DNA from: a virus
IMG/VR virus record: IMGVR_UViG_3300043358_000013
Span: 1 to 41,891 of that record
Direction: 5' to 3' (one strand)
DNA length: 41,891 bases
Shown here: one piece after another, positions 1 through 41,891 of the stretch
How the letters are laid out: each line of letters starts with the position of its first letter
Position numbering within the stretch: position 1 is the first letter of the stretch
Made by a program: the position numbers and the translations under genes
Notes under the pieces: generated by a model
Database searches by the model: none
Told to the model about the DNA's origin: nothing
The model's input: the letters and a program-made list of their open reading frames with translations, nothing else

Positions 1-178
1 CGCCGACCACATTACCCTCAAGAGTGACCGCGAGTGCTTCGTTACGGCGAGGACATCCCGCCCCGAGACCCCCGAGGCGATGGCCGGCTTGCACAGTGCC
101 AACATACTCTTGGTCGCGGACGAAGCGTCAGGAATCGACGAGAAGGTCTACGAGGCCGCATCGGGCAGCATGAGCAGT
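1..178. repeat. Terminal redundancy of the contig (left copy)
   Basis: Bases 1-178 align without gaps to 41714-41891. Positions 1-126 are identical. Twelve mismatches follow, at 127, 130, 133, 157, 160-163, 167-169 and 175. All are synonymous in the terminase frame and include two TCN/AGY serine swaps. The match supports a circular or circularly permuted genome of about 41,713 bp. The mismatches suggest that the two ends come from related but different strains. Confidence 0.9.
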
Positions 179-1063
179 TCTGGTGCGATCACGCTGCTGA
201 TCGGTAACCCCACGCGCGACTCGGGCTTCTTCTGGCGCACCCACACGCTCGAGCGCGACCGCTGGCGCTGCATGACGGTGTCCAGTGCCGAGAGCACGCG
301 GGTCGATCCGGCTTACGTGGCTGAGATGAGCCAAAGATACGGCCCCGAGAGCAACGCGTTCCGGGTCCGGGTGCTGGGCCAGTTCCCCGCCGGCAGCGAT
401 GATACATTCATCCCCGGCGAGCTTGTAGATACAGCAATGAACCGGGACACAGTGCTCGATACCGGTGCGCCGATTCTTTGGGGGTTAGACTGCGCGCGCT
501 TCGGCGCCGACGCATCGGTGTTGATCAAGCGTCAGGGCGCGTGCGTCACCGAGCCGCCGCGCCGTTGGCGCAACATCGATTTGATGGTCCTGGCCGGCGC
601 GGTCAAGCACGAGTTCGATTTGGCGCAGGCCTCACGGCCATCGCTGATCGCGATTGACTCAATCGGCATTGGCGCTGGTGTGGTGGACCGCCTGCAAGAG
701 CAGGGCCTGCCGGTGCTGGGCGTCAACGTCGCTGAGTCACCGGCCAATGCAAATAATTATATGCGCTTGCGTGATGAACTTTGGGCCAGGATGCGCGAGT
801 GGCTCGCCACCCGTACCGTGCGCCTGCCCAGAGACGATCAGATGCGCGACGATCTGGTGAGCGCCAGATATACATTCTCATCCACGGGCAAGCTGCAAAT
901 TGAATCGAAGGAGAGTATGAGGCGCAGAGGCCTGCCCAGCTGCGACAGTGCCGACGCGCTAATGTTAACCTTGGCGCAACAGGGGCTCATGGTCACATCG
1001 GCGAACCAGAGTTGGTTATATGATAGCGCTCCCGTAATGGGCAGCATACCAGGAATGGAATGA
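2..1063 (+). CDS. terL: Terminase large subunit, C-terminal part
   Basis: This is the C-terminal 353 residues of the DNA-packaging motor. The N-terminal part is at 41289-41891, and joining them gives a protein of about 495 aa, normal for TerL. This piece repeats the Walker B region (ILLVADEA) and then carries the RNase H-like nuclease domain that cuts concatemers. Candidate metal-binding acids lie in GLDCARFGADAS, in LIAIDSIG and in the late CDSADALMLTL segment. The stop overlaps the next start (ATGA). TerL is expected to act with a small subunit at the portal. The identification rests on the ATPase motifs in the other fragment plus this acid pattern and its place just before the portal gene. 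It is partial only because the window cuts a circular sequence. Confidence 0.93.
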   Translation, partial: ADHITLKSDRECFVTARTSRPETPEAMAGLHSANILLVADEASGIDEKVYEAASGSMSSSGAITLLIGNPTRDSGFFWRTHTLERDRWRCMTVSSAESTRVDPAYVAEMSQRYGPESNAFRVRVLGQFPAGSDDTFIPGELVDTAMNRDTVLDTGAPILWGLDCARFGADASVLIKRQGACVTEPPRRWRNIDLMVLAGAVKHEFDLAQASRPSLIAIDSIGIGAGVVDRLQEQGLPVLGVNVAESPANANNYMRLRDELWARMREWLATRTVRLPRDDQMRDDLVSARYTFSSTGKLQIESKESMRRRGLPSCDSADALMLTLAQQGLMVTSANQSWLYDSAPVMGSIPGME

Positions 1064-1530
1064 TGCAGAGCACCGTAGAGCAGCGCTTCTGGAAATACGT
1101 TTCGCCCGAGCCAAACAGCGGGTGTTGGTTGTGGGATGGTGCCGCAACCCAGCAGGGCTACGGCATGCTGAACATGAACGGGCCGAGACGACTTGCTTCC
1201 CACATCTCGTTAGAGATGGATGGTAGGCCAAGGCCACACGATCGCTCATTTGCTTGCCATCACTGCGATATGCCCAACTGCGTGAACCCCGATCACCTCT
1301 ACTGGGGCGACTACCGGACTAATGCCGCCGACTCGATAAGGCGAGGCAGGTTTGTCCTGCCCGTATGGCGGCGCGGCGAGGAGAATAACAAGGCCAAACT
1401 GACCGCCGACCAAGTGCTGGAGATTCGGCGATCCACCACCGAGACGACGTACGAGATAGCCGACAGGTTCGGCATTTCGCAGGCGGCGGCCTGGTACATC
1501 CGCACACGCAAGACGTGGGGGCACATCTGA
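1060..1530 (+). CDS. HNH homing-type endonuclease next to terL
   Basis: A 156-aa protein of the HNH_3 type. The core CHHCDMPNCVNPDHL (about residues 66-80) holds the HH, N and H of the beta-beta-alpha metal finger and two paired cysteines. The N-terminal segment SPEPNSGCWLWDG is typical of the family. The C-terminal part (from about residue 112) looks like a small helix-turn-helix of the NUMOD type: LTADQVLEIRR followed by EIADRFGISQAAAWYIRT. Start ATG 1060 overlaps the terL stop; ATG 1063 is also possible. Expected to nick or cut DNA. It could be a free-standing homing endonuclease, or one that assists packaging as some terminase-linked HNH proteins do; position alone cannot decide. Its architecture resembles the HNH gene at 29747-30310. 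Confidence 0.9.
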   Translation: MMQSTVEQRFWKYVSPEPNSGCWLWDGAATQQGYGMLNMNGPRRLASHISLEMDGRPRPHDRSFACHHCDMPNCVNPDHLYWGDYRTNAADSIRRGRFVLPVWRRGEENNKAKLTADQVLEIRRSTTETTYEIADRFGISQAAAWYIRTRKTWGHI

Positions 1531-1865
1531 TGCAGCTGATCCACATCGAGCGGATAACCGCTACCAGCGATGACCAGCGCCTGGGCTTCCTGCTGACGGC
1601 GCGGGCCAAGGCAGCCGAGCAGGTGGTCGCCGCCAACGTGCGCGCTCAGGCGAGCAAGACCGACTTGGTCGAGCACGTGACCCGCCGCCTCCAGGCCGGC
1701 GAGGACCGGCTCAGGCTGCGCCACAGGCTGCTGGAGAGCGGCATGCCGACCAGCATCGCCGACGCCATCATGCGCGCCGCCACGGACGCCGCATGCCCCG
1801 ACCGACCTGCCGGGGTGACCGGAGGCATAAGCCAGCAGACGGACTTCCCCGAGTTCCAGAGGTAA
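1530..1865 (+). CDS. Conserved-looking small protein between terminase and portal
   Basis: A 111-aa protein that I do not recognise. ATG 1530 overlaps the preceding TGA by one base (TGATG), so it is probably translationally coupled; an in-frame ATG at 1515 is less likely because it would overlap the HNH gene. The first 70 residues are predicted mostly helical and rich in Ala, Arg and Leu (for example LTARAKAAEQVVAANVRAQ). The tail is Pro/Gly-rich. No signal peptide or membrane segment. Its place in the packaging/portal cluster suggests a head-morphogenesis role, which is inference only. Confidence 0.75.
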   Translation: MQLIHIERITATSDDQRLGFLLTARAKAAEQVVAANVRAQASKTDLVEHVTRRLQAGEDRLRLRHRLLESGMPTSIADAIMRAATDAACPDRPAGVTGGISQQTDFPEFQR

Positions 1866-1868
1866 CCC

Positions 1869-2021
1869 ATGCCCAGCAAATCCAAGTCGCAAGCACGCCT
1901 GATGCAGGCAGCGGCGCACACCAAGGGCGGCTACGCCGGGGTGCCGCAGAAGGTCGGCAAAGACTTCGCCAAGGCTGACCAGCAGAAGGGCACCAAGCGG
2001 CTGCCGGCACGCAAGAAGTGA
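1869..2021 (+). CDS. Short basic phage protein of the MPSKSKxQxRLM type
   Basis: A 50-aa, Lys/Arg/Gln/Ala-rich protein beginning MPSKSKSQARLMQAAAH and containing VGKDFAKADQQKG. Very small proteins with this opening and a following VxxxFxxAD segment are common next to terminase and portal genes of tailed phages; their function is unknown. ATG 1869 lies four bases after the previous stop, and the stop TGA (2019-2021) overlaps the next GTG start. The overlaps on the 3' side and the familiar sequence make it likely real despite its length. Confidence 0.75.
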   Translation: MPSKSKSQARLMQAAAHTKGGYAGVPQKVGKDFAKADQQKGTKRLPARKK

Positions 2022-2197
2022 GCCCGCTCGCCATCATCCTGATCGTGGTGTTGCTGATGGTGATGTTCGGCGGCTGGTGGGGCTACCGCGGCGGTCACTA
2101 CTACGCCGACAGCCCCTACTACGGGCCGGGCATCGGCATCGTCGGGCTGGTCATCCTGGTGCTGCTGGTTCTCTTACTGATGGGACGCATCGGATGA
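2018..2197 (+). CDS. Small two-helix membrane protein, DUF3309-like
   Basis: A 59-aa protein starting at GTG 2018 (MSPLAIILIVVLLMVMFGGW) and ending at 2197. Two hydrophobic segments (about residues 4-18 and 36-56) flank a Gly/Tyr/Trp-rich loop with SPYYGPG. This layout resembles the DUF3309 family of tiny bacterial membrane proteins. It overlaps the preceding stop and shares ATGA with the portal gene, so it belongs to the late operon. A membrane protein between terminase and portal is unusual. A role in lysis or host-envelope change is possible but not shown. Confidence 0.75.
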   Translation: MSPLAIILIVVLLMVMFGGWWGYRGGHYYADSPYYGPGIGIVGLVILVLLVLLLMGRIG

Positions 2198-4956
2198 GCG
2201 GCATTTTACCTCCCGGACTCGTGCCACCGCCCGGCCTGCGCCAGGGCGTTAACCCGATGGCGCCGCAGGTGGGTCAGCAGGGCATGACCCCGCCGCAGCA
2301 GGGCCTGCTGGCGCCCAACACGCAGAGCTACGGCGCCCCCCCGCTGCCACCGATCGAGGGGCTGGTGCGCCCGATGGGCCAGAGACCCACGGACCATCAG
2401 GTGATTGCGACGTTGTTGCCCAGGCGCAAAGACGAGGACATCCCGGACGACCCGACCGACGACCTGCCGCCGGAAATCCGGCCTTATGCGCTGGGCCTGC
2501 GTCCTAGCGTGCAGCCATCCTCGACCCCGTGGGTGCAGGAGGTCGTTTACGCTCGACTCGGCAAAGAGGACAGCGAGATTGCCGAGATCAACAGGTATTA
2601 TTTTGGTATCGCGCGAAACTATGACGAGGAACTGAGCAACCAGAGGGTTACGGCGTCGGAATATTACAACGGTAAGGGCTTCGGCGACGAACCGGCGTTA
2701 AAGGGTCGTTCTCAGTTGGTGATGACTGTTGTTAGGGATACGATTCGTTCGACACTCCCAAGCCTGCTGCGCGTGTTCACCGGCGTCGAGGACCCGGTGC
2801 ATTTCGAGCCGATCAGCAGCGAGATATCCGGCAACGACAAGCTGGCGACGATGCTAAGCCGCCAAGCTACCGACTACGCCCGCTGGGCGCTGTTCGTGGC
2901 CAACCCCGGCTGGTCGATCCTGCACGATGCGCTGCTCGATGCGCTCACCCGCAAAGCCGGCTGGGTGCGTTGGTCGTGGGGCAAGAAGCAGCAGATCCGC
3001 ACCGAGGTGGCCGAGGGCCTCATCCTGCCGCAACTGCAAATGCTGCTCGCCGAGCCGGGCATCGAGGCGCAACGCATCGTACGCCGACCGATGACCAGGG
3101 TCGAGCAGGAGGCGATGGCCAAGACGCCCGAAGGCCAGATGTATCTGGGCCAAGGCGGGCCAGCGGAATACTGGAGCGCCACCATCACACGCAGCGTGCA
3201 GCAGGCGTGGCCCATCGTTGAATCGGTGCCGTCCGAATGCGTGTGGGTGGTGTCCGACGCCTCGACGGTGAAGGAAGCGCGCGGTGTTTTTCACGTCAGG
3301 GACGTATCCGCCTCGGACCTGATCGAGATGGGGTTGGATGAGCACGCGGTGCTGCGTGCTGGTGGTTCAGCGCCCACGACGCAGTGGCGGCGCGAGGCGA
3401 TCGCCCGTGACAGTGCATCAGGGCACCACATGCACGGCGGGCCACCCAACGACCGCAGCATGGGCATGATCCGCTATATCGAAGGCTGGATCAGGTGCGA
3501 CGCCGACAACGACCACAAGGCGGAGCTGCTGCACACCCACAGCCTCGGCGACGACTGCCGTCTGGTGCAGTGGGAGCGCACCGACGAGATCCCCTTGTCG
3601 TGCTTCACGCCTTACCGCGAGCCGGGGCGGATCATCGGGTCGTCTGTGTCCGACATGGTGATGGACCTGCAACGCCTGCAGTCCAGGGTGATGCGCGCGA
3701 CGCTCGATAGCCTCGGGCAGGCGATGTACCCGCGGACCGTGATCACCCTCGGTCAGGTGAACATGTCCGACGTGCGCCAGACCGCGATCGGCAGCATTAT
3801 CCGCGTTGCACAGCAGGGCGCCGTGCAGGAGCTCGTGAAGCCGTTCGCCGGGGCAGCGGCGCTGCCGATCATGCAGTTGCTCGAGGGCGTGCGTGAATCA
3901 CGTACTGGCATCACCCGCGCCTCCCAGGGCCTCACCGTCGACGAACTCCAGAGCACCGCGCCGATCGCCGTGTCGCAGCAGACATCCGCCGCGCAGGACC
4001 GGCTCGACATGATGGCGCGCACCTTGGCCGAAACCGGCTTGGCGCCGCTCTATTCGGGACTCCTGCGCATGCTCGCCAAGCAGCAGGACCGGCCCAACGT
4101 CATCCGCATCCGGGGCGAGTGGATATCGATCGATCCCAGAGCGCTGGGCACGATGTGGGAAGCCGCGGTCGAGGTCGGCGGCAAGGGTATGCCGATGGAG
4201 CGCCTCGCCATGCTCGCCCAGATCGCCGGTAAGCAGGAACAGATCATCACCAACTACGGCCTGCACAACCCGCTGGTCGGCGTGCCCGAGTATCGCAACA
4301 CGCTGGCGCGCATGCTGGAGACCGCCAACATCGCCGACGTCAGCAACTACTTCAAAGAACTGCCCGACGACTGGCAGCCGCCGCCGCCCAACCAGGGGCC
4401 AACGCCGGAACAGGTGCTGGCCATGGTGCAGCAGCAGAAGACCGCCGCTGATTTGGAGACGGACAGGGCGAAAGCCCAAACGGATAGATCCAAGGCGCTG
4501 TCGGACGACGATCGCGAGCGGGATAAGGCGGCGCTGGACGCATGGGTTGAGCTTTGGAAGATCGGCGCACAGTTCGGCACGCCTGTTCCGAGCCTCGACG
4601 AGCTACGCGCGGCGATGCAGCCAGACCAGCCCAACCTTGGCCTCATCGGCGACCTGCCGCCGCCTACATCCCCGCAGCAGCCGGCAACCGGTGTGCAGGG
4701 GCCGCAGCAGCCCAAGCCGGGGCCAGCCTCGCCGCTGATGGGGATGGCGCCGGGACAGGGCGGAGGCCTGGGGGCCCAGCGTCCGCAGGCGCCGGTGGCG
4801 CCGCCGGTAGGCTCCACCCCGCCCGACACCGCTCATATGGTTCGCCAGGCGCTCGCGACCGGTAACTTACCGACGACATACGGCCAGATCGCCGATCGGG
4901 CGGTGGCCGGCAACATCGCTGGCATGGGTGGGCCATCGGTCAGGCCGGGCGCATGA
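2194..4956 (+). CDS. Portal (head-tail connector) protein
   Basis: A 920-aa protein; ATG 2194 (MSGILPPGLVPPPG) overlaps the previous stop as ATGA. The first 115 residues are Pro/Gln-rich. The central part carries the portal-like core with RSQLVMTVVRDTIRSTLPSL, then ARWALFVANPGWSILHDALLDALT, as in large podoviral (P22-like) portals that form the dodecameric ring through which DNA is packaged and ejected. Residues about 740-790 are charged and helical (DLETDRAKAQTDRSKALSDDDRE), suiting the barrel/coiled part. The last 130 residues are again Pro/Gln/Gly-rich. Length and position right after terL fit. Assignment is by pattern, not by alignment. Confidence 0.85.
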   Translation: MSGILPPGLVPPPGLRQGVNPMAPQVGQQGMTPPQQGLLAPNTQSYGAPPLPPIEGLVRPMGQRPTDHQVIATLLPRRKDEDIPDDPTDDLPPEIRPYALGLRPSVQPSSTPWVQEVVYARLGKEDSEIAEINRYYFGIARNYDEELSNQRVTASEYYNGKGFGDEPALKGRSQLVMTVVRDTIRSTLPSLLRVFTGVEDPVHFEPISSEISGNDKLATMLSRQATDYARWALFVANPGWSILHDALLDALTRKAGWVRWSWGKKQQIRTEVAEGLILPQLQMLLAEPGIEAQRIVRRPMTRVEQEAMAKTPEGQMYLGQGGPAEYWSATITRSVQQAWPIVESVPSECVWVVSDASTVKEARGVFHVRDVSASDLIEMGLDEHAVLRAGGSAPTTQWRREAIARDSASGHHMHGGPPNDRSMGMIRYIEGWIRCDADNDHKAELLHTHSLGDDCRLVQWERTDEIPLSCFTPYREPGRIIGSSVSDMVMDLQRLQSRVMRATLDSLGQAMYPRTVITLGQVNMSDVRQTAIGSIIRVAQQGAVQELVKPFAGAAALPIMQLLEGVRESRTGITRASQGLTVDELQSTAPIAVSQQTSAAQDRLDMMARTLAETGLAPLYSGLLRMLAKQQDRPNVIRIRGEWISIDPRALGTMWEAAVEVGGKGMPMERLAMLAQIAGKQEQIITNYGLHNPLVGVPEYRNTLARMLETANIADVSNYFKELPDDWQPPPPNQGPTPEQVLAMVQQQKTAADLETDRAKAQTDRSKALSDDDRERDKAALDAWVELWKIGAQFGTPVPSLDELRAAMQPDQPNLGLIGDLPPPTSPQQPATGVQGPQQPKPGPASPLMGMAPGQGGGLGAQRPQAPVAPPVGSTPPDTAHMVRQALATGNLPTTYGQIADRAVAGNIAGMGGPSVRPGA

Positions 4957-5141
4957 GCGAGCAGACCGGAACGAAAGGACCAAACCTCGCCCCTAGGTTT
5001 GGCCACCTCCCCCCGAGGTTTGGAAATCTGCCATCCGCCAGATTCCGCCAAATTCCGCCAAATTCCGCCAGAGCTCCGGGAATATCGTCGGAAATCGCGC
5101 CAAATCGCTTCAAATCGCTCGAAATCGCTCGCCATGGGTGA
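4953..5141 (+). CDS. Possible small ORF spanning a 10-bp repeat tract
   Basis: A 62-aa reading frame whose ATG overlaps the portal stop (ATGA), ending at 5141 inside the start region of the next gene. It encodes two copies of PRFG(H/N)LP followed by a basic, Pro/Asn-rich stretch, because the DNA underneath is built of 21-bp and then 10-bp repeats. The coupled start argues for translation. The repeat-driven composition argues that it may be only a passively open frame. Confidence 0.4.
   Translation: MSEQTGTKGPNLAPRFGHLPPRFGNLPSARFRQIPPNSARAPGISSEIAPNRFKSLEIARHG
5031..5130. repeat. Phased 10-bp tandem repeats downstream of portal
   Basis: One hundred bases with a strict 10-bp register. Four units end in TCCGCCA (5031-5070, for example AATTCCGCCA), then two diverged units, then four units of the type CAAATCGCTC (5091-5130). 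Just upstream, two 21-bp copies contain AGGTTTGG. The array ends four bases before the start codon of the HTH gene at 5134. The 10-bp period is close to one helical turn, as in iterons or stacked operator sites; no function is shown. Confidence 0.8.
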
Positions 5142-5343
5142 CCGCACCAAGCGCCCGATGAGCGAGACGGAGCGGGATTTGATCATAACCCTCCGAATCC
5201 AGGGCAAAACCTATCCAGAGCTCGCGGAACTGACCAAAAGACCCCTCGGAACCATCTCCAGCGTGATTTCCAAGGCCATTTTGACCCGAAAAGACCTCAG
5301 AACGCGCGAGATGGACCCGACTGTGAAGCGGAAAACACCATGA
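5134..5343 (+). CDS. Small helix-turn-helix protein
   Basis: A 69-aa basic protein; ATG 5134 follows the repeat array directly. Residues about 9-45 (SETERDLIITLRIQGKTYPE, LAELTKRPLGTISSVISK) read as a helix-turn-helix with the pattern of short sigma-region-4-like or resolvase-like DNA-binding domains. The C-terminal end is Lys/Arg-rich. The stop overlaps the next ATG. Longer upstream starts would read through the repeats and are less likely. It may bind the adjacent 10-bp repeats to regulate the late operon (inference), or be a small DNA-binding packaging component. Confidence 0.65.
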   Translation: MGDRTKRPMSETERDLIITLRIQGKTYPELAELTKRPLGTISSVISKAILTRKDLRTREMDPTVKRKTP

Positions 5344-5627
5344 ACTGGACTTTGGACCTCAATGCCGAGCCCAAAAGCATCATGGAGGCCCGTCAGGAGG
5401 CTTCCATGGCCCAAAGAGTGCTGAATGACGCGGTTTTCGTCGATTTCCTCGACCAAATGCAGCATGCAGCGTCAAATACCGCGCTTTTCGATGATAAATT
5501 GGAGGTTCGGGACGCCGCACGGGTGAAGGTGCTCACCATTGCCGAGCTTAAGGCCCGGCTTCAGGAGGCGGCACGCCGCCCGGTGCAGGACGCCGAGGAC
5601 CAGGAGCAAGCGACCGTACATGAATAG
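5340..5627 (+). CDS. Hypothetical late protein before scaffold
   Basis: A 95-aa acidic protein not recognised as a named family. It starts at ATG 5340 overlapping the previous TGA, and ends 13 bases before the scaffold ATG. The sequence is mostly helical: EARQEASMAQRVLNDAVFVD, then FLDQMQHAASNTALFDD, then LTIAELKARLQEAARR. No signal peptide or membrane segment. Small helical proteins between portal and scaffold are common in podoviruses and may take part in head assembly; this is positional inference. Confidence 0.7.
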   Translation: MNWTLDLNAEPKSIMEARQEASMAQRVLNDAVFVDFLDQMQHAASNTALFDDKLEVRDAARVKVLTIAELKARLQEAARRPVQDAEDQEQATVHE

Positions 5628-5640
5628 CTAGGGGGACCAA

Positions 5641-6738
5641 ATGAGCGAAACCACCGGCCCGGCCTCGCCAGCCGCGCCAAGCGACAGCACCAACAGCGAC
5701 TTCGCGCCCGCACCCGACACCCGGCCCGAGCTCAGCGTCAGCGATGCGGCGCGGATGCTGCGGAACCACCGCCGCGCCCAGCCAGCACCGCCGCCTGGGG
5801 ATAACTCCGGGGGTTACGGGCACAACTCAGGAGAAGCGCCACCGCCAGAACCCGCCAGACCCCGCCCAACCCCGCCAGAATCCGCCCAACCCGGCGGCAT
5901 GTCGGCGCTGGAGCGGGCGTTGGGGTTGGACTCTGGTGACGCACCTGACGCGGGCGACAGTGTTTCACGTGAAACACCCGGCAGTACGCCTGCCCAAACC
6001 CCGGCAGAAATCGAACTGGAGGGCCGGCGTTACACACAGGCCGAGTTGGCTGCCGCAGTGCGTCAGGCGCAGGACTACACGCAGAAGACGCAGCAGCTAT
6101 CCGCCCAGGCACGCCAGCTACAGGCGCAGCAGCAGGCGCTTGCCGCCGCCCTGCCGCTGATCCAGCCCGAGATTGAGGCGCTGCAACGCCGGCTGGCCGA
6201 GGCGCCACGCCCCGACCCGCAACTGCGGCAGACCGACCCGGCGGCGTACTGGGACCAGTTGGCGACCTGGCAGGACGCCCAGATCGAGCACCAGCGCGTG
6301 CTGGCGATTCAGACGCATCAAGCCCAGGCGCGCGAGGCGGCGGTGGCCCAGGCCGTCGATCAGGCGAATCACGAGCTTGCCCAGAAATACCCGTTCTGGT
6401 CAGACCCGCAGCAAAGGCGGGAGATCCAGCAGGACATCATCAGTTGGGCGCGCACGCAGGGCTACACCGATCAGGAACTGCACGGCCTGACCAGCGCAAA
6501 ATATTTAGAAACACTTTTCAAAGCCTCCCTGTATGACCGCTACCAAGCCCGCATTAAGCCCCAGGCGACGCAGCCGAGCGTCGGGCATGCGCCGCGCGGG
6601 ACCGCTCCACCGCCGCCACCTGCCGCGCGGGTCAGGGAGGCGTCCGAGGCGTTTAACGAGCGGCCTTCTGTGAATAATGCTGCTGCACTGATCGGCGCTC
6701 GTCGAGCAGGAAGACCAAACGGGCATACGCAGTGGTGA
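5641..6738 (+). CDS. Head scaffolding protein
   Basis: A 365-aa acidic protein with a good ribosome site (AGGGGG) before ATG 5641. Residues 1-115 are low complexity (Pro/Ala/Ser). Residues about 120-200 form a Gln/Ala-rich coiled coil (QTQQ, QLQAQQQALAAALP). The C-terminal part (ELAQKYPFWSDPQQRREIQQ, GLTSAKYLETLFKASLYDRY) resembles scaffold proteins of podoviruses and siphoviruses that nucleate capsid assembly and then leave the head. Position between portal and capsid fits. The gene also contains a 10-bp tandem repeat (5843-5892) and an exact parS palindrome (5961-5976), which encodes VSRET. Confidence 0.8.
   Translation: MSETTGPASPAAPSDSTNSDFAPAPDTRPELSVSDAARMLRNHRRAQPAPPPGDNSGGYGHNSGEAPPPEPARPRPTPPESAQPGGMSALERALGLDSGDAPDAGDSVSRETPGSTPAQTPAEIELEGRRYTQAELAAAVRQAQDYTQKTQQLSAQARQLQAQQQALAAALPLIQPEIEALQRRLAEAPRPDPQLRQTDPAAYWDQLATWQDAQIEHQRVLAIQTHQAQAREAAVAQAVDQANHELAQKYPFWSDPQQRREIQQDIISWARTQGYTDQELHGLTSAKYLETLFKASLYDRYQARIKPQATQPSVGHAPRGTAPPPPPAARVREASEAFNERPSVNNAAALIGARRAGRPNGHTQW
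5843..5892. repeat. Five 10-bp tandem repeats inside scaffold gene
   Basis: Five uninterrupted 10-bp units of the type CGCCAGAACC / CGCCCAACCC. They encode part of the Pro-rich linker of the scaffold protein. The period is not a multiple of three, so each unit is read in a different frame from the previous one. The units resemble the GCC-rich pentamers at 32.0-32.7 kb. Confidence 0.8.
5961..5976. promoter_or_regulatory. Exact chromosomal-type parS site (copy 1)
   Basis: TGTTTCACGTGAAACA, the perfect 16-bp palindrome that is the consensus loading site for bacterial chromosomal ParB (Spo0J family). It is extended to an 18-bp palindrome by the flanking G and C, and preceded by CA exactly as in copy 2 at 40401-40416. 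It lies inside the scaffold gene and is read as VSRET. No parA or parB is present in the window, so a host ParB would have to be the ligand (inference). Confidence 0.9.
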
Positions 6739-6910
6739 CCGAGGATTCCCCGGCCACCACCCGTTACTGCCCCGCCAAGGCGTGCCGCGCCAAACCGCGA
6801 CGCGCCGCGCGCTGCCATGCCACGTCTATGTTGCCCTAATGCATCTTTATCCGCAATGGACACACGCAGTGGTAACGCGCCACACTGGCAACATTATCAG
6901 GGGGGCTCAC

Positions 6911-7555
6911 ATGAGACAGGTACTGCTCGCAGGCGCTGCATTGTTCGCCTTGGTATCGCCAGCCATGGCCGGGGTGATCACCATCAGCGCGCTCGACGAC
7001 GGCGTGGCTGTGGCGCTGGTCTGCACGGGTGGCGTTAATGCGTCGATCAGCTGCGACGGTGCCAGCACGCACTTCGCCAGCATCGACATCGCAGCAGCCG
7101 GCAACCCGCCGCTGCCCGGCGCCTCGCTCGCCTCGCTGACGATCGACGCCACCGCCGCGACTGGCGGCACCCACGTGCTGGACATCTCGGTGGATCAGAC
7201 CGGTCTCAATATCCTGACCGGCGGTGCCGACGCCACGTCCACCTTCACCGTCAACCACCTCGTGGGCGGTCCGTTCGGGCCGGCGACGCTGTCGACCAAT
7301 GTGAATGGCGCGCTGTTCGCCAGCAACACCTTCCCGATCACCACCAACGCCACCACCAGCGAGACCGATCCGCTGCCGGCCTTGGTGACCAGCACCGGGC
7401 ACGATTACTCGATCACCTTCACAGCGGCTGGACAGGCGGCGGCTGACACCATCCAGCTGGTGACCGGCGCAGTGACGGTGCCCGAGCCGATGACCCTCGG
7501 GATTCTCGGCATGGGACTGCTGGGTCTGGGCATGGTGCGGTATCGGCGTGCCTGA
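6911..7555 (+). CDS. Secreted PEP-CTERM protein encoded between scaffold and capsid genes
   Basis: A 214-aa protein; ATG 6911 follows a strong ribosome site (AGGGGGG). Residues 1-20 (MRQVLLAGAALFALVSPAMA) are a clear signal peptide with an AMA cleavage site. The C-terminus is a textbook PEP-CTERM sorting signal: VPEPMTLGILGMGLLGLG (from about residue 190), then a basic RYRR end. Such proteins are exported, then cleaved and anchored by host exosortase. The mature part is Thr/Ala/Gly-rich and probably beta-structured, with two cysteines about 11 residues apart. It sits on the late strand, suggesting expression with virion genes, yet it has signals of a host surface protein. It could be a moron altering the cell surface; a virion decoration role is less likely given the secretion signals. 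Confidence 0.85.
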   Translation: MRQVLLAGAALFALVSPAMAGVITISALDDGVAVALVCTGGVNASISCDGASTHFASIDIAAAGNPPLPGASLASLTIDATAATGGTHVLDISVDQTGLNILTGGADATSTFTVNHLVGGPFGPATLSTNVNGALFASNTFPITTNATTSETDPLPALVTSTGHDYSITFTAAGQAAADTIQLVTGAVTVPEPMTLGILGMGLLGLGMVRYRRA

Positions 7556-7721
7556 CACGCGCCTCGACGAATACGACCAGTTGGAGTGGTGGGACGTGGC
7601 CCGCAGGCTGCATCCCACCATGACCTGGGAACAGTTCGCCCGCGACTGGGAGGACTTCCAGTGCCTGAAGAGGACCACGAGTGGCAGGCATGGCTGGTCC
7701 GGCGGAAGCAGTATCGCCTAG
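7548..7721 (+). CDS. Small hypothetical protein overlapping two neighbours
   Basis: A 57-aa frame starting at GTG 7548, eight bases inside the end of the PEP-CTERM gene, and ending at 7721. The first part (LDEYDQLEWWDVARRLHPTM followed by TWEQFARDWEDFQ) looks like a genuine acidic helical protein. The last 17 residues are Gly/Ser-rich and overlap the next gene, so the end may be eroded or a frameshift may join it to 7661-7873. Function unknown. Confidence 0.5.
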   Translation: MPDTRLDEYDQLEWWDVARRLHPTMTWEQFARDWEDFQCLKRTTSGRHGWSGGSSIA

Positions 7722-7873
7722 CCGCTGCCAGACAACGGCGGCAGGACGAGAGGGATGAGAAGCGGGAGATAGTGGCGCAGGCCAAACATTGCCTGATCGA
7801 GGCCTACGAGGACATGCGCGACCACCCCGACCTGCCATATGTGCCGCCAGAACCCACGCATGTTGCAAGCTAA
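7661..7873 (+). CDS. Small highly charged hypothetical protein
   Basis: A 70-aa frame from GTG 7661. It has a helical, Arg/Glu/Gln-rich middle (WLVRRKQYRLAAARQRRQDE) and ends PYVPPEPTHVAS. It overlaps the preceding small gene by 61 bases in another frame. The two could once have been one gene read through a frameshift near 7661. Located just before the capsid gene leader. Function unknown. Confidence 0.5.
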   Translation: MPEEDHEWQAWLVRRKQYRLAAARQRRQDERDEKREIVAQAKHCLIEAYEDMRDHPDLPYVPPEPTHVAS

Positions 7874-8082
7874 CCAACTGTTGCATTAAGGTCACTCCGA
7901 CTCGCGAGGGCAGTGCTTGCACCCAGCGGCGCGAGTGACGTGCAGGCATCGCGTGTGATGCGCCCAAGGGACCACCGATCGGGAGTGCTTGCACCCACCT
8001 GACACGGCCTCCCGGCAAGCAGTCGCTCCAGATGCAGAAATCCGCCCCGCAAGGGGCTGTCTCTGTTTCTTGGGAGTGACCA
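7874..8082 (+). promoter_or_regulatory. Capsid gene leader with a 14-bp direct repeat and hairpin
   Basis: A 209-base gene-free stretch before the capsid gene. AGTGCTTGCACCCA occurs at 7912-7925 and again at 7984-7997, 72 bases apart. A short hairpin GCCCC-GCAA-GGGGC (8044-8057) is followed by a T-rich run (TGTCTCTGTTTCTT) and then the ribosome site GGGAG. This looks like a leader that boosts or separates capsid expression. I see no convincing -35/-10 pair. Confidence 0.5.
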
Positions 8083-9069
8083 ATGGCATCACCGCCGACG
8101 ATGGCAAGTGCGCCAACTAATACATATACGCAACAGCTAGCCTCCGGCACCGTCCATGAGGACGTTTCGGATGTGATTTATCGGATTGATCCCGAGGAGA
8201 CCCCGTTCGTCTCGGCGCTGCCGCAGGTCGGTAGCAAGCAGATTTTGACTGAATGGCTCGTCCAGACGCTCAATAGCGCTGCAGACGTGCCGCAGCCCGA
8301 GGGCTTCACCGCGGTCATCAGCCCGTCAGTGAAACCGGTTCGCATGTCGAATGTCTGCCAGATATTCGCGCGCACCGTGGGCGTGTCCGGCACCCTGCGC
8401 GTGGTCGACAGCATCGGCGGCGAGGACGAATACAACCGCCAGCTGGTCATGCGCGGTATCGAGCTCAAGCGCGACCTGGAGCTCGTGAGCACGAGCAACA
8501 TCCCCAAGGCGGCGACCGATCCGCGCCACATGGCGGGCATGCCGACGTTCTGCTCCAACGGCAGCGTCGGCGCAGGCGGCACCATGCCGGTGGGCGACGG
8601 CACCACCGCGGCGGTGCCCGGTACTGCGCGCGATCTGACGCTCACTCTCGTCAACGACGCCATGCAGGCGGCGTGGAACGCAGGCGGTTCGCCGACCATC
8701 GGCCTGATGAGTGGCAACATCAAAAACTACTTCAGCACGCTGTCGCAGGGCGGCACCGGCAACCCGATCGTGTCGCAAAATATCCAGTCCACGACTGCAT
8801 CCCAGGAAGTCACCATCATGGGTGCGGTGGACGTTTACCGGACCAACTTCGGCACGCTCGATCTGGCGCCCGACCGGTTCATGCCGCCCAACATGATACT
8901 GCTGATCACCCGCGATTACGTGGAACTGGCACCGTTGCCTGAGCGCAATATGGTGGAACAACCGTATGCCCGTACGGGCGACAACACTCAAGGCGGAATA
9001 ATCTTTGAGGGAACACTGCGGGTTACAGCTCCCAAGGCACATAGCGCCATTTTCGCGCTCAATCAATGA
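8083..9069 (+). CDS. Major capsid protein, SU10/DUF5309 type
   Basis: A 328-aa protein with a GGGAG ribosome site. The N-terminus NTYTQQLASGTVHEDVSDVI followed by YRIDPEETPFVSALPQVG, and later EWLVQTLNSAADVPQPEGF, match the HK97-fold family known from phage SU10 (DUF5309). GIELKRDLELVSTSN and the MAGMPTF loop also fit, and so does the C-terminal YVELAPLPERN..EGTLRVTAPKAHSAI. It should form the icosahedral shell around the scaffold. Length is typical for the family. It is followed three bases later by the antisense HNH gene. Confidence 0.87.
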   Translation: MASPPTMASAPTNTYTQQLASGTVHEDVSDVIYRIDPEETPFVSALPQVGSKQILTEWLVQTLNSAADVPQPEGFTAVISPSVKPVRMSNVCQIFARTVGVSGTLRVVDSIGGEDEYNRQLVMRGIELKRDLELVSTSNIPKAATDPRHMAGMPTFCSNGSVGAGGTMPVGDGTTAAVPGTARDLTLTLVNDAMQAAWNAGGSPTIGLMSGNIKNYFSTLSQGGTGNPIVSQNIQSTTASQEVTIMGAVDVYRTNFGTLDLAPDRFMPPNMILLITRDYVELAPLPERNMVEQPYARTGDNTQGGIIFEGTLRVTAPKAHSAIFALNQ

Positions 9070-9071
9070 TG

Positions 9072-9617
9072 CTACCTAAAGTAGTCTCCGTGGAAGTGTT
9101 TGGCGGCCTGTCTATAGGCCTGCGAAGCTTCGCTGATTGTGGGAAAAACTCCGAGTCTATGGACTTTCCCGCTGATCGTGATGCGGGCTTCGTAGCCATT
9201 CCTGCATTCAGTCACGCCTCTACTGCCGGTAATACTGTGAGTGCGGGCGCGACGATTGAAGGTCTGTTGCTGTCGGGTGGCCAGTCGCAGATTGCCGATT
9301 CGGTTGTTCAGCGGGTTGCCGTCGATGTGGTCGATTTCGTGAGGTCGCGGGTCGTCTCCGTAAGTCAGCAACCAAGCAATGCGATGCGCCAAACAAGCGC
9401 GGTTGTTCAAGGTAAGCGCCCAATATACCTCACCTCGATCGACCACGAGACGCCACCCAGCGAGCTTCCCAGCGTATCTGGCGTTCCATGTGGCGCAGGC
9501 CCTCTGAGTTCGGAAATGGCCTCTTGGCCTCTCGCGCCAGAGGAAGATGCCGGTGTCTGGATCGTAGTCCAGGCACTCGCGGACGAAGCTGAGATCGGGC
9601 AGTTTCTTTGCAGCCAC
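9072..9617 (-). CDS. HNH-AP2 endonuclease, antisense in late operon (cassette 1)
   Basis: A 181-aa protein starting at GTG 9617 with a GGAGG ribosome site (VAAKKLPDLSFVRECLDYDP). The HNH core is HEIDHIDGNPLNNRIGNLR (about residues 92-112) and a C-terminal AP2-type DNA-binding domain spans RGVTECRNGYEARITISGK to the end (AAKHFHGDYFR). This is the usual architecture of mobile HNH-AP2 homing enzymes. The gene fills the space between capsid and the next late gene, on the opposite strand. It is homologous to the gene at 16989-17546. A 5' hairpin (arms CAGCGA/TCGCTG) precedes the ribosome site. Confidence 0.92.
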   Translation of the reverse strand: MAAKKLPDLSFVRECLDYDPDTGIFLWRERPRGHFRTQRACATWNARYAGKLAGWRLVVDRGEVYWALTLNNRACLAHRIAWLLTYGDDPRPHEIDHIDGNPLNNRIGNLRLATRQQQTFNRRARTHSITGSRGVTECRNGYEARITISGKVHRLGVFPTISEASQAYRQAAKHFHGDYFR

Positions 9618-9700
9618 GGCGTGCCTCCGCACGTTGGGGTCAGGGTCGGAGCAGCGACGTCAACTCGCTGTTCTGACCCGAATATACGGAGCGTCTCGCT

Positions 9701-10015
9701 ATGACGCTACCGCTCTACGAGCGCTACGACCCGGTCACCACGCGCTACACCGAGATCACCACCGACTCGGAAACCGGCCTGCCGCTCATCACCTACACGC
9801 AGAACGTCAAGCCGATCGTCGAGGCATGCAAGCGTGCGGCCAGCAACTTTACCGGCACCAGCAAGACCGGCTTTACGCGGGTGGCCAGCATTCCGAACGT
9901 GGTCGTGCAACGGCTGATGCAGACCGGCATCTGGTACGACGAGAAGGCGATGAATGTGTGGCTGAACCAGCGTGACAACCGGGTGTTTCGTACGGACGAC
10001 GGACGACGTCTCTAG
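9701..10015 (+). CDS. Conserved-looking late protein, probable head component
   Basis: A 104-aa protein, MTLPLYERYDPVTTRYTEI and onward. It contains a central helix (VKPIVEACKRAASNF) and a segment VASIPNVVVQRLMQTGIWYD with a WLNQRDNRVFRTDDGRRL end. No named family recognised. It follows the capsid gene (after the HNH cassette) and precedes a low-complexity protein and the adaptor, so a head or neck role is likely by position. ATG 9701 shares ATGA with an antisense-aligned frame crossing the HNH cassette. Confidence 0.75.
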   Translation: MTLPLYERYDPVTTRYTEITTDSETGLPLITYTQNVKPIVEACKRAASNFTGTSKTGFTRVASIPNVVVQRLMQTGIWYDEKAMNVWLNQRDNRVFRTDDGRRL

Positions 10016-10026
10016 GAGGCTATCAC

Positions 10027-10731
10027 ATGCCCATGGGAACCACAGACCAGCCCAACAGCAACGAGCGGATGGCGCCGTCACCCACGGCGACAGCGGCACA
10101 GCGCGCGCAAGGCGTGCAGACCATGCAGACGCCGCGCTTCCCCGGCTCTGACGAGCACGGGCGCAACCCGGTGCCGCCGCGTCAGGAATACCCTGGCCAG
10201 TATCACCAGGGGGACATGATCCCGCCGCCGGGATGGGCGGGCACCACCAACGTCGATGAGCCCTACCTGCCGCCCGACTTCGACAAGGTGCTGGTGATGC
10301 GCTGCTACCCCGAGGCGGAATCCTTCGGTGAGCTCCGCGAGATGGCGTACGAGCACGGGCGCGAGGTGCTGGCGATGGCGCGCGAGTCGACCCGGATAAT
10401 GGCCGAGATTGCCGGCCAGCCAGATCCGCATGACCTGAGCGTCGAGCGAGCGGTGACGCAGCAGCCCGGCCAGCCCAACCCCGGCCAGCCGATGCCGGCC
10501 AACCCGCCGCCGCGCCCGCAGCCCAACCAGCCGACACAGCCGGCGCAGCAGCCTGGGCAGCAGCCACAGCCGGGCCGTGAGGCGAGTCAGGGCCAGGACC
10601 AGGACCGCGAGCGTGAGGAGCGCGACCAGCGCGAGCAGCGCGAGGAGCGGGAGCGCCGGGAACGCCAGGAGCGCGAGAACCGGGAGCGGGAAGACCGGGA
10701 GCGCCGGGAGCGCGAGCAGAAGCGGGACTGA
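10027..10731 (+). CDS. Proline-rich protein with Arg/Glu-repeat tail
   Basis: A 234-aa protein with an AGGAGG ribosome site before ATG 10027. The N-terminal 140 residues include a short foldable part (DFDKVLVMRCYPEAESFGEL, REMAYEHGREVLAMARESTR). Residues about 140-185 are Pro/Gln/Asn-rich. The last 45 residues are an almost pure alternation of E, R, Q and D (EREERDQREQREERERRERQ), predicted to be a single charged helix. Position between capsid and adaptor suggests a virion or assembly role. No family recognised. Confidence 0.75.
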   Translation: MPMGTTDQPNSNERMAPSPTATAAQRAQGVQTMQTPRFPGSDEHGRNPVPPRQEYPGQYHQGDMIPPPGWAGTTNVDEPYLPPDFDKVLVMRCYPEAESFGELREMAYEHGREVLAMARESTRIMAEIAGQPDPHDLSVERAVTQQPGQPNPGQPMPANPPPRPQPNQPTQPAQQPGQQPQPGREASQGQDQDREREERDQREQREERERRERQERENREREDRERREREQKRD

Positions 10732-10734
10732 CCC

Positions 10735-11412
10735 TTGGCGTCATTCCAACAGTTAACGGACGACGTGCTGTGGTATCTCGACCGCCGGGACGCCGCAGCA
10801 CGCATCCCGTCCTGGGTGCAGTTGGTGGAGACCGAGATCCAGCAGACCCTGCGTGCCAGGTGCATGGAGGTCAGCGCGACCCAGCCGGTTGATTCGGCCT
10901 TCATCACCTTGCCGCCTGACTTCTGCACCATGGCCAGCATCCGCGACGCTGCCACCGGCAACAACCTCGTGCTCAAAGACGAATGGTCGGGCAGTCGGAC
11001 CGACGTCTCTGGCCCTGCACCGGATTACTATCCGTATCCTGGCACCTACGCTGGCACCCGCCGCGCGTGGGCCTATCGGCTCGTGGCCGACTGCATCGAG
11101 TTCCTGCCGTGGCCGGTCATTCCGGACCCGCCTGACCCCTACTGGGTGCCGCAGACCGTCCTGATGAACTGGTATGCCAAGCCCAAGGCGCTGTTGCTGC
11201 CGTCCGACACCAACCCGGTGCTGGAGCAACTCTACTCGGTCTACCTCTACGGCATCCTGGCGCATGCGACGCTGGCAGAGCAGGACGAGCCGATGGCGCC
11301 ACAGTGGGACGCCAAGTATCAGCAGGCGGTCACGCGGGCCAACCTGAACACGCAACAATCTACCATGAGCGGGGCCCCATACACCGAGGAGATGTCCGGG
11401 GTCTTCGGCTGA
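10735..11412 (+). CDS. Head-tail adaptor protein
   Basis: A 225-aa protein. TTG 10735 is the only reasonable start (MASFQQLTDDVLWYLDRRD). The helical N-terminus followed by IPSWVQLVETEIQQTLRARC, LPPDFCTMASIRD and late QLYSVYLYGILAHATLAEQD matches the phage adaptor family that sits under the portal ring in podoviruses (P22 gp4/T7 gp11-like role). It ends sharing TGATG with the fibre gene. Family call is by pattern; the role is by homology and position. Confidence 0.72.
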   Translation: MASFQQLTDDVLWYLDRRDAAARIPSWVQLVETEIQQTLRARCMEVSATQPVDSAFITLPPDFCTMASIRDAATGNNLVLKDEWSGSRTDVSGPAPDYYPYPGTYAGTRRAWAYRLVADCIEFLPWPVIPDPPDPYWVPQTVLMNWYAKPKALLLPSDTNPVLEQLYSVYLYGILAHATLAEQDEPMAPQWDAKYQQAVTRANLNTQQSTMSGAPYTEEMSGVFG

Positions 11413-13400
11413 TGTCCCCGCCCCTGATCAGCAAGGCGGCGGCGCGCTACACGGGGGCAGGTGGGCGGGAACACTGTAGCCTGTGCCGTCACTTCTCCCC
11501 ACGCCGTGGCGGGCGCTGTGCGCGCGTGCTGGGCGACATCTCGCCGCGCGGCTGGTGCAGGCTGTTCTCGCGGGAGATGCGCGGGCTGGTCGCTGATGCC
11601 TCGTCGTTCAATGGTGGCGCTGGCGGTCCCACGCTCGGCCTCGACTTCATGGTGCCCGGTGTGCTCGACCCGCGCATTACGTTCACCCGCGCCAGCACGG
11701 CGACGTATTTTGACAGCGCCGGCGTGATGCGCAACGCGGCGACCAACGTCGTCACCAACTCGGGGTCACTGTCGGACTTTGGTCCCGGTAATGCGACTAG
11801 AACACTCAACTCGGCGACCGCGCCAGACGGGACGACGACGGCGCTGCGTCTGACAGAGGACACCACTGCGACCACAGAGCATTATCTGGACTTCACGGCG
11901 CCTGTGATCGGCAACACGACATACACCGGCTCGGTCTACGTCAAGGCCGGCACGAGGACACGATTCGGGATTGCATTCCGCGCGGGCGCATCCTGGGTCG
12001 GGGGCAATGCTATTGCAGTCGCCAACCTGACGGCGGGCACGATAACCGTCACAACAGGCACGCCGACTGCCACCATACAGGACGTGGGCAGCGGCTGGTT
12101 CCGTATCAGCATCACCGCCACGACAGTCGCGGCGCCTGCGGCCAATTTCCCGTTCCGCCTCAACTTGGCTGATGACACGGGCAGCATAACCTACACAGGC
12201 AACGGCACTGGCAATGGGTTCTTCTCGGGCGCGCAGTTCCAGCAGGGCAGCGCGGCCACGCCATACATCGCCACGACGACCACGCCGATGGGTGCGCCAC
12301 GGTGGGACTATGACCCCGCCACGCTGGCCCTGCGCGGGCTGCTGATCGAGGAGGCGCGGACCAATCTCGTGAGCGACTTCACGGGCTACACGGTCAGCAA
12401 TCTGACCTACTCGGGTTCCGCCGGCATCGCGCCGGATGGCACCAACAGCATGGGGCGATTGACCGAAATTGCGACTGGCACCGTCCACTTCACCGCCAGG
12501 GCAGGCACGGCAACCACAGCATCGACGGCCTATACATTCTCATGCTTCGCCAGGGCACAGCAGAACCGCTATCTGCAACTGTTCAGCGACGACGGCAGTG
12601 CGAACGGCGCCTATGCCACGTTCGATCTGCAAACCGGCACAGTAACAGGCGCGCTTACGGCGCGGGGCACTGGCGTCATCGGCACAGCGACGATCCAGGC
12701 AGTCGGTGGCGGCACATATCGCCTTGGCATCACGACAACCATAGGGACCGGCACGACATACAGAACCGGTCTGGCGTTCTCGAATGTCGCCAATCCTGGG
12801 TTCGTGCCGATCTATACAGGCAACGCCGCCAACGGTTTGCTGGTCTGGGGCGCCCAGCTAGAGGTCGGCGCGTTCGCCACCAGCTACATCCCCACCACCT
12901 CGGCGGCGGTTACGCGGGCGCAGGATAGATGCAGCATCTCTGCGGCAAATATGGCCCCATGGTTCAATGCGCTGATCGGGTCATGGTTTGCCGAGTTTGT
13001 CTTTCAGAACCCGACCTCGCCAAACATCCGTATTCTCGCATCTCTTGGGCAAGCGGCGGGCGGTAGCGCCGGTATGGTGTTCGTCGATCCAGCCCAGCAT
13101 GTTGCGCAATATGACGGCGGCACGGCTCTGGTCACGACAAGCCCCGCACTGGTGGTCAACGCGGTGAGCAAAGCCGCCAGCACATGGGCAGCAGGGACCG
13201 GTCAGGTCTGTGGTAATGGCGGCGCCGTGCTCTCCGGTGCAATGCCATCAGGGTTCGGCAATCTGAGCGTCGTCGGCATCTGTTTCCTGATCCCGTCCAA
13301 TCCAGGTGTCACGGACAACGCGACAGGCTACCTGCGCCGGGTCTCCTACTGGTCGCGGGTGCTGACTGCCGCCGACATGCAGGCAATGACCGCGCCATGA
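11412..13400 (+). CDS. Tail fibre/appendage protein with N-terminal Cys-rich domain
   Basis: A 662-aa protein starting at ATG 11412 (MSPPLISKAAARYTGAGG). Residues about 17-58 hold CSLCRHF, RCARVLGDISPRGWC and RLFSR. Four cysteines in this order match the small phage proteins that resemble high-potential iron-sulphur proteins, usually encoded as separate genes; here it is fused to a fibre. From about residue 75 the sequence LGLDFMVPGVLDPRITFTRA, STATYFDSAGVMR, WDYDPATLALRGLLIEEART is the well-known phage fibre module, followed by repeated carbohydrate-binding/lectin-like beta domains (two ARTN.../LEVGAFATSYIPTTSAAVTR type blocks). Likely virion surface protein contacting the host. Confidence 0.8.
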   Translation: MSPPLISKAAARYTGAGGREHCSLCRHFSPRRGGRCARVLGDISPRGWCRLFSREMRGLVADASSFNGGAGGPTLGLDFMVPGVLDPRITFTRASTATYFDSAGVMRNAATNVVTNSGSLSDFGPGNATRTLNSATAPDGTTTALRLTEDTTATTEHYLDFTAPVIGNTTYTGSVYVKAGTRTRFGIAFRAGASWVGGNAIAVANLTAGTITVTTGTPTATIQDVGSGWFRISITATTVAAPAANFPFRLNLADDTGSITYTGNGTGNGFFSGAQFQQGSAATPYIATTTTPMGAPRWDYDPATLALRGLLIEEARTNLVSDFTGYTVSNLTYSGSAGIAPDGTNSMGRLTEIATGTVHFTARAGTATTASTAYTFSCFARAQQNRYLQLFSDDGSANGAYATFDLQTGTVTGALTARGTGVIGTATIQAVGGGTYRLGITTTIGTGTTYRTGLAFSNVANPGFVPIYTGNAANGLLVWGAQLEVGAFATSYIPTTSAAVTRAQDRCSISAANMAPWFNALIGSWFAEFVFQNPTSPNIRILASLGQAAGGSAGMVFVDPAQHVAQYDGGTALVTTSPALVVNAVSKAASTWAAGTGQVCGNGGAVLSGAMPSGFGNLSVVGICFLIPSNPGVTDNATGYLRRVSYWSRVLTAADMQAMTAP

Positions 13401-13810
13401 CAGATCACCGCTGGAACTTCCCGACATCTGGCCTCGCGTTGGCGCTGGACGGGCTGGCTGCGCTGCGTGCCGGGCTGGGCCTGAGCGAAGACGCGATGCT
13501 GCAGAACGCGTTGGGCGACCAGCGCAATGCAGCAGGGGCGCTCGCCACTGTCACCGTGGACGGCATGCGCAGCACGAGCGATGCCGTCTGGACGGGCCGG
13601 CCCGGCAGTGCCGCCACCAGCTACTCTGACGAGCTATCCGGCAAGACGGTCGAGATACCGGCGAAGGGTTCGCCCGATCGCTACTACATGCACATTCGCA
13701 CGGACAGCGAGGCGCCGGGGTTCGACCCGGCTGCCTACGGCCTGGCGGACACCGATCTGACAGAGAGCGCAGACGTGCTGGGCATCTGGGCCGGGGACGC
13801 GGTGCCATGA
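13397..13810 (+). CDS. Small tail-appendage protein
   Basis: A 137-aa protein overlapping both neighbours by four bases (ATGA). It contains ALALDGLAALRAGLGLSEDA and VTVDGMRSTSDAVWTGRPGS, and ends DLTESADVLGIWAGDAVP. No named family recognised. Its place among fibre genes suggests a baseplate/appendage part or a chaperone. No signal peptide. Confidence 0.7.
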   Translation: MTDHRWNFPTSGLALALDGLAALRAGLGLSEDAMLQNALGDQRNAAGALATVTVDGMRSTSDAVWTGRPGSAATSYSDELSGKTVEIPAKGSPDRYYMHIRTDSEAPGFDPAAYGLADTDLTESADVLGIWAGDAVP

Positions 13811-14025
13811 GCGCCTGGCATCAGGTGGAGTCGTGCAACGCTGGGACGTGGACGCCAACGCCGCCCTGTCGCGGTGCGAACGCACCCAAACGGCCCTACA
13901 GCGTCGGCTCCTACGGCTCTGGCCCCTACCCGCCAGGCACCCCGCCGCCGTGGGGGCAACCGGCCGACGCGTGCGGCACCGGCAGTTGGATCAAGACGCC
14001 AGTGCCCGAGTTGGAAACGGCATGA
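13807..14025 (+). CDS. Small Pro/Gly/Trp-rich late protein
   Basis: A 72-aa protein with overlapping start and stop (ATGA at both ends). Sequence is rich in Pro, Gly, Tyr and Trp (SVGSYGSGPYPPGTPPPWGQ) with three cysteines (SCNAG, PPCRG, ACGTG). Probably a minor virion protein. No family recognised. Confidence 0.65.
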   Translation: MSAWHQVESCNAGTWTPTPPCRGANAPKRPYSVGSYGSGPYPPGTPPPWGQPADACGTGSWIKTPVPELETA

Positions 14026-14687
14026 GCGACTACACCAACACCCCGTTCTATGGACTCTACAAGCCCACGGCAGGCGCTGACGTGGACGTATGGGGCCTAC
14101 ACTGGAACATCAACGCCGATACTATCGACACCACGCTGAAGGAGCATAGCGACGCCATCGACGGGTTAGGCGCATCAGCGGGGGGCGTCACCTCATTCAA
14201 TACGCGCATCGGCGCGGTTACCTTGACATCCGGTGACGTCACTGCGGCGCTGACGTTCACGCCTTATGACGCGGCCAACCCGGCGGGATATCAGACGGCG
14301 GCGAACGTCACGGCTACCCTCGCGCCGTATGCGTTGACCAGTGCCGTGCCACAGGCACGCAACGCGGCCCGCCTTCAGGCGCAGTGGCAGAACGCCGCCG
14401 TGGTGTCCGACGATACCGTGTGGCTGTGCTTCGACACACCATACGCCGGGACCGTTAACGCGCTGACGTATTTCACCGGCAACGGTTCGTTCACCGTCAA
14501 CATCCAGATCAACGGAGTCAGCGTCACTGGCCTCGGTGCTGTCACCGTCAACAGCGCCACGCCAACGACACTGAACGCGACCGCCGCGAATACCTTCCCC
14601 GAGCACGCGCGGGTCACGGTGGTCATCACCGGCAGCACCGGCAGCCCGACCGATGCGCTGCTGTCGCTTGCTGTGACGTGGAGTTAG
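14022..14687 (+). CDS. Tail fibre protein with N-terminal attachment-like segment
   Basis: A 221-aa protein from ATG 14022. The start MSDYTNTPFYGLYKPTAGAD, VDVWGLHWNINADTIDTTL is a common N-terminal segment of fibres that mount on the tail. It is followed by VTSFNTRIGAVTLTSGDVTA, another common fibre module. The C-terminal 90 residues are a beta-rich domain (ITGSTGSPTDALLSLAVTWS end). Part of the fibre gene run; likely trimeric. Confidence 0.78.
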   Translation: MSDYTNTPFYGLYKPTAGADVDVWGLHWNINADTIDTTLKEHSDAIDGLGASAGGVTSFNTRIGAVTLTSGDVTAALTFTPYDAANPAGYQTAANVTATLAPYALTSAVPQARNAARLQAQWQNAAVVSDDTVWLCFDTPYAGTVNALTYFTGNGSFTVNIQINGVSVTGLGAVTVNSATPTTLNATAANTFPEHARVTVVITGSTGSPTDALLSLAVTWS

Positions 14688-14690
14688 ACG

Positions 14691-16166
14691 ATGGCGTTCG
14701 TATGGTCGGATGGGTTCGATTGCTACGCGACCGGCGCCGATGCCACAACCGGCTATTGGGATACCACTGTCGCAAGCTCACTCAATCTCGTGGCGGGGCG
14801 GTTCGCTGGCAGTCAGGCGTTTTCATGGAACGGCACCGCCAGTCAGACTTTGGCTAAGACAAGCAGCGTCAATGACGCGGTGCATCATATCAATGTGGCG
14901 TTCCGCCAGACGTTTGCTATCAGCGGTTCGAGCCTCGGCTTGTATTTACAGCTACTCGATGGAGCCACCGCGCAATGCTCGATTGTGTTCCGCTCCGATG
15001 GGGCGATCTTATTGACGGCTGGTGCCGCAAACGGGACCGTGCTGGCGACATATACCGGCGCGTTTCCAGTGGTGAATACGTGGTATTCGTTCGAGATTGA
15101 GGTCGTCATCAGCAACACCGCTGGATGGATGAAGGTCCGCAAGAACGGCAACACGACCGAAGATTTCACGTCATCGCTTACGTTGGATACGCAAGCCTCT
15201 GCCAACGCATATGCGAACAAATTGCAGATCGCACAGCAGATAGCAGTGTCAACGCAGAACCTGGACGACCTCTACTGGCGCAGCGACGCATCCAGTGTGC
15301 CGTGGCTTGGCGATATGAAATGCATCACGCGGTATCCTGCGAGCGATGCGAGCGTGCAGTTCTCGCGAGCGCCTACGACAGTTGTGATGACGCCATATGC
15401 GTCTTTCACCACAGCGACGGTGACGGCTGGGAATGCTCGCTACACACCATTCACTGCAAGCCGTGATGGCATGATCGGTGCCGCCACGGTGTCACTGGTT
15501 GCTGGATACACTGGCAACCTGAAATGCTCCATCTTCGCATCATCCGGCACCGCGCCAACTGCTGTGTTGGGGTCCGCTGCCGTGGTGGTGAACCCTGCCA
15601 CTGGTGCCAATACGCTGACATTCAGCACGCCAGTAGCAGTAGTCATGGGCGTGCAATACTGGATCGGTTTTGTCAGTGACACGACATCTGGCACATGGAG
15701 CATAGCGAGCGCAGCCGCTGGTATGCAGAGCACAACCTCTTACGCCAGTTTCCCTTTCGCGTCGCCAGTTGCCACCAGCACCCAGGCGACAATCTGCTCC
15801 CTGATAATCTCACCGACGAATGCGGCTCTGGTCGCTGAAGCACAGCAAGACGGAACTGCCACATACGTCTATGACAGCGTGCCAGGACATGCGGACTTCT
15901 ACGGCATCAACAGCATCGCGAGCACACCGCTCACCACCTTCGCCGTCACCACGCGCGCCTACGCGATCAAGAGCGACGCCGGCACGCGCACGATGGCGGT
16001 GCAACTGAAGAGCGGTGCATCCACGGTGGCGTCACCGACCGTTGTGCTCACACCGTCCAATTGGCAGTGGGCGTGGCGGCATGACACGACCGATCCGGCA
16101 ACTGGTGCTGCATGGACTGCTGCGGCGGTCAACGTGGCGACTATCGGACCCTTAGTGGTCGCCTGA
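14691..16166 (+). CDS. Fibre/appendage protein with lectin-like domains
   Basis: A 491-aa protein beginning MAFVWSDGFDCYATGADATT. The first 200 residues look like a concanavalin A/LamG-type jelly roll (GRFAGSQAFSWNG, FEIEVVISNTAGWMKVRKNG, LDDLYWRSD). The C-terminal half contains a second beta domain (YWIGFVSDTTSGTWSIASAA). Such domains usually bind glycans on the host surface. Starts three bases after the previous stop, ends two bases before the next start. Confidence 0.72.
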   Translation: MAFVWSDGFDCYATGADATTGYWDTTVASSLNLVAGRFAGSQAFSWNGTASQTLAKTSSVNDAVHHINVAFRQTFAISGSSLGLYLQLLDGATAQCSIVFRSDGAILLTAGAANGTVLATYTGAFPVVNTWYSFEIEVVISNTAGWMKVRKNGNTTEDFTSSLTLDTQASANAYANKLQIAQQIAVSTQNLDDLYWRSDASSVPWLGDMKCITRYPASDASVQFSRAPTTVVMTPYASFTTATVTAGNARYTPFTASRDGMIGAATVSLVAGYTGNLKCSIFASSGTAPTAVLGSAAVVVNPATGANTLTFSTPVAVVMGVQYWIGFVSDTTSGTWSIASAAAGMQSTTSYASFPFASPVATSTQATICSLIISPTNAALVAEAQQDGTATYVYDSVPGHADFYGINSIASTPLTTFAVTTRAYAIKSDAGTRTMAVQLKSGASTVASPTVVLTPSNWQWAWRHDTTDPATGAAWTAAAVNVATIGPLVVA

Positions 16167-16167
16167 T

Positions 16168-16968
16168 ATGGCAAACACTGCATGGTCAGCTACCGACAAA
16201 TCAGCCAACATCACGCTGACTGGCAGCAATCTGATTGCCACGTCCACGTCAGTATCGCGTGGGATCGTGCGCGCAGCAGACTGTCAGGTCGCGGGCAAGT
16301 TCTACTTTGAATACACCTGCAATGTGATAGCAGGCGCGAATACGTCCCTCGGCATTGCAACCAGCCTGATGACATCAGCAGGTGCGCTTTCTGATCTCAA
16401 TGCTTGCCAGATCAATAAGACATCGGGACAGGTGTGGGCCAACGGCGTGAACGCCTTCACGTTCGGCACATCCCTGGCCAATGGCAATGTCGTGTGCATT
16501 GCGCTCGATTGCACTGCGCGCTTGATCTGGTTTCGCATTGGCGCAGCAGGAAACTGGAACAATAACGCGACATACAATCCGGCAACGGGTGTTGGCGGTG
16601 TCGCCATATTCAACTTCGGCGCGGCACTTCAGGCGTTCCCGTTTGCAGGATTGCAGGCGACATCCGATCAGATCACAGCCAACTTCGGTGACACCGCGTT
16701 CGTCGGTGCAGTGCCAAGCGGCTACACATCCGGCTTCACCGCAGGCGCATCTGTTCCCACCAACGCACTCGCATCGCAGGCCGTCGCCGAGCATTGGCTG
16801 ACCACCAGTCCGCAGGCCCAGGTCACCCAGGTTGTGGCCGAGCACTGGGCCAGCGTCGCGTCCGGCAACCTCCAGGCCGTCGTCACACAGGTGATGCTGG
16901 AGCATTGGGCGTCCGTCGCCGTGGTGGTCCCGGCGGCTGGCGGGCCTATGGTCACCATGATCCACTGA
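16168..16968 (+). CDS. SPRY-like domain appendage protein
   Basis: A 266-aa protein. Residues 1-195 have the SPRY-type order: GKFYFEYTCNVIAGANTSLG, then SGQVWANGVNAF, then GNVVCIALDCTARLIWFRIG, then FPFAGLQATSDQITANFGDT. The tail contains three repeats of the type QxVxEHWxxxS (AVAEHWLTTS, VVAEHWASVA, VMLEHWASVA), a pattern often seen at the ends of phage structural proteins. Likely a surface-exposed virion protein. The next gene start (16980) is interrupted by the second HNH cassette. Confidence 0.75.
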   Translation: MANTAWSATDKSANITLTGSNLIATSTSVSRGIVRAADCQVAGKFYFEYTCNVIAGANTSLGIATSLMTSAGALSDLNACQINKTSGQVWANGVNAFTFGTSLANGNVVCIALDCTARLIWFRIGAAGNWNNNATYNPATGVGGVAIFNFGAALQAFPFAGLQATSDQITANFGDTAFVGAVPSGYTSGFTAGASVPTNALASQAVAEHWLTTSPQAQVTQVVAEHWASVASGNLQAVVTQVMLEHWASVAVVVPAAGGPMVTMIH

Positions 16969-16979
16969 GGAGACAGACC

Positions 16980-17917
16980 ATGGGAATCCTAACCATGTTC
17001 CACGAACTCCCCATGCAGCCGCTCTGCAGCGGCCTGTCGTGCGATCACAGCTTCGCCGAGAGTGCGATAACTACCGATCCAATAGCGTTTTCCATTCGCC
17101 GCAATGTTCACACAGAACTGCGTGCAGTTGCCGCGCTGCCGATAGTCAATGCCTTTGACCCCAGAGGATGTGCTGCGCGTTGTGCCTCTACGGTTCTGCG
17201 CGCTTTGGTAGATGTTGACCGCCCGCAGATTAGCGATCCGATTGTTTTGGGTGTCTCTGTCGATGTGGTCGATCATCTTGGGAACCGGCTTTCCATAGAC
17301 CATCGCCCAAGCGACGCGATGTGCCTTATAGAAAATCCCAGAGAAGCGGAGATTCCAGTAGTTGCTGCGATCTCTAGTGGGGCTTCCTGCGATCTTCCCG
17401 GCCCAAATGTTGTTCCACCGTGTATGGGTCCGTTGGTCCGGAAAGTGATGGCGAGGCCTTGTGCGCCATGTGAAGATACCGGTGTCCGGGTTGTAATCCA
17501 CGCACTCGCGAATGAACGCGACTTCGGGCAACTTCTTGACAGCCATGACGATCCTCCGGTGGGTCGTGTGGTTAGAGGCGACGCCGGTGCTTCCAACACC
17601 GCGTCGCTTCGTTTGTAGCACAGGAGGCGAAAATTACAGTACTTGCTGGGACGATTCGCGCATCATCCACCGGCAACCCAGACTGGAAGGCGTGCGACGG
17701 CAGCACGGTCTACGTCGCCGAGAACAAGGTCAGCGGCGTCACTGTGCTGCCGCGCGCCGCTCCAGCGCCAGGGTTTGGTGACCACCGCGACTGGCGGCGC
17801 CGCGTCGGCACCAAATATGGCTGGACCGGCCTCGGGCCGAATGGCTTTCGCTTCCGCCTGCCGGTCGCTGGGGACGGGAATTATGTGAAGACGAATGATG
17901 ATACAGCGGACACTTGA
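16980..17917 (+). pseudogene. Small virion gene split near its 5' end by an HNH cassette
   Basis: A ribosome site (GGAG) and ATG 16980 begin MGI, then the antisense HNH cassette intervenes. The rest of the gene resumes at about 17636 with TVLAGTIRASSTGNPDWKAC and runs in frame to TGA 17917, giving a coherent acidic/aromatic protein of about 93 residues (VYVAENKVSGVTVLPRAAPA, FGDHRDWRRRVGTKYGWTG, end [12 protein letters not shown]). No ATG, GTG or TTG lies in frame at the resumed 5' end. An AGGAGG stands at 17622-17627 ahead of an ATT codon (17633) that could start weak translation. So the gene is either broken or rescued by a non-standard start. Confidence 0.6.
16989..17546 (-). CDS. HNH-AP2 endonuclease, antisense in late operon (cassette 2)
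   Basis: A 185-aa protein. ATG 17546 is chosen because GGAGG precedes it and MAVKKLPEVAFIRECVDYNP aligns with the start of cassette 1. The HNH core is KMIDHIDRDTQNNRIANLRA. A C-terminal AP2-type domain follows (SGVKGIDYRQRGNCTQFCVN, NIAANGKRYWIGSYRTLGEA, end AAERLHGEF). It should cut an empty copy of the site it occupies, as HNH-AP2 homing enzymes do. Its upstream leader has a strong hairpin (GCGACGC...GCGTCGC). The paralogue at 9072-9617 shares the layout throughout. Confidence 0.92.
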   Translation of the reverse strand: MAVKKLPEVAFIRECVDYNPDTGIFTWRTRPRHHFPDQRTHTRWNNIWAGKIAGSPTRDRSNYWNLRFSGIFYKAHRVAWAMVYGKPVPKMIDHIDRDTQNNRIANLRAVNIYQSAQNRRGTTRSTSSGVKGIDYRQRGNCTQFCVNIAANGKRYWIGSYRTLGEAVIARQAAAERLHGEFVEHG

Positions 17918-17919
17918 TC

Positions 17920-18591
17920 ATGCCTGATTGGCAGTCTCTCACTATCCCAGAACCTAACAGCGGGTGCCTGCTGTGGGAGGGTTCTGTCACGCGTGGCTAT
18001 CCCCGTCTCGGCAATGCCCAGGTGCGGCATCTCGTGTGGGAAGCGACGAATGGGCCACTGCCTGACGGTATGATTATCAGCCCACAGTGTGACAATCGAT
18101 TCTGTGTCAGTGCTGATCATCTGTTCTCGCGGCTGAAGAGGACGACCAGCGACAACTGGCAGGACCACGCCATCCCCGAGCCGATGAGCGGATGCTGGCT
18201 GTGGGAAGGCATGATCGACGGTCGCGGCTACGGCAAGTATGTTGTGGCCGATAGGCACCGGCAGGCCCACCGGGTGGCGTGGGAGGCAACTAATGGCCCA
18301 GTGCCGGCGGGGCTTGTCGTCTGTCATCACTGCGACAACCGGCTGTGTGTGAACCCTGATCATCTGTTCGCCGGCACGCAGGCTGAGAACAATCTGGATC
18401 GCGATCGGAAGGGGCGAAACGGACAACTCAACAAGACGCACTGTCGGCGCGGTCACGCATACACGCCAGAGAACACATATCTGCAGCATAGGGCGGGCGG
18501 GATCAGTCGGTCGTGCAAGCAATGCACGCTGGATAGCAATGCCAAGATCAAAGCGCGTCAGCAGGCAGAAAGGGTAAGCCGCAATGCCTGA
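17920..18591 (+). CDS. Tandem HNH_3 protein with one inactivated domain
   Basis: A 223-aa protein; ATG 17920 is preferred, with TTG 17914 possible. It contains two HNH_3 modules in tandem. Module 1 (about residues 8-70) has [12 protein letters not shown] and [15 protein letters not shown]. Module 2 (about 84-160) has [12 protein letters not shown] and [15 protein letters not shown]. Module 1 has lost the HH pair (PQ) and the Asn (Ser), so it is probably catalytically dead; module 2 has the full HH/N/H set. A C-terminal Cys/His-rich finger follows ([15 protein letters not shown] and SCKQC). Overlaps the collar gene by eight bases. Likely a homing enzyme whose dead copy may bind DNA. Confidence 0.88.
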
Positions 18592-19582
18592 TACCTACAC
18601 CGAGAACCTGCAATTGGTCTTGCCGGAGGTGGGAGCCTCGCGCGACTCGTGGGGCGCTAAATTGTCCAGCAATTTCAGTGTGTTGGACGAGTTCGTATCC
18701 ATGTCCATGCCGCTCGGCTCGCTGCTCGACTATGCCGGGCCAACCCCACCGCCCGGCTGGCTGATCGCGGACGGGCGCGCCGTATCCAGAACCACGTACA
18801 GCGAGCTGTTCCAGGTTCTGGCCACCTACTGGGGGCCGGGCGACGGCTCGACCACGTTCAACCTGCCCAATTTCGGCGGGCGCGTGTCGGTCGGTGCCGG
18901 GGCCCTCACGGACGAGAACGGCACGCCCGGCAATTATATCTTTTCCTCGCGCCTTGGCGTGCAGTTGCGCCAGGTCGTGCAGGCCAACCTGCCGTCGATC
19001 AATCTGACGGCGACAAGCGCCGGAAGCCATAGCCATGCGGGCGCCACCGCGGCGGGCGGCACGCATAACCACATCACCGACACGCAGGGCGTCCACTGGC
19101 ACGGTGGCGGCGCTACGGGTGCAGGCGGCAGCCACCAGCACGGCGGCGGGACTGATCTGCAGGGTAACCACAACCACACGGTCGGCCTGTGGAACCTCGG
19201 CACAGGCGCGGCGGGCGGTAGTATCGGTGTGGTGTCGGACATATTCGGCGGCGCGTCATACACCACCAGCGTCAATGGCGCGCACACGCACGCGATTATC
19301 ACCGACATAGCGTCGGCTCACACGCACAGCATCGCCACGGATGGCGGACACGCGCATACCACCACTACGATCGGCGACCACGCGCACGCCATCGGTGCCG
19401 ATGGCAACCACACGCACACTGTCGCGCTGGGTGGCGGCAATCAGGGGCTGGACATCCGGCAGCCGCTCGCGGTCGTCACCAAGATCATCTATGCCGGTGG
19501 CCAGGCTGCCGCAGCCGCCACGACCACTGCAGTGCCGCTGGTGCGCCGGCTGATGTCGGCACCCATGAGAGGCACCCACTAG
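18584..19582 (+). CDS. Tail collar fibre protein with His-rich receptor tip
   Basis: A 332-aa protein. N-terminus [34 protein letters not shown] is a fibre mounting segment. Residues about 45-105 are the Phage Tail Collar domain ([33 protein letters not shown]). Residues 140-290 are crowded with HxH motifs (HSH, HNH, HWH, HTH, HAH) separated by Gly/Ala-rich turns. In short tail fibres such as T4 gp12, such motifs bind metal ions along a trimeric needle. End [15 protein letters not shown]. Likely the receptor-binding fibre. Confidence 0.85.
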
Positions 19583-21120
19583 TGCCACGCCTCACCCAGG
19601 CCCCGCCGCCGGGCGTCGTGCGCAACGCCACCCCGGAAGCCACTTCCGGAAGGTGGTGGGATGCCAACAACATCCGATTCCGCGGAGGGCAGATCCAGCC
19701 GATCGGCGGCAACGTGAATATCATCGGCACCGGCATCGAGGGGCCGATACGCGACCTGCTGACGTGGCACGACAATGCCGGCGTCAGGTGGGCAGCGTTC
19801 GGCGGCGACACCGGCCTTTATGCGTTCCGGTTTGATACCGATCAGATATACATCCTCACCCCTGCCGGTGTCGGGCCGCTCGATCCGCCGGGCGCGCTGA
19901 ACGGCTACGGGTTGGGCGATTACGGCGAGGATGCCTACGGCACCGCACGCGACCCGGACGATGTCGGCCCGCAGGACATATCGGCCACGATGGGCGATCG
20001 CTGGAGCATGGATACGTTCGGCGAGCGCCTGCTGGTCGTGCCAACCCAGGACGGCCACCTATTTGAGTGGTCACCCAGCACGCCCCTCACGCGCGCGACG
20101 CTCGTGCCTAATGCGCCGGATCAGAACAGGGGCGTGATCGTCACCGACCAGCGCCACGTGGTGCTTTACGGGGCCGGCGGCGACCCCAGGCGCATCGCCT
20201 GGAGCGACCAGGAGGACTACACGGTCTGGGCGCCAACCGCGGTCAACATGGCGGGCGACAAGCTGCTCGCGACGCAGAGCTACGCCATGACCGCGATTAA
20301 GATCGCCGACAGCATCCTGCTGTTCACCGGCAACGACGTTCACAAGATGACCTACGTGGGGCCGCCCTACGCGTACGGAATTGTCGAGATAGCATCTGGC
20401 TGCGGGCCGATCTCGCCGCGCTCTGTGGTGCGGATTGGCGCCAATGTCGCATGGCCTGGCCTGCAGACCTTCTGGGGCTATTCCGGCGCCGTGCAGCCCC
20501 TGAAGTGTGACGTCGATGACTGGTTCTTTAGCCTCGTGAACCGGCAGATGGTGGGGCGCGTCTTTGGTAGTCCCAACCCGGCATTCTCGGAACTCTGGTG
20601 GGACTGGCCGGATGAGGGCTCGAACGAGTGCAATCGTTACATCGCGGTGAACTATGCCGATCCAAACCGGCCATGGACGATCGGAGTGCGGGAACGCACG
20701 GCGGCTGATGGCACCGGAGTGATGGACAACCCGATCCTTGCCGGCCCCATAACCCCTACGGCTGGGGCGCTGTTTTTGCATGAATACAGCTACCTGGATG
20801 ACGGTCTACCACGCGCCCCGACAGGTGCAGTTTACGCTGAGTCTGGCAACATCGTGCTCGCAGAAGGAGATCACCGTTTTCACGTCAGACAAGTGGTTAT
20901 GGATGATGTGACGCCCAGCGGCCTTGGCGTTCGATTCCTGACCCGTGAGCAGCCAAACGGTCCTGAGCACGACACGGGACTCTATACTGTGGTTCATGAT
21001 GGGTTAATGGATGTCCGGTTTAGTGGTCGACACATCCGTATGCGGATAGAGGCGCTGGCGGACGAACCGTTCGCGGTCGGTCGGCCTCGGCTCAGTATCA
21101 GGAAGGGAGGGCGTCGATGA
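19582..21120 (+). CDS. P22 gp10-like tail/stabilisation protein
   Basis: A 512-aa protein from GTG 19582, overlapping the previous TAG. The sequence PEATSGRWWDANNIRFRGGQ, IQPIGG, RDLLTWHDNAGVRWAAFGGD, VILLYGAGGDPRRIAWSDQE-like segments and GCGPISPRSVVRIGANVAWP follow a beta-propeller-like pattern seen in the head-completion/hub proteins of P22-type phages (gp10 family) that plug the neck after packaging. Length is close to P22 gp10. Stop overlaps the next ATG. Family assignment is by pattern. Confidence 0.68.
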   Translation: MPRLTQAPPPGVVRNATPEATSGRWWDANNIRFRGGQIQPIGGNVNIIGTGIEGPIRDLLTWHDNAGVRWAAFGGDTGLYAFRFDTDQIYILTPAGVGPLDPPGALNGYGLGDYGEDAYGTARDPDDVGPQDISATMGDRWSMDTFGERLLVVPTQDGHLFEWSPSTPLTRATLVPNAPDQNRGVIVTDQRHVVLYGAGGDPRRIAWSDQEDYTVWAPTAVNMAGDKLLATQSYAMTAIKIADSILLFTGNDVHKMTYVGPPYAYGIVEIASGCGPISPRSVVRIGANVAWPGLQTFWGYSGAVQPLKCDVDDWFFSLVNRQMVGRVFGSPNPAFSELWWDWPDEGSNECNRYIAVNYADPNRPWTIGVRERTAADGTGVMDNPILAGPITPTAGALFLHEYSYLDDGLPRAPTGAVYAESGNIVLAEGDHRFHVRQVVMDDVTPSGLGVRFLTREQPNGPEHDTGLYTVVHDGLMDVRFSGRHIRMRIEALADEPFAVGRPRLSIRKGGRR

Positions 21121-21341
21121 CTGTTCGCCCGCTCAGCCGACCGCCCGCGCCGTTCCAGGCGCCGACTTCCGGCAGCATCGACGAGCGGTTGGCGATCATC
21201 GCCGCCGAGATCAACCGCAAGGCCAACGCCGGACTGGCGGGTCCTGCGTACCATTTCGTCGGGCTGATCTCGCCTGACGGCACGTCGTGGCGCGTGTCGA
21301 TCACCGATGCCGGGACGATTGTCACAGAGGCGACTCCGTGA
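21117..21341 (+). CDS. Small virion-associated hypothetical protein
   Basis: A 74-aa protein with ATGA overlap upstream and GTGA overlap downstream. N-terminal Pro-rich part, then IDERLAIIAAEINRKANAGL, then YHFVGLISPDGTSWRVSITD with a beta-rich end. Tightly coupled to the tail genes on both sides. Function unknown. Confidence 0.7.
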   Translation: MTVRPLSRPPAPFQAPTSGSIDERLAIIAAEINRKANAGLAGPAYHFVGLISPDGTSWRVSITDAGTIVTEATP

Positions 21342-21709
21342 CCAACGAACAGAAGGTCCGGCGGTTCGAGAAGGCGCTGGCGCAGGCCGGCAACACCCAC
21401 ACCATCGCCGACGTCATGCAGCGGATCGAGCAGAACCGCGCCTGTTGCTGGACCAACGGCGATTCGGTCGTGGTCACCGAGGTGCTGGTGTATCCGAGAC
21501 TCCGCGCAGTGAACTACTGGCTAGGGTCTGGGAATCTGCAGGAGTGTGCGGCGTTGCAACCGGATATCGACGCCTGGGCCCGCACCGAAGGCTGTACGGT
21601 TGCCACGGCTACGGGCCGCATGGGTTGGTTGCGCGTGATCAAGACACCGCTCGGCGACGAGTGGCGCCCAGCCGGCATTAAATACGTCAAGCAGCTCAGT
21701 CATGACTGA
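21338..21709 (+). CDS. Conserved phage protein with acyltransferase-like pattern
   Basis: A 123-aa protein from GTG 21338, which overlaps the previous TGA. Sequence includes THTIADVMQRIEQNRACCWT, NGDSVVVTEVLVYPRLRAVN, and WARTEGCTVATATGRMGWLR with a basic end. A short protein of this pattern (helix, central beta strands, ARxxGC..GRxGW) recurs in podoviruses near the internal virion genes and looks like a shrunken GNAT fold. Enzyme activity is not implied. Its last codons lie in a 20-bp palindrome shared with the antisense HNH-like gene, so both proteins end LSHD. Confidence 0.7.
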   Translation: MTNEQKVRRFEKALAQAGNTHTIADVMQRIEQNRACCWTNGDSVVVTEVLVYPRLRAVNYWLGSGNLQECAALQPDIDAWARTEGCTVATATGRMGWLRVIKTPLGDEWRPAGIKYVKQLSHD

Positions 21710-21712
21710 GCT
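21693..21712. repeat. Perfect 20-bp palindrome holding two convergent stop codons
   Basis: AGCTCAGTCATGACTGAGCT is its own reverse complement. The + gene stops at TGA 21707-21709 and the - gene stops at 21696-21698, so both read ...LSHD and stop inside the same palindrome. It may be a bidirectional terminator without U-tract, or the target site at which the endonuclease cassette was inserted. Confidence 0.9.
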
Positions 21713-22157
21713 TGCGACGATGGCGATGGCGATCGGGTTTAAGCTCCCAGGATTCAGCATGGTTGTCGCTGACCGTGGTGATGCGAACATTGCCAACCGC
21801 ATAAGGGCCTTTATCGCCAGTGCGAGCCATGACGTATTGACCTACGCAGTGGCCACGTTCGGCAAATTTGCCGCTCTCGCGCCAGATCGTACACCACTCG
21901 TCGAACGTCAGAAGAAACGGAACATCGCGCAGCTTGGCGTGATGCTTGTGCGTCGTATAGGCGTGCTTCTCAGGATTGGCTTCTCGCCACGCATGGATCT
22001 CTGCAAGGCGCCTTTCCCGATTGGCGGCATAGTGCGCCCGGCGCGTCTCGTTATTTCGGTTCCTGTTGTCTTTCGCCCATTGCGCGGCAGCCGCAATCTG
22101 CTTTTTGCGGTTCGCGGCATAGTATGCGCGGACCTCTTCGGGTGTCTTATATGGCAT
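21696..22157 (-). CDS. HNH-like endonuclease, antisense in late operon (cassette 3)
   Basis: A 153-aa basic protein. The N-terminal 75 residues are helical with repeated YAANR motifs (RAYYAANRKKQIAAAAQWAK, THYAANRERR-like). The C-terminal part FLLTFDEWCTIWRESGKF, RGHCVGQYVMARTGDKGPYA and VGNVRITTVSDNHAES matches the short GIDxKGPYxxGNVR type of phage HNH endonucleases. Weaker HNH signature than the others, so activity is uncertain. Like cassettes 1 and 2 it lies antisense between two late genes and has a 5' hairpin (CACCGA...TCGGTG) upstream. Confidence 0.72.
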   Translation of the reverse strand: MPYKTPEEVRAYYAANRKKQIAAAAQWAKDNRNRNNETRRAHYAANRERRLAEIHAWREANPEKHAYTTHKHHAKLRDVPFLLTFDEWCTIWRESGKFAERGHCVGQYVMARTGDKGPYAVGNVRITTVSDNHAESWELKPDRHRHRRKLSHD

Positions 22158-22261
22158 AGCCTGCGAACCTCTCAGCCAGGGTCGTGGGTCAGGGGCGGCA
22201 CCGACGCGTCAACATCGGTGTCGTCCCGTTTTTACCACGGTAACCGTGGAAGGATACAGCT
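22158..22261. promoter_or_regulatory. Leader between cassette 3 and ejection gene
   Basis: A 104-base gap. On the - strand it carries the HNH leader hairpin. On the + strand a 15-bp perfect palindrome CCACGGTAACCGTGG (22235-22249), preceded by GTTTTTA, stands directly before the ribosome site (AAGGA) of the next gene. Read leftwards, the palindrome is followed by TAAAAACGGG, so it is not a terminator in that direction. Possible operator or translational hairpin. Confidence 0.45.
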
Positions 22262-23407
22262 ATGAGCAGCGGCGGTGGTGGTACCTCAAGCAACACTGTC
22301 CAAAATAGCGCGGCCTATATCCCACCATGGCTGGAACAGGCCAGTGCTGGTGCGGTGCAACGCGCTGATGCGCTGAGTCAGCAGGGCTACACCCCGTACG
22401 GTGGTCAGACCGTTGCCGGCATCGATCCGGCGCAACAGTTGGCCTACCAGCGGACCGTCGCCATGCAGGGCCTCGGGACCGACCTCGCCTCCAATGGCAT
22501 CGAGGCCCAGGCGGCTATTGCTCGACAGGCGGCGCCGATCACGGCGGGCGGCATCCAGGGCAACACCGACCAGTTGCAGCAGGGGTTCAACAGCCAGGTT
22601 TACGGGCCGTCGCAGGGCCTGCTGGGCAACTACACGAGCCAGGGCCCGGCGACCGCGCAGGGCGTTGCGGCTGGTGCCAACCAACTGATGTCGCCCTACA
22701 CCAACGCGGTGATCGACCCCGCGAATCAACTGATGCAGCAGCAACTGCGGTCCAACCTCAACACGATCGGCGCCGGGGCGAACCAGGCGGGGGCGTTCGG
22801 TGGCAGCAGACAGGGCGTCCAAGAGGGCATCGCGCAATCACAGGCGGCGCTGGGGTCGGAGAAGTACCTGGGCGACCTGCTGAACAACCAGTGGAATCAG
22901 GCCACCGGCATCAGCCGCGACGTAGCACTGCAGGCTGGACAGCAGGGCCTCACCTCCAATACCGCGTTAGCGAACCTGCTGCAGGGCGGCTACGGGCAGA
23001 ATCAGAAGATGGGCGCCGACATCATGTCGTCCAACCTGAGCCAGGGTCTGGGGGCGGCGCAGAACCTGCCGCAGTCGCTGACCTCGCTGCAGAACATGAT
23101 GCTGGGCCAGAGCAATGCGCTGAATCAGGCGGGCACGCTGCAGCAGCAGTATCAGCAGCAGTTGCTCAACGCGCAGCAGGGCGCCTTCGCGCAGCAGCAG
23201 GCGTTCCCGTATCAGCAACTGCAGACGCTGCTCGGTGCGGTGTCGGGCGTGCCCTACAGCACGAACAATTCGGGCTTCGCGCAGGAGATGAACCCGTACT
23301 ATTCCAACCCCTACGGGCAGGCGATCGGCGGCGTTGCGGCGCTCGGCGGACTGGCCGGCGGTGTCGGCAGTGTTCTCAACAGCTACGACAACCTGGGGAC
23401 CCCATAG
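22262..23407 (+). CDS. Internal virion (DNA-ejection) protein, Gln/Gly-rich
   Basis: A 381-aa protein, MSSGGGGTSSNTVQNSAAYI, PPWLEQASAGAVQRADALSQ, and a long Gln/Ala/Asn/Gly-rich body with GAGANQAGAFGGSRQGVQEG, QSQAALGSEKYLGDLL and VALQAGQQGLTSNTALANLL. The AGAFGGSR...E motif recurs in podoviral virion proteins encoded after the tail tube genes. By analogy with T7/P22 it may be carried inside the head and injected with DNA. Ends YSNPYGQAIGGVAALGGLAG, a glycine-zipper stretch that could insert in membranes. Confidence 0.72.
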   Translation: MSSGGGGTSSNTVQNSAAYIPPWLEQASAGAVQRADALSQQGYTPYGGQTVAGIDPAQQLAYQRTVAMQGLGTDLASNGIEAQAAIARQAAPITAGGIQGNTDQLQQGFNSQVYGPSQGLLGNYTSQGPATAQGVAAGANQLMSPYTNAVIDPANQLMQQQLRSNLNTIGAGANQAGAFGGSRQGVQEGIAQSQAALGSEKYLGDLLNNQWNQATGISRDVALQAGQQGLTSNTALANLLQGGYGQNQKMGADIMSSNLSQGLGAAQNLPQSLTSLQNMMLGQSNALNQAGTLQQQYQQQLLNAQQGAFAQQQAFPYQQLQTLLGAVSGVPYSTNNSGFAQEMNPYYSNPYGQAIGGVAALGGLAGGVGSVLNSYDNLGTP

Positions 23408-24178
23408 ATGGCAGACGCTGGCATTGGCGAGGCTGCCCTGCTTGCTGCGGCGGCGGAGAGTGCAGCGGCGGCAGGGGGCACAGCAGCAGCGGCGGCGGCG
23501 CTGGCTCCGGAGGTAATCGGCGCGGGCACGGCACTGGCTGGCACGGCGGCGGCAGCGGCCCCGGCTGTCGAGGCGGCAATCGCGCCCACCCTTGCGCTTG
23601 CTACGCCAGCGGTCGAGGCGGCGGTCGTGCCCACGGCGGCGGAGGCGGCGGCATCGCTTGCCCCCACGGCGGCAGAACCGATCTTCCTGGGCGGCACCAC
23701 GTCAGAGCCATTGCTGGGCTCCGGTGTCATCGAGGGCGGCGTGTGGGACAGCACTGCTCCCACCACCGGATTGCTGGGTGATACGGGTGCCGCTGGCACG
23801 TGGGAGGGGCCGGCGACGCTGCAGGTGTCGGATGTGTCGGCACCGGGCGTGCTCGACACCGGCACGTGGTCTGAGGCTGGATCGAAAGGCCTGCTCGATA
23901 AGGCGGCGGCGTGGTGGGACAAGGCGACACTGGGCGAGAAGCTGAAGGCTGGCGGCACGCTGGCGTCGGGCGTCAGCACCGCGGCCAAGGCGGCAACGCC
24001 CTCGACACCCTCCAGCGGTCCCAAGACCACGATACGGCCTGGCACCACCGGCAAGCCGATGGGCGGCGAGCAGACGCTGGCACAGGTGGTCGAGGCGCTG
24101 CTGAAACGCCGGGACGCCTACACCGGGGCGCAATACGGCGTACCGGTGGCGTATCGGCCACGCGGGTTGCTGGGGTGA
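23408..24178 (+). CDS. Internal virion protein, alanine-rich
   Basis: A 256-aa protein starting directly after the previous stop. The first 110 residues are nearly all Ala/Pro/Val/Glu (small-residue hydrophobic repeats such as AAAAPAVEAAIAPTLALATP), then a Gly/Thr-rich linker, then a C-terminal basic domain with LLDKAAAWWDKATLGEKLKA and VVEALLKRRDAYTGAQYGVP. Likely one of the ejection proteins by position and composition. No enzymatic motif seen. Confidence 0.68.
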   Translation: MADAGIGEAALLAAAAESAAAAGGTAAAAAALAPEVIGAGTALAGTAAAAAPAVEAAIAPTLALATPAVEAAVVPTAAEAAASLAPTAAEPIFLGGTTSEPLLGSGVIEGGVWDSTAPTTGLLGDTGAAGTWEGPATLQVSDVSAPGVLDTGTWSEAGSKGLLDKAAAWWDKATLGEKLKAGGTLASGVSTAAKAATPSTPSSGPKTTIRPGTTGKPMGGEQTLAQVVEALLKRRDAYTGAQYGVPVAYRPRGLLG

Positions 24179-24222
24179 ATAAGGCGGCGCCTCATAAGGC
24201 GCGGTAAGCAAAGGGGACCGCC

Positions 24223-26424
24223 ATGCCGACGCTTGAGGAGCAGATCGCCGCCCTGAACGAACAACTGAACTCGCAGCAGGCCCCTGTGCTGCCGACGCTG
24301 CCGCGCGGAACGCCGGACGACGGCACACGGCCCGGCTTGCTGGGACGGATCGGTGAGGTGCTGGCGGGCGGGCAGTCGCCGACCTACCGCCTGGGAGGTC
24401 GCGAGGCGGACGCGGCGGGCTCGCGGGCGTTGCTGAACTTTGGCCTGAACATGCTGATGGCGTCGGGGCCGGCGCGCGTGAGGCCAGATCTGCTCTCAGC
24501 GGCGGCGACGGGGCTGCAGGGCGCGCAGCAGTCGATGGACCTCGACCAGCGTCGGGCGGCTGCGGTGGCGCAGCAGGATTACCAGCAGCGGATGGACCTG
24601 GCGAAGCTCGGCGTCGAGCAGAACCGCGATCGGATCGAGCGGATGAAGGCGGGGCTGTCGTTGCTGCAGCTGCAGAACCGTCCGGTGATCAATGCCGATG
24701 GCAGTGTCAGCACAGCGGGCGCAACGGGTGGTGGTGGGGCGGGTGGTGGTGCGGGCACAGCGGCTCGGCAGTTTACCGGCGACTTGGAGAAGGACCGCCA
24801 GCTGATCAAAGGATGGGAGTCGGGCGGCGATCCAACAGCGCTGAACTACGTCGCCAAGGCTGACCCGACCGCGCGCGCCAGAGGCGCCACCGCGTCTGGG
24901 CTGTATGGTTTCATCGACAGCACGTGGAAAGAAGGCCTCAAGATGATCGGCGGGGACCCAGCGAAGTATCCCACCGCGGCCTCGGCGCCCCCGGCGGTGC
25001 AGGACGACGTCTTTACCGCGGTCTACAAGGCGCGCGGCACGGCACCGTGGGACCCGTCCAAGTGGGGACAGAACTGGGTCAAGAACGCCGCTGGCGGCTA
25101 CGATCTGGTGAAGACCGGCACGGGAGGCACGGCTACGCCCCCGCCCTACAAGGTGGCCACGACCGGCACGACCCCGCCACCACCGACCCAACCGCCTGCC
25201 GCCACGCCCGCTGTAGCCGGCGCACCAGCAGCACCGCCACCCGCGCCAGGAGCCACCCCACCTGCCGTCACTGCCGCACCCGGGGCCACACCGCCGACAG
25301 TACCTGGAGCTACGCCGCCCGCGCCAGTCGCAGCGCCGCCTACCACCGGACCGTTGGCCGGGTTGCCGAAGATCGACGACTTCGTGGCGCAGAACATGGC
25401 CAAGCCGACGCCTGAGGAAGAGGCGATGTGGCGTACGCCGATGTCGCCCGAGGAAGAGCAGAACCTGCGCGATGGGATGAAGCGCCTGCAGAGCTCAGTG
25501 GATGCGGCGCGGGCTTCCTATAATGCAGCCGGATCGAAAGACTCGGAAGGCGCTTACCACTCTGCCCAGAAAGCCTATGGCGATGCGGAAGCTGAGTTGG
25601 CCAAGCGCCAGCGTGAGGCGCTGAAGGTCGGCGATGACCGCAAGGCCAAGTGGTACGAGGGCGAACGGGGACGCCTTAAGGATCTCTACGGCGAACTCGT
25701 CAAGGGCAACGTGCAACTGCGGCAGTCGCAGGAGACGTCCCTGCTGGAAACCAAGCGCAAGATTCTAGAGCCGATCAATGCCAAGGCCGAGACGGGCGTG
25801 GCCCTGGTGCGGGACGCGCAGACGCTGGAACTGTTCGCGCGGCAAATGGGTCCGGCTAATGCGCTGTGGGGGACGGATTTCGGTAAGCAGCTTACTAACT
25901 GGGTAGCAACTTACGGTGGCCCTGGCTCGCAGGCGGTCAAGGAAGCGGCGGCACGGCAAAGTTGGGACGCGGTCATTGCCGGGCTGTTTGGCGACGTGCG
26001 CGTGCCTGGGTCGGGCGGTCAGTCGAACAAAGAAGGCGAGTGGATGATGAACCAGTGGGGCAGTTCGTCGCAATCACCGCTCGATCGCATGACCCAGGTG
26101 GCGATCATCCGCAAAACAGCGGAGGCACGCATTGCCGATGGCGCCGACGCCAACCGGCTGCACGAGACCAACAAGCCGATCTCTGACATCAACGACATCA
26201 GGGCAAAGCGGCAGGTGTTCGACCGACCGCCGGTCGCGGATGTGCCTAAGTCTCAGGACACGTGGCAGCAGGTCTACCAGTACAACGCGCAGCACCCGAT
26301 GGGTGAGCCCTACGTGACGTGGGCACCGACTGCCGGCGGCAGTGGCCGCATGGTCTGGGCGCGCAACACTGGAGATCCTAATAAACCGCTCGAGATTATG
26401 CCCAACGTGGACGTGTCGCGATGA
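24223..26424 (+). CDS. Internal virion protein with transglycosylase-like domain
   Basis: A 733-aa protein with a GGGGA ribosome site. Residues about 1-150 are helical. A small SLT-type domain lies at about 185-300: IKGWESGGDPTALNYVAKAD with the presumed catalytic Glu at about 199, then GATASGLYGFIDSTWKEGLK. A Pro/Ala/Thr-rich linker (about 310-380, with ATPPAVTAAPGATPP) leads to a long helical C-terminal region. The domain should cleave peptidoglycan locally during DNA injection, as T7 gp16-like proteins do. ATGA overlap with the next gene. This is the only murein-degrading domain I recognise in the window. Confidence 0.82.
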   Translation: MPTLEEQIAALNEQLNSQQAPVLPTLPRGTPDDGTRPGLLGRIGEVLAGGQSPTYRLGGREADAAGSRALLNFGLNMLMASGPARVRPDLLSAAATGLQGAQQSMDLDQRRAAAVAQQDYQQRMDLAKLGVEQNRDRIERMKAGLSLLQLQNRPVINADGSVSTAGATGGGGAGGGAGTAARQFTGDLEKDRQLIKGWESGGDPTALNYVAKADPTARARGATASGLYGFIDSTWKEGLKMIGGDPAKYPTAASAPPAVQDDVFTAVYKARGTAPWDPSKWGQNWVKNAAGGYDLVKTGTGGTATPPPYKVATTGTTPPPPTQPPAATPAVAGAPAAPPPAPGATPPAVTAAPGATPPTVPGATPPAPVAAPPTTGPLAGLPKIDDFVAQNMAKPTPEEEAMWRTPMSPEEEQNLRDGMKRLQSSVDAARASYNAAGSKDSEGAYHSAQKAYGDAEAELAKRQREALKVGDDRKAKWYEGERGRLKDLYGELVKGNVQLRQSQETSLLETKRKILEPINAKAETGVALVRDAQTLELFARQMGPANALWGTDFGKQLTNWVATYGGPGSQAVKEAAARQSWDAVIAGLFGDVRVPGSGGQSNKEGEWMMNQWGSSSQSPLDRMTQVAIIRKTAEARIADGADANRLHETNKPISDINDIRAKRQVFDRPPVADVPKSQDTWQQVYQYNAQHPMGEPYVTWAPTAGGSGRMVWARNTGDPNKPLEIMPNVDVSR

Positions 26425-28235
26425 GCGGCTCGCTCGCCTTCCCGACGCCTATGGTGCCGGACGACATGCCAAATGCACCGCATACCGCAGGGCCGGCCTT
26501 TGCGACGCCGATGATGCCGGATGTGGGTCCGGTCGGCGATCTGGAATTCCGCATGACACCCAGGCCGGTAACGGCGACCTCCTACGACCAACTGCCAACG
26601 AAGGAAGGCGGGGGTCGCGAGCGAGCGGCTGCGGTGAAACGCGTGCGCGACGCGGTGACAGGAGCGTGGACCGGCGCCCACGGGATGACCCCGGAATACC
26701 AGGAGAAGATGAACGCCGCACCGTCTTACGGACCGTTCGGCGGATGGATGAACCGCAACATCATCAACCCGGCACTGAACACAGCGGCGGCAATTCCCGC
26801 GGCGATCGGGGCGGGTGTCGGCGCGACCGCCGAGGAACTGGCGACTGCCGCCGGGGCGCCAGGAGCGGGGCGCGACTTCAATGCCGCTGTTGCTTCCCTC
26901 TCGCCTGTGATGGCGGGAATGGCGCCCGTGCTGCCGCGCACGCTGACGCCCGGCGGGATGCCTATGCGACGACCAAAGGATTACGTGCCGGGAGAGCGCC
27001 CGGTCGATATCGCGCCAGGTGGCCCGCTGAACAAGGAAGCACTGGCCGAGGCGTTGCGACGACGGGCGGAACGCGAGGAGGTCAGATCCGGTGGAATGCC
27101 GACACCGGGACCAGAGGGTCCGGCCTCCACCACTACGCTGCCCTACACGGTGCGCAGTCCGGCGCTGGGGACGCCCGACGTTGAGGTGCGTGCGCCGGTC
27201 GCTGGGCCGTTACCATCGCCGCCCGGCTACGTCCCACCAACCAACGTCACGACCCTTGCATCGGACGCGTTCGATGTGGCGCGTGCGCACTACGCCCTCG
27301 CCGACCACTACGGCGGCAGGGTCTCGGCTAAGGCGAACGACGCGTTCCTGGACAACAAGATCTCCGGCATTCGTACGCAGACACCCGAGGCGCGGCGGTT
27401 CGACCCGACTGACGCGGTGGATGCATCGATCGGTGACCTGAACAACGCGCTGCGCGGGCAAGAGCTATCGTTGCGCGGCACGCAGGAGATCGACAAGAAG
27501 ATCGGCGACCGCATCGAGGTGGCGCTGCGCGCGGGCAAGAAAGACGAGGCGTCCCGGCTGCTCGAGATGCAGCATGCGCTGCGTGATCACGTGGAGAGTG
27601 TGGGCCAGGGTGAGACGGTCGGCGGGCCAGCTGGATTCGCGGCGCTGAAGGACGCCCGCCGGTCGTGGTCGATTGCGGTGCGGATGCAGGACATCGAGCG
27701 CATGATCGAGAAGGCCGAGGGCACGCAGAACCCGCAGGTAACCCTGCGGAACGCGATCGAGCGTTACAGCAAAGACCCCAAGATGACCCGCGGTTGGGCG
27801 AAGGAAGACCTCGACCTGCTGAAGCAGTCGTCGAAGACCAGCGACGGCATGGAAATATTGCGCGGCATGGCCAGCCGCCTGGGACCGATTGGTGGCTACG
27901 CAGTGGGTGGACCGATCGGCGGTCTGGCCGGCCTCGCCACCGAGACCATCATCGCCAACCGGGCGCGCGATGCGCTGGGCGGCATCTACGCCAAGCGCCT
28001 GGAGCGGGTGAAGGAGCAGCTCGGCACGCACCTACCGGGCGCTCCTGGGTCGGAATATGGCCCGCCTGCACCGCCGCCTGGAGTGCTTCCCACTGTTGGG
28101 CTGGGCCTGCCACAGCCCAGCCAGCGTGGCCTATTGGGCAGCATGGTGCTGGGTACCGATCCAGGCGAGCTACGTCGGCAAGCGGAAGAACGGGCGCGAT
28201 TGGAGGCGCAACTGCGGCTGCGCGGTATTCAGTGA
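26421..28235 (+). CDS. Large internal virion protein, helical
   Basis: A 604-aa protein coupled by ATGA to the previous gene. Contains a hydrophobic Ala/Gly-rich segment (NTAAAIPAAIGAGVGATAEE) that may insert in membranes. A long charged helical middle follows (DAFDVARAHYALADHYGGRV, AKANDAFLDNKISGIRTQTP, IDKKIGDRIEVALRAGKKDE), and then a second glycine-rich segment (YAVGGPIGGLAGLATETIIA). This composition fits an ejection protein forming part of the trans-envelope channel. No enzyme motif seen. Ends seven bases into the convergent small gene. Confidence 0.7.
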   Translation: MSGSLAFPTPMVPDDMPNAPHTAGPAFATPMMPDVGPVGDLEFRMTPRPVTATSYDQLPTKEGGGRERAAAVKRVRDAVTGAWTGAHGMTPEYQEKMNAAPSYGPFGGWMNRNIINPALNTAAAIPAAIGAGVGATAEELATAAGAPGAGRDFNAAVASLSPVMAGMAPVLPRTLTPGGMPMRRPKDYVPGERPVDIAPGGPLNKEALAEALRRRAEREEVRSGGMPTPGPEGPASTTTLPYTVRSPALGTPDVEVRAPVAGPLPSPPGYVPPTNVTTLASDAFDVARAHYALADHYGGRVSAKANDAFLDNKISGIRTQTPEARRFDPTDAVDASIGDLNNALRGQELSLRGTQEIDKKIGDRIEVALRAGKKDEASRLLEMQHALRDHVESVGQGETVGGPAGFAALKDARRSWSIAVRMQDIERMIEKAEGTQNPQVTLRNAIERYSKDPKMTRGWAKEDLDLLKQSSKTSDGMEILRGMASRLGPIGGYAVGGPIGGLAGLATETIIANRARDALGGIYAKRLERVKEQLGTHLPGAPGSEYGPPAPPPGVLPTVGLGLPQPSQRGLLGSMVLGTDPGELRRQAEERARLEAQLRLRGIQ

Positions 28236-28462
28236 TCGCGGGGGCCGCAGAACAGGTCGAGCAGAAGAATGGTGACCAGTCCGCGTGTCAGGTGAGCGTC
28301 TACCGACTCGCGTGGCTCGACGTAAGCGAATGGCCGTGGCCTGCTGACCTTGGGAGGCTTGGGAGGCGGCGGCGGGACGAAGGTATAGACCGCCCACCAC
28401 GTCAGGCCGATCAGGCCGATCATAAGCAGTACGCAAAGCCAGCCGATGATGTCGTAAGACAT
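28229..28462 (-). CDS. Small single-pass membrane protein, opposite strand
   Basis: A 77-aa protein from ATG 28462 (AGGA ribosome site). Residues about 5-28 form one hydrophobic helix (DIIGWLCVLLMIGLIGLTWW), followed by VPPPPPKPPK and a second hydrophobic stretch VTILLLDLF near the end. A membrane helix with a Pro-rich periplasmic-type linker resembles small lysis or superinfection proteins. It lies on the - strand between two + genes and its start is only 14 bases from that of 28477-28704, leaving little space for promoters. Real gene likely but not certain. Confidence 0.55.
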   Translation of the reverse strand: MSYDIIGWLCVLLMIGLIGLTWWAVYTFVPPPPPKPPKVSRPRPFAYVEPRESVDAHLTRGLVTILLLDLFCGPRDH

Positions 28463-28476
28463 GACGTTGTCGTCCT

Positions 28477-28704
28477 GTGATTGAGAAGCTGATCGGCAGC
28501 CTGCCGCCGGGATTCCTGGCGATACTGGCGCTGAACATCGTCGTGGTCGGCGGCCTGTTCTACCTTGAGGACCGGCTCAGTGCCGGGCGGGAGCGCATCC
28601 TGCTCAAGATGATCGAGACCTGTCAGCAACAGCGGTCAGGGATGAAGAGTACGGGCGAGGTGCTCTGGTCAGGGGGACCGTTGACCACCTCGCCCGCTGC
28701 CTGA
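28477..28704 (+). CDS. Small membrane protein, candidate holin or spanin
   Basis: A 75-aa protein from GTG 28477. Residues about 11-30 are a single membrane helix (GFLAILALNIVVVGGLFYLE), followed by a charged helical segment (DRLSAGRERILLKMIETCQQ). One membrane helix with a charged C-terminal part fits class III-like holins or small late membrane proteins that precede lysis genes. It is the last gene of the late operon and is followed by a strong hairpin. Confidence 0.6.
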   Translation: MIEKLIGSLPPGFLAILALNIVVVGGLFYLEDRLSAGRERILLKMIETCQQQRSGMKSTGEVLWSGGPLTTSPAA

Positions 28705-28721
28705 GCGTCTGAGCCCAGGCG

Positions 28722-28756
28722 ACCGCCGCATCGGGGAGCCACCTCGGTGCGGCGGT
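28722..28756. terminator. Hairpin between convergent transcription units
   Basis: A 15-bp stem with two wobble pairs: ACCGCCGCATCGGGG pairs with CCTCGGTGCGGCGGT around a five-base loop. It lies between the last rightward late gene and the first leftward gene. There is no U-tract on either side, so it may slow or end transcription with Rho or by itself in both directions. Confidence 0.6.
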
Positions 28757-28761
28757 ATCCA

Positions 28762-28962
28762 CTAAAACTGTTCCGACTGAAACTGTTCCGGTCGCAGGAT
28801 CGCGGTCAATGTCCCGTCCTTGTCGAGCACGCTCAGCGCGAGCTCCAGGCGCAGCATCCTGCCGGACATCAAAAACATGCTTTGCCTCAGGTTGGCTAAA
28901 TCCTCCTCCAGCCTGATAACGTGCGCCACCAGCGCGTAGCGGTCTGGCTTGTCGATCATCAC
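28762..28962 (-). CDS. Small hypothetical protein of recombination block
   Basis: A 66-aa protein from ATG 28962 (or 28959), overlapping the ERF stop. Helical, with DRYALVAHVIRLEEDLANLR and MLRLELALSVLDKDG. The end RPEQFQSEQF comes from an 11-bp direct repeat (AAACTGTTCCG) in the DNA. No family recognised. Downstream partner of the annealing-protein gene. Confidence 0.65.
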   Translation of the reverse strand: MMIDKPDRYALVAHVIRLEEDLANLRQSMFLMSGRMLRLELALSVLDKDGTLTAILRPEQFQSEQF

Positions 28963-29750
28963 AGGCCCTCTATGTCTTCGGAGGCGCTGGAACCGTCGTC
29001 CTTGGTCATCCAGTCAGCCATGACCTTGGAACGGAGCATCATGTAACGCTGGCGTGCGTCGCCATGCGGCAGGGCGGTGATCGCCGCCACGCCAGGGCGC
29101 CACTCCAGCAGCTTTCGCGCTTCGTCCGAGTCCATGATGCGCCCTGCGGCAGCTTCAAACTTGGCGATGGTCTCGCTGTGGTCGAACGGGTCCTTGCGAT
29201 CTACGCTAGGCGGTGACGGACGCTGAAGGCGCTGGGCTTCGCCGTCGTCATCGGTGGGATCGTCGGCCAGTACGATATTCAGGCACATCTGCAATAAATA
29301 GCGGCGGCAATAACTTATAGTGCTTCCCACCGCCTGCACCGGGGTCCGCGCCCGCTGAGCTATATCGACAGGGCTATCCAAATAATTCGTTTCGCTATAG
29401 CCGTCGCGATGGCTAACGGTGCAGGTGATGCGCATCCAGCCATCTTTTGGCGGCACATCGCAGCCGAAGCGGATGGACAGCCCGTGCGCTGAGTAGATGG
29501 GTCTAGCCGCTGCGTCGATGGCTTCTAGCGTGGCGTATTTACGATTGACGCCAGGGTTAACACGATCGCGCAGGACCGGGCCTATCTCCGCTTCTACGGA
29601 CGCCATTGCGGCGTTGAAAGCCCGCTTAGCCTGCTTGTCTTCGGCCTCCTGTTGCAAGCGCAGGAGTTCGGAAAACTTGTTCAGGTCAAATTCCGGTTCA
29701 CGCGCTGCGCGCTCAATGAACGACATAAGAGGGGAGAGTTCACTGCTCAT
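28959..29750 (-). CDS. erf: ERF-family single-strand annealing protein
   Basis: A 263-aa protein. ATG 29750 shares ATGA with the HNH stop; ATG 29765 is possible. The N-terminal two thirds match the ERF family: AKRAFNAAMASVEAEIGPVL, NRKYATLEAIDAAARPIYSA, HGLSIRFGCDVPP, then VSHRDGYSETNYLDSPVDI and GSTISYCRRYLLQMCLNIVL, then ADDPTDDDGEAQ. ERF proteins anneal complementary single strands during phage recombination and genome circularisation. The C-terminal 80 residues are a variable tail that often binds partners. Neighbours Gp157-like protein and an HNH enzyme fit a recombination block. Confidence 0.92.
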   Translation of the reverse strand: MSSELSPLMSFIERAAREPEFDLNKFSELLRLQQEAEDKQAKRAFNAAMASVEAEIGPVLRDRVNPGVNRKYATLEAIDAAARPIYSAHGLSIRFGCDVPPKDGWMRITCTVSHRDGYSETNYLDSPVDIAQRARTPVQAVGSTISYCRRYLLQMCLNIVLADDPTDDDGEAQRLQRPSPPSVDRKDPFDHSETIAKFEAAAGRIMDSDEARKLLEWRPGVAAITALPHGDARQRYMMLRSKVMADWMTKDDGSSASEDIEGL

Positions 29751-30310
29751 GGGAGATATTTCCATGTCGTGCCGGTTCGGATATTGCTGATTGCCGAGCG
29801 GCAAACACCAAAGTGCTTGGCGAGTGCCACGCCTGTTTCGGGGCTGGCGCGGATAAAAATCACGTCGGGTTCCGTAAGTTTCGCCCGTGGCTGAGGCCGG
29901 TCTTGTGGGCGGAAACGACCCTTCTCTATGCTGTCTTGAATGTTTTGGGCTGCGGTGCCGCGCCATAGATGAGCGGGATTGCAACAAGCCGGATTGTCGC
30001 ACGTATGGCAGACATCTAAGTCGCTGCTCCAATCGCCATCGGTTAAGGCGAGCGCCACGCGATGCGCTTTCATGACGCGGGTTTTCCACCGGACCGTGCC
30101 ATATCCATTGACCAGACTACCCAGCCATGGCCAGCAACCGTCCGGTTGTGATCGATCTACTCTGGCCCAGAACTCTCCAGCATAATCGTGCCGCACCCAA
30201 CGTGCCGACCCCAAACAGCTTCGGGAACAATATTTCCCGCCCCCCTTCCGCACTTCGGCTGGCCACGTCTTGAATGGCGTGCGGCAATGCTGACAGTTAA
30301 GCGTTATCAT
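29747..30310 (-). CDS. HNH endonuclease with N-terminal zinc finger
   Basis: A 187-aa protein from ATG 30310. Residues 5-35 have CQHC and CSRSC spaced as a zinc finger. The HNH_3 core is LDVCHTCDNPACCNPAHLW (HT/N/H with paired cysteines; the usual second His of HH is Thr). The C-terminal segment LTEPDVIFIRASPETGVALA, KHFGVCRSAISNIRTGTTWK is a helix-turn-helix like that of the HNH gene at 1060-1530. It lies between the Gp157-like and ERF genes and is coupled to both. Its leader (ACACAAGAGACAAGAGAC before ATG) resembles those at 34059 and 38502. Confidence 0.88.
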   Translation of the reverse strand: MITLNCQHCRTPFKTWPAEVRKGGGKYCSRSCLGSARWVRHDYAGEFWARVDRSQPDGCWPWLGSLVNGYGTVRWKTRVMKAHRVALALTDGDWSSDLDVCHTCDNPACCNPAHLWRGTAAQNIQDSIEKGRFRPQDRPQPRAKLTEPDVIFIRASPETGVALAKHFGVCRSAISNIRTGTTWKYLP

Positions 30311-30334
30311 GTCTCTTGTCTCTTGTGTGGTTGG

Positions 30335-30793
30335 TCAGAGTGTCTTGACGCGCAGGCTGCGGCTCTGGGTCAGGCGGCAGCCGGGCAGGTCTTCGCCGGC
30401 CTTCAGGGCTTTGACGATCGCCGGCTTGTCGGGCACCTGGGTCAGGAACGTCTCAGGCACCTCGCCCTCGATCTCCAAACGTGGAGCATTTGTCTGGTAG
30501 AACACCGTCGCAGTCGGGCGCTCGACTTTGGTTTGATTGCCGATGGTTCTCATCAGGAAGTCCAGGAACTCGGTGTTCCTGTCGGCGCGGTTCTCCAGTC
30601 GCTTGGCACGTTCCCTGGCGATCACCGCCGAGCGGTTGTCCTGGTCGATGCGCTCTGCAACCCGGTCGAATACCCGGAACAGATCGGTCTCGGACTCGAT
30701 CGCCGCGGTGACGACGTCATCCTCGTAGCCCTCGGCCCGCAGTTGCTCTTGCAACGCGTAGGCTTTGGCGGTCACGGCGTGGAAGTCAGCCAT
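30335..30793 (-). CDS. Gp157-family protein
   Basis: A 152-aa protein from ATG 30793, eight bases after AAGGAG. N-terminal helices (AKAYALQEQLRAEGYEDDVV, IDQDNRSAVIARERAKRLEN) are followed by the conserved Gp157-type end: NRTEFLDFLMRTIGN-like helix, VFYQTNAPRLEIEGEVPETF, then KPAIVKALKAGEDLPGCRL. Gp157 proteins are found beside phage recombination genes and are linked to phage resistance in Streptococcus; the molecular role is not settled. First gene of the leftward block, divergent from the Cro-like regulator. Confidence 0.82.
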   Translation of the reverse strand: MADFHAVTAKAYALQEQLRAEGYEDDVVTAAIESETDLFRVFDRVAERIDQDNRSAVIARERAKRLENRADRNTEFLDFLMRTIGNQTKVERPTATVFYQTNAPRLEIEGEVPETFLTQVPDKPAIVKALKAGEDLPGCRLTQSRSLRVKTL

Positions 30794-30867
30794 CAAAATC
30801 TCCTTGCAGGTCGGCTTGGCAGAGCTTAACTAGGTAAAGTCTTATGCGAATGCAAGGAGAAAACAAC
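30794..30867. promoter_or_regulatory. Divergent control region with dyad ribosome sites
   Basis: TCTCCTTGCA (30799-30808) and TGCAAGGAGA (30851-30860) are perfect inverted copies; each contains the ribosome site of one of the two divergent genes. Between them a rightward TTGGCA (-35-like) is 18 bases from TCTTAT (-10-like). This is a natural place for the regulator encoded at 30868 to control both units (inference). Confidence 0.55.
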
Positions 30868-31104
30868 GTGCGATATGTTTACAAGAGCCCGCGTATGGAG
30901 CGCGAGCGGGACGCGGTGCTAGGGCCTCTGCTGACCCAGCGCGGCATGGTCACGTTCTTGGCGCGTGAATTGGGCATCTCCAAAGCCGCGGTGGCGCAGT
31001 GGTACAGCATCCCGGACCAGCATATTGCGGCGATCAGCAAGCTATTGGACATCCCGCAGTATCAACTGCGCCAGCAGCCGCGCCGTCCGAAGGTGGCGGC
31101 GTGA
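30868..31104 (+). CDS. Cro/YdaS-like helix-turn-helix regulator
   Basis: A 78-aa basic protein. GTG 30868 is chosen because AAGGAG precedes it; the upstream ATG 30844 lacks one. The helix-turn-helix MVTFLARELGISKAAVAQWY, SIPDQHIAAISKLLDIPQYQ is of the Cro/YdaS kind. It should bind operators near its own promoter and the divergent Gp157/ERF unit. No partner repressor of CI type is visible, and no integrase, so a role in an early-late switch is more likely than classic lysogeny. Confidence 0.78.
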   Translation: MRYVYKSPRMERERDAVLGPLLTQRGMVTFLARELGISKAAVAQWYSIPDQHIAAISKLLDIPQYQLRQQPRRPKVAA

Positions 31105-31511
31105 TGCTTTATCAAAGCGATTTGGTAACCGAGTTCGGTGCCGAGGGGCACAAGCGGGCCGAGGAGGAGTTCACCCTTCAGAAGGCGATCTGCCAGTACC
31201 TAAGCATGGCGTTACCACGTTCGGCCTTCTACTTCGCCATTCCCAATGGGGGCCTGCGTCATACCAAGGTAGCCCAAAAGCTGGCAGCCACCGGATGTAA
31301 AGCTGGTGTCCCAGACTTGCAGATCTGCTTTCAGGGGAGGGCGCACTTTATCGAGTTGAAAGCACCGAAGGGCGCGCTCAGCGCAGTGCAGAAGCAGGTG
31401 CATAACCGGCTTGATATGGCCGGCTGTCAGACTGCGGTCTGTCGCTCTATCGCTGATGTCGAGCAGGCCTTGAAGGCGTGGGGAATCGAGCTATCGGCCC
31501 GCCTGTCATGA
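31104..31511 (+). CDS. VRR-NUC domain nuclease
   Basis: A 135-aa protein coupled by TGATG to the regulator. The motif order PNGGLRHTKVAQKLAATGCK, AGVPDLQIC, HFIELKAPKGALSAVQKQVH gives the D-(E)xK-QK nuclease core of stand-alone VRR-NUC proteins, a PD-(D/E)xK subgroup commonly found in phages next to helicases or recombination genes. It probably cleaves branched DNA such as Holliday junctions. Length matches the single-domain viral forms. Confidence 0.88.
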   Translation: MLYQSDLVTEFGAEGHKRAEEEFTLQKAICQYLSMALPRSAFYFAIPNGGLRHTKVAQKLAATGCKAGVPDLQICFQGRAHFIELKAPKGALSAVQKQVHNRLDMAGCQTAVCRSIADVEQALKAWGIELSARLS

Positions 31512-31759
31512 CCCGCCGACGGCTAATGCAGCGGCTGGATCGTGAGGACATCCTCGCCCTGGCGGTCTGCGAAACGCTGATGGAGCAGCATGCGAGCCTC
31601 GACGAGACGCTGCGCGTGGCGGGCACGCTGATCGGTTGGACGCTGCATCAGACACACGACACGCTCGACGCCAAGCTGGAAACGCTGACCAGTGTCGCAC
31701 GCGACATCCGCCACCTGTTGCTGAAGAACCATGGGGCACGCCGTGAGCGGGAAGACTGA
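31508..31759 (+). CDS. Small helical hypothetical protein
   Basis: An 83-aa protein; ATG 31508 overlaps the VRR-NUC stop. Helical and acidic/basic mixed: RLDREDILALAVCETLMEQH, TLRVAGTLIGWTLHQTHDTL, LTSVARDIRHLLLKNH. No family recognised. Member of the early rightward unit. Confidence 0.65.
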   Translation: MTRRRLMQRLDREDILALAVCETLMEQHASLDETLRVAGTLIGWTLHQTHDTLDAKLETLTSVARDIRHLLLKNHGARRERED

Positions 31760-31982
31760 GGACGAGCACGACCCGGCGACGATCTGGACCGGTTGGATCA
31801 AGCGGGGCGAGTTGCCTGGCACGATCATTGGCCAATTGGTCGACCATTGGGGCTGGGTCGTCACCCTTGCTGGTGCGGTGGACCCGGAGGGTGGCGGCTA
31901 CCAACTTCTGGGGCGTCTCGGACCAGTGCCTGAGCCGCTGCGGGTCGAGGCGATCGACGACGGACCAGACAAAGACGGGTGA
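31743..31982 (+). CDS. Small hypothetical protein before pentamer tract
   Basis: A 79-aa protein if GTG 31743 is used (ATG 31731 would add four residues). Contains PATIWTGWIKRGELPGTIIG, QLVDHWGWVVTLAGAVDPEG and ends VEAIDDGPDKDG. It overlaps the previous gene in a different frame. No family recognised. The GCCNN tract begins about 13 bases after its stop. Confidence 0.55.
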   Translation: MSGKTEDEHDPATIWTGWIKRGELPGTIIGQLVDHWGWVVTLAGAVDPEGGGYQLLGRLGPVPEPLRVEAIDDGPDKDG

Positions 31983-31994
31983 GGCCGAGGCCCC

Positions 31995-32728
31995 ACCCGT
32001 CCAAGCCTGCCGTGCCCCGCCCCGCCGTGCCTTGCCCCGCCCAGCCTGACCACGCCTGCCGGGCCTTGCCGCGCCTCGTCCCGCCGGGCCCTGCCGTGCC
32101 TGACCGCGCCTGCCGCGTCTTGCCGAGCCGTGCCTGGCCCGTCCGAGCCAAGCCGTGCCTGCCCCGCCTTACCGGGCCCTGCCCCGACCCGCCGCGTCCA
32201 GCCATGCCGTGCCTGCCATGCCGAGCCGTGCCGCGACGGGACTTGCCGGGTCCTTCCAAGCCCTGCCCAGCCTGCCAAGCCACGCCGGGCCAAGCCTGCC
32301 ATGCCACGTCTTGCCGTGCCCCGCCGAGACCCGCCTCGCCTGTCCCCGCCTCGCCTGCCCCGCCGCGCCGCGCCACTCCGCGCCCTGCCCTGCCAAGCCC
32401 GACCGGGCCTGACCGGGCCTGCCCTGCCAAGCCACGCCCCGCCGCGTCCAGCCATGACGAGCCAAGCCGGGCCTGCCAAGCCACGCCCCGCCGCGTCCAG
32501 CCATGACGAGCCAAGCCTGCCCTGCCCTGCCTAGCCCGTCCGCGCCGCGCCGAGCCGGGACGAGCCTGCCCCGCCATGCCTTGCCGCGCCGAGCCCAGCC
32601 GTGCCGGGCCAAGCCGGGCCTGCCAAGCCAGGACCTTCCATGCCTTGCCTTGCCTAGCCAAGCCTGCCCAGCCTTGCCGTGCCAGTCCCTGGCAGGCCGT
32701 GCCGAGCCCGGCCGTGCCGAGCCTGCCA
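31995..32728. repeat. Degenerate GCCNN pentanucleotide tract between convergent genes
   Basis: About 730 bases made almost wholly of five-base units of the form GCCNN (for example GCCGT, GCCTT, GCCAA, GCCTG), with occasional four-base steps at CCTGCC that shift the phase. The variable pair includes many of the sixteen dinucleotides. A 45-base block at 32424-32468 is repeated exactly at 32473-32517 (49-base offset). Three frames on each strand stay open for long stretches simply because GCCNN rarely makes a stop; I treat none as a gene. The tract fills the space between the convergent genes ending at 31982 and 32731. Confidence 0.9.
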
Positions 32729-32730
32729 TG

Positions 32731-33174
32731 TCACCGCTTGCGCGGTGTCTTCCCACCCTTGGGTGGTCCCTTTCTGGCGGCATCCGCCGCCGCCCAAACC
32801 CGATCAAGCTCCGTCAAAGCCTGATAGCGCTCTTGCATCCTTTCCAACTCACGCAGCGCATCTTGCAGCAGCACCGTGCGCAAATCAGGCGTGTTCATCA
32901 CACTGTTGATGTGCCGATATCCACCACCACCAACTCGGTCGATGCTGAGCGACACGTATTGCCGCGTATGGTGGACCGGCTCGACAAACACCTGGATCAA
33001 CTGCCGCACCTGCTGGATGCGGTATTGCTCGCCGGCAATTGCATCGTCCCACTCCAACTCGGCATGCAACGCCGAACTGGGATGCGCGCGCGCCCACTCC
33101 ACCGCAGCCTTCGGCTGGATCAGACCGCCGCGCTCCAGCCGCAGCAGTTCGCTGGCAACATTCTCCCGGTTCAT
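32731..33174 (-). CDS. Hypothetical leftward protein
   Basis: A 147-aa protein from ATG 33174, coupled by ATGA to its upstream neighbour. Sequence includes VASELLRLERGGLIQPKAAV, EWARAHPSSALHAELEWDDA and LQDALRELERMQERYQALTE, with a lysine/arginine-rich end (KGPPKGGKTPRKR). Helical with a short central beta region (QVFVEPVHHTRQYVSLSIDR). I do not recognise a family. Encoded with the next gene as a unit, perhaps DNA metabolism by neighbourhood. Its stop touches the pentamer tract. Confidence 0.72.
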   Translation of the reverse strand: MNRENVASELLRLERGGLIQPKAAVEWARAHPSSALHAELEWDDAIAGEQYRIQQVRQLIQVFVEPVHHTRQYVSLSIDRVGGGGYRHINSVMNTPDLRTVLLQDALRELERMQERYQALTELDRVWAAADAARKGPPKGGKTPRKR

Positions 33175-33890
33175 GTGCCCTGGATCTCCATTAGTTCGTC
33201 GGTCACCACCTCGAAACGACCAAAACCCAGGCCGTTGGAGTTGGGGGAGTTGGGCCGGCCCTCGCCGATGCCGACCTGCTTGCCGGCGCGGGCCATCAAA
33301 TTGAGCAAATCGATTGCCGAGAACTGATCGACGTCCCATTCGATCGACACCTGGGCCGACCACTCGCGCCACATCGGGCGCCAGCGGATGTCGGCAACGC
33401 CGCTGTCATTTCGAACTGGTGCTTTGTAGGGCTGCGGCGTGCCGATGATCTTCACCAGTTGGCTGCCGTCCTCGGCGTCGGTGCCGTCGGCGATGACGAA
33501 CACCGACAGTTTTGCGTGAGTCATTCGAAAGCCGACCAGTCGGCAGGCGTCGATGATGGCGTTGCGAAAGCTGGGTGCCGGGATGCCGCACCAGCCCTCG
33601 GTGGAGATGTGCATTGCATCGCGATACAGCTGCTCGAAATCCTTTGGCTGGCGCACCTTGCGACCGCGGGACTGCTGCCCGGCGCGCTGGGTGGCCTCCA
33701 TGATGCGTTGCTGTTTGGCACTGAATGCATGTTGGACATAAGGGCTGATGCCCCGGATGTTGAACCGCGCCACGCCGAGGTTTGGTGGCGTGATCTTCAG
33801 CGCCGGCACTGCGGGTGCGGCGTCGTTCGCCGGGGCGTCCTGGGTGCTAGCCTGTTTGCGGACAGGTGCGATACGCTTCAATGCAGCCAT
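33171..33890 (-). CDS. Conserved-looking phage protein of replication/recombination region
   Basis: A 239-aa protein from ATG 33890. The first 35 residues are Ala/Pro-rich and basic. The body includes FNIRGISPYVQHAFSAKQQR, MHISTEGWCGIPAPSFRNAI, DACRLVGFRMTHAKLSVFVI and ends LMARAGKQVGIGEGRPNSPN, GLGFGRFEV. The GIGEGRP..GxGxGRFEV ending is shared by hypothetical proteins of many phages. No function known to me; the mixed beta fold and glycine-rich end suggest nucleic-acid binding, which is inference. First gene of a leftward pair, divergent from 34059. Confidence 0.75.
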   Translation of the reverse strand: MAALKRIAPVRKQASTQDAPANDAAPAVPALKITPPNLGVARFNIRGISPYVQHAFSAKQQRIMEATQRAGQQSRGRKVRQPKDFEQLYRDAMHISTEGWCGIPAPSFRNAIIDACRLVGFRMTHAKLSVFVIADGTDAEDGSQLVKIIGTPQPYKAPVRNDSGVADIRWRPMWREWSAQVSIEWDVDQFSAIDLLNLMARAGKQVGIGEGRPNSPNSNGLGFGRFEVVTDELMEIQGT

Positions 33891-33979
33891 GGTGTTTGCT
33901 CCAATCAGACACTGTGGTCAGGGTCGCGGCAGCGGTCGGAAGCTGCTGTCGCGCCCCGCATCCTAATATTTCTCACTGA

Positions 33980-34018
33980 ACGGTGTCAACGTCCACATCT
34001 AGCTTGACACCGTCAAGG
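33980..34018. promoter_or_regulatory. Operator dyad in divergent intergenic region
   Basis: ACGGTGTCAA (33980-33989) and TTGACACCGT (34004-34013) are perfect 10-bp inverted copies separated by 14 bases. The right arm lies in CTTGACACCGTCAAGG (34003-34018), itself a dyad (CTTGA-N5-TCAAG) also found at 38441-38456. Leftward, TTGACA is 18 bases from TAGGAT, a plausible promoter for 33890. The rightward -10 is not obvious. Confidence 0.65.
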
Positions 34019-34058
34019 CGATGAGACACAAGGAGGGGCGCACACAAGGAGACAAGAG

Positions 34059-34373
34059 ATGACTATCGACGATCCCGATACCTACGAGCCGACCCGCGAC
34101 GAACTGCTGATGCTGAATGCGGCATTGCGGTTGCGGCTGGACCTGACGGTTTCCGCCCTGCGTGGCACTCTCTATGCGCTGAGAGACGTAAGCTACGACC
34201 TGCCGAAGGACGCGGACCCCGAGATCACCGGATATCTACGCAGCGCCTATGAGGTCGGCAGCGGCGCCCTGGACGTGGCGACAGGCCAGAGCAGCGACAT
34301 CCCGCGCAAGCTGGCTCTACTGATGTCGACGGAACATCGTGCCTGGGCCAAGCGCCTGCTGGTGACCGTGTAG
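34059..34373 (+). CDS. Small acidic helical protein of early unit
   Basis: A 104-aa protein with AAGGAG before ATG 34059. Helical, with YEPTRDELLMLNAALRLRLD, LTVSALRGTLYALRDVSYDL and LALLMSTEHRAWAKRLLVTV. No family recognised. It follows the dyad operator and starts the rightward replication unit. Its leader (CACACAAGGAGACAAGAG) resembles those of the genes at 38502 and at 30310 on the other strand. Confidence 0.7.
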   Translation: MTIDDPDTYEPTRDELLMLNAALRLRLDLTVSALRGTLYALRDVSYDLPKDADPEITGYLRSAYEVGSGALDVATGQSSDIPRKLALLMSTEHRAWAKRLLVTV

Positions 34374-34395
34374 CCCACACACGCTGGACATAGGT

Positions 34396-34429
34396 GCGGC
34401 CCCGGACGTGTCGAGCGCACCGGGGCCGC
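34396..34429 (+). terminator. Strong hairpin after first early gene
   Basis: GCGGCCCCGG (34396-34405) pairs perfectly with CCGGGGCCGC (34420-34429) around a 14-base loop that contains TGTCGAGC. No U-tract follows. It may act as a processing, attenuation or Rho-assisted termination signal before the replication genes. Confidence 0.5.
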
Positions 34430-34458
34430 GAAGCATACACACAAGAGACTGGTGTTAT

Positions 34459-34542
34459 ATGAGCGAAGGGCCGGTGGCTGGCAATCCCACCGGCCCGTTT
34501 GCCATTTCCAGGCGCCTGCCAAGCCGTCCCTGGAGTGTGTGA
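34459..34542 (+). CDS. Possible leader peptide containing a terminator-like hairpin
   Basis: A 27-residue frame (MSEGPVAGNPTGPFAISRRL and PSRPWSV) beginning at ATG 34459 behind ACACAAGAGAC. A 10-bp perfect stem, GGGCCGGTGG (34468-34477) with CCACCGGCCC (34487-34496), followed by GTTTGCCATTT, lies inside the frame. A short frame plus internal hairpin upstream of a replication gene resembles an attenuator, but no regulatory codon run is evident. Confidence 0.35.
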   Translation: MSEGPVAGNPTGPFAISRRLPSRPWSV

Positions 34543-34558
34543 CCCGTCGCCTACCAAA

Positions 34559-34613
34559 CGAAGGTTCAACCGTGACCACGACCGAAGGACCAACCCCAAT
34601 CGAAAGGTCAACC
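34559..34613. repeat. Three 13-bp repeats directly before the primase gene
   Basis: CGAAGGTTCAACC (34559), CGAAGGACCAACC (34583) and CGAAAGGTCAACC (34601) share the pattern CGAANGNYCAACC at offsets 24 and 18. They occupy the leader immediately before the primase start codon. They could be binding sites for a replication regulator. Confidence 0.65.
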
Positions 34614-34614
34614 A

Positions 34615-35415
34615 ATGTCCGATACCCCCGAAACATCCACAGAAGCAAGCTTCGTCCCATCGGCTGACGATGCGTTGACCATGGCCACCAACCTCGCCCG
34701 CAACTGTGGGTGGGCGGTGTTCCCGTGCTCCGTAACCAAGGCGCCCGCCATCCCCGGACCGGGCGGCTACAAGCATGCCACCAAAGACCCGGACGAGATC
34801 AAGGCCTTGTGGCGCCGTCACCCGGCCCCGCTGATCGGCGTCGCCACCGGCAGCGTGTCTGGCATCTGGGTGCTCGACATCGACGTGAAGCACCCAGAGG
34901 CGGTTGACTGGTGGATGGCGCACAATCGCCTGCTGCTGCCGACCCTGGCGTACAGGACGCGATCGGGCGGGGTGCATTGCTACTACCGCGACGCCGCCGG
35001 CCTGACCAACAGCACCAGCCGCCCGGTGCGTGGCATCGATGTGCGCGGCGAGGGCGGCTACGTCATCCACTGGTTCGCCGCCGGGCTGGAGTGTCTCGAC
35101 CATTCGCCACCGGCACCGTGGCCAGCATGGCTGCGCCGCCGCGTGGAGCCTCCTGTGGCGCCTCCAGCGGCTGAGCGGGATGCATGGAGCGGCGACCCTG
35201 ACGCCGGCCTGCGCGGGCTTCTGGACAAGCTGGCGGGGGCCGCAGAGGGTGGGCGCAATGACATGCTGTTCTGGGCCGCCTGCCGATTGTTCAGCAGAGG
35301 CCTGAAAGCCCGCGAGGTCGAGGCCTTGCTGGTGCCTATTGCCGTCAGCACGGGGCTCGCCGACCCCGAAGCCAGGAGAACCATCGCCAGCGCCGCCAAC
35401 AGGGGGACCAAATGA
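34615..35415 (+). CDS. Bifunctional primase-polymerase (Prim-Pol) protein
   Basis: A 266-aa protein of the AEP/Prim-Pol family that primes DNA synthesis. N-terminal ATNLARNCGWAVFPCSVTKA, PAIPGPGGYKHATKD is the family entry. The catalytic set is visible: WVLDIDVKH (Asp 88 and 90), TRSGGVHCYY (His 121) and RGIDVRGEGGYV (Asp 142). The C-terminal part (LRGLLDKLAGAAEGGRNDML, FWAACRLFSRGLKAREVEAL) is the helical primase-C extension. No polymerase gene is present, so host polymerase should extend the primers. Coupled to the helicase gene at 35417 (one-base gap). Confidence 0.92.
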   Translation: MSDTPETSTEASFVPSADDALTMATNLARNCGWAVFPCSVTKAPAIPGPGGYKHATKDPDEIKALWRRHPAPLIGVATGSVSGIWVLDIDVKHPEAVDWWMAHNRLLLPTLAYRTRSGGVHCYYRDAAGLTNSTSRPVRGIDVRGEGGYVIHWFAAGLECLDHSPPAPWPAWLRRRVEPPVAPPAAERDAWSGDPDAGLRGLLDKLAGAAEGGRNDMLFWAACRLFSRGLKAREVEALLVPIAVSTGLADPEARRTIASAANRGTK

Positions 35416-35416
35416 C

Positions 35417-36664
35417 ATGAGCGCAAACGGCCCAGGCGCCGACTGGGTAGGCCCAGGCACGGGCAGCAGGACCAATGGCGCCACCGCGCCCCCTGTGAGC
35501 GGCGACCTATGGCGCTGGATCGATCCTGCCCTCCTGCCGCCCCGCCCGTGGCTCCTAGGGACGGTGCTGATGCGCGGGCAGACTACCCTGCTCGGCTCGC
35601 CCGGAGGCACCGGGAAGACCGCCTGGGCGATCGCAGCGGCCCTGGCAGTGATCACCGGACGGAAGGATATCCTTGGCCTGCACAGCTTCGTCCAGGGCAA
35701 CGTCTGGTTCGTCACCCTGGAAGACGACCGCACCGAGATCCAGAGGCGCATCGCCGCCGCCATGATGCAGCACGGCGTACTGCCCGGTGACATCACCGGC
35801 AGGCTCTACCTCACCGATGGCGTGCTCAAGCTGGTGGACTACGAGCCGCGCACGCGCGCCGCTCAACCCACCCCTAGCGTCGAAGATTGCAAGGATTTTA
35901 TCCGCGATAACAACATATTACTCACCATCATTGATCCTCTGGTGAAGGCGCACAGCGTCGACGGCAGCAGCAATGACGCGATGGACGTACTGATGTCGGC
36001 GTCCAACGAGATCGGGCGCGACACCCAGTGTTCGATGTTGGTGCCGTGCCACTTCCGCAAGGGCGGCGACCTCGACACCGATGGGCGCGATCTGTTCCGC
36101 GGCGCCTCCTCGTTGGTCGACGGCTCCCGCATCGCCCGCGGCATGCAGCAGATGACCGACGCTGAGGCCAAGGGCTTTGGCATGGACGAGGACAGGCGCA
36201 CGGCCTTCGCTCGCATGGTCGATATCAAGTCGAACATGGCGCCCAAGGCGCAGGCCACCGACTGGTACGAACTGGTGCCGGTCGCCCTGGGCAATACCGC
36301 AGTCGATCCAGCCTATCCGGCTGGCGATTCGGTGCAGGCGATCAAACGCTGGGACCCGCCTGAACTGTTCGGCGGCATGGACCATCCTACCATGGCCGCG
36401 ATCTTTGCCGACCTGGACGATCAGACGCAGGTCTGGTCGGCGGGCCGAGGCCGGCAGCGACAGTGGGCCGGGGACAGCATCGTCCGCCACGCGGGCAAGA
36501 GCATCGATCAGGCCGGCAGCATCCTCAGCCAGTGGACCAAGGCCGGCGTGGTCTACGTGGTCACCCATAGGGTCGGCGGGCACGACCGCCAAAGGTTGGT
36601 CCTGGACCGCGCCAGAGCCGACGCAGTCCTGCGCGATCTGCCCTCGTCATACTCGGCACCCTAG
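35417..36664 (+). CDS. RepA-like SF4 replicative helicase
   Basis: A 415-aa AAA/RecA-fold protein. Walker A GSPGGTGKT at residues 60-68, then VWFVTLEDDRTEIQRRI (KaiC/RepA type), Walker B LLTIIDPLVKAHSVDGS with Asp at about 173, and the conserved HFRKGGD and FRGASSLVDGSRIARGM of hexameric RepA helicases. The C-terminal 130 residues form a winged-helix-like end (GDSIVRHAGKSIDQAGSILS, QWTKAGVVYVVTHR). Works with the Prim-Pol protein at the replication fork. The final codons already contain the first copy of the AGTATGACG repeat. Confidence 0.9.
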   Translation: MSANGPGADWVGPGTGSRTNGATAPPVSGDLWRWIDPALLPPRPWLLGTVLMRGQTTLLGSPGGTGKTAWAIAAALAVITGRKDILGLHSFVQGNVWFVTLEDDRTEIQRRIAAAMMQHGVLPGDITGRLYLTDGVLKLVDYEPRTRAAQPTPSVEDCKDFIRDNNILLTIIDPLVKAHSVDGSSNDAMDVLMSASNEIGRDTQCSMLVPCHFRKGGDLDTDGRDLFRGASSLVDGSRIARGMQQMTDAEAKGFGMDEDRRTAFARMVDIKSNMAPKAQATDWYELVPVALGNTAVDPAYPAGDSVQAIKRWDPPELFGGMDHPTMAAIFADLDDQTQVWSAGRGRQRQWAGDSIVRHAGKSIDQAGSILSQWTKAGVVYVVTHRVGGHDRQRLVLDRARADAVLRDLPSSYSAP

Positions 36665-36803
36665 TATGACGAGGTATGACGAGCATGACGGATTTCGGGA
36701 CGTCGTCATACTCGTCATACTCTCCCCCTACTACGTAGGGGGGAGAGAGTATGACGCGTGCCGAAAGCCACGTCCCTCAGCGAGTATGACGTAAAGTATG
36801 CCG
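36645..36803. repeat. Iteron-like AGTATGACG cluster, likely replication origin
   Basis: At least seven copies of AGTATGACG or near-copies on both strands within 160 bases. + strand: 36663, 36674 (shorter), 36748, 36783. - strand: 36645, 36704, 36713. Diverged copies at 36683 and 36795. Near the centre a palindrome CTACGTAG (36731-36738) is flanked by arms CCCCCTA/GGGGGAG, which extend into opposing repeats to form a long cruciform. Gene-free (36665-36918) and right after the primase and helicase genes. This is the best candidate for the origin or for a binding array of the HTH proteins. Confidence 0.75.
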
Positions 36804-36840
36804 TGCCCGAAAAAGCCTTCCCATCCCGGAACCCATGCCA

Positions 36841-36888
36841 GTAAAAACAAAACGGGCCGCACAGTGCTTCCGACGCACCGTGCAGCCC
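36841..36888 (-). terminator. Leftward intrinsic terminator
   Basis: GGGCCGCACAGTGC (36854-36867) and GCACCGTGCAGCCC (36875-36888) form a 14-bp stem with two mismatches/wobbles and a seven-base loop. Read leftwards the stem is followed by GTTTTGTTTTTAC (36841-36853), a good U-tract. Read rightwards there is no U-tract. It therefore stops transcription entering the origin from the right. Confidence 0.75.
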
Positions 36889-36918
36889 TGAGCACAAACC
36901 CGCTGAGAGGAGCGAGCC

Positions 36919-37281
36919 ATGCCTAAGCGCACAACTACCACGACCGCCCGCTATGCTGAGCATCCCTTGGTGGGGATGCGTGTCGAGGTGCTCGACGAAG
37001 AGGGCGAGGTGATAATCGGCAGATGCACGATCACGGCTATCATCCCGACTGCCGATCAGAGCGTCGGGAATCTGGCCTTGATGCACATGCACGACCCACA
37101 GGGGTCAGTCATGCTTGTGCCGCTCAGCAGGTTCGTCGAAATAGACCCTGAGCCAGACCGCCATTGGCGGATTTTCTCCCCCGAAGGAAGCAACCTGCCA
37201 GACCCCGAGGCCGAGGTGGCCGACCTGCACCAAATCGTGCGCCAGCTGAACGAGCGACTAGCCAAGCTGGAGCGGGGCTAA
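36919..37281 (+). CDS. Small beta-rich protein with C-terminal coiled coil
   Basis: A 120-aa protein with GAGAGGAG before ATG 36919. The middle (YAEHPLVGMRVEVLDEEGEV, IIGRCTITAIIPTADQSVGN, LMLVPLSRFVEID-type strands) looks like a small beta barrel. The last 30 residues form a coiled coil (AEVADLHQIVRQLNERLAKL). No family recognised. Placed between origin and a packaging-type gene. Confidence 0.7.
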   Translation: MPKRTTTTTARYAEHPLVGMRVEVLDEEGEVIIGRCTITAIIPTADQSVGNLALMHMHDPQGSVMLVPLSRFVEIDPEPDRHWRIFSPEGSNLPDPEAEVADLHQIVRQLNERLAKLERG

Positions 37282-37290
37282 TAATGTTGC

Positions 37291-37695
37291 GTGCTGATGG
37301 GCGATCTAGTCCCGACTGCTAGCAAATCTGTCGAGCATCTGTGGAAGCCTGGGCAATCCGGCAACCCAAAGGGCCGACCTCGCACGCCGCACGATCTGCC
37401 GGCAATGTGCCGCGAGCACACGCCAGAGGCCGTGGCAAAGCTGGTGGAGATCATGCGCTCTGACGACCATGGCAAGGCGCTGAACGCCATCCAGCAGTTG
37501 CTCGATCGTGGTTGGGGTAGACCTGTGACCCCGATCGTGGACGAGACCGAGGGGACCAGCTTGACGTTGTTGCATTTGATTGCGGCGCGGCGTGTTGCCG
37601 AAACGTTGCAAGCCGTGGCGGAGGGGAAAACCGAGAACGAATCGGGCGACTCCTCCAAGCCTGTGGTTGATTATAGTGTTCCTGCCCTGGAATAG
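37291..37695 (+). CDS. DUF5681-like protein, possible packaging-associated
   Basis: A 134-aa protein from GTG 37291 (ATG 37297 possible). The N-terminal motif WKPGQSGNPKGRPRTPHDLP is the DUF5681 signature, found in phage and prophage proteins near terminase genes. Then a helical body (EAVAKLVEIMRSDDHGKALN, AIQQLLDRGWGRPVTPI) and an acidic tail. A small-terminase or DNA-binding role is possible by analogy only. It is separated from terL by about 3.6 kb in the circular map. Confidence 0.7.
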   Translation: MLMGDLVPTASKSVEHLWKPGQSGNPKGRPRTPHDLPAMCREHTPEAVAKLVEIMRSDDHGKALNAIQQLLDRGWGRPVTPIVDETEGTSLTLLHLIAARRVAETLQAVAEGKTENESGDSSKPVVDYSVPALE

Positions 37696-37726
37696 TCGGT
37701 AGAACAAACTCGGCGTGGCATGGCGG

Positions 37727-37786
37727 GGTCGGTCCCGGACAGGCCCGGCCTGGCTCGTCAAGGCAGGGCCGGCATGACATGGCATA
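37727..37786. repeat. Short GGCNN pentamer tract (reverse of the large tract)
   Basis: About 60 bases of five-base units GGCNN and close variants (GGCAT, GGCCC, GGCCT, GGCTC, GGCAG). This is the GCCNN pattern of 31995-32728 read on the other strand. Like the large tract it lies between convergent genes (37695 and 37819). Confidence 0.7.
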
Positions 37787-37810
37787 GGGGCGGCAACCTG
37801 CCGCCGCCCC
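37787..37810. terminator. Hairpin between convergent genes
   Basis: GGGGCGGCA pairs with TGCCGCCGCCCC around ACC with one bulged base. It sits next to the short pentamer tract, just before the stop of the leftward gene at 37819. Likely a shared transcription barrier for both directions; no clear U-tract. Confidence 0.55.
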
Positions 37811-37818
37811 AGCCGCGC

Positions 37819-37992
37819 TCACGCCGCCTGCTGCTTCCTCACGCTGTCCAGCCGGCCCAGCGCCTCGGCGAGCAGGCACCGGGCGTCGAGCACCTGACCG
37901 TAGCCCACCGCGCTGATCTCGCCGAAGCGGATCAGCCGCAACTGCGCCATTGCCTGCTCCAGCTTGGCGGCGATCGCCTGGAGATCGCTCAT
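37819..37992 (-). CDS. Small helical hypothetical protein
   Basis: A 57-aa protein from ATG 37992 (TGATG overlap with its upstream neighbour): MSDLQAIAAKLEQAMAQLRL, IRFGEISAVGYGQVLDARCL, and a Lys/Gln-rich end. Predicted mostly helical. No family recognised. Last gene of a three-gene leftward unit driven from the promoter near 38430. Confidence 0.65.
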   Translation of the reverse strand: MSDLQAIAAKLEQAMAQLRLIRFGEISAVGYGQVLDARCLLAEALGRLDSVRKQQAA

Positions 37993-38207
37993 CACGCGAC
38001 CTCCTGCTTGGTGAGGGCTTGTGAGAAGCCGGCCTTGATGCGTGCGACCGGCACGCCGCCGCGCATCAGAACCGCGATCTCGCCGGGCAGAGCGTATTTC
38101 ATGCGCCGCTTGGCCGCTGCGATAGCCTTGTCGTCGGAGATGTAGAACTTTGTCTCGTCCAATGTTTGGCCGTTCGTGAAGCGCCAGATGACCCGGTAAG
38201 CGTCCAT
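37992..38207 (-). CDS. Small hypothetical protein of leftward unit
   Basis: A 71-aa protein from ATG 38207. Sequence MDAYRVIWRFTNGQTLDETK, FYISDDKAIAAAKRRMKYAL, PGEIAVLMRGGVPVARIKAG suggests an alternating alpha/beta fold. No family recognised. Starts and ends by TGATG overlaps with the neighbours, so the three genes are translated together. Confidence 0.7.
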   Translation of the reverse strand: MDAYRVIWRFTNGQTLDETKFYISDDKAIAAAKRRMKYALPGEIAVLMRGGVPVARIKAGFSQALTKQEVA

Positions 38208-38380
38208 CACGCGACCTCCGCTTCGTCGTCATATGCCTCGATATCGAACAGGTCCTCGCTGCTGTAGGGCTCGATCTCGGCGTCGCAGCACGGGCAGAAA
38301 CTGCTGGACACCACCAGCATCTCATCCGCGAACTCGTGGTCGCACTCGTCGCAGATATAGTGGCAACGAAAAACGCGCAT
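38207..38380 (-). CDS. Small zinc-ribbon protein
   Basis: A 57-aa protein from ATG 38380. Two CxxC knuckles, CDEC (in YICDECDHEF) and CPCC (in SSFCPCCDAEI), are spaced as a zinc ribbon. The acidic tail reads EPYSSEDLFDIEAYDDE. First gene after the leftward promoter, so it is made early. Such ribbons often bind nucleic acid or host transcription proteins; the partner here is unknown. Confidence 0.75.
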   Translation of the reverse strand: MRVFRCHYICDECDHEFADEMLVVSSSFCPCCDAEIEPYSSEDLFDIEAYDDEAEVA

Positions 38381-38395
38381 GGGCTTAAGCACTGA

Positions 38396-38497
38396 CTGTC
38401 TCCTGTGTTTCGCTCGACAAGGAGGAACATACACACTGGGCTTGACATAATCAAGGGGTGATCGTATGTATCGGGTGTCGAGCAACACAGGAGACAG
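38396..38497. promoter_or_regulatory. Divergent promoter pair over a shared operator with mirrored leaders
   Basis: Rightward: TTGACA (38442-38447), 17 bases, TATGTA (38465-38470). Leftward: TTGATT (complement of 38449-38454), 17 bases, TATGTT (complement of 38426-38431). The two -35 boxes are the halves of CTTGACATAATCAAGG (38441-38456). The transcripts begin with mirrored leaders: CTGTCTCCTGTGTT (38396-38409) is the inverse of AACACAGGAGACAG (38484-38497), extended on both sides by TGTCGAGC. This is the best-formed promoter region in the window. Confidence 0.85.
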
Positions 38498-38501
38498 AGA
38501 C

Positions 38502-38810
38502 ATGAGCGACATCACCATCAACGGCTACATCGTCCACGACACCGATGGCCTCATCCACGGCTACGGCGCGACCGCCGCCGAAGCATGGTTGGATATGAAA
38601 AACACCATGCGCCACGCCAATGTCAGGCTACTCGGTGAGCGGGACGACAGCGGCGAGGAGCGGGGCAACTGGGTCTACGAAAGCGAACTGGTGGTCGCGC
38701 CCGCCACCGCCGCGCTGTTGCAGCTGGTCGAGGATCACGGCGGCAATTGCTCGTGGGGCAGGATCGGGCGTCTAGGCATCGCCTGCACGGTGGACGAGGA
38801 GCTCGCCTAA
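38502..38810 (+). CDS. Small early protein of rightward unit
   Basis: A 102-aa protein from ATG 38502, chosen because it follows GGAGACAGAGAC; an ATG at 38466 lies inside the -10 box. Sequence MSDITINGYIVHDTDGLIHG, YGATAAEAWLDMKNTMRHAN, VVAPATAALLQLVEDHGGNC has no family known to me. Likely cytoplasmic and early expressed. Confidence 0.75.
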   Translation: MSDITINGYIVHDTDGLIHGYGATAAEAWLDMKNTMRHANVRLLGERDDSGEERGNWVYESELVVAPATAALLQLVEDHGGNCSWGRIGRLGIACTVDEELA

Positions 38811-38929
38811 TGGATGAGAGCGACCGCACTGACCTGCCCTCAACCTCGACGGCCCTCCTGGTGGTGGTCGTCGGCGTCGCCATCATCCTGGCGCTGCTGT
38901 TCCTGTTCCAGGTCCTGGTGGTGCGATGA
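38810..38929 (+). CDS. Tiny single-pass membrane protein
   Basis: A 39-aa protein, MDESDRTDLPSTSTALLVVV followed by VGVAIILALLFLFQVLVVR. Acidic N-terminal tail, one membrane helix. ATG 38810 overlaps the previous TAA. Size and layout resemble phage toxins or exclusion peptides and also pinholins; no direct evidence for any of these. Confidence 0.65.
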   Translation: MDESDRTDLPSTSTALLVVVVGVAIILALLFLFQVLVVR

Positions 38930-39027
38930 TGGCAATGGCAGCCAGGCTGCTGCTGCTCCTGGCCCTCTACCTGGGCGCGCTCTGGTTTGGCGGCTACGTG
39001 TTCTGGCTGGCAGGCGCCATCCGCTAG
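38926..39027 (+). CDS. Tiny membrane protein
   Basis: A 33-aa protein MMAMAARLLLLLALYLGALW followed by FGGYVFWLAGAIR, overlapping its upstream neighbour (ATGATG). One membrane helix covering most of its length. Its TAG stop overlaps the antisense stop of the large gene at 39024 (CTAG). May act with 38810-38929 as a pair of membrane peptides. Confidence 0.6.
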   Translation: MMAMAARLLLLLALYLGALWFGGYVFWLAGAIR

Positions 39028-41006
39028 GTGATGCACCACCCCCAGGCAGGATGCCATGAGCTCCGGTTATGCTTGGTGAACTCATCGTCGATCCACGCAT
39101 AGCTCGACGCAGCCTCCGCCACGCCACAGCGCACCGCCACAGCCAGCGCCGCACGGGCATACTGCGCGTATCCCACGCTGCCCGACGTTTCGTTGTAGAG
39201 CTCAGCCATGCCGGTCGGATCGTCCGGGGCAAACGGCACTTCGTCCGGGTGCATCGCGACCGTCCGCATCGCACACTCCAGCCACGACAGATACGTTGGC
39301 CCGACCAATGCCTGACCAGCTGCGTGCGCCACCGGAGCGGTGCGCTGGACCTGCCACAGCGCCCCATCGCCCTTGTCCACGACCGTCATCACCTCGTTCT
39401 GGCACTTGACCGAGAACGGTTCCACGGGCCATGGCCCGCCGGCATAGTGATCGACCGGTATGAACGTGTCGGTCGCGGTGATCGCAGCCGTCAGGTTGCA
39501 TGTATATACAAGGCCGGTGTTGTATGGCACTGGCGTGGCGCGTGGCCAGGCTTCGCCGTTGGTTCTCTGGACCTCGGAATCGATCTTCCAGACCAGCGGT
39601 TCGCTCCACTCGTCGAAGCCCAGCTGGACGCACAGCCCATACACCAAGCTTTCCATGGCACACTGCCAGAACACGGCATACGTGCCGGATGGATGCGCCG
39701 GGGTGCCCTGCGATCCACCGAACTGCCTGGCACGGAATACCGACAGGATCGGGTCCTCGTTGGCCATGTCCTTCAGCATCTCGGAGCGCACGCCCTCCAT
39801 GTGCGCGTGGAACACCGATTGAGCCAGCAGCCAGCGCGGCGGATCGGTCGGCGAGGCAACAGCCGCATACAGCTTGTTCCTGAGCGGCCATGCGCCATAC
39901 CGCCCGGCCCAGGTGTAGCGACCGGACGCCGGCTCGCCGATGATCTCGATGTTCGCCTGGAACTGGAGCGCCTCCAGGTAATACACGTCGCCGGTCAGCA
40001 GCCACGGCAAGTATGAGCACGCAGGCGAGTGCCCGCTGTCGTAGGTGACGATGCCCTTGGTCATCGGCACGATCGGATCGCCGCCGTTCGGGTAGCTGGT
40101 GATCTTCGGGTAGTCGTTGACCAGATCGAGCGGCGCACCCGTGACGGGGTCACGCAGATGCATCGAGATGGTGCCCGACGCCTCGCCCTGAGCAATGACC
40201 GTCTCGGTGTTGTTCCCTTTGCACAACCACTGTGCGGACCAGCCGGTCAGGATGCCGATGTCGGGGCGATCGCCGGTCCACCCCATGCCGGTGACCATGC
40301 CCGAAAAGCCCATGGTGGTGTACGTCTGCGGCGCCAGATCGCCGATGAACTGACCGAGCACCGTGCCGTCGTAGTGCGGCACCTTGCCCGAGGCGATCAG
40401 TGTTTCACGTGAAACACGCACCGGCCTGGGCGCGGACTGCCAGCGCCAGCGCGCATACCAGGGATGGCTGGGCACTTGGACCGTCGCCACCAGTTCGTCG
40501 CCGTCCCAGATCTCGGCCTCGTAGGCGCCCAGGTTGGCGGGCGTCAGGCCGTCCACCAACGGCACGCCTAGCTCGACGACGACCTCTTGCCGCGAGCCAT
40601 CAGCGTCTGGCCGGAACCACACGGTCAGCCCCGGCAGCGCGTCGTCCTGCCGCGGCGCGCGGTAGCAGCGCTGCACAAAGGCGCCTTCCGGGTCGACGTA
40701 GTCGCCCAGGTTCTCGGCCCCCGCCTCCTCGTAGACGGTCTCGCCGGATGCGGCGCGGATGACAACCGCCAGCCCCTCACCCGGCTCAGGCTCAGGCTCA
40801 GGCTCCGGTTCGATCGGGGGCTCAGGCTCCGGCAGGGTATTGTCTATGATGCCGCCCGGCGGCTCTGGCGTGGGTGTCGTTACCGCGTTCTCCAGAGCCA
40901 GCACGCGCGCGTCCAGATCGGCGATTGCCGCATCAGTGGCACCGGCATGCTCCTCCAGAGCAGCGACACGCTGTTCCAGCTGCGGATCGTCCGAGGGCTT
41001 GGGCAT
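39024..41006 (-). CDS. Large coiled-coil plus glycan-enzyme-like protein, opposite strand
   Basis: A 660-aa protein from ATG 41006 (GGAA ribosome site). Residues 5-45 form a coiled coil (QRVAALEEHAGATDAAIADL, DARVLALENAV), then a PE-repeat linker (EPEPPIEPEPEPEPEPGE). Residues about 85-210 are beta-rich. From about 270 on, blocks such as YLPWLLTGDVYYLEALQFQA, GRYTWAGRYGAWPLRNKLYA and WLLAQSVFHAHMEGVRSEML look like an alpha/alpha-barrel of polysaccharide lyases or hydrolases, with a small inserted beta domain (TFIPVDHYAGGPWPVEPFSV). It could be a tailspike-type depolymerase, but it is transcribed against the late genes. Contains parS copy 2. Confidence 0.65.
   Translation of the reverse strand: MPKPSDDPQLEQRVAALEEHAGATDAAIADLDARVLALENAVTTPTPEPPGGIIDNTLPEPEPPIEPEPEPEPEPGEGLAVVIRAASGETVYEEAGAENLGDYVDPEGAFVQRCYRAPRQDDALPGLTVWFRPDADGSRQEVVVELGVPLVDGLTPANLGAYEAEIWDGDELVATVQVPSHPWYARWRWQSAPRPVRVSRETLIASGKVPHYDGTVLGQFIGDLAPQTYTTMGFSGMVTGMGWTGDRPDIGILTGWSAQWLCKGNNTETVIAQGEASGTISMHLRDPVTGAPLDLVNDYPKITSYPNGGDPIVPMTKGIVTYDSGHSPACSYLPWLLTGDVYYLEALQFQANIEIIGEPASGRYTWAGRYGAWPLRNKLYAAVASPTDPPRWLLAQSVFHAHMEGVRSEMLKDMANEDPILSVFRARQFGGSQGTPAHPSGTYAVFWQCAMESLVYGLCVQLGFDEWSEPLVWKIDSEVQRTNGEAWPRATPVPYNTGLVYTCNLTAAITATDTFIPVDHYAGGPWPVEPFSVKCQNEVMTVVDKGDGALWQVQRTAPVAHAAGQALVGPTYLSWLECAMRTVAMHPDEVPFAPDDPTGMAELYNETSGSVGYAQYARAALAVAVRCGVAEAASSYAWIDDEFTKHNRSSWHPAWGWCIT
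40401..40416. promoter_or_regulatory. Exact chromosomal-type parS site (copy 2)
   Basis: TGTTTCACGTGAAACA again, with the same outer G/C pair and the same preceding CA as copy 1. It is read on the - strand as VSRET, also as in copy 1. In the circular map the two copies are about 7.3 kb apart across the terminase and portal genes. Confidence 0.9.
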
Positions 41007-41070
41007 TGGCGTTCCAGTTGGCGGGAATCCGCCGGTAGTGGCATGTTACCCACAGGGGGAGCCACCCGCT

Positions 41071-41292
41071 ATGTCGATGATGTCGATGCCGCACACGCAC
41101 GAGGTGCGTTACCGCGAGCTCAGCTACGCGCAGAAGCGGGCGATCCGCGAGCAGCTGGAGGCTTCGTTCGACTGGGACGACGGGAAGTACGCCGAGGGCG
41201 CGTCTGACCACAGCATCGCCGCCGAGGTGGGCATCCCGTGGTCGCTGATCCGCTACGTGCGTGAACGCGACTATGGCCACCTCGCCCCATGA
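41071..41292 (+). CDS. Small HTH protein just before terL, candidate small terminase
   Basis: A 73-aa protein from ATG 41071 (AGGGGGAG ribosome site). RYRELSYAQKRAIREQLEAS is a charged helix. SDHSIAAEVGIPWSLIRYVR is a helix-turn-helix. The stop shares ATGA with the terL start. Position and DNA-binding fold suggest the small terminase that recognises phage DNA, though at 73 residues it is shorter than usual and the oligomerisation part is not obvious. First gene of the late operon. Confidence 0.65.
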   Translation: MSMMSMPHTHEVRYRELSYAQKRAIREQLEASFDWDDGKYAEGASDHSIAAEVGIPWSLIRYVRERDYGHLAP

Positions 41293-41891
41293 CGCTGCAC
41301 CTGCAACATGATATACTGGCGCCAGATACGAGCGATTCTACTTCGGGCGCTGCGTCTCCTCCCAACGACGCACCGCCCGATTTTTCCGCCTTCGACTTCG
41401 CGCTGCAGCGCTACAACCGCGCCCCCATCGCCTTTGTGAGGGAAGTGCTCCTGCAGGAGCCGGATGCGTGGCAGATCGAGGCCCTGCGTGGCTTCGCCAG
41501 GGGCTTCACCCGGCACAGCATCAAAAGTGGTCACGGTGTCGGAAAGAGCTGCTTGGCTGCGTGGGTTGTTTTGTGGTTTTGTTGCACCCGTGCACCCTTT
41601 AAGTGTGCGCTGACCGCACCATCCGCGCCCCAGCTGTTCGATGTCCTATGGCCCGAGCTCCTCAAGTGGATGAGCCGTATGCCCGAGCAGTGGCAGGCGC
41701 TGTGGGATGTGACCGCCGACCACATTACCCTCAAGAGTGACCGCGAGTGCTTCGTTACGGCGAGGACATCCCGCCCCGAGACCCCCGAGGCGATGGCCGG
41801 CTTGCACAGTGCCAACATACTCTTGGTCGCGGACGAAGCATCGGGCATCGACGAGAAGGTCTACGAGGCTGCCAGCGGCTCAATGAGTAGT
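41289..41891 (+). CDS. terL: Terminase large subunit, N-terminal part
   Basis: The first 201 residues of the packaging ATPase; the rest is at 2-1063. After a Ser/Pro/Asp-rich lead (MTLHLQHDILAPDTSDSTSG), the Walker A variant SGHGVGKS is at residues 80-87 and Walker B ILLVADEA ends with Asp182-Glu183. HITLKSDRECFVTARTSRPE fits the adenine/coupling region. ATG 41289 overlaps the previous stop (ATGA). The last 178 bases repeat the window start, with synonymous differences after the first 126. Confidence 0.93.
   Translation, partial: MTLHLQHDILAPDTSDSTSGAASPPNDAPPDFSAFDFALQRYNRAPIAFVREVLLQEPDAWQIEALRGFARGFTRHSIKSGHGVGKSCLAAWVVLWFCCTRAPFKCALTAPSAPQLFDVLWPELLKWMSRMPEQWQALWDVTADHITLKSDRECFVTARTSRPETPEAMAGLHSANILLVADEASGIDEKVYEAASGSMSS
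41714..41891. repeat. Terminal redundancy of the contig (right copy)
   Basis: Right-hand partner of 1-178; see the left copy. It encodes the same 59 residues of TerL, including the Walker B motif. Confidence 0.9.

Follow-up and report, generated by a model that had tools for sequence, protein, structure and literature searches.

Exact chromosomal-type parS words in a phage genome and its relatives, and their possible use as loading sites for host ParB

The DNA analysed here (the window) is the entire virus record IMGVR_UViG_3300043358_000013, with a length of 41,891 bp. Its first and last 178 bases (1-178 and 41714-41891) match at 93%, with about 125 leading bases identical and scattered changes after them, as if two strains had met at the assembly junction. 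Since the record ends overlap and the terminase gene crosses the junction, the map is circular or permuted, and the genome size is about 41.7 kb. The gene order from the junction is terminase, HNH, portal, scaffold and head genes, followed downstream by tail and DNA-ejection-like genes, and then by ERF, primase and a helicase-like gene. The terminase large subunit is divided by the record ends into an N-terminal part (41289-41891, + strand, open at the record end; phrog_2, E 6.2e-13) and a C-terminal part (80-1063, + strand; phrog_2, E 6.4e-27). It is followed by the portal protein (2077-4956, + strand; phrog_1216, E 1.5e-102), the head scaffolding protein (5641-6738, + strand; phrog_3927, E 1.1e-22) and the major head protein (8083-9069, + strand; phrog_1328, E 5e-72). 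Two HNH endonuclease genes, at 1060-1530 and 17914-18591, share related DNA and are possibly homing endonucleases.

Farther along, the map carries an ERF-type single-strand annealing protein (28959-30089, - strand; PF04404, phrog_155), a weak Cro/YdaS-like helix-turn-helix protein (30844-31104, + strand; below Pfam cut-offs), Prim-Pol primase and AAA_25 helicase-like genes for the phage's own replication (34615-36664, + strand), and a DUF5681 protein (37291-37695, + strand), whose gene is without a parS word in the window. A gene for a 660-aa protein (39024-41006, - strand) has no Pfam or PHROG match. Only two relatives of this protein were found outside IMG/VR, namely EBPR siphovirus 1 gp39 (a weak match) and a Skermanella plasmid protein annotated as calcium-binding.

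The chromosomal centromere word parS is short and exact, and its reader, ParB, occurs in most bacteria. As an earlier note on this DNA had claimed, the window contains the 16-bp palindrome TGTTTCACGTGAAACA exactly twice, at 5961-5976 (site 1, in the N-terminal part of the scaffolding gene) and at 40401-40416 (site 2, in the 660-aa protein gene). The note had also described a CA before each site and an extended palindrome; in both cases CAG directly precedes the site, and the 18-bp palindrome GTGTTTCACGTGAAACAC is seen at 5960-5977 and 40400-40417. Both words are read as VSRET, one in the scaffolding frame (+) and the other in the frame 39024-41006 (-). No third site resembling TGTTTCACGTGAAACA was found in the window at up to three mismatches, or at up to two mismatches of the degenerate form. 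In 100 dinucleotide shuffles, the mean was 0.08 sites at up to three mismatches, and only 1 of the 100 had two or more; the pair in the window is exact, which bears out the claim that two copies are not due to chance. The distance between the sites through the record junction is 7,273 bp and, as also claimed, they bracket the packaging and portal genes, with terminase and portal enclosed on the circular map.

The chromosomal parS consensus and the rule that TGTTTCACGTGAAACA or a word with up to two mismatches counts as parS are taken from the available part of PMC10197239. By this rule the window has two parS words, both exact. The 16-mer is identical to the bacterial chromosomal parS of that source; however, the words of the window stand on a phage genome, within phage genes and not near oriC. 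Since the 41.9-kb virus record has terminase, portal and head genes, each is a parS word on a phage rather than a chromosomal centromere.

The claim that the phage carries no parAB agrees with the profile searches, in which neither ParB_N (PF02195, at E up to 1) nor AAA_31/ParA (PF13614, the ParA model searched over the whole record) was detected in the window. With these two models, no self-contained ParABS system encoded by the phage was found. PF13614 was also missing from the eight relatives searched, over the sequence covered, and neither tyrosine integrase (PF00589) nor serine recombinase (PF00239) was detected in the window or in the covered sequence of the same relatives. ParB_N was found in one of the eight (contig G003 of locus L023), at 5598-5873 on the + strand, in a 687-aa frame that is perhaps a ParB-fold fusion protein of phage type; this relative is without a parS core at up to two mismatches.

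The absence of both integrase types from the window and the eight relatives, together with the weak Cro/YdaS-like gene, would fit a plasmid-like prophage, that is, an episomal lysogen inherited stably through the host ParABS. In mycobacteriophages such as RedRock and others, parABS replaces the integrase and the prophages are extrachromosomal, according to the accessible text of PMC7157519, so that partition of phage DNA by ParABS without an integrase has a precedent. However, phages of that type have their own ParA and ParB, and parS loci formed by repeats of another motif (PMC7157519, same part), whereas neither protein was found in the window. As lysogeny markers, the window thus offers no detected integrase and a regulator that is present but falls below Pfam cut-offs. 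The distant relatives of the window, moreover, include LUZ24-like phages (Bruynoghevirus) and other podoviruses that are presumably virulent; tblastn against cultured phages gave matches that were all below 60%, and megablast of window positions 1-25000 gave none. No close prophage was seen in two low-sensitivity scans of genome contigs, each with two short peptide patterns, of which the portal alignment returned no relative and the head-protein alignment one 26% match on a MAG contig. Overall, the idea of prophage partition is weakened and appears improbable.

To judge whether the words themselves are unusual, the 14-bp parS core was compared with 419 other palindromes, obtained by permuting the half-site, in 45 related contigs with a total of 639,677 bp, a set that leaves out the four distant loci L042-L045 and in which several contigs are partial. 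The core has 18 exact occurrences in three non-homologous places, in three genes, and every one of the 419 controls has none. At up to one mismatch the core has 23 occurrences in five places, and the best control has three in two places. Chance origin was rejected by the dinucleotide shuffles and these permuted palindromes. In addition, rare codons are used at both window sites, with a joint probability of 4.8e-5 per site for the VSRET codons under the window's own codon usage.

The earlier note had taken the common VSRET reading as a sign that DNA rather than protein was selected. This inference gains from the palindrome controls and the codon choice; the shared reading itself says little, as only two frames stay open through the palindrome. 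Of 69 parS occurrences within long open frames, counted over 120 IMG/VR stretches among the matches listed, 53 use the VSRET frame. VSRET as a protein motif was rejected, since siteless 660-aa orthologues read VTREQ, VSREQ, ISREQ, VDRQT, VTPAE or TTPAE at this place; a search of 24 ORFs for [VI][ST]RE[TSQ] gave two matches, both the parS sites. It appears from these comparisons of sequence that the parS words were kept or regained as DNA, and this view is supported. The opposite explanation, in which neutral words were inherited from one ancestor by chance or hitch-hiking, could draw on a site-bearing set that is closely related and mosaic in large part, and on half-site relics that indicate decay; yet three separate genes have the core, no control palindrome has an exact occurrence, and rare codons are used at both sites, which leaves this explanation hardly credible.

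Viral relatives were collected by portal (43 loci), by the 660-aa protein (19) and by scaffold (12), in overlapping sets. At site 1, among ten sequences that cover the place with a scaffold at least 85% identical, window included, the exact word is present in seven and a half-site relic alone in three (L012, L015 and L027); L016 and L017, whose scaffold sequences end before the site, were dropped from the count. The relics match CA[CT][GA]TGAAACA at the site-1 place. Eight distant scaffolds have no parS word there, and the scaffold gene of L031 has a core with two mismatches elsewhere in the gene. At site 2, among twenty sequences covering the place, window included (L013 and L040, which stop short of it, were dropped), the word is exact in nine, has one central mismatch in two (L011 and L041) and is absent from nine. 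The 660-aa protein gene is identical among the window, L003 and L004, and since many site-bearing sequences are near-identical, these counts are not independent events. A third placement is found in L025 and L029 (contig G006), distant relatives with portals 62% and 64% identical to that of the window, respectively, where the core lies towards the 3' end of their DUF5681-like gene. This exact 14-bp core is read as VSRET here too; in L024 it has one mismatch.

Close relatives therefore hold one, both or neither of the sites, and some hold half-site relics. Strict conservation is not supported, since close relatives such as L012 and G004 (a contig of L027, in a 41.6-kb record, with a portal 97% identical) have no core within two mismatches and site 2 is exact in 9 of 20; with the sites missing from such relatives, they are not essential. 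The earlier note had proposed a comparison with synonymous drift, in which synonymous changes at both sites in related phages would tell against it. The outcome went partly that way and is not decisive. Among six representatives, 48 of 333 five-codon windows with identical amino acids are also identical in nucleotides, so that the local conservation seen around site 2 in site-bearing sequences does not stand out by itself. In the trees, site-less and site-bearing lineages are intermixed and local topologies differ from whole-gene topologies, and by this sequence evidence they show a mosaic descent with gains or losses of sites. We read the parS words as a probably useful and dispensable trait that was repeatedly gained and lost in the family.

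Beyond the family, the 16-mer is present in at least 120 IMG/VR stretches and the 18-mer in at least 118. Two control palindromes that share dinucleotides and the CACGTG centre with the 16-mer gave 5 and 11 stretches. The parS totals are lower bounds, and the stretches, being parts of records, may include prophage flanks or host DNA. One site is present in 103, and two to five in 17, of the 120 stretches among the matches listed. ParB_N was detected in 4 of 39 long site-bearing records (three over the cut-off) and not in the other 35; this set consists of records of at least 15 kb from the first 80 of the 120 stretches among the matches listed.

Among cultured phages, BLAST with site 1 and its flanks matched 340 of 50,697 records at E up to 10, inexact matches included; by name, 93 of these are phages of Listeria, 63 of Microbacterium, 43 of Arthrobacter and 25 of Gordonia. 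Fourteen cultured phages were picked by hand, thirteen as BLAST hits and phi29 as the precedent, and their hosts are Gordonia, Arthrobacter, Microbacterium, Listeria, Lactobacillus and Bacillus. In their whole records, 11 have at least one exact 16-mer and 14 of 14 have a word with up to two mismatches, which, given the picking, is not a rate; a reversed control word was found in none of the 14, and ParB_N in two (one over the cut-off). Arthrobacter phage Ranunculus (L217) has three parS words, at 291, 1406 and 2501 (two exact and one with one mismatch), across its portal and capsid-maturation-protease genes, a placement resembling that around the packaging genes in the window. At up to two mismatches, Arthrobacter phage VroomVroom has six sites, and the two sites of Gordonia phage Woes lie between small genes; phage B103 has one exact site and one near site. 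Phages of the phi29 type and of the Listeria A511 type have the words as well; these phages, like those of the LUZ24 type, are taken to be virulent, and this speaks further against a plasmid-like prophage. A literature search in which subscription papers were thinly covered found, among the matches listed, no account of host-type parS in parAB-less phages as a general trait; phi29 is already a known case, and the distribution is seemingly broad.

The original report of the Spo0J-dependent entrapment of phi29 in spores is said to be that of Meijer et al. in 2005. The phi29 record has four one-mismatch copies of parS, TGTTTCACGTGGAACA, three of which lie inside annotated genes, and no ParB_N. 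It therefore resembles the window as a phage without ParB_N that carries host-type parS words. In the accessible part of PMC9437464, the phi29 genome is described as trapped in spores in dependence on Spo0J (ParB). The differences are that phi29 is a 19-kb phage of a spore former, with suppression by Spo0A as part of its case, whereas the window phage is about 41.7 kb and has portal, scaffold and head families of tailed phages; the phi29 sites are also one base off those of the window. Among the relatives, the variants of G010 and L024 change at the position (or its mirror) where the phi29 sites differ, and the one-mismatch variants of G009 and of L011/L041 change at other positions.

These variants bear on the possibility that the words merely resemble parS and bind a protein other than ParB, such as another DNA-binding protein, of the host or of the phage, or an enzyme of DNA modification. 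The palindrome centre CACGTG is generic and the changes in G009 and L011/L041 are unlike those of phi29, as such a binder would allow. However, the two control palindromes with the same centre and dinucleotides are rare in IMG/VR, and the G010 and L024 variants fall on the phi29 position or its mirror. A binder of this kind is very unlikely.

A second precedent is SGI1, in which two parS mimics borrow the parABS of the IncC plasmid (PMC10954446, as far as its available text goes). SGI1, too, is mobile and has two copies of parS, and it uses the partition proteins of another replicon, as the window phage would; it is unlike the window phage in being integrative, with parS of plasmid type, and in that binding, stability and incompatibility were shown for SGI1 in that text.

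The best explanation, held with a confidence that is evenly balanced, is that the two sites are putative host-type ParB loading sites, through which phage DNA would use the host partition or positioning machinery. By analogy, the evidence suggests that this phage and several relatives may borrow the host chromosome-sorting machinery, as reported for phi29. This reading is built on the exact words, the 18 cores in three places against 419 empty controls and the codon choice; on the excess in IMG/VR (at least 120 against 5 and 11) and the 14 picked cultured phages against the reversed control; on the third gene with a core in L025 and L029 and the lack of integrase in the window and eight relatives; and on the precedents of phi29 and SGI1, each as described in the available parts of PMC9437464 and PMC10954446. 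Against it stand the absence of sites from close relatives, the unexceptional conservation of site 2, counts that are not independent, the G009 and L011/L041 variants off the phi29 position, a functional phage precedent that concerns a spore former, and the fact that titration of ParB accounts for the same facts.

After loading at parS, ParB forms a closed CTP clamp and spreads (PMC12704722, available part), and Caulobacter ParB in E. coli spreads up to about 2 kb around the site (PMC5815017, available part). In the proposed scheme, host ParB-CTP would bind to the 16-bp word on phage DNA that has entered the cell, shut there into a clamp and move along the neighbouring DNA across the terminase-portal region, so that a partition complex may form beside the packaging genes. 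The ParB-marked genome would then resemble a chromosome origin as cargo for the host ParA gradient, pole anchors or SMC. We infer the binding, the spreading of the clamp and the benefit alike; the likeliest benefit would be positioning and retention of the phage genome in cells that escape immediate lysis, such as slow-growing, dividing or dormant hosts, comparable to phi29 with Spo0J.

The main rival to partition or positioning by host ParB is titration, in which parS copies on replicating phage DNA would act as a lure that draws ParB from oriC and blocks host segregation or division. It fits the same site data, and sites are present in phages presumed to be virulent. Extra parS carried on a plasmid lowered the viability of Caulobacter, by about 1000-fold with the strongest sites (PMC5815017, accessible text), and in the SGI1 case IncC plasmids become unstable when further copies of parS are present (PMC10954446, accessible text). 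On the other hand, a dedicated lure might carry many sites, and 103 of the 120 IMG/VR stretches among the matches listed have one; a virulent phage that kills in one cycle would probably gain little from a block of segregation. Titration is therefore possible, though rather doubtful. In a wider reading of host ParB loading, for which the chances seem equally divided, centromere mimicry would be a common phage strategy of convergent origin. Unrelated phages, virulent ones included, would time and again evolve exact host parS words within their genes and lose them, and the ParB clamps loaded on phage DNA in infection would either move it along with the origin or draw ParB away from the chromosome.

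Given how short and exact parS is, and that ParB reads it, few nucleotide changes would open the chromosome-sorting machinery to a phage. Should ParB load on the sites described here, what has been a single reported case (phi29) would become a general phage trait. Such a trait could be recognised from sequence and examined in cultured phages whose hosts are Bacillus, Gordonia, Arthrobacter and Microbacterium, and it would allow a clear test of what phages gain from ParB, whether retention, placement or damage to segregation.

Apart from the parS words, a tract of about 700 bp at 31979-32740 is dense in short GCC-bearing units, with up to 35 GCC per 200 nt and repeat copies offset by 10, 39, 44 and 49; a fixed 5-nt phase over 200 nt is not striking (maximum 11 per phase). 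Shorter runs of the GCC type are present at 5037-5074, 5834-5891 and 6767-6821, and the run at 5834-5891 lies immediately upstream of site 1.

Follow-up and report, generated by a model that had tools for sequence, protein, structure and literature searches.

A punctuated GGY/NN repeat array beside a RAMP-family gene in a tailed phage: a probable guide store of a VIPR system

Results

The array locus and its neighbouring genes

The window, that is, the whole 41,891-nucleotide stretch of DNA analysed here (IMG/VR record IMGVR_UViG_3300043358_000013), belongs to a tailed phage, as judged from the terminase, portal, scaffold and major head protein in the genome. Within it, a degenerate repeat array is flanked by convergent genes, a small plus-strand ORF on one side and a minus-strand vap/vipr operon (32731-33890) on the other, and a further single element of the same kind lies about 5 kb away. 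The features are as follows.

31731-31982, plus strand: small ORF converging on the array
31973-32002, minus strand: strong terminator-like hairpin closing the array at its 3' side, with UUUGUCU after it (z = -6.4)
31984-32732, minus strand: vrRNA array, its limits set by parsing
32733-32750, minus strand: hairpin immediately preceding the first module, at the end of the vap gene (z = -3.8)
32731-33174, minus strand: candidate vap gene (phrog_15946, 147 aa), between vipr and the array, its start overlapping the vipr stop
33171-33890, minus strand: vipr (phrog_4652), encoding a 239-aa RAMP (Cas7/Csm3-like) protein, assigned by profile, fold and co-occurrence
37291-37695, plus strand: DUF5681 gene, just upstream of the solitary vrRNA, whose guide has the rival orthologues of this gene as its target
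37712-37812, plus strand: solitary vrRNA, an 11-NN guide with a 3' tail

The lag-5 identity of the array is 0.605, compared with 0.264±0.019 (maximum 0.313) in all other 740-base windows of the stretch and 0.345±0.021 in first-order Markov resamples; by this check, which the original prediction had proposed, the array is real. The array parses best on the minus strand, into a three-base motif plus spacer (GGC/NN, appearing as GCCNN on the plus strand). The 156 motif slots comprise 122 GGC and 8 GGT, the remainder being mostly one-base variants; the two-base spacers (n = 136) use all 16 dinucleotides, and every one of the 15 one-base spacers is an A. The original prediction had placed about 145 GCCNN units in a convergent intergenic region, with GCC kept and NN variable, and in all these respects it was right. 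The units are not strictly pentameric as it had supposed, since GGC-A-GGC shifts the register by one base every ~9-13 units.

No Rfam family was returned for the array, and a search of the literature on pentamer repeats found nothing; the name VIPR was reached only via the PDB match given below. Several short GC-rich coding stretches that the array finder also called in the window were treated as false positives, with the exception of that at 37712. The large protein encoded by the ORF at 26421-28232 had no match among phage records.

The profile of the protein family encoded at 33171-33890 matches PDB entry 36pp_D, 'SUSP1 Vipr', with E=3.5e-42, and the lone protein does so with E=2e-4, the sequence similarity of this Vipr to that of SUSP1 being low. 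Its AF2 model has a pLDDT of 89, and the top Foldseek matches of the model are all type III/VII CRISPR RAMP backbone subunits (Csm3/Cas7-type); Pfam and NCBIfam searches with the protein gave no credible family. The phrog_15946 gene co-occurs with vipr and, from its position and this co-occurrence, is likely vap; a structure search with its product found no significant fold match, the best being weakly winged-helix-like (E 0.22). Antisense to the start region of vipr, positions 33885-33960 (plus strand) give a weak Rfam match to SymR antitoxin RNA (E 1.7e-4), under the gathering score.

Guide modules and their punctuation

VIPR (Viral Interference Programmable Repeat) was described in a bioRxiv preprint of 2026 (PMC13142463). 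As described there, Vipr and vrRNAs built of GGY/NN repeats read double-stranded DNA through the NN pairs, one base of the target being skipped each time, and act against rival phages; guides have 9-16 tandem repeats, and seven VIPR types and accessory genes vap1-6 are distinguished (PMC13142463). In the minus-strand parse, the present array resolves into about 14 guide modules, mostly of 9-13 GGY/NN units and thus within that range, with one short module of 5 units. Their borders are the one-base A spacers (GGC-A-GGC), and their 5' ends lie at the following positions.

M1-M7, minus strand: 32723, 32664, 32620, 32566, 32517, 32473, 32419
M8-M14, minus strand: 32355, 32296, 32272, 32213, 32159, 32110, 32056

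Because A accounts for 183 of the 201 one-base spacers in arrays of the same Vipr clade, GGC-A-GGC looks like a genuine punctuation mark of the array. Modules M5 and M6 are duplicated, the series TT TC AT TG GC GG GT TT occurring twice.

Association of arrays with Vipr in other genomes

The DNA pattern alone finds at least 120 viral stretches with such arrays, and most of these are accompanied by a homologue of the phrog_4652 ORF. Among the pattern matches listed, 60 loci with at least 20 units form a long-array set; 48 of these contain a Vipr ORF, in every case within 1 kb of the array and at a median gap of 20 bp, and GGY lies on the vipr coding strand in 47 of the 48. In several of the 12 long-array loci without Vipr, the array is terminal on its contig. 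Conversely, a protein search of bacterial genome contigs gave 24 loci, the majority of which (about 18 clearly) show GGY chains on the vipr strand, and none on the opposite one. The pair of array and Vipr is also present in Mycobacterium phages Saal (L002) and Brocalys (L004) and in Gordonia phage Pipp (L003).

Targets of the array guides

In an all-against-all test of the decoded modules, exact matches of eight NN pairs were in excess only with a skip of one base (13, against 5-7 when shuffled). Skips of 0 and 2 gave no excess, and with skips of 3 and 4 the counts equalled those of the shuffles and came partly from unmasked repeats. Blind scans of IMG/VR used eight-NN patterns from four modules (M5, M7, M8 and M10). 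The sites concerned, together with M1 and a site matched by a guide from the array of the sister phage, are listed here.

32214-32272, minus strand: M10, matching an AGFGLNLQ-coding motif in phage SNF2/helicase genes, best 20/22
32356-32419, minus strand: M7 (CC CA CC CG TT AG AG GC GT GC GC GG), matching DUF5681 genes in other phages at up to 22/24
32420-32517, minus strand: M5/M6, matching a KTPAQIEK-coding site in DUF2800 PD-(D/E)XK nuclease genes
32665-32723, minus strand: M1, with the vap gene of the sister as its best library match, 18/22, within the shuffle range
33453-33482, minus strand: site in vipr matched by a sister array guide at 19/20 (16/20 in the sister's own vipr)

The M10 pattern gave 73 matches, 64 of them in one wobble phase, with AGFGLNLQ encoded, and the M5 pattern gave 53, with 47 in one wobble phase and KTPAQ[IM]EK encoded; both the helicase and the DUF2800 matches fall on conserved protein motifs. 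Among the M5-matched proteins, the three assigned in Pfam are DUF2800 nucleases, and one other has no Pfam match. M7 gave 14 matches, the majority in genes of the DUF5681 family that encode an ALLNRGWG motif. The IMG/VR scan with M8 gave no signal, its matches being scattered over frames and sharing no common gene. A target phage matching every NN of the modules that match DUF2800 and helicase genes was not found, and for about half of the modules (M2, M3, M4, M8 and M11-M14) the searched sequences contained no convincing target. The resemblance of M1 to a rival vap gene suggests that it may be an anti-VIPR guide. When the main-array guides were compared with the phage's own genome, all had at least 4 mismatches, and the solitary guide has 5.

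A weak match of a sister guide is found at 30946-30975, in a Cro/YdaS-like regulator gene (30844-31104), at 16/20, and at 17/20 in the genome that carries the guide. Further exact nine-NN guide matches occur between related phages, from a guide of L129 to L128 near 2910 and from a guide of L034 to L029 near 4964.

Guide turnover between sister phages

The Vipr of the sister phage (L125) is 95-96% identical to the present one, and its array occupies the same place with modules that are almost wholly different, only M3 being common to both; this module had no match in IMG/VR. A second relative, L126, is near-identical to this phage over most of its length and lacks one module and one duplicate. 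The L125 and L126 contigs in IMG/VR begin at or within the array, which suggests that assemblies break there.

The solitary vrRNA and the DUF5681 gene

The solitary vrRNA bears the guide GT AT GG CG CC CA CC CT TC AA AG and a 3' tail, a GGCATGACATGGCAYA-hairpin, which is conserved in three phages. It thereby has the invariable 3' tail of VIPR guides, whereas the main array has a single terminator-like hairpin at its end only. The guide matches DUF5681 at 20/22 in the sister and in three other phages, and at 17/22 in the phage itself. Reciprocally, the solitary guide of the sister matches DUF5681 of this phage at 21/22 and that of the sister itself at 20/22.

37497-37529, minus strand: site in DUF5681 matched by the sister's solitary guide at 21/22 (17/22 by the phage's own guide)

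Since the guide directly follows the gene to whose orthologues it corresponds, and in the sister only 2 of 22 positions mismatch between the guide and its own DUF5681, the solitary vrRNA could instead be an autoregulator of the adjacent gene and not a weapon against relatives, with the array still belonging to VIPR. We consider such a role improbable. This phage's own DUF5681 is mismatched at 5 of 22 positions by its guide, compared with only 2 in four relatives, and at two sites that differ between the sister DUF5681 genes (AC/AT and CT/CG) each guide bears the allele of the other phage. Furthermore, the solitary guide of a third phage, which is a different one and is directed at another site of the same gene, matches three other phages at 24/26 and has no match in its own genome at up to 5 mismatches; the skipped bases vary among its three targets.

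Discussion

In our interpretation, the array stores the guides of a VIPR system, in which Vipr-bound modules silence genes of rival phages (probability about 0.93). As in the VIPR systems of SUSP1 and a P. fulva prophage (PMC13142463), the locus is phage-encoded and has a Vipr RAMP homologue adjacent to GGY/NN guides on the same strand, a small candidate accessory gene nearby, a one-nucleotide skip at wobble positions and matches in rival phages, some of them in other VIPR genes. It differs in arrangement from Escherichia phage SUSP1, which has four separate vrRNAs of ~100 nt; here there is a 0.75-kb uninterrupted, punctuated array and a tailed vrRNA ~5 kb away. The punctuated array is probably what the preprint terms 'staggered arrays with overlapping vrRNAs' (PMC13142463).

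By analogy with the published SUSP1 and P. fulva work, the array would be transcribed, form ribonucleoprotein with Vipr and direct silencing. A minus-strand transcript, from the strand of vipr and vap, would carry the GGY-NN units, run through to the terminator-like hairpin at 31973-32002 and be processed into guides at the A marks or close to them, giving ~14 guides delimited by GGC-A-GGC, to which the tailed vrRNA at 37.7 kb would add one. Vipr is expected to coat the guide RNA, each five-base unit being occupied by roughly one protomer that holds GGY and exposes NN; GGC would then set the register between RNA and protein, and the NN pairs, as the sole bases read in each five-base unit, would form the target code. 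The pairs of a module would read the DNA target as NNxNNx..., where x is the skipped base and falls on the wobble position of codons, and target binding would silence the gene in a competing phage. Because the guides differ from the carrier's own alleles, the phage would spare itself and strike relatives and other rivals.

For this phage group, we put about even odds on a more specific proposal, in which VIPR is an allele-level self/non-self weapon among close relatives. The solitary vrRNA would carry the rival's version of DUF5681, other guides would be directed against the rival's vipr and perhaps its vap and regulator, each guide would evolve with the carrier's own allele as a matched pair, and A would be general guide-end punctuation.

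The original prediction had instead offered a structured barrier between transcripts, a protein-binding carpet, a packaging-stall element or a decoy, in place of all of which we favor the guide-RNA array. A nucleoprotein carpet, barrier or stall element would suit an intergenic position between convergent genes and a terminator-like hairpin at one end, but leaves unexplained the RAMP partner gene, the punctuation, the turnover of modules between sisters and the target matches, and is very unlikely. Hardly credible is a repeat-derived coding region for A-x-P-x-x peptides, open in several frames: long ORFs do span the array because GGC/NN repeats rarely contain stop codons, but the A spacers shift the frame every ~9-13 units, the sister's modules at the same place are almost entirely different, no protein family matches, and the arrays of other phages lie between or across genes called only 'hypothetical', in keeping with the earlier view that the region is non-coding. 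Neutral slippage or a drifting satellite without function deserves equally little credence, since GGC is conserved in very diverse phages and every dinucleotide occurs at NN, the adjacency and strand of vipr are nearly invariant and decoded modules match rival genes in one codon phase, even though duplication does occur (M5/M6); selection, as had been suggested, and not slippage lies behind the five-base period, with GGC kept while NN carries the target code.

Among known systems, Class 1 CRISPR-Cas (the type III Csm3/Cas7 backbone) shares with this VIPR locus the RAMP fold, guide turnover between relatives and, presumably, RNA guidance, but differs in using contiguous pairing instead of NN pairs; here, moreover, there is a single small RAMP protein and the system is phage-borne. 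A CRISPR-Cas array itself was rejected, as identical direct repeats with unique spacers are not found. The short tandemly repeated repetitive sequences (STRRs) of cyanobacteria are near-identical heptamers, and we know of no partner protein for them. They resemble the present array as short-period intergenic repeats in microbial genomes, but its period is five and its hypervariable positions carry information.

The original prediction knew of no described element of this form; VIPR, however, was described in 2026 (PMC13142463), and the vipr and vap genes, the A punctuation and the solitary vrRNA had been overlooked. To the known system, our analysis adds the punctuation, the turnover of guides between sisters, the reciprocal non-self guides and a list of targets. 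The VIPR code is also tested independently here, in a phage group whose relationship to those of the preprint is only distant, and the one-nucleotide-skip wobble rule holds. Natural guides aim at a sister phage's version of the same gene and spare the self allele, are replaced between close relatives and match codons of conserved protein motifs, and guide acquisition and the avoidance of self-targeting thus become testable questions.

Such arrays are common, yet in many phages, well-studied mycobacteriophages among them, they are unannotated or labelled 'hypothetical protein'. In Saal, Brocalys and Pipp, the arrays and Vipr genes are annotated as 'hypothetical protein' and lie in or beside the immunity region, and in Saal and Brocalys the VIPR locus is near antirepressor genes. 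At positions 1950-3540 of L067, a VIPR locus has six arrays with a conserved element of ~40 bases (TCCATCCCTTTACGCCGGATGCTGCTGCTCCCGT) between them, apparently vrRNAs each with its own tail. Finally, the record GU169904.1, 'Staphylococcus phage SA1', may be mislabelled or chimeric, because its Vipr gene (91697-92263) is 98.9% identical to that of coliphage SUSP1.
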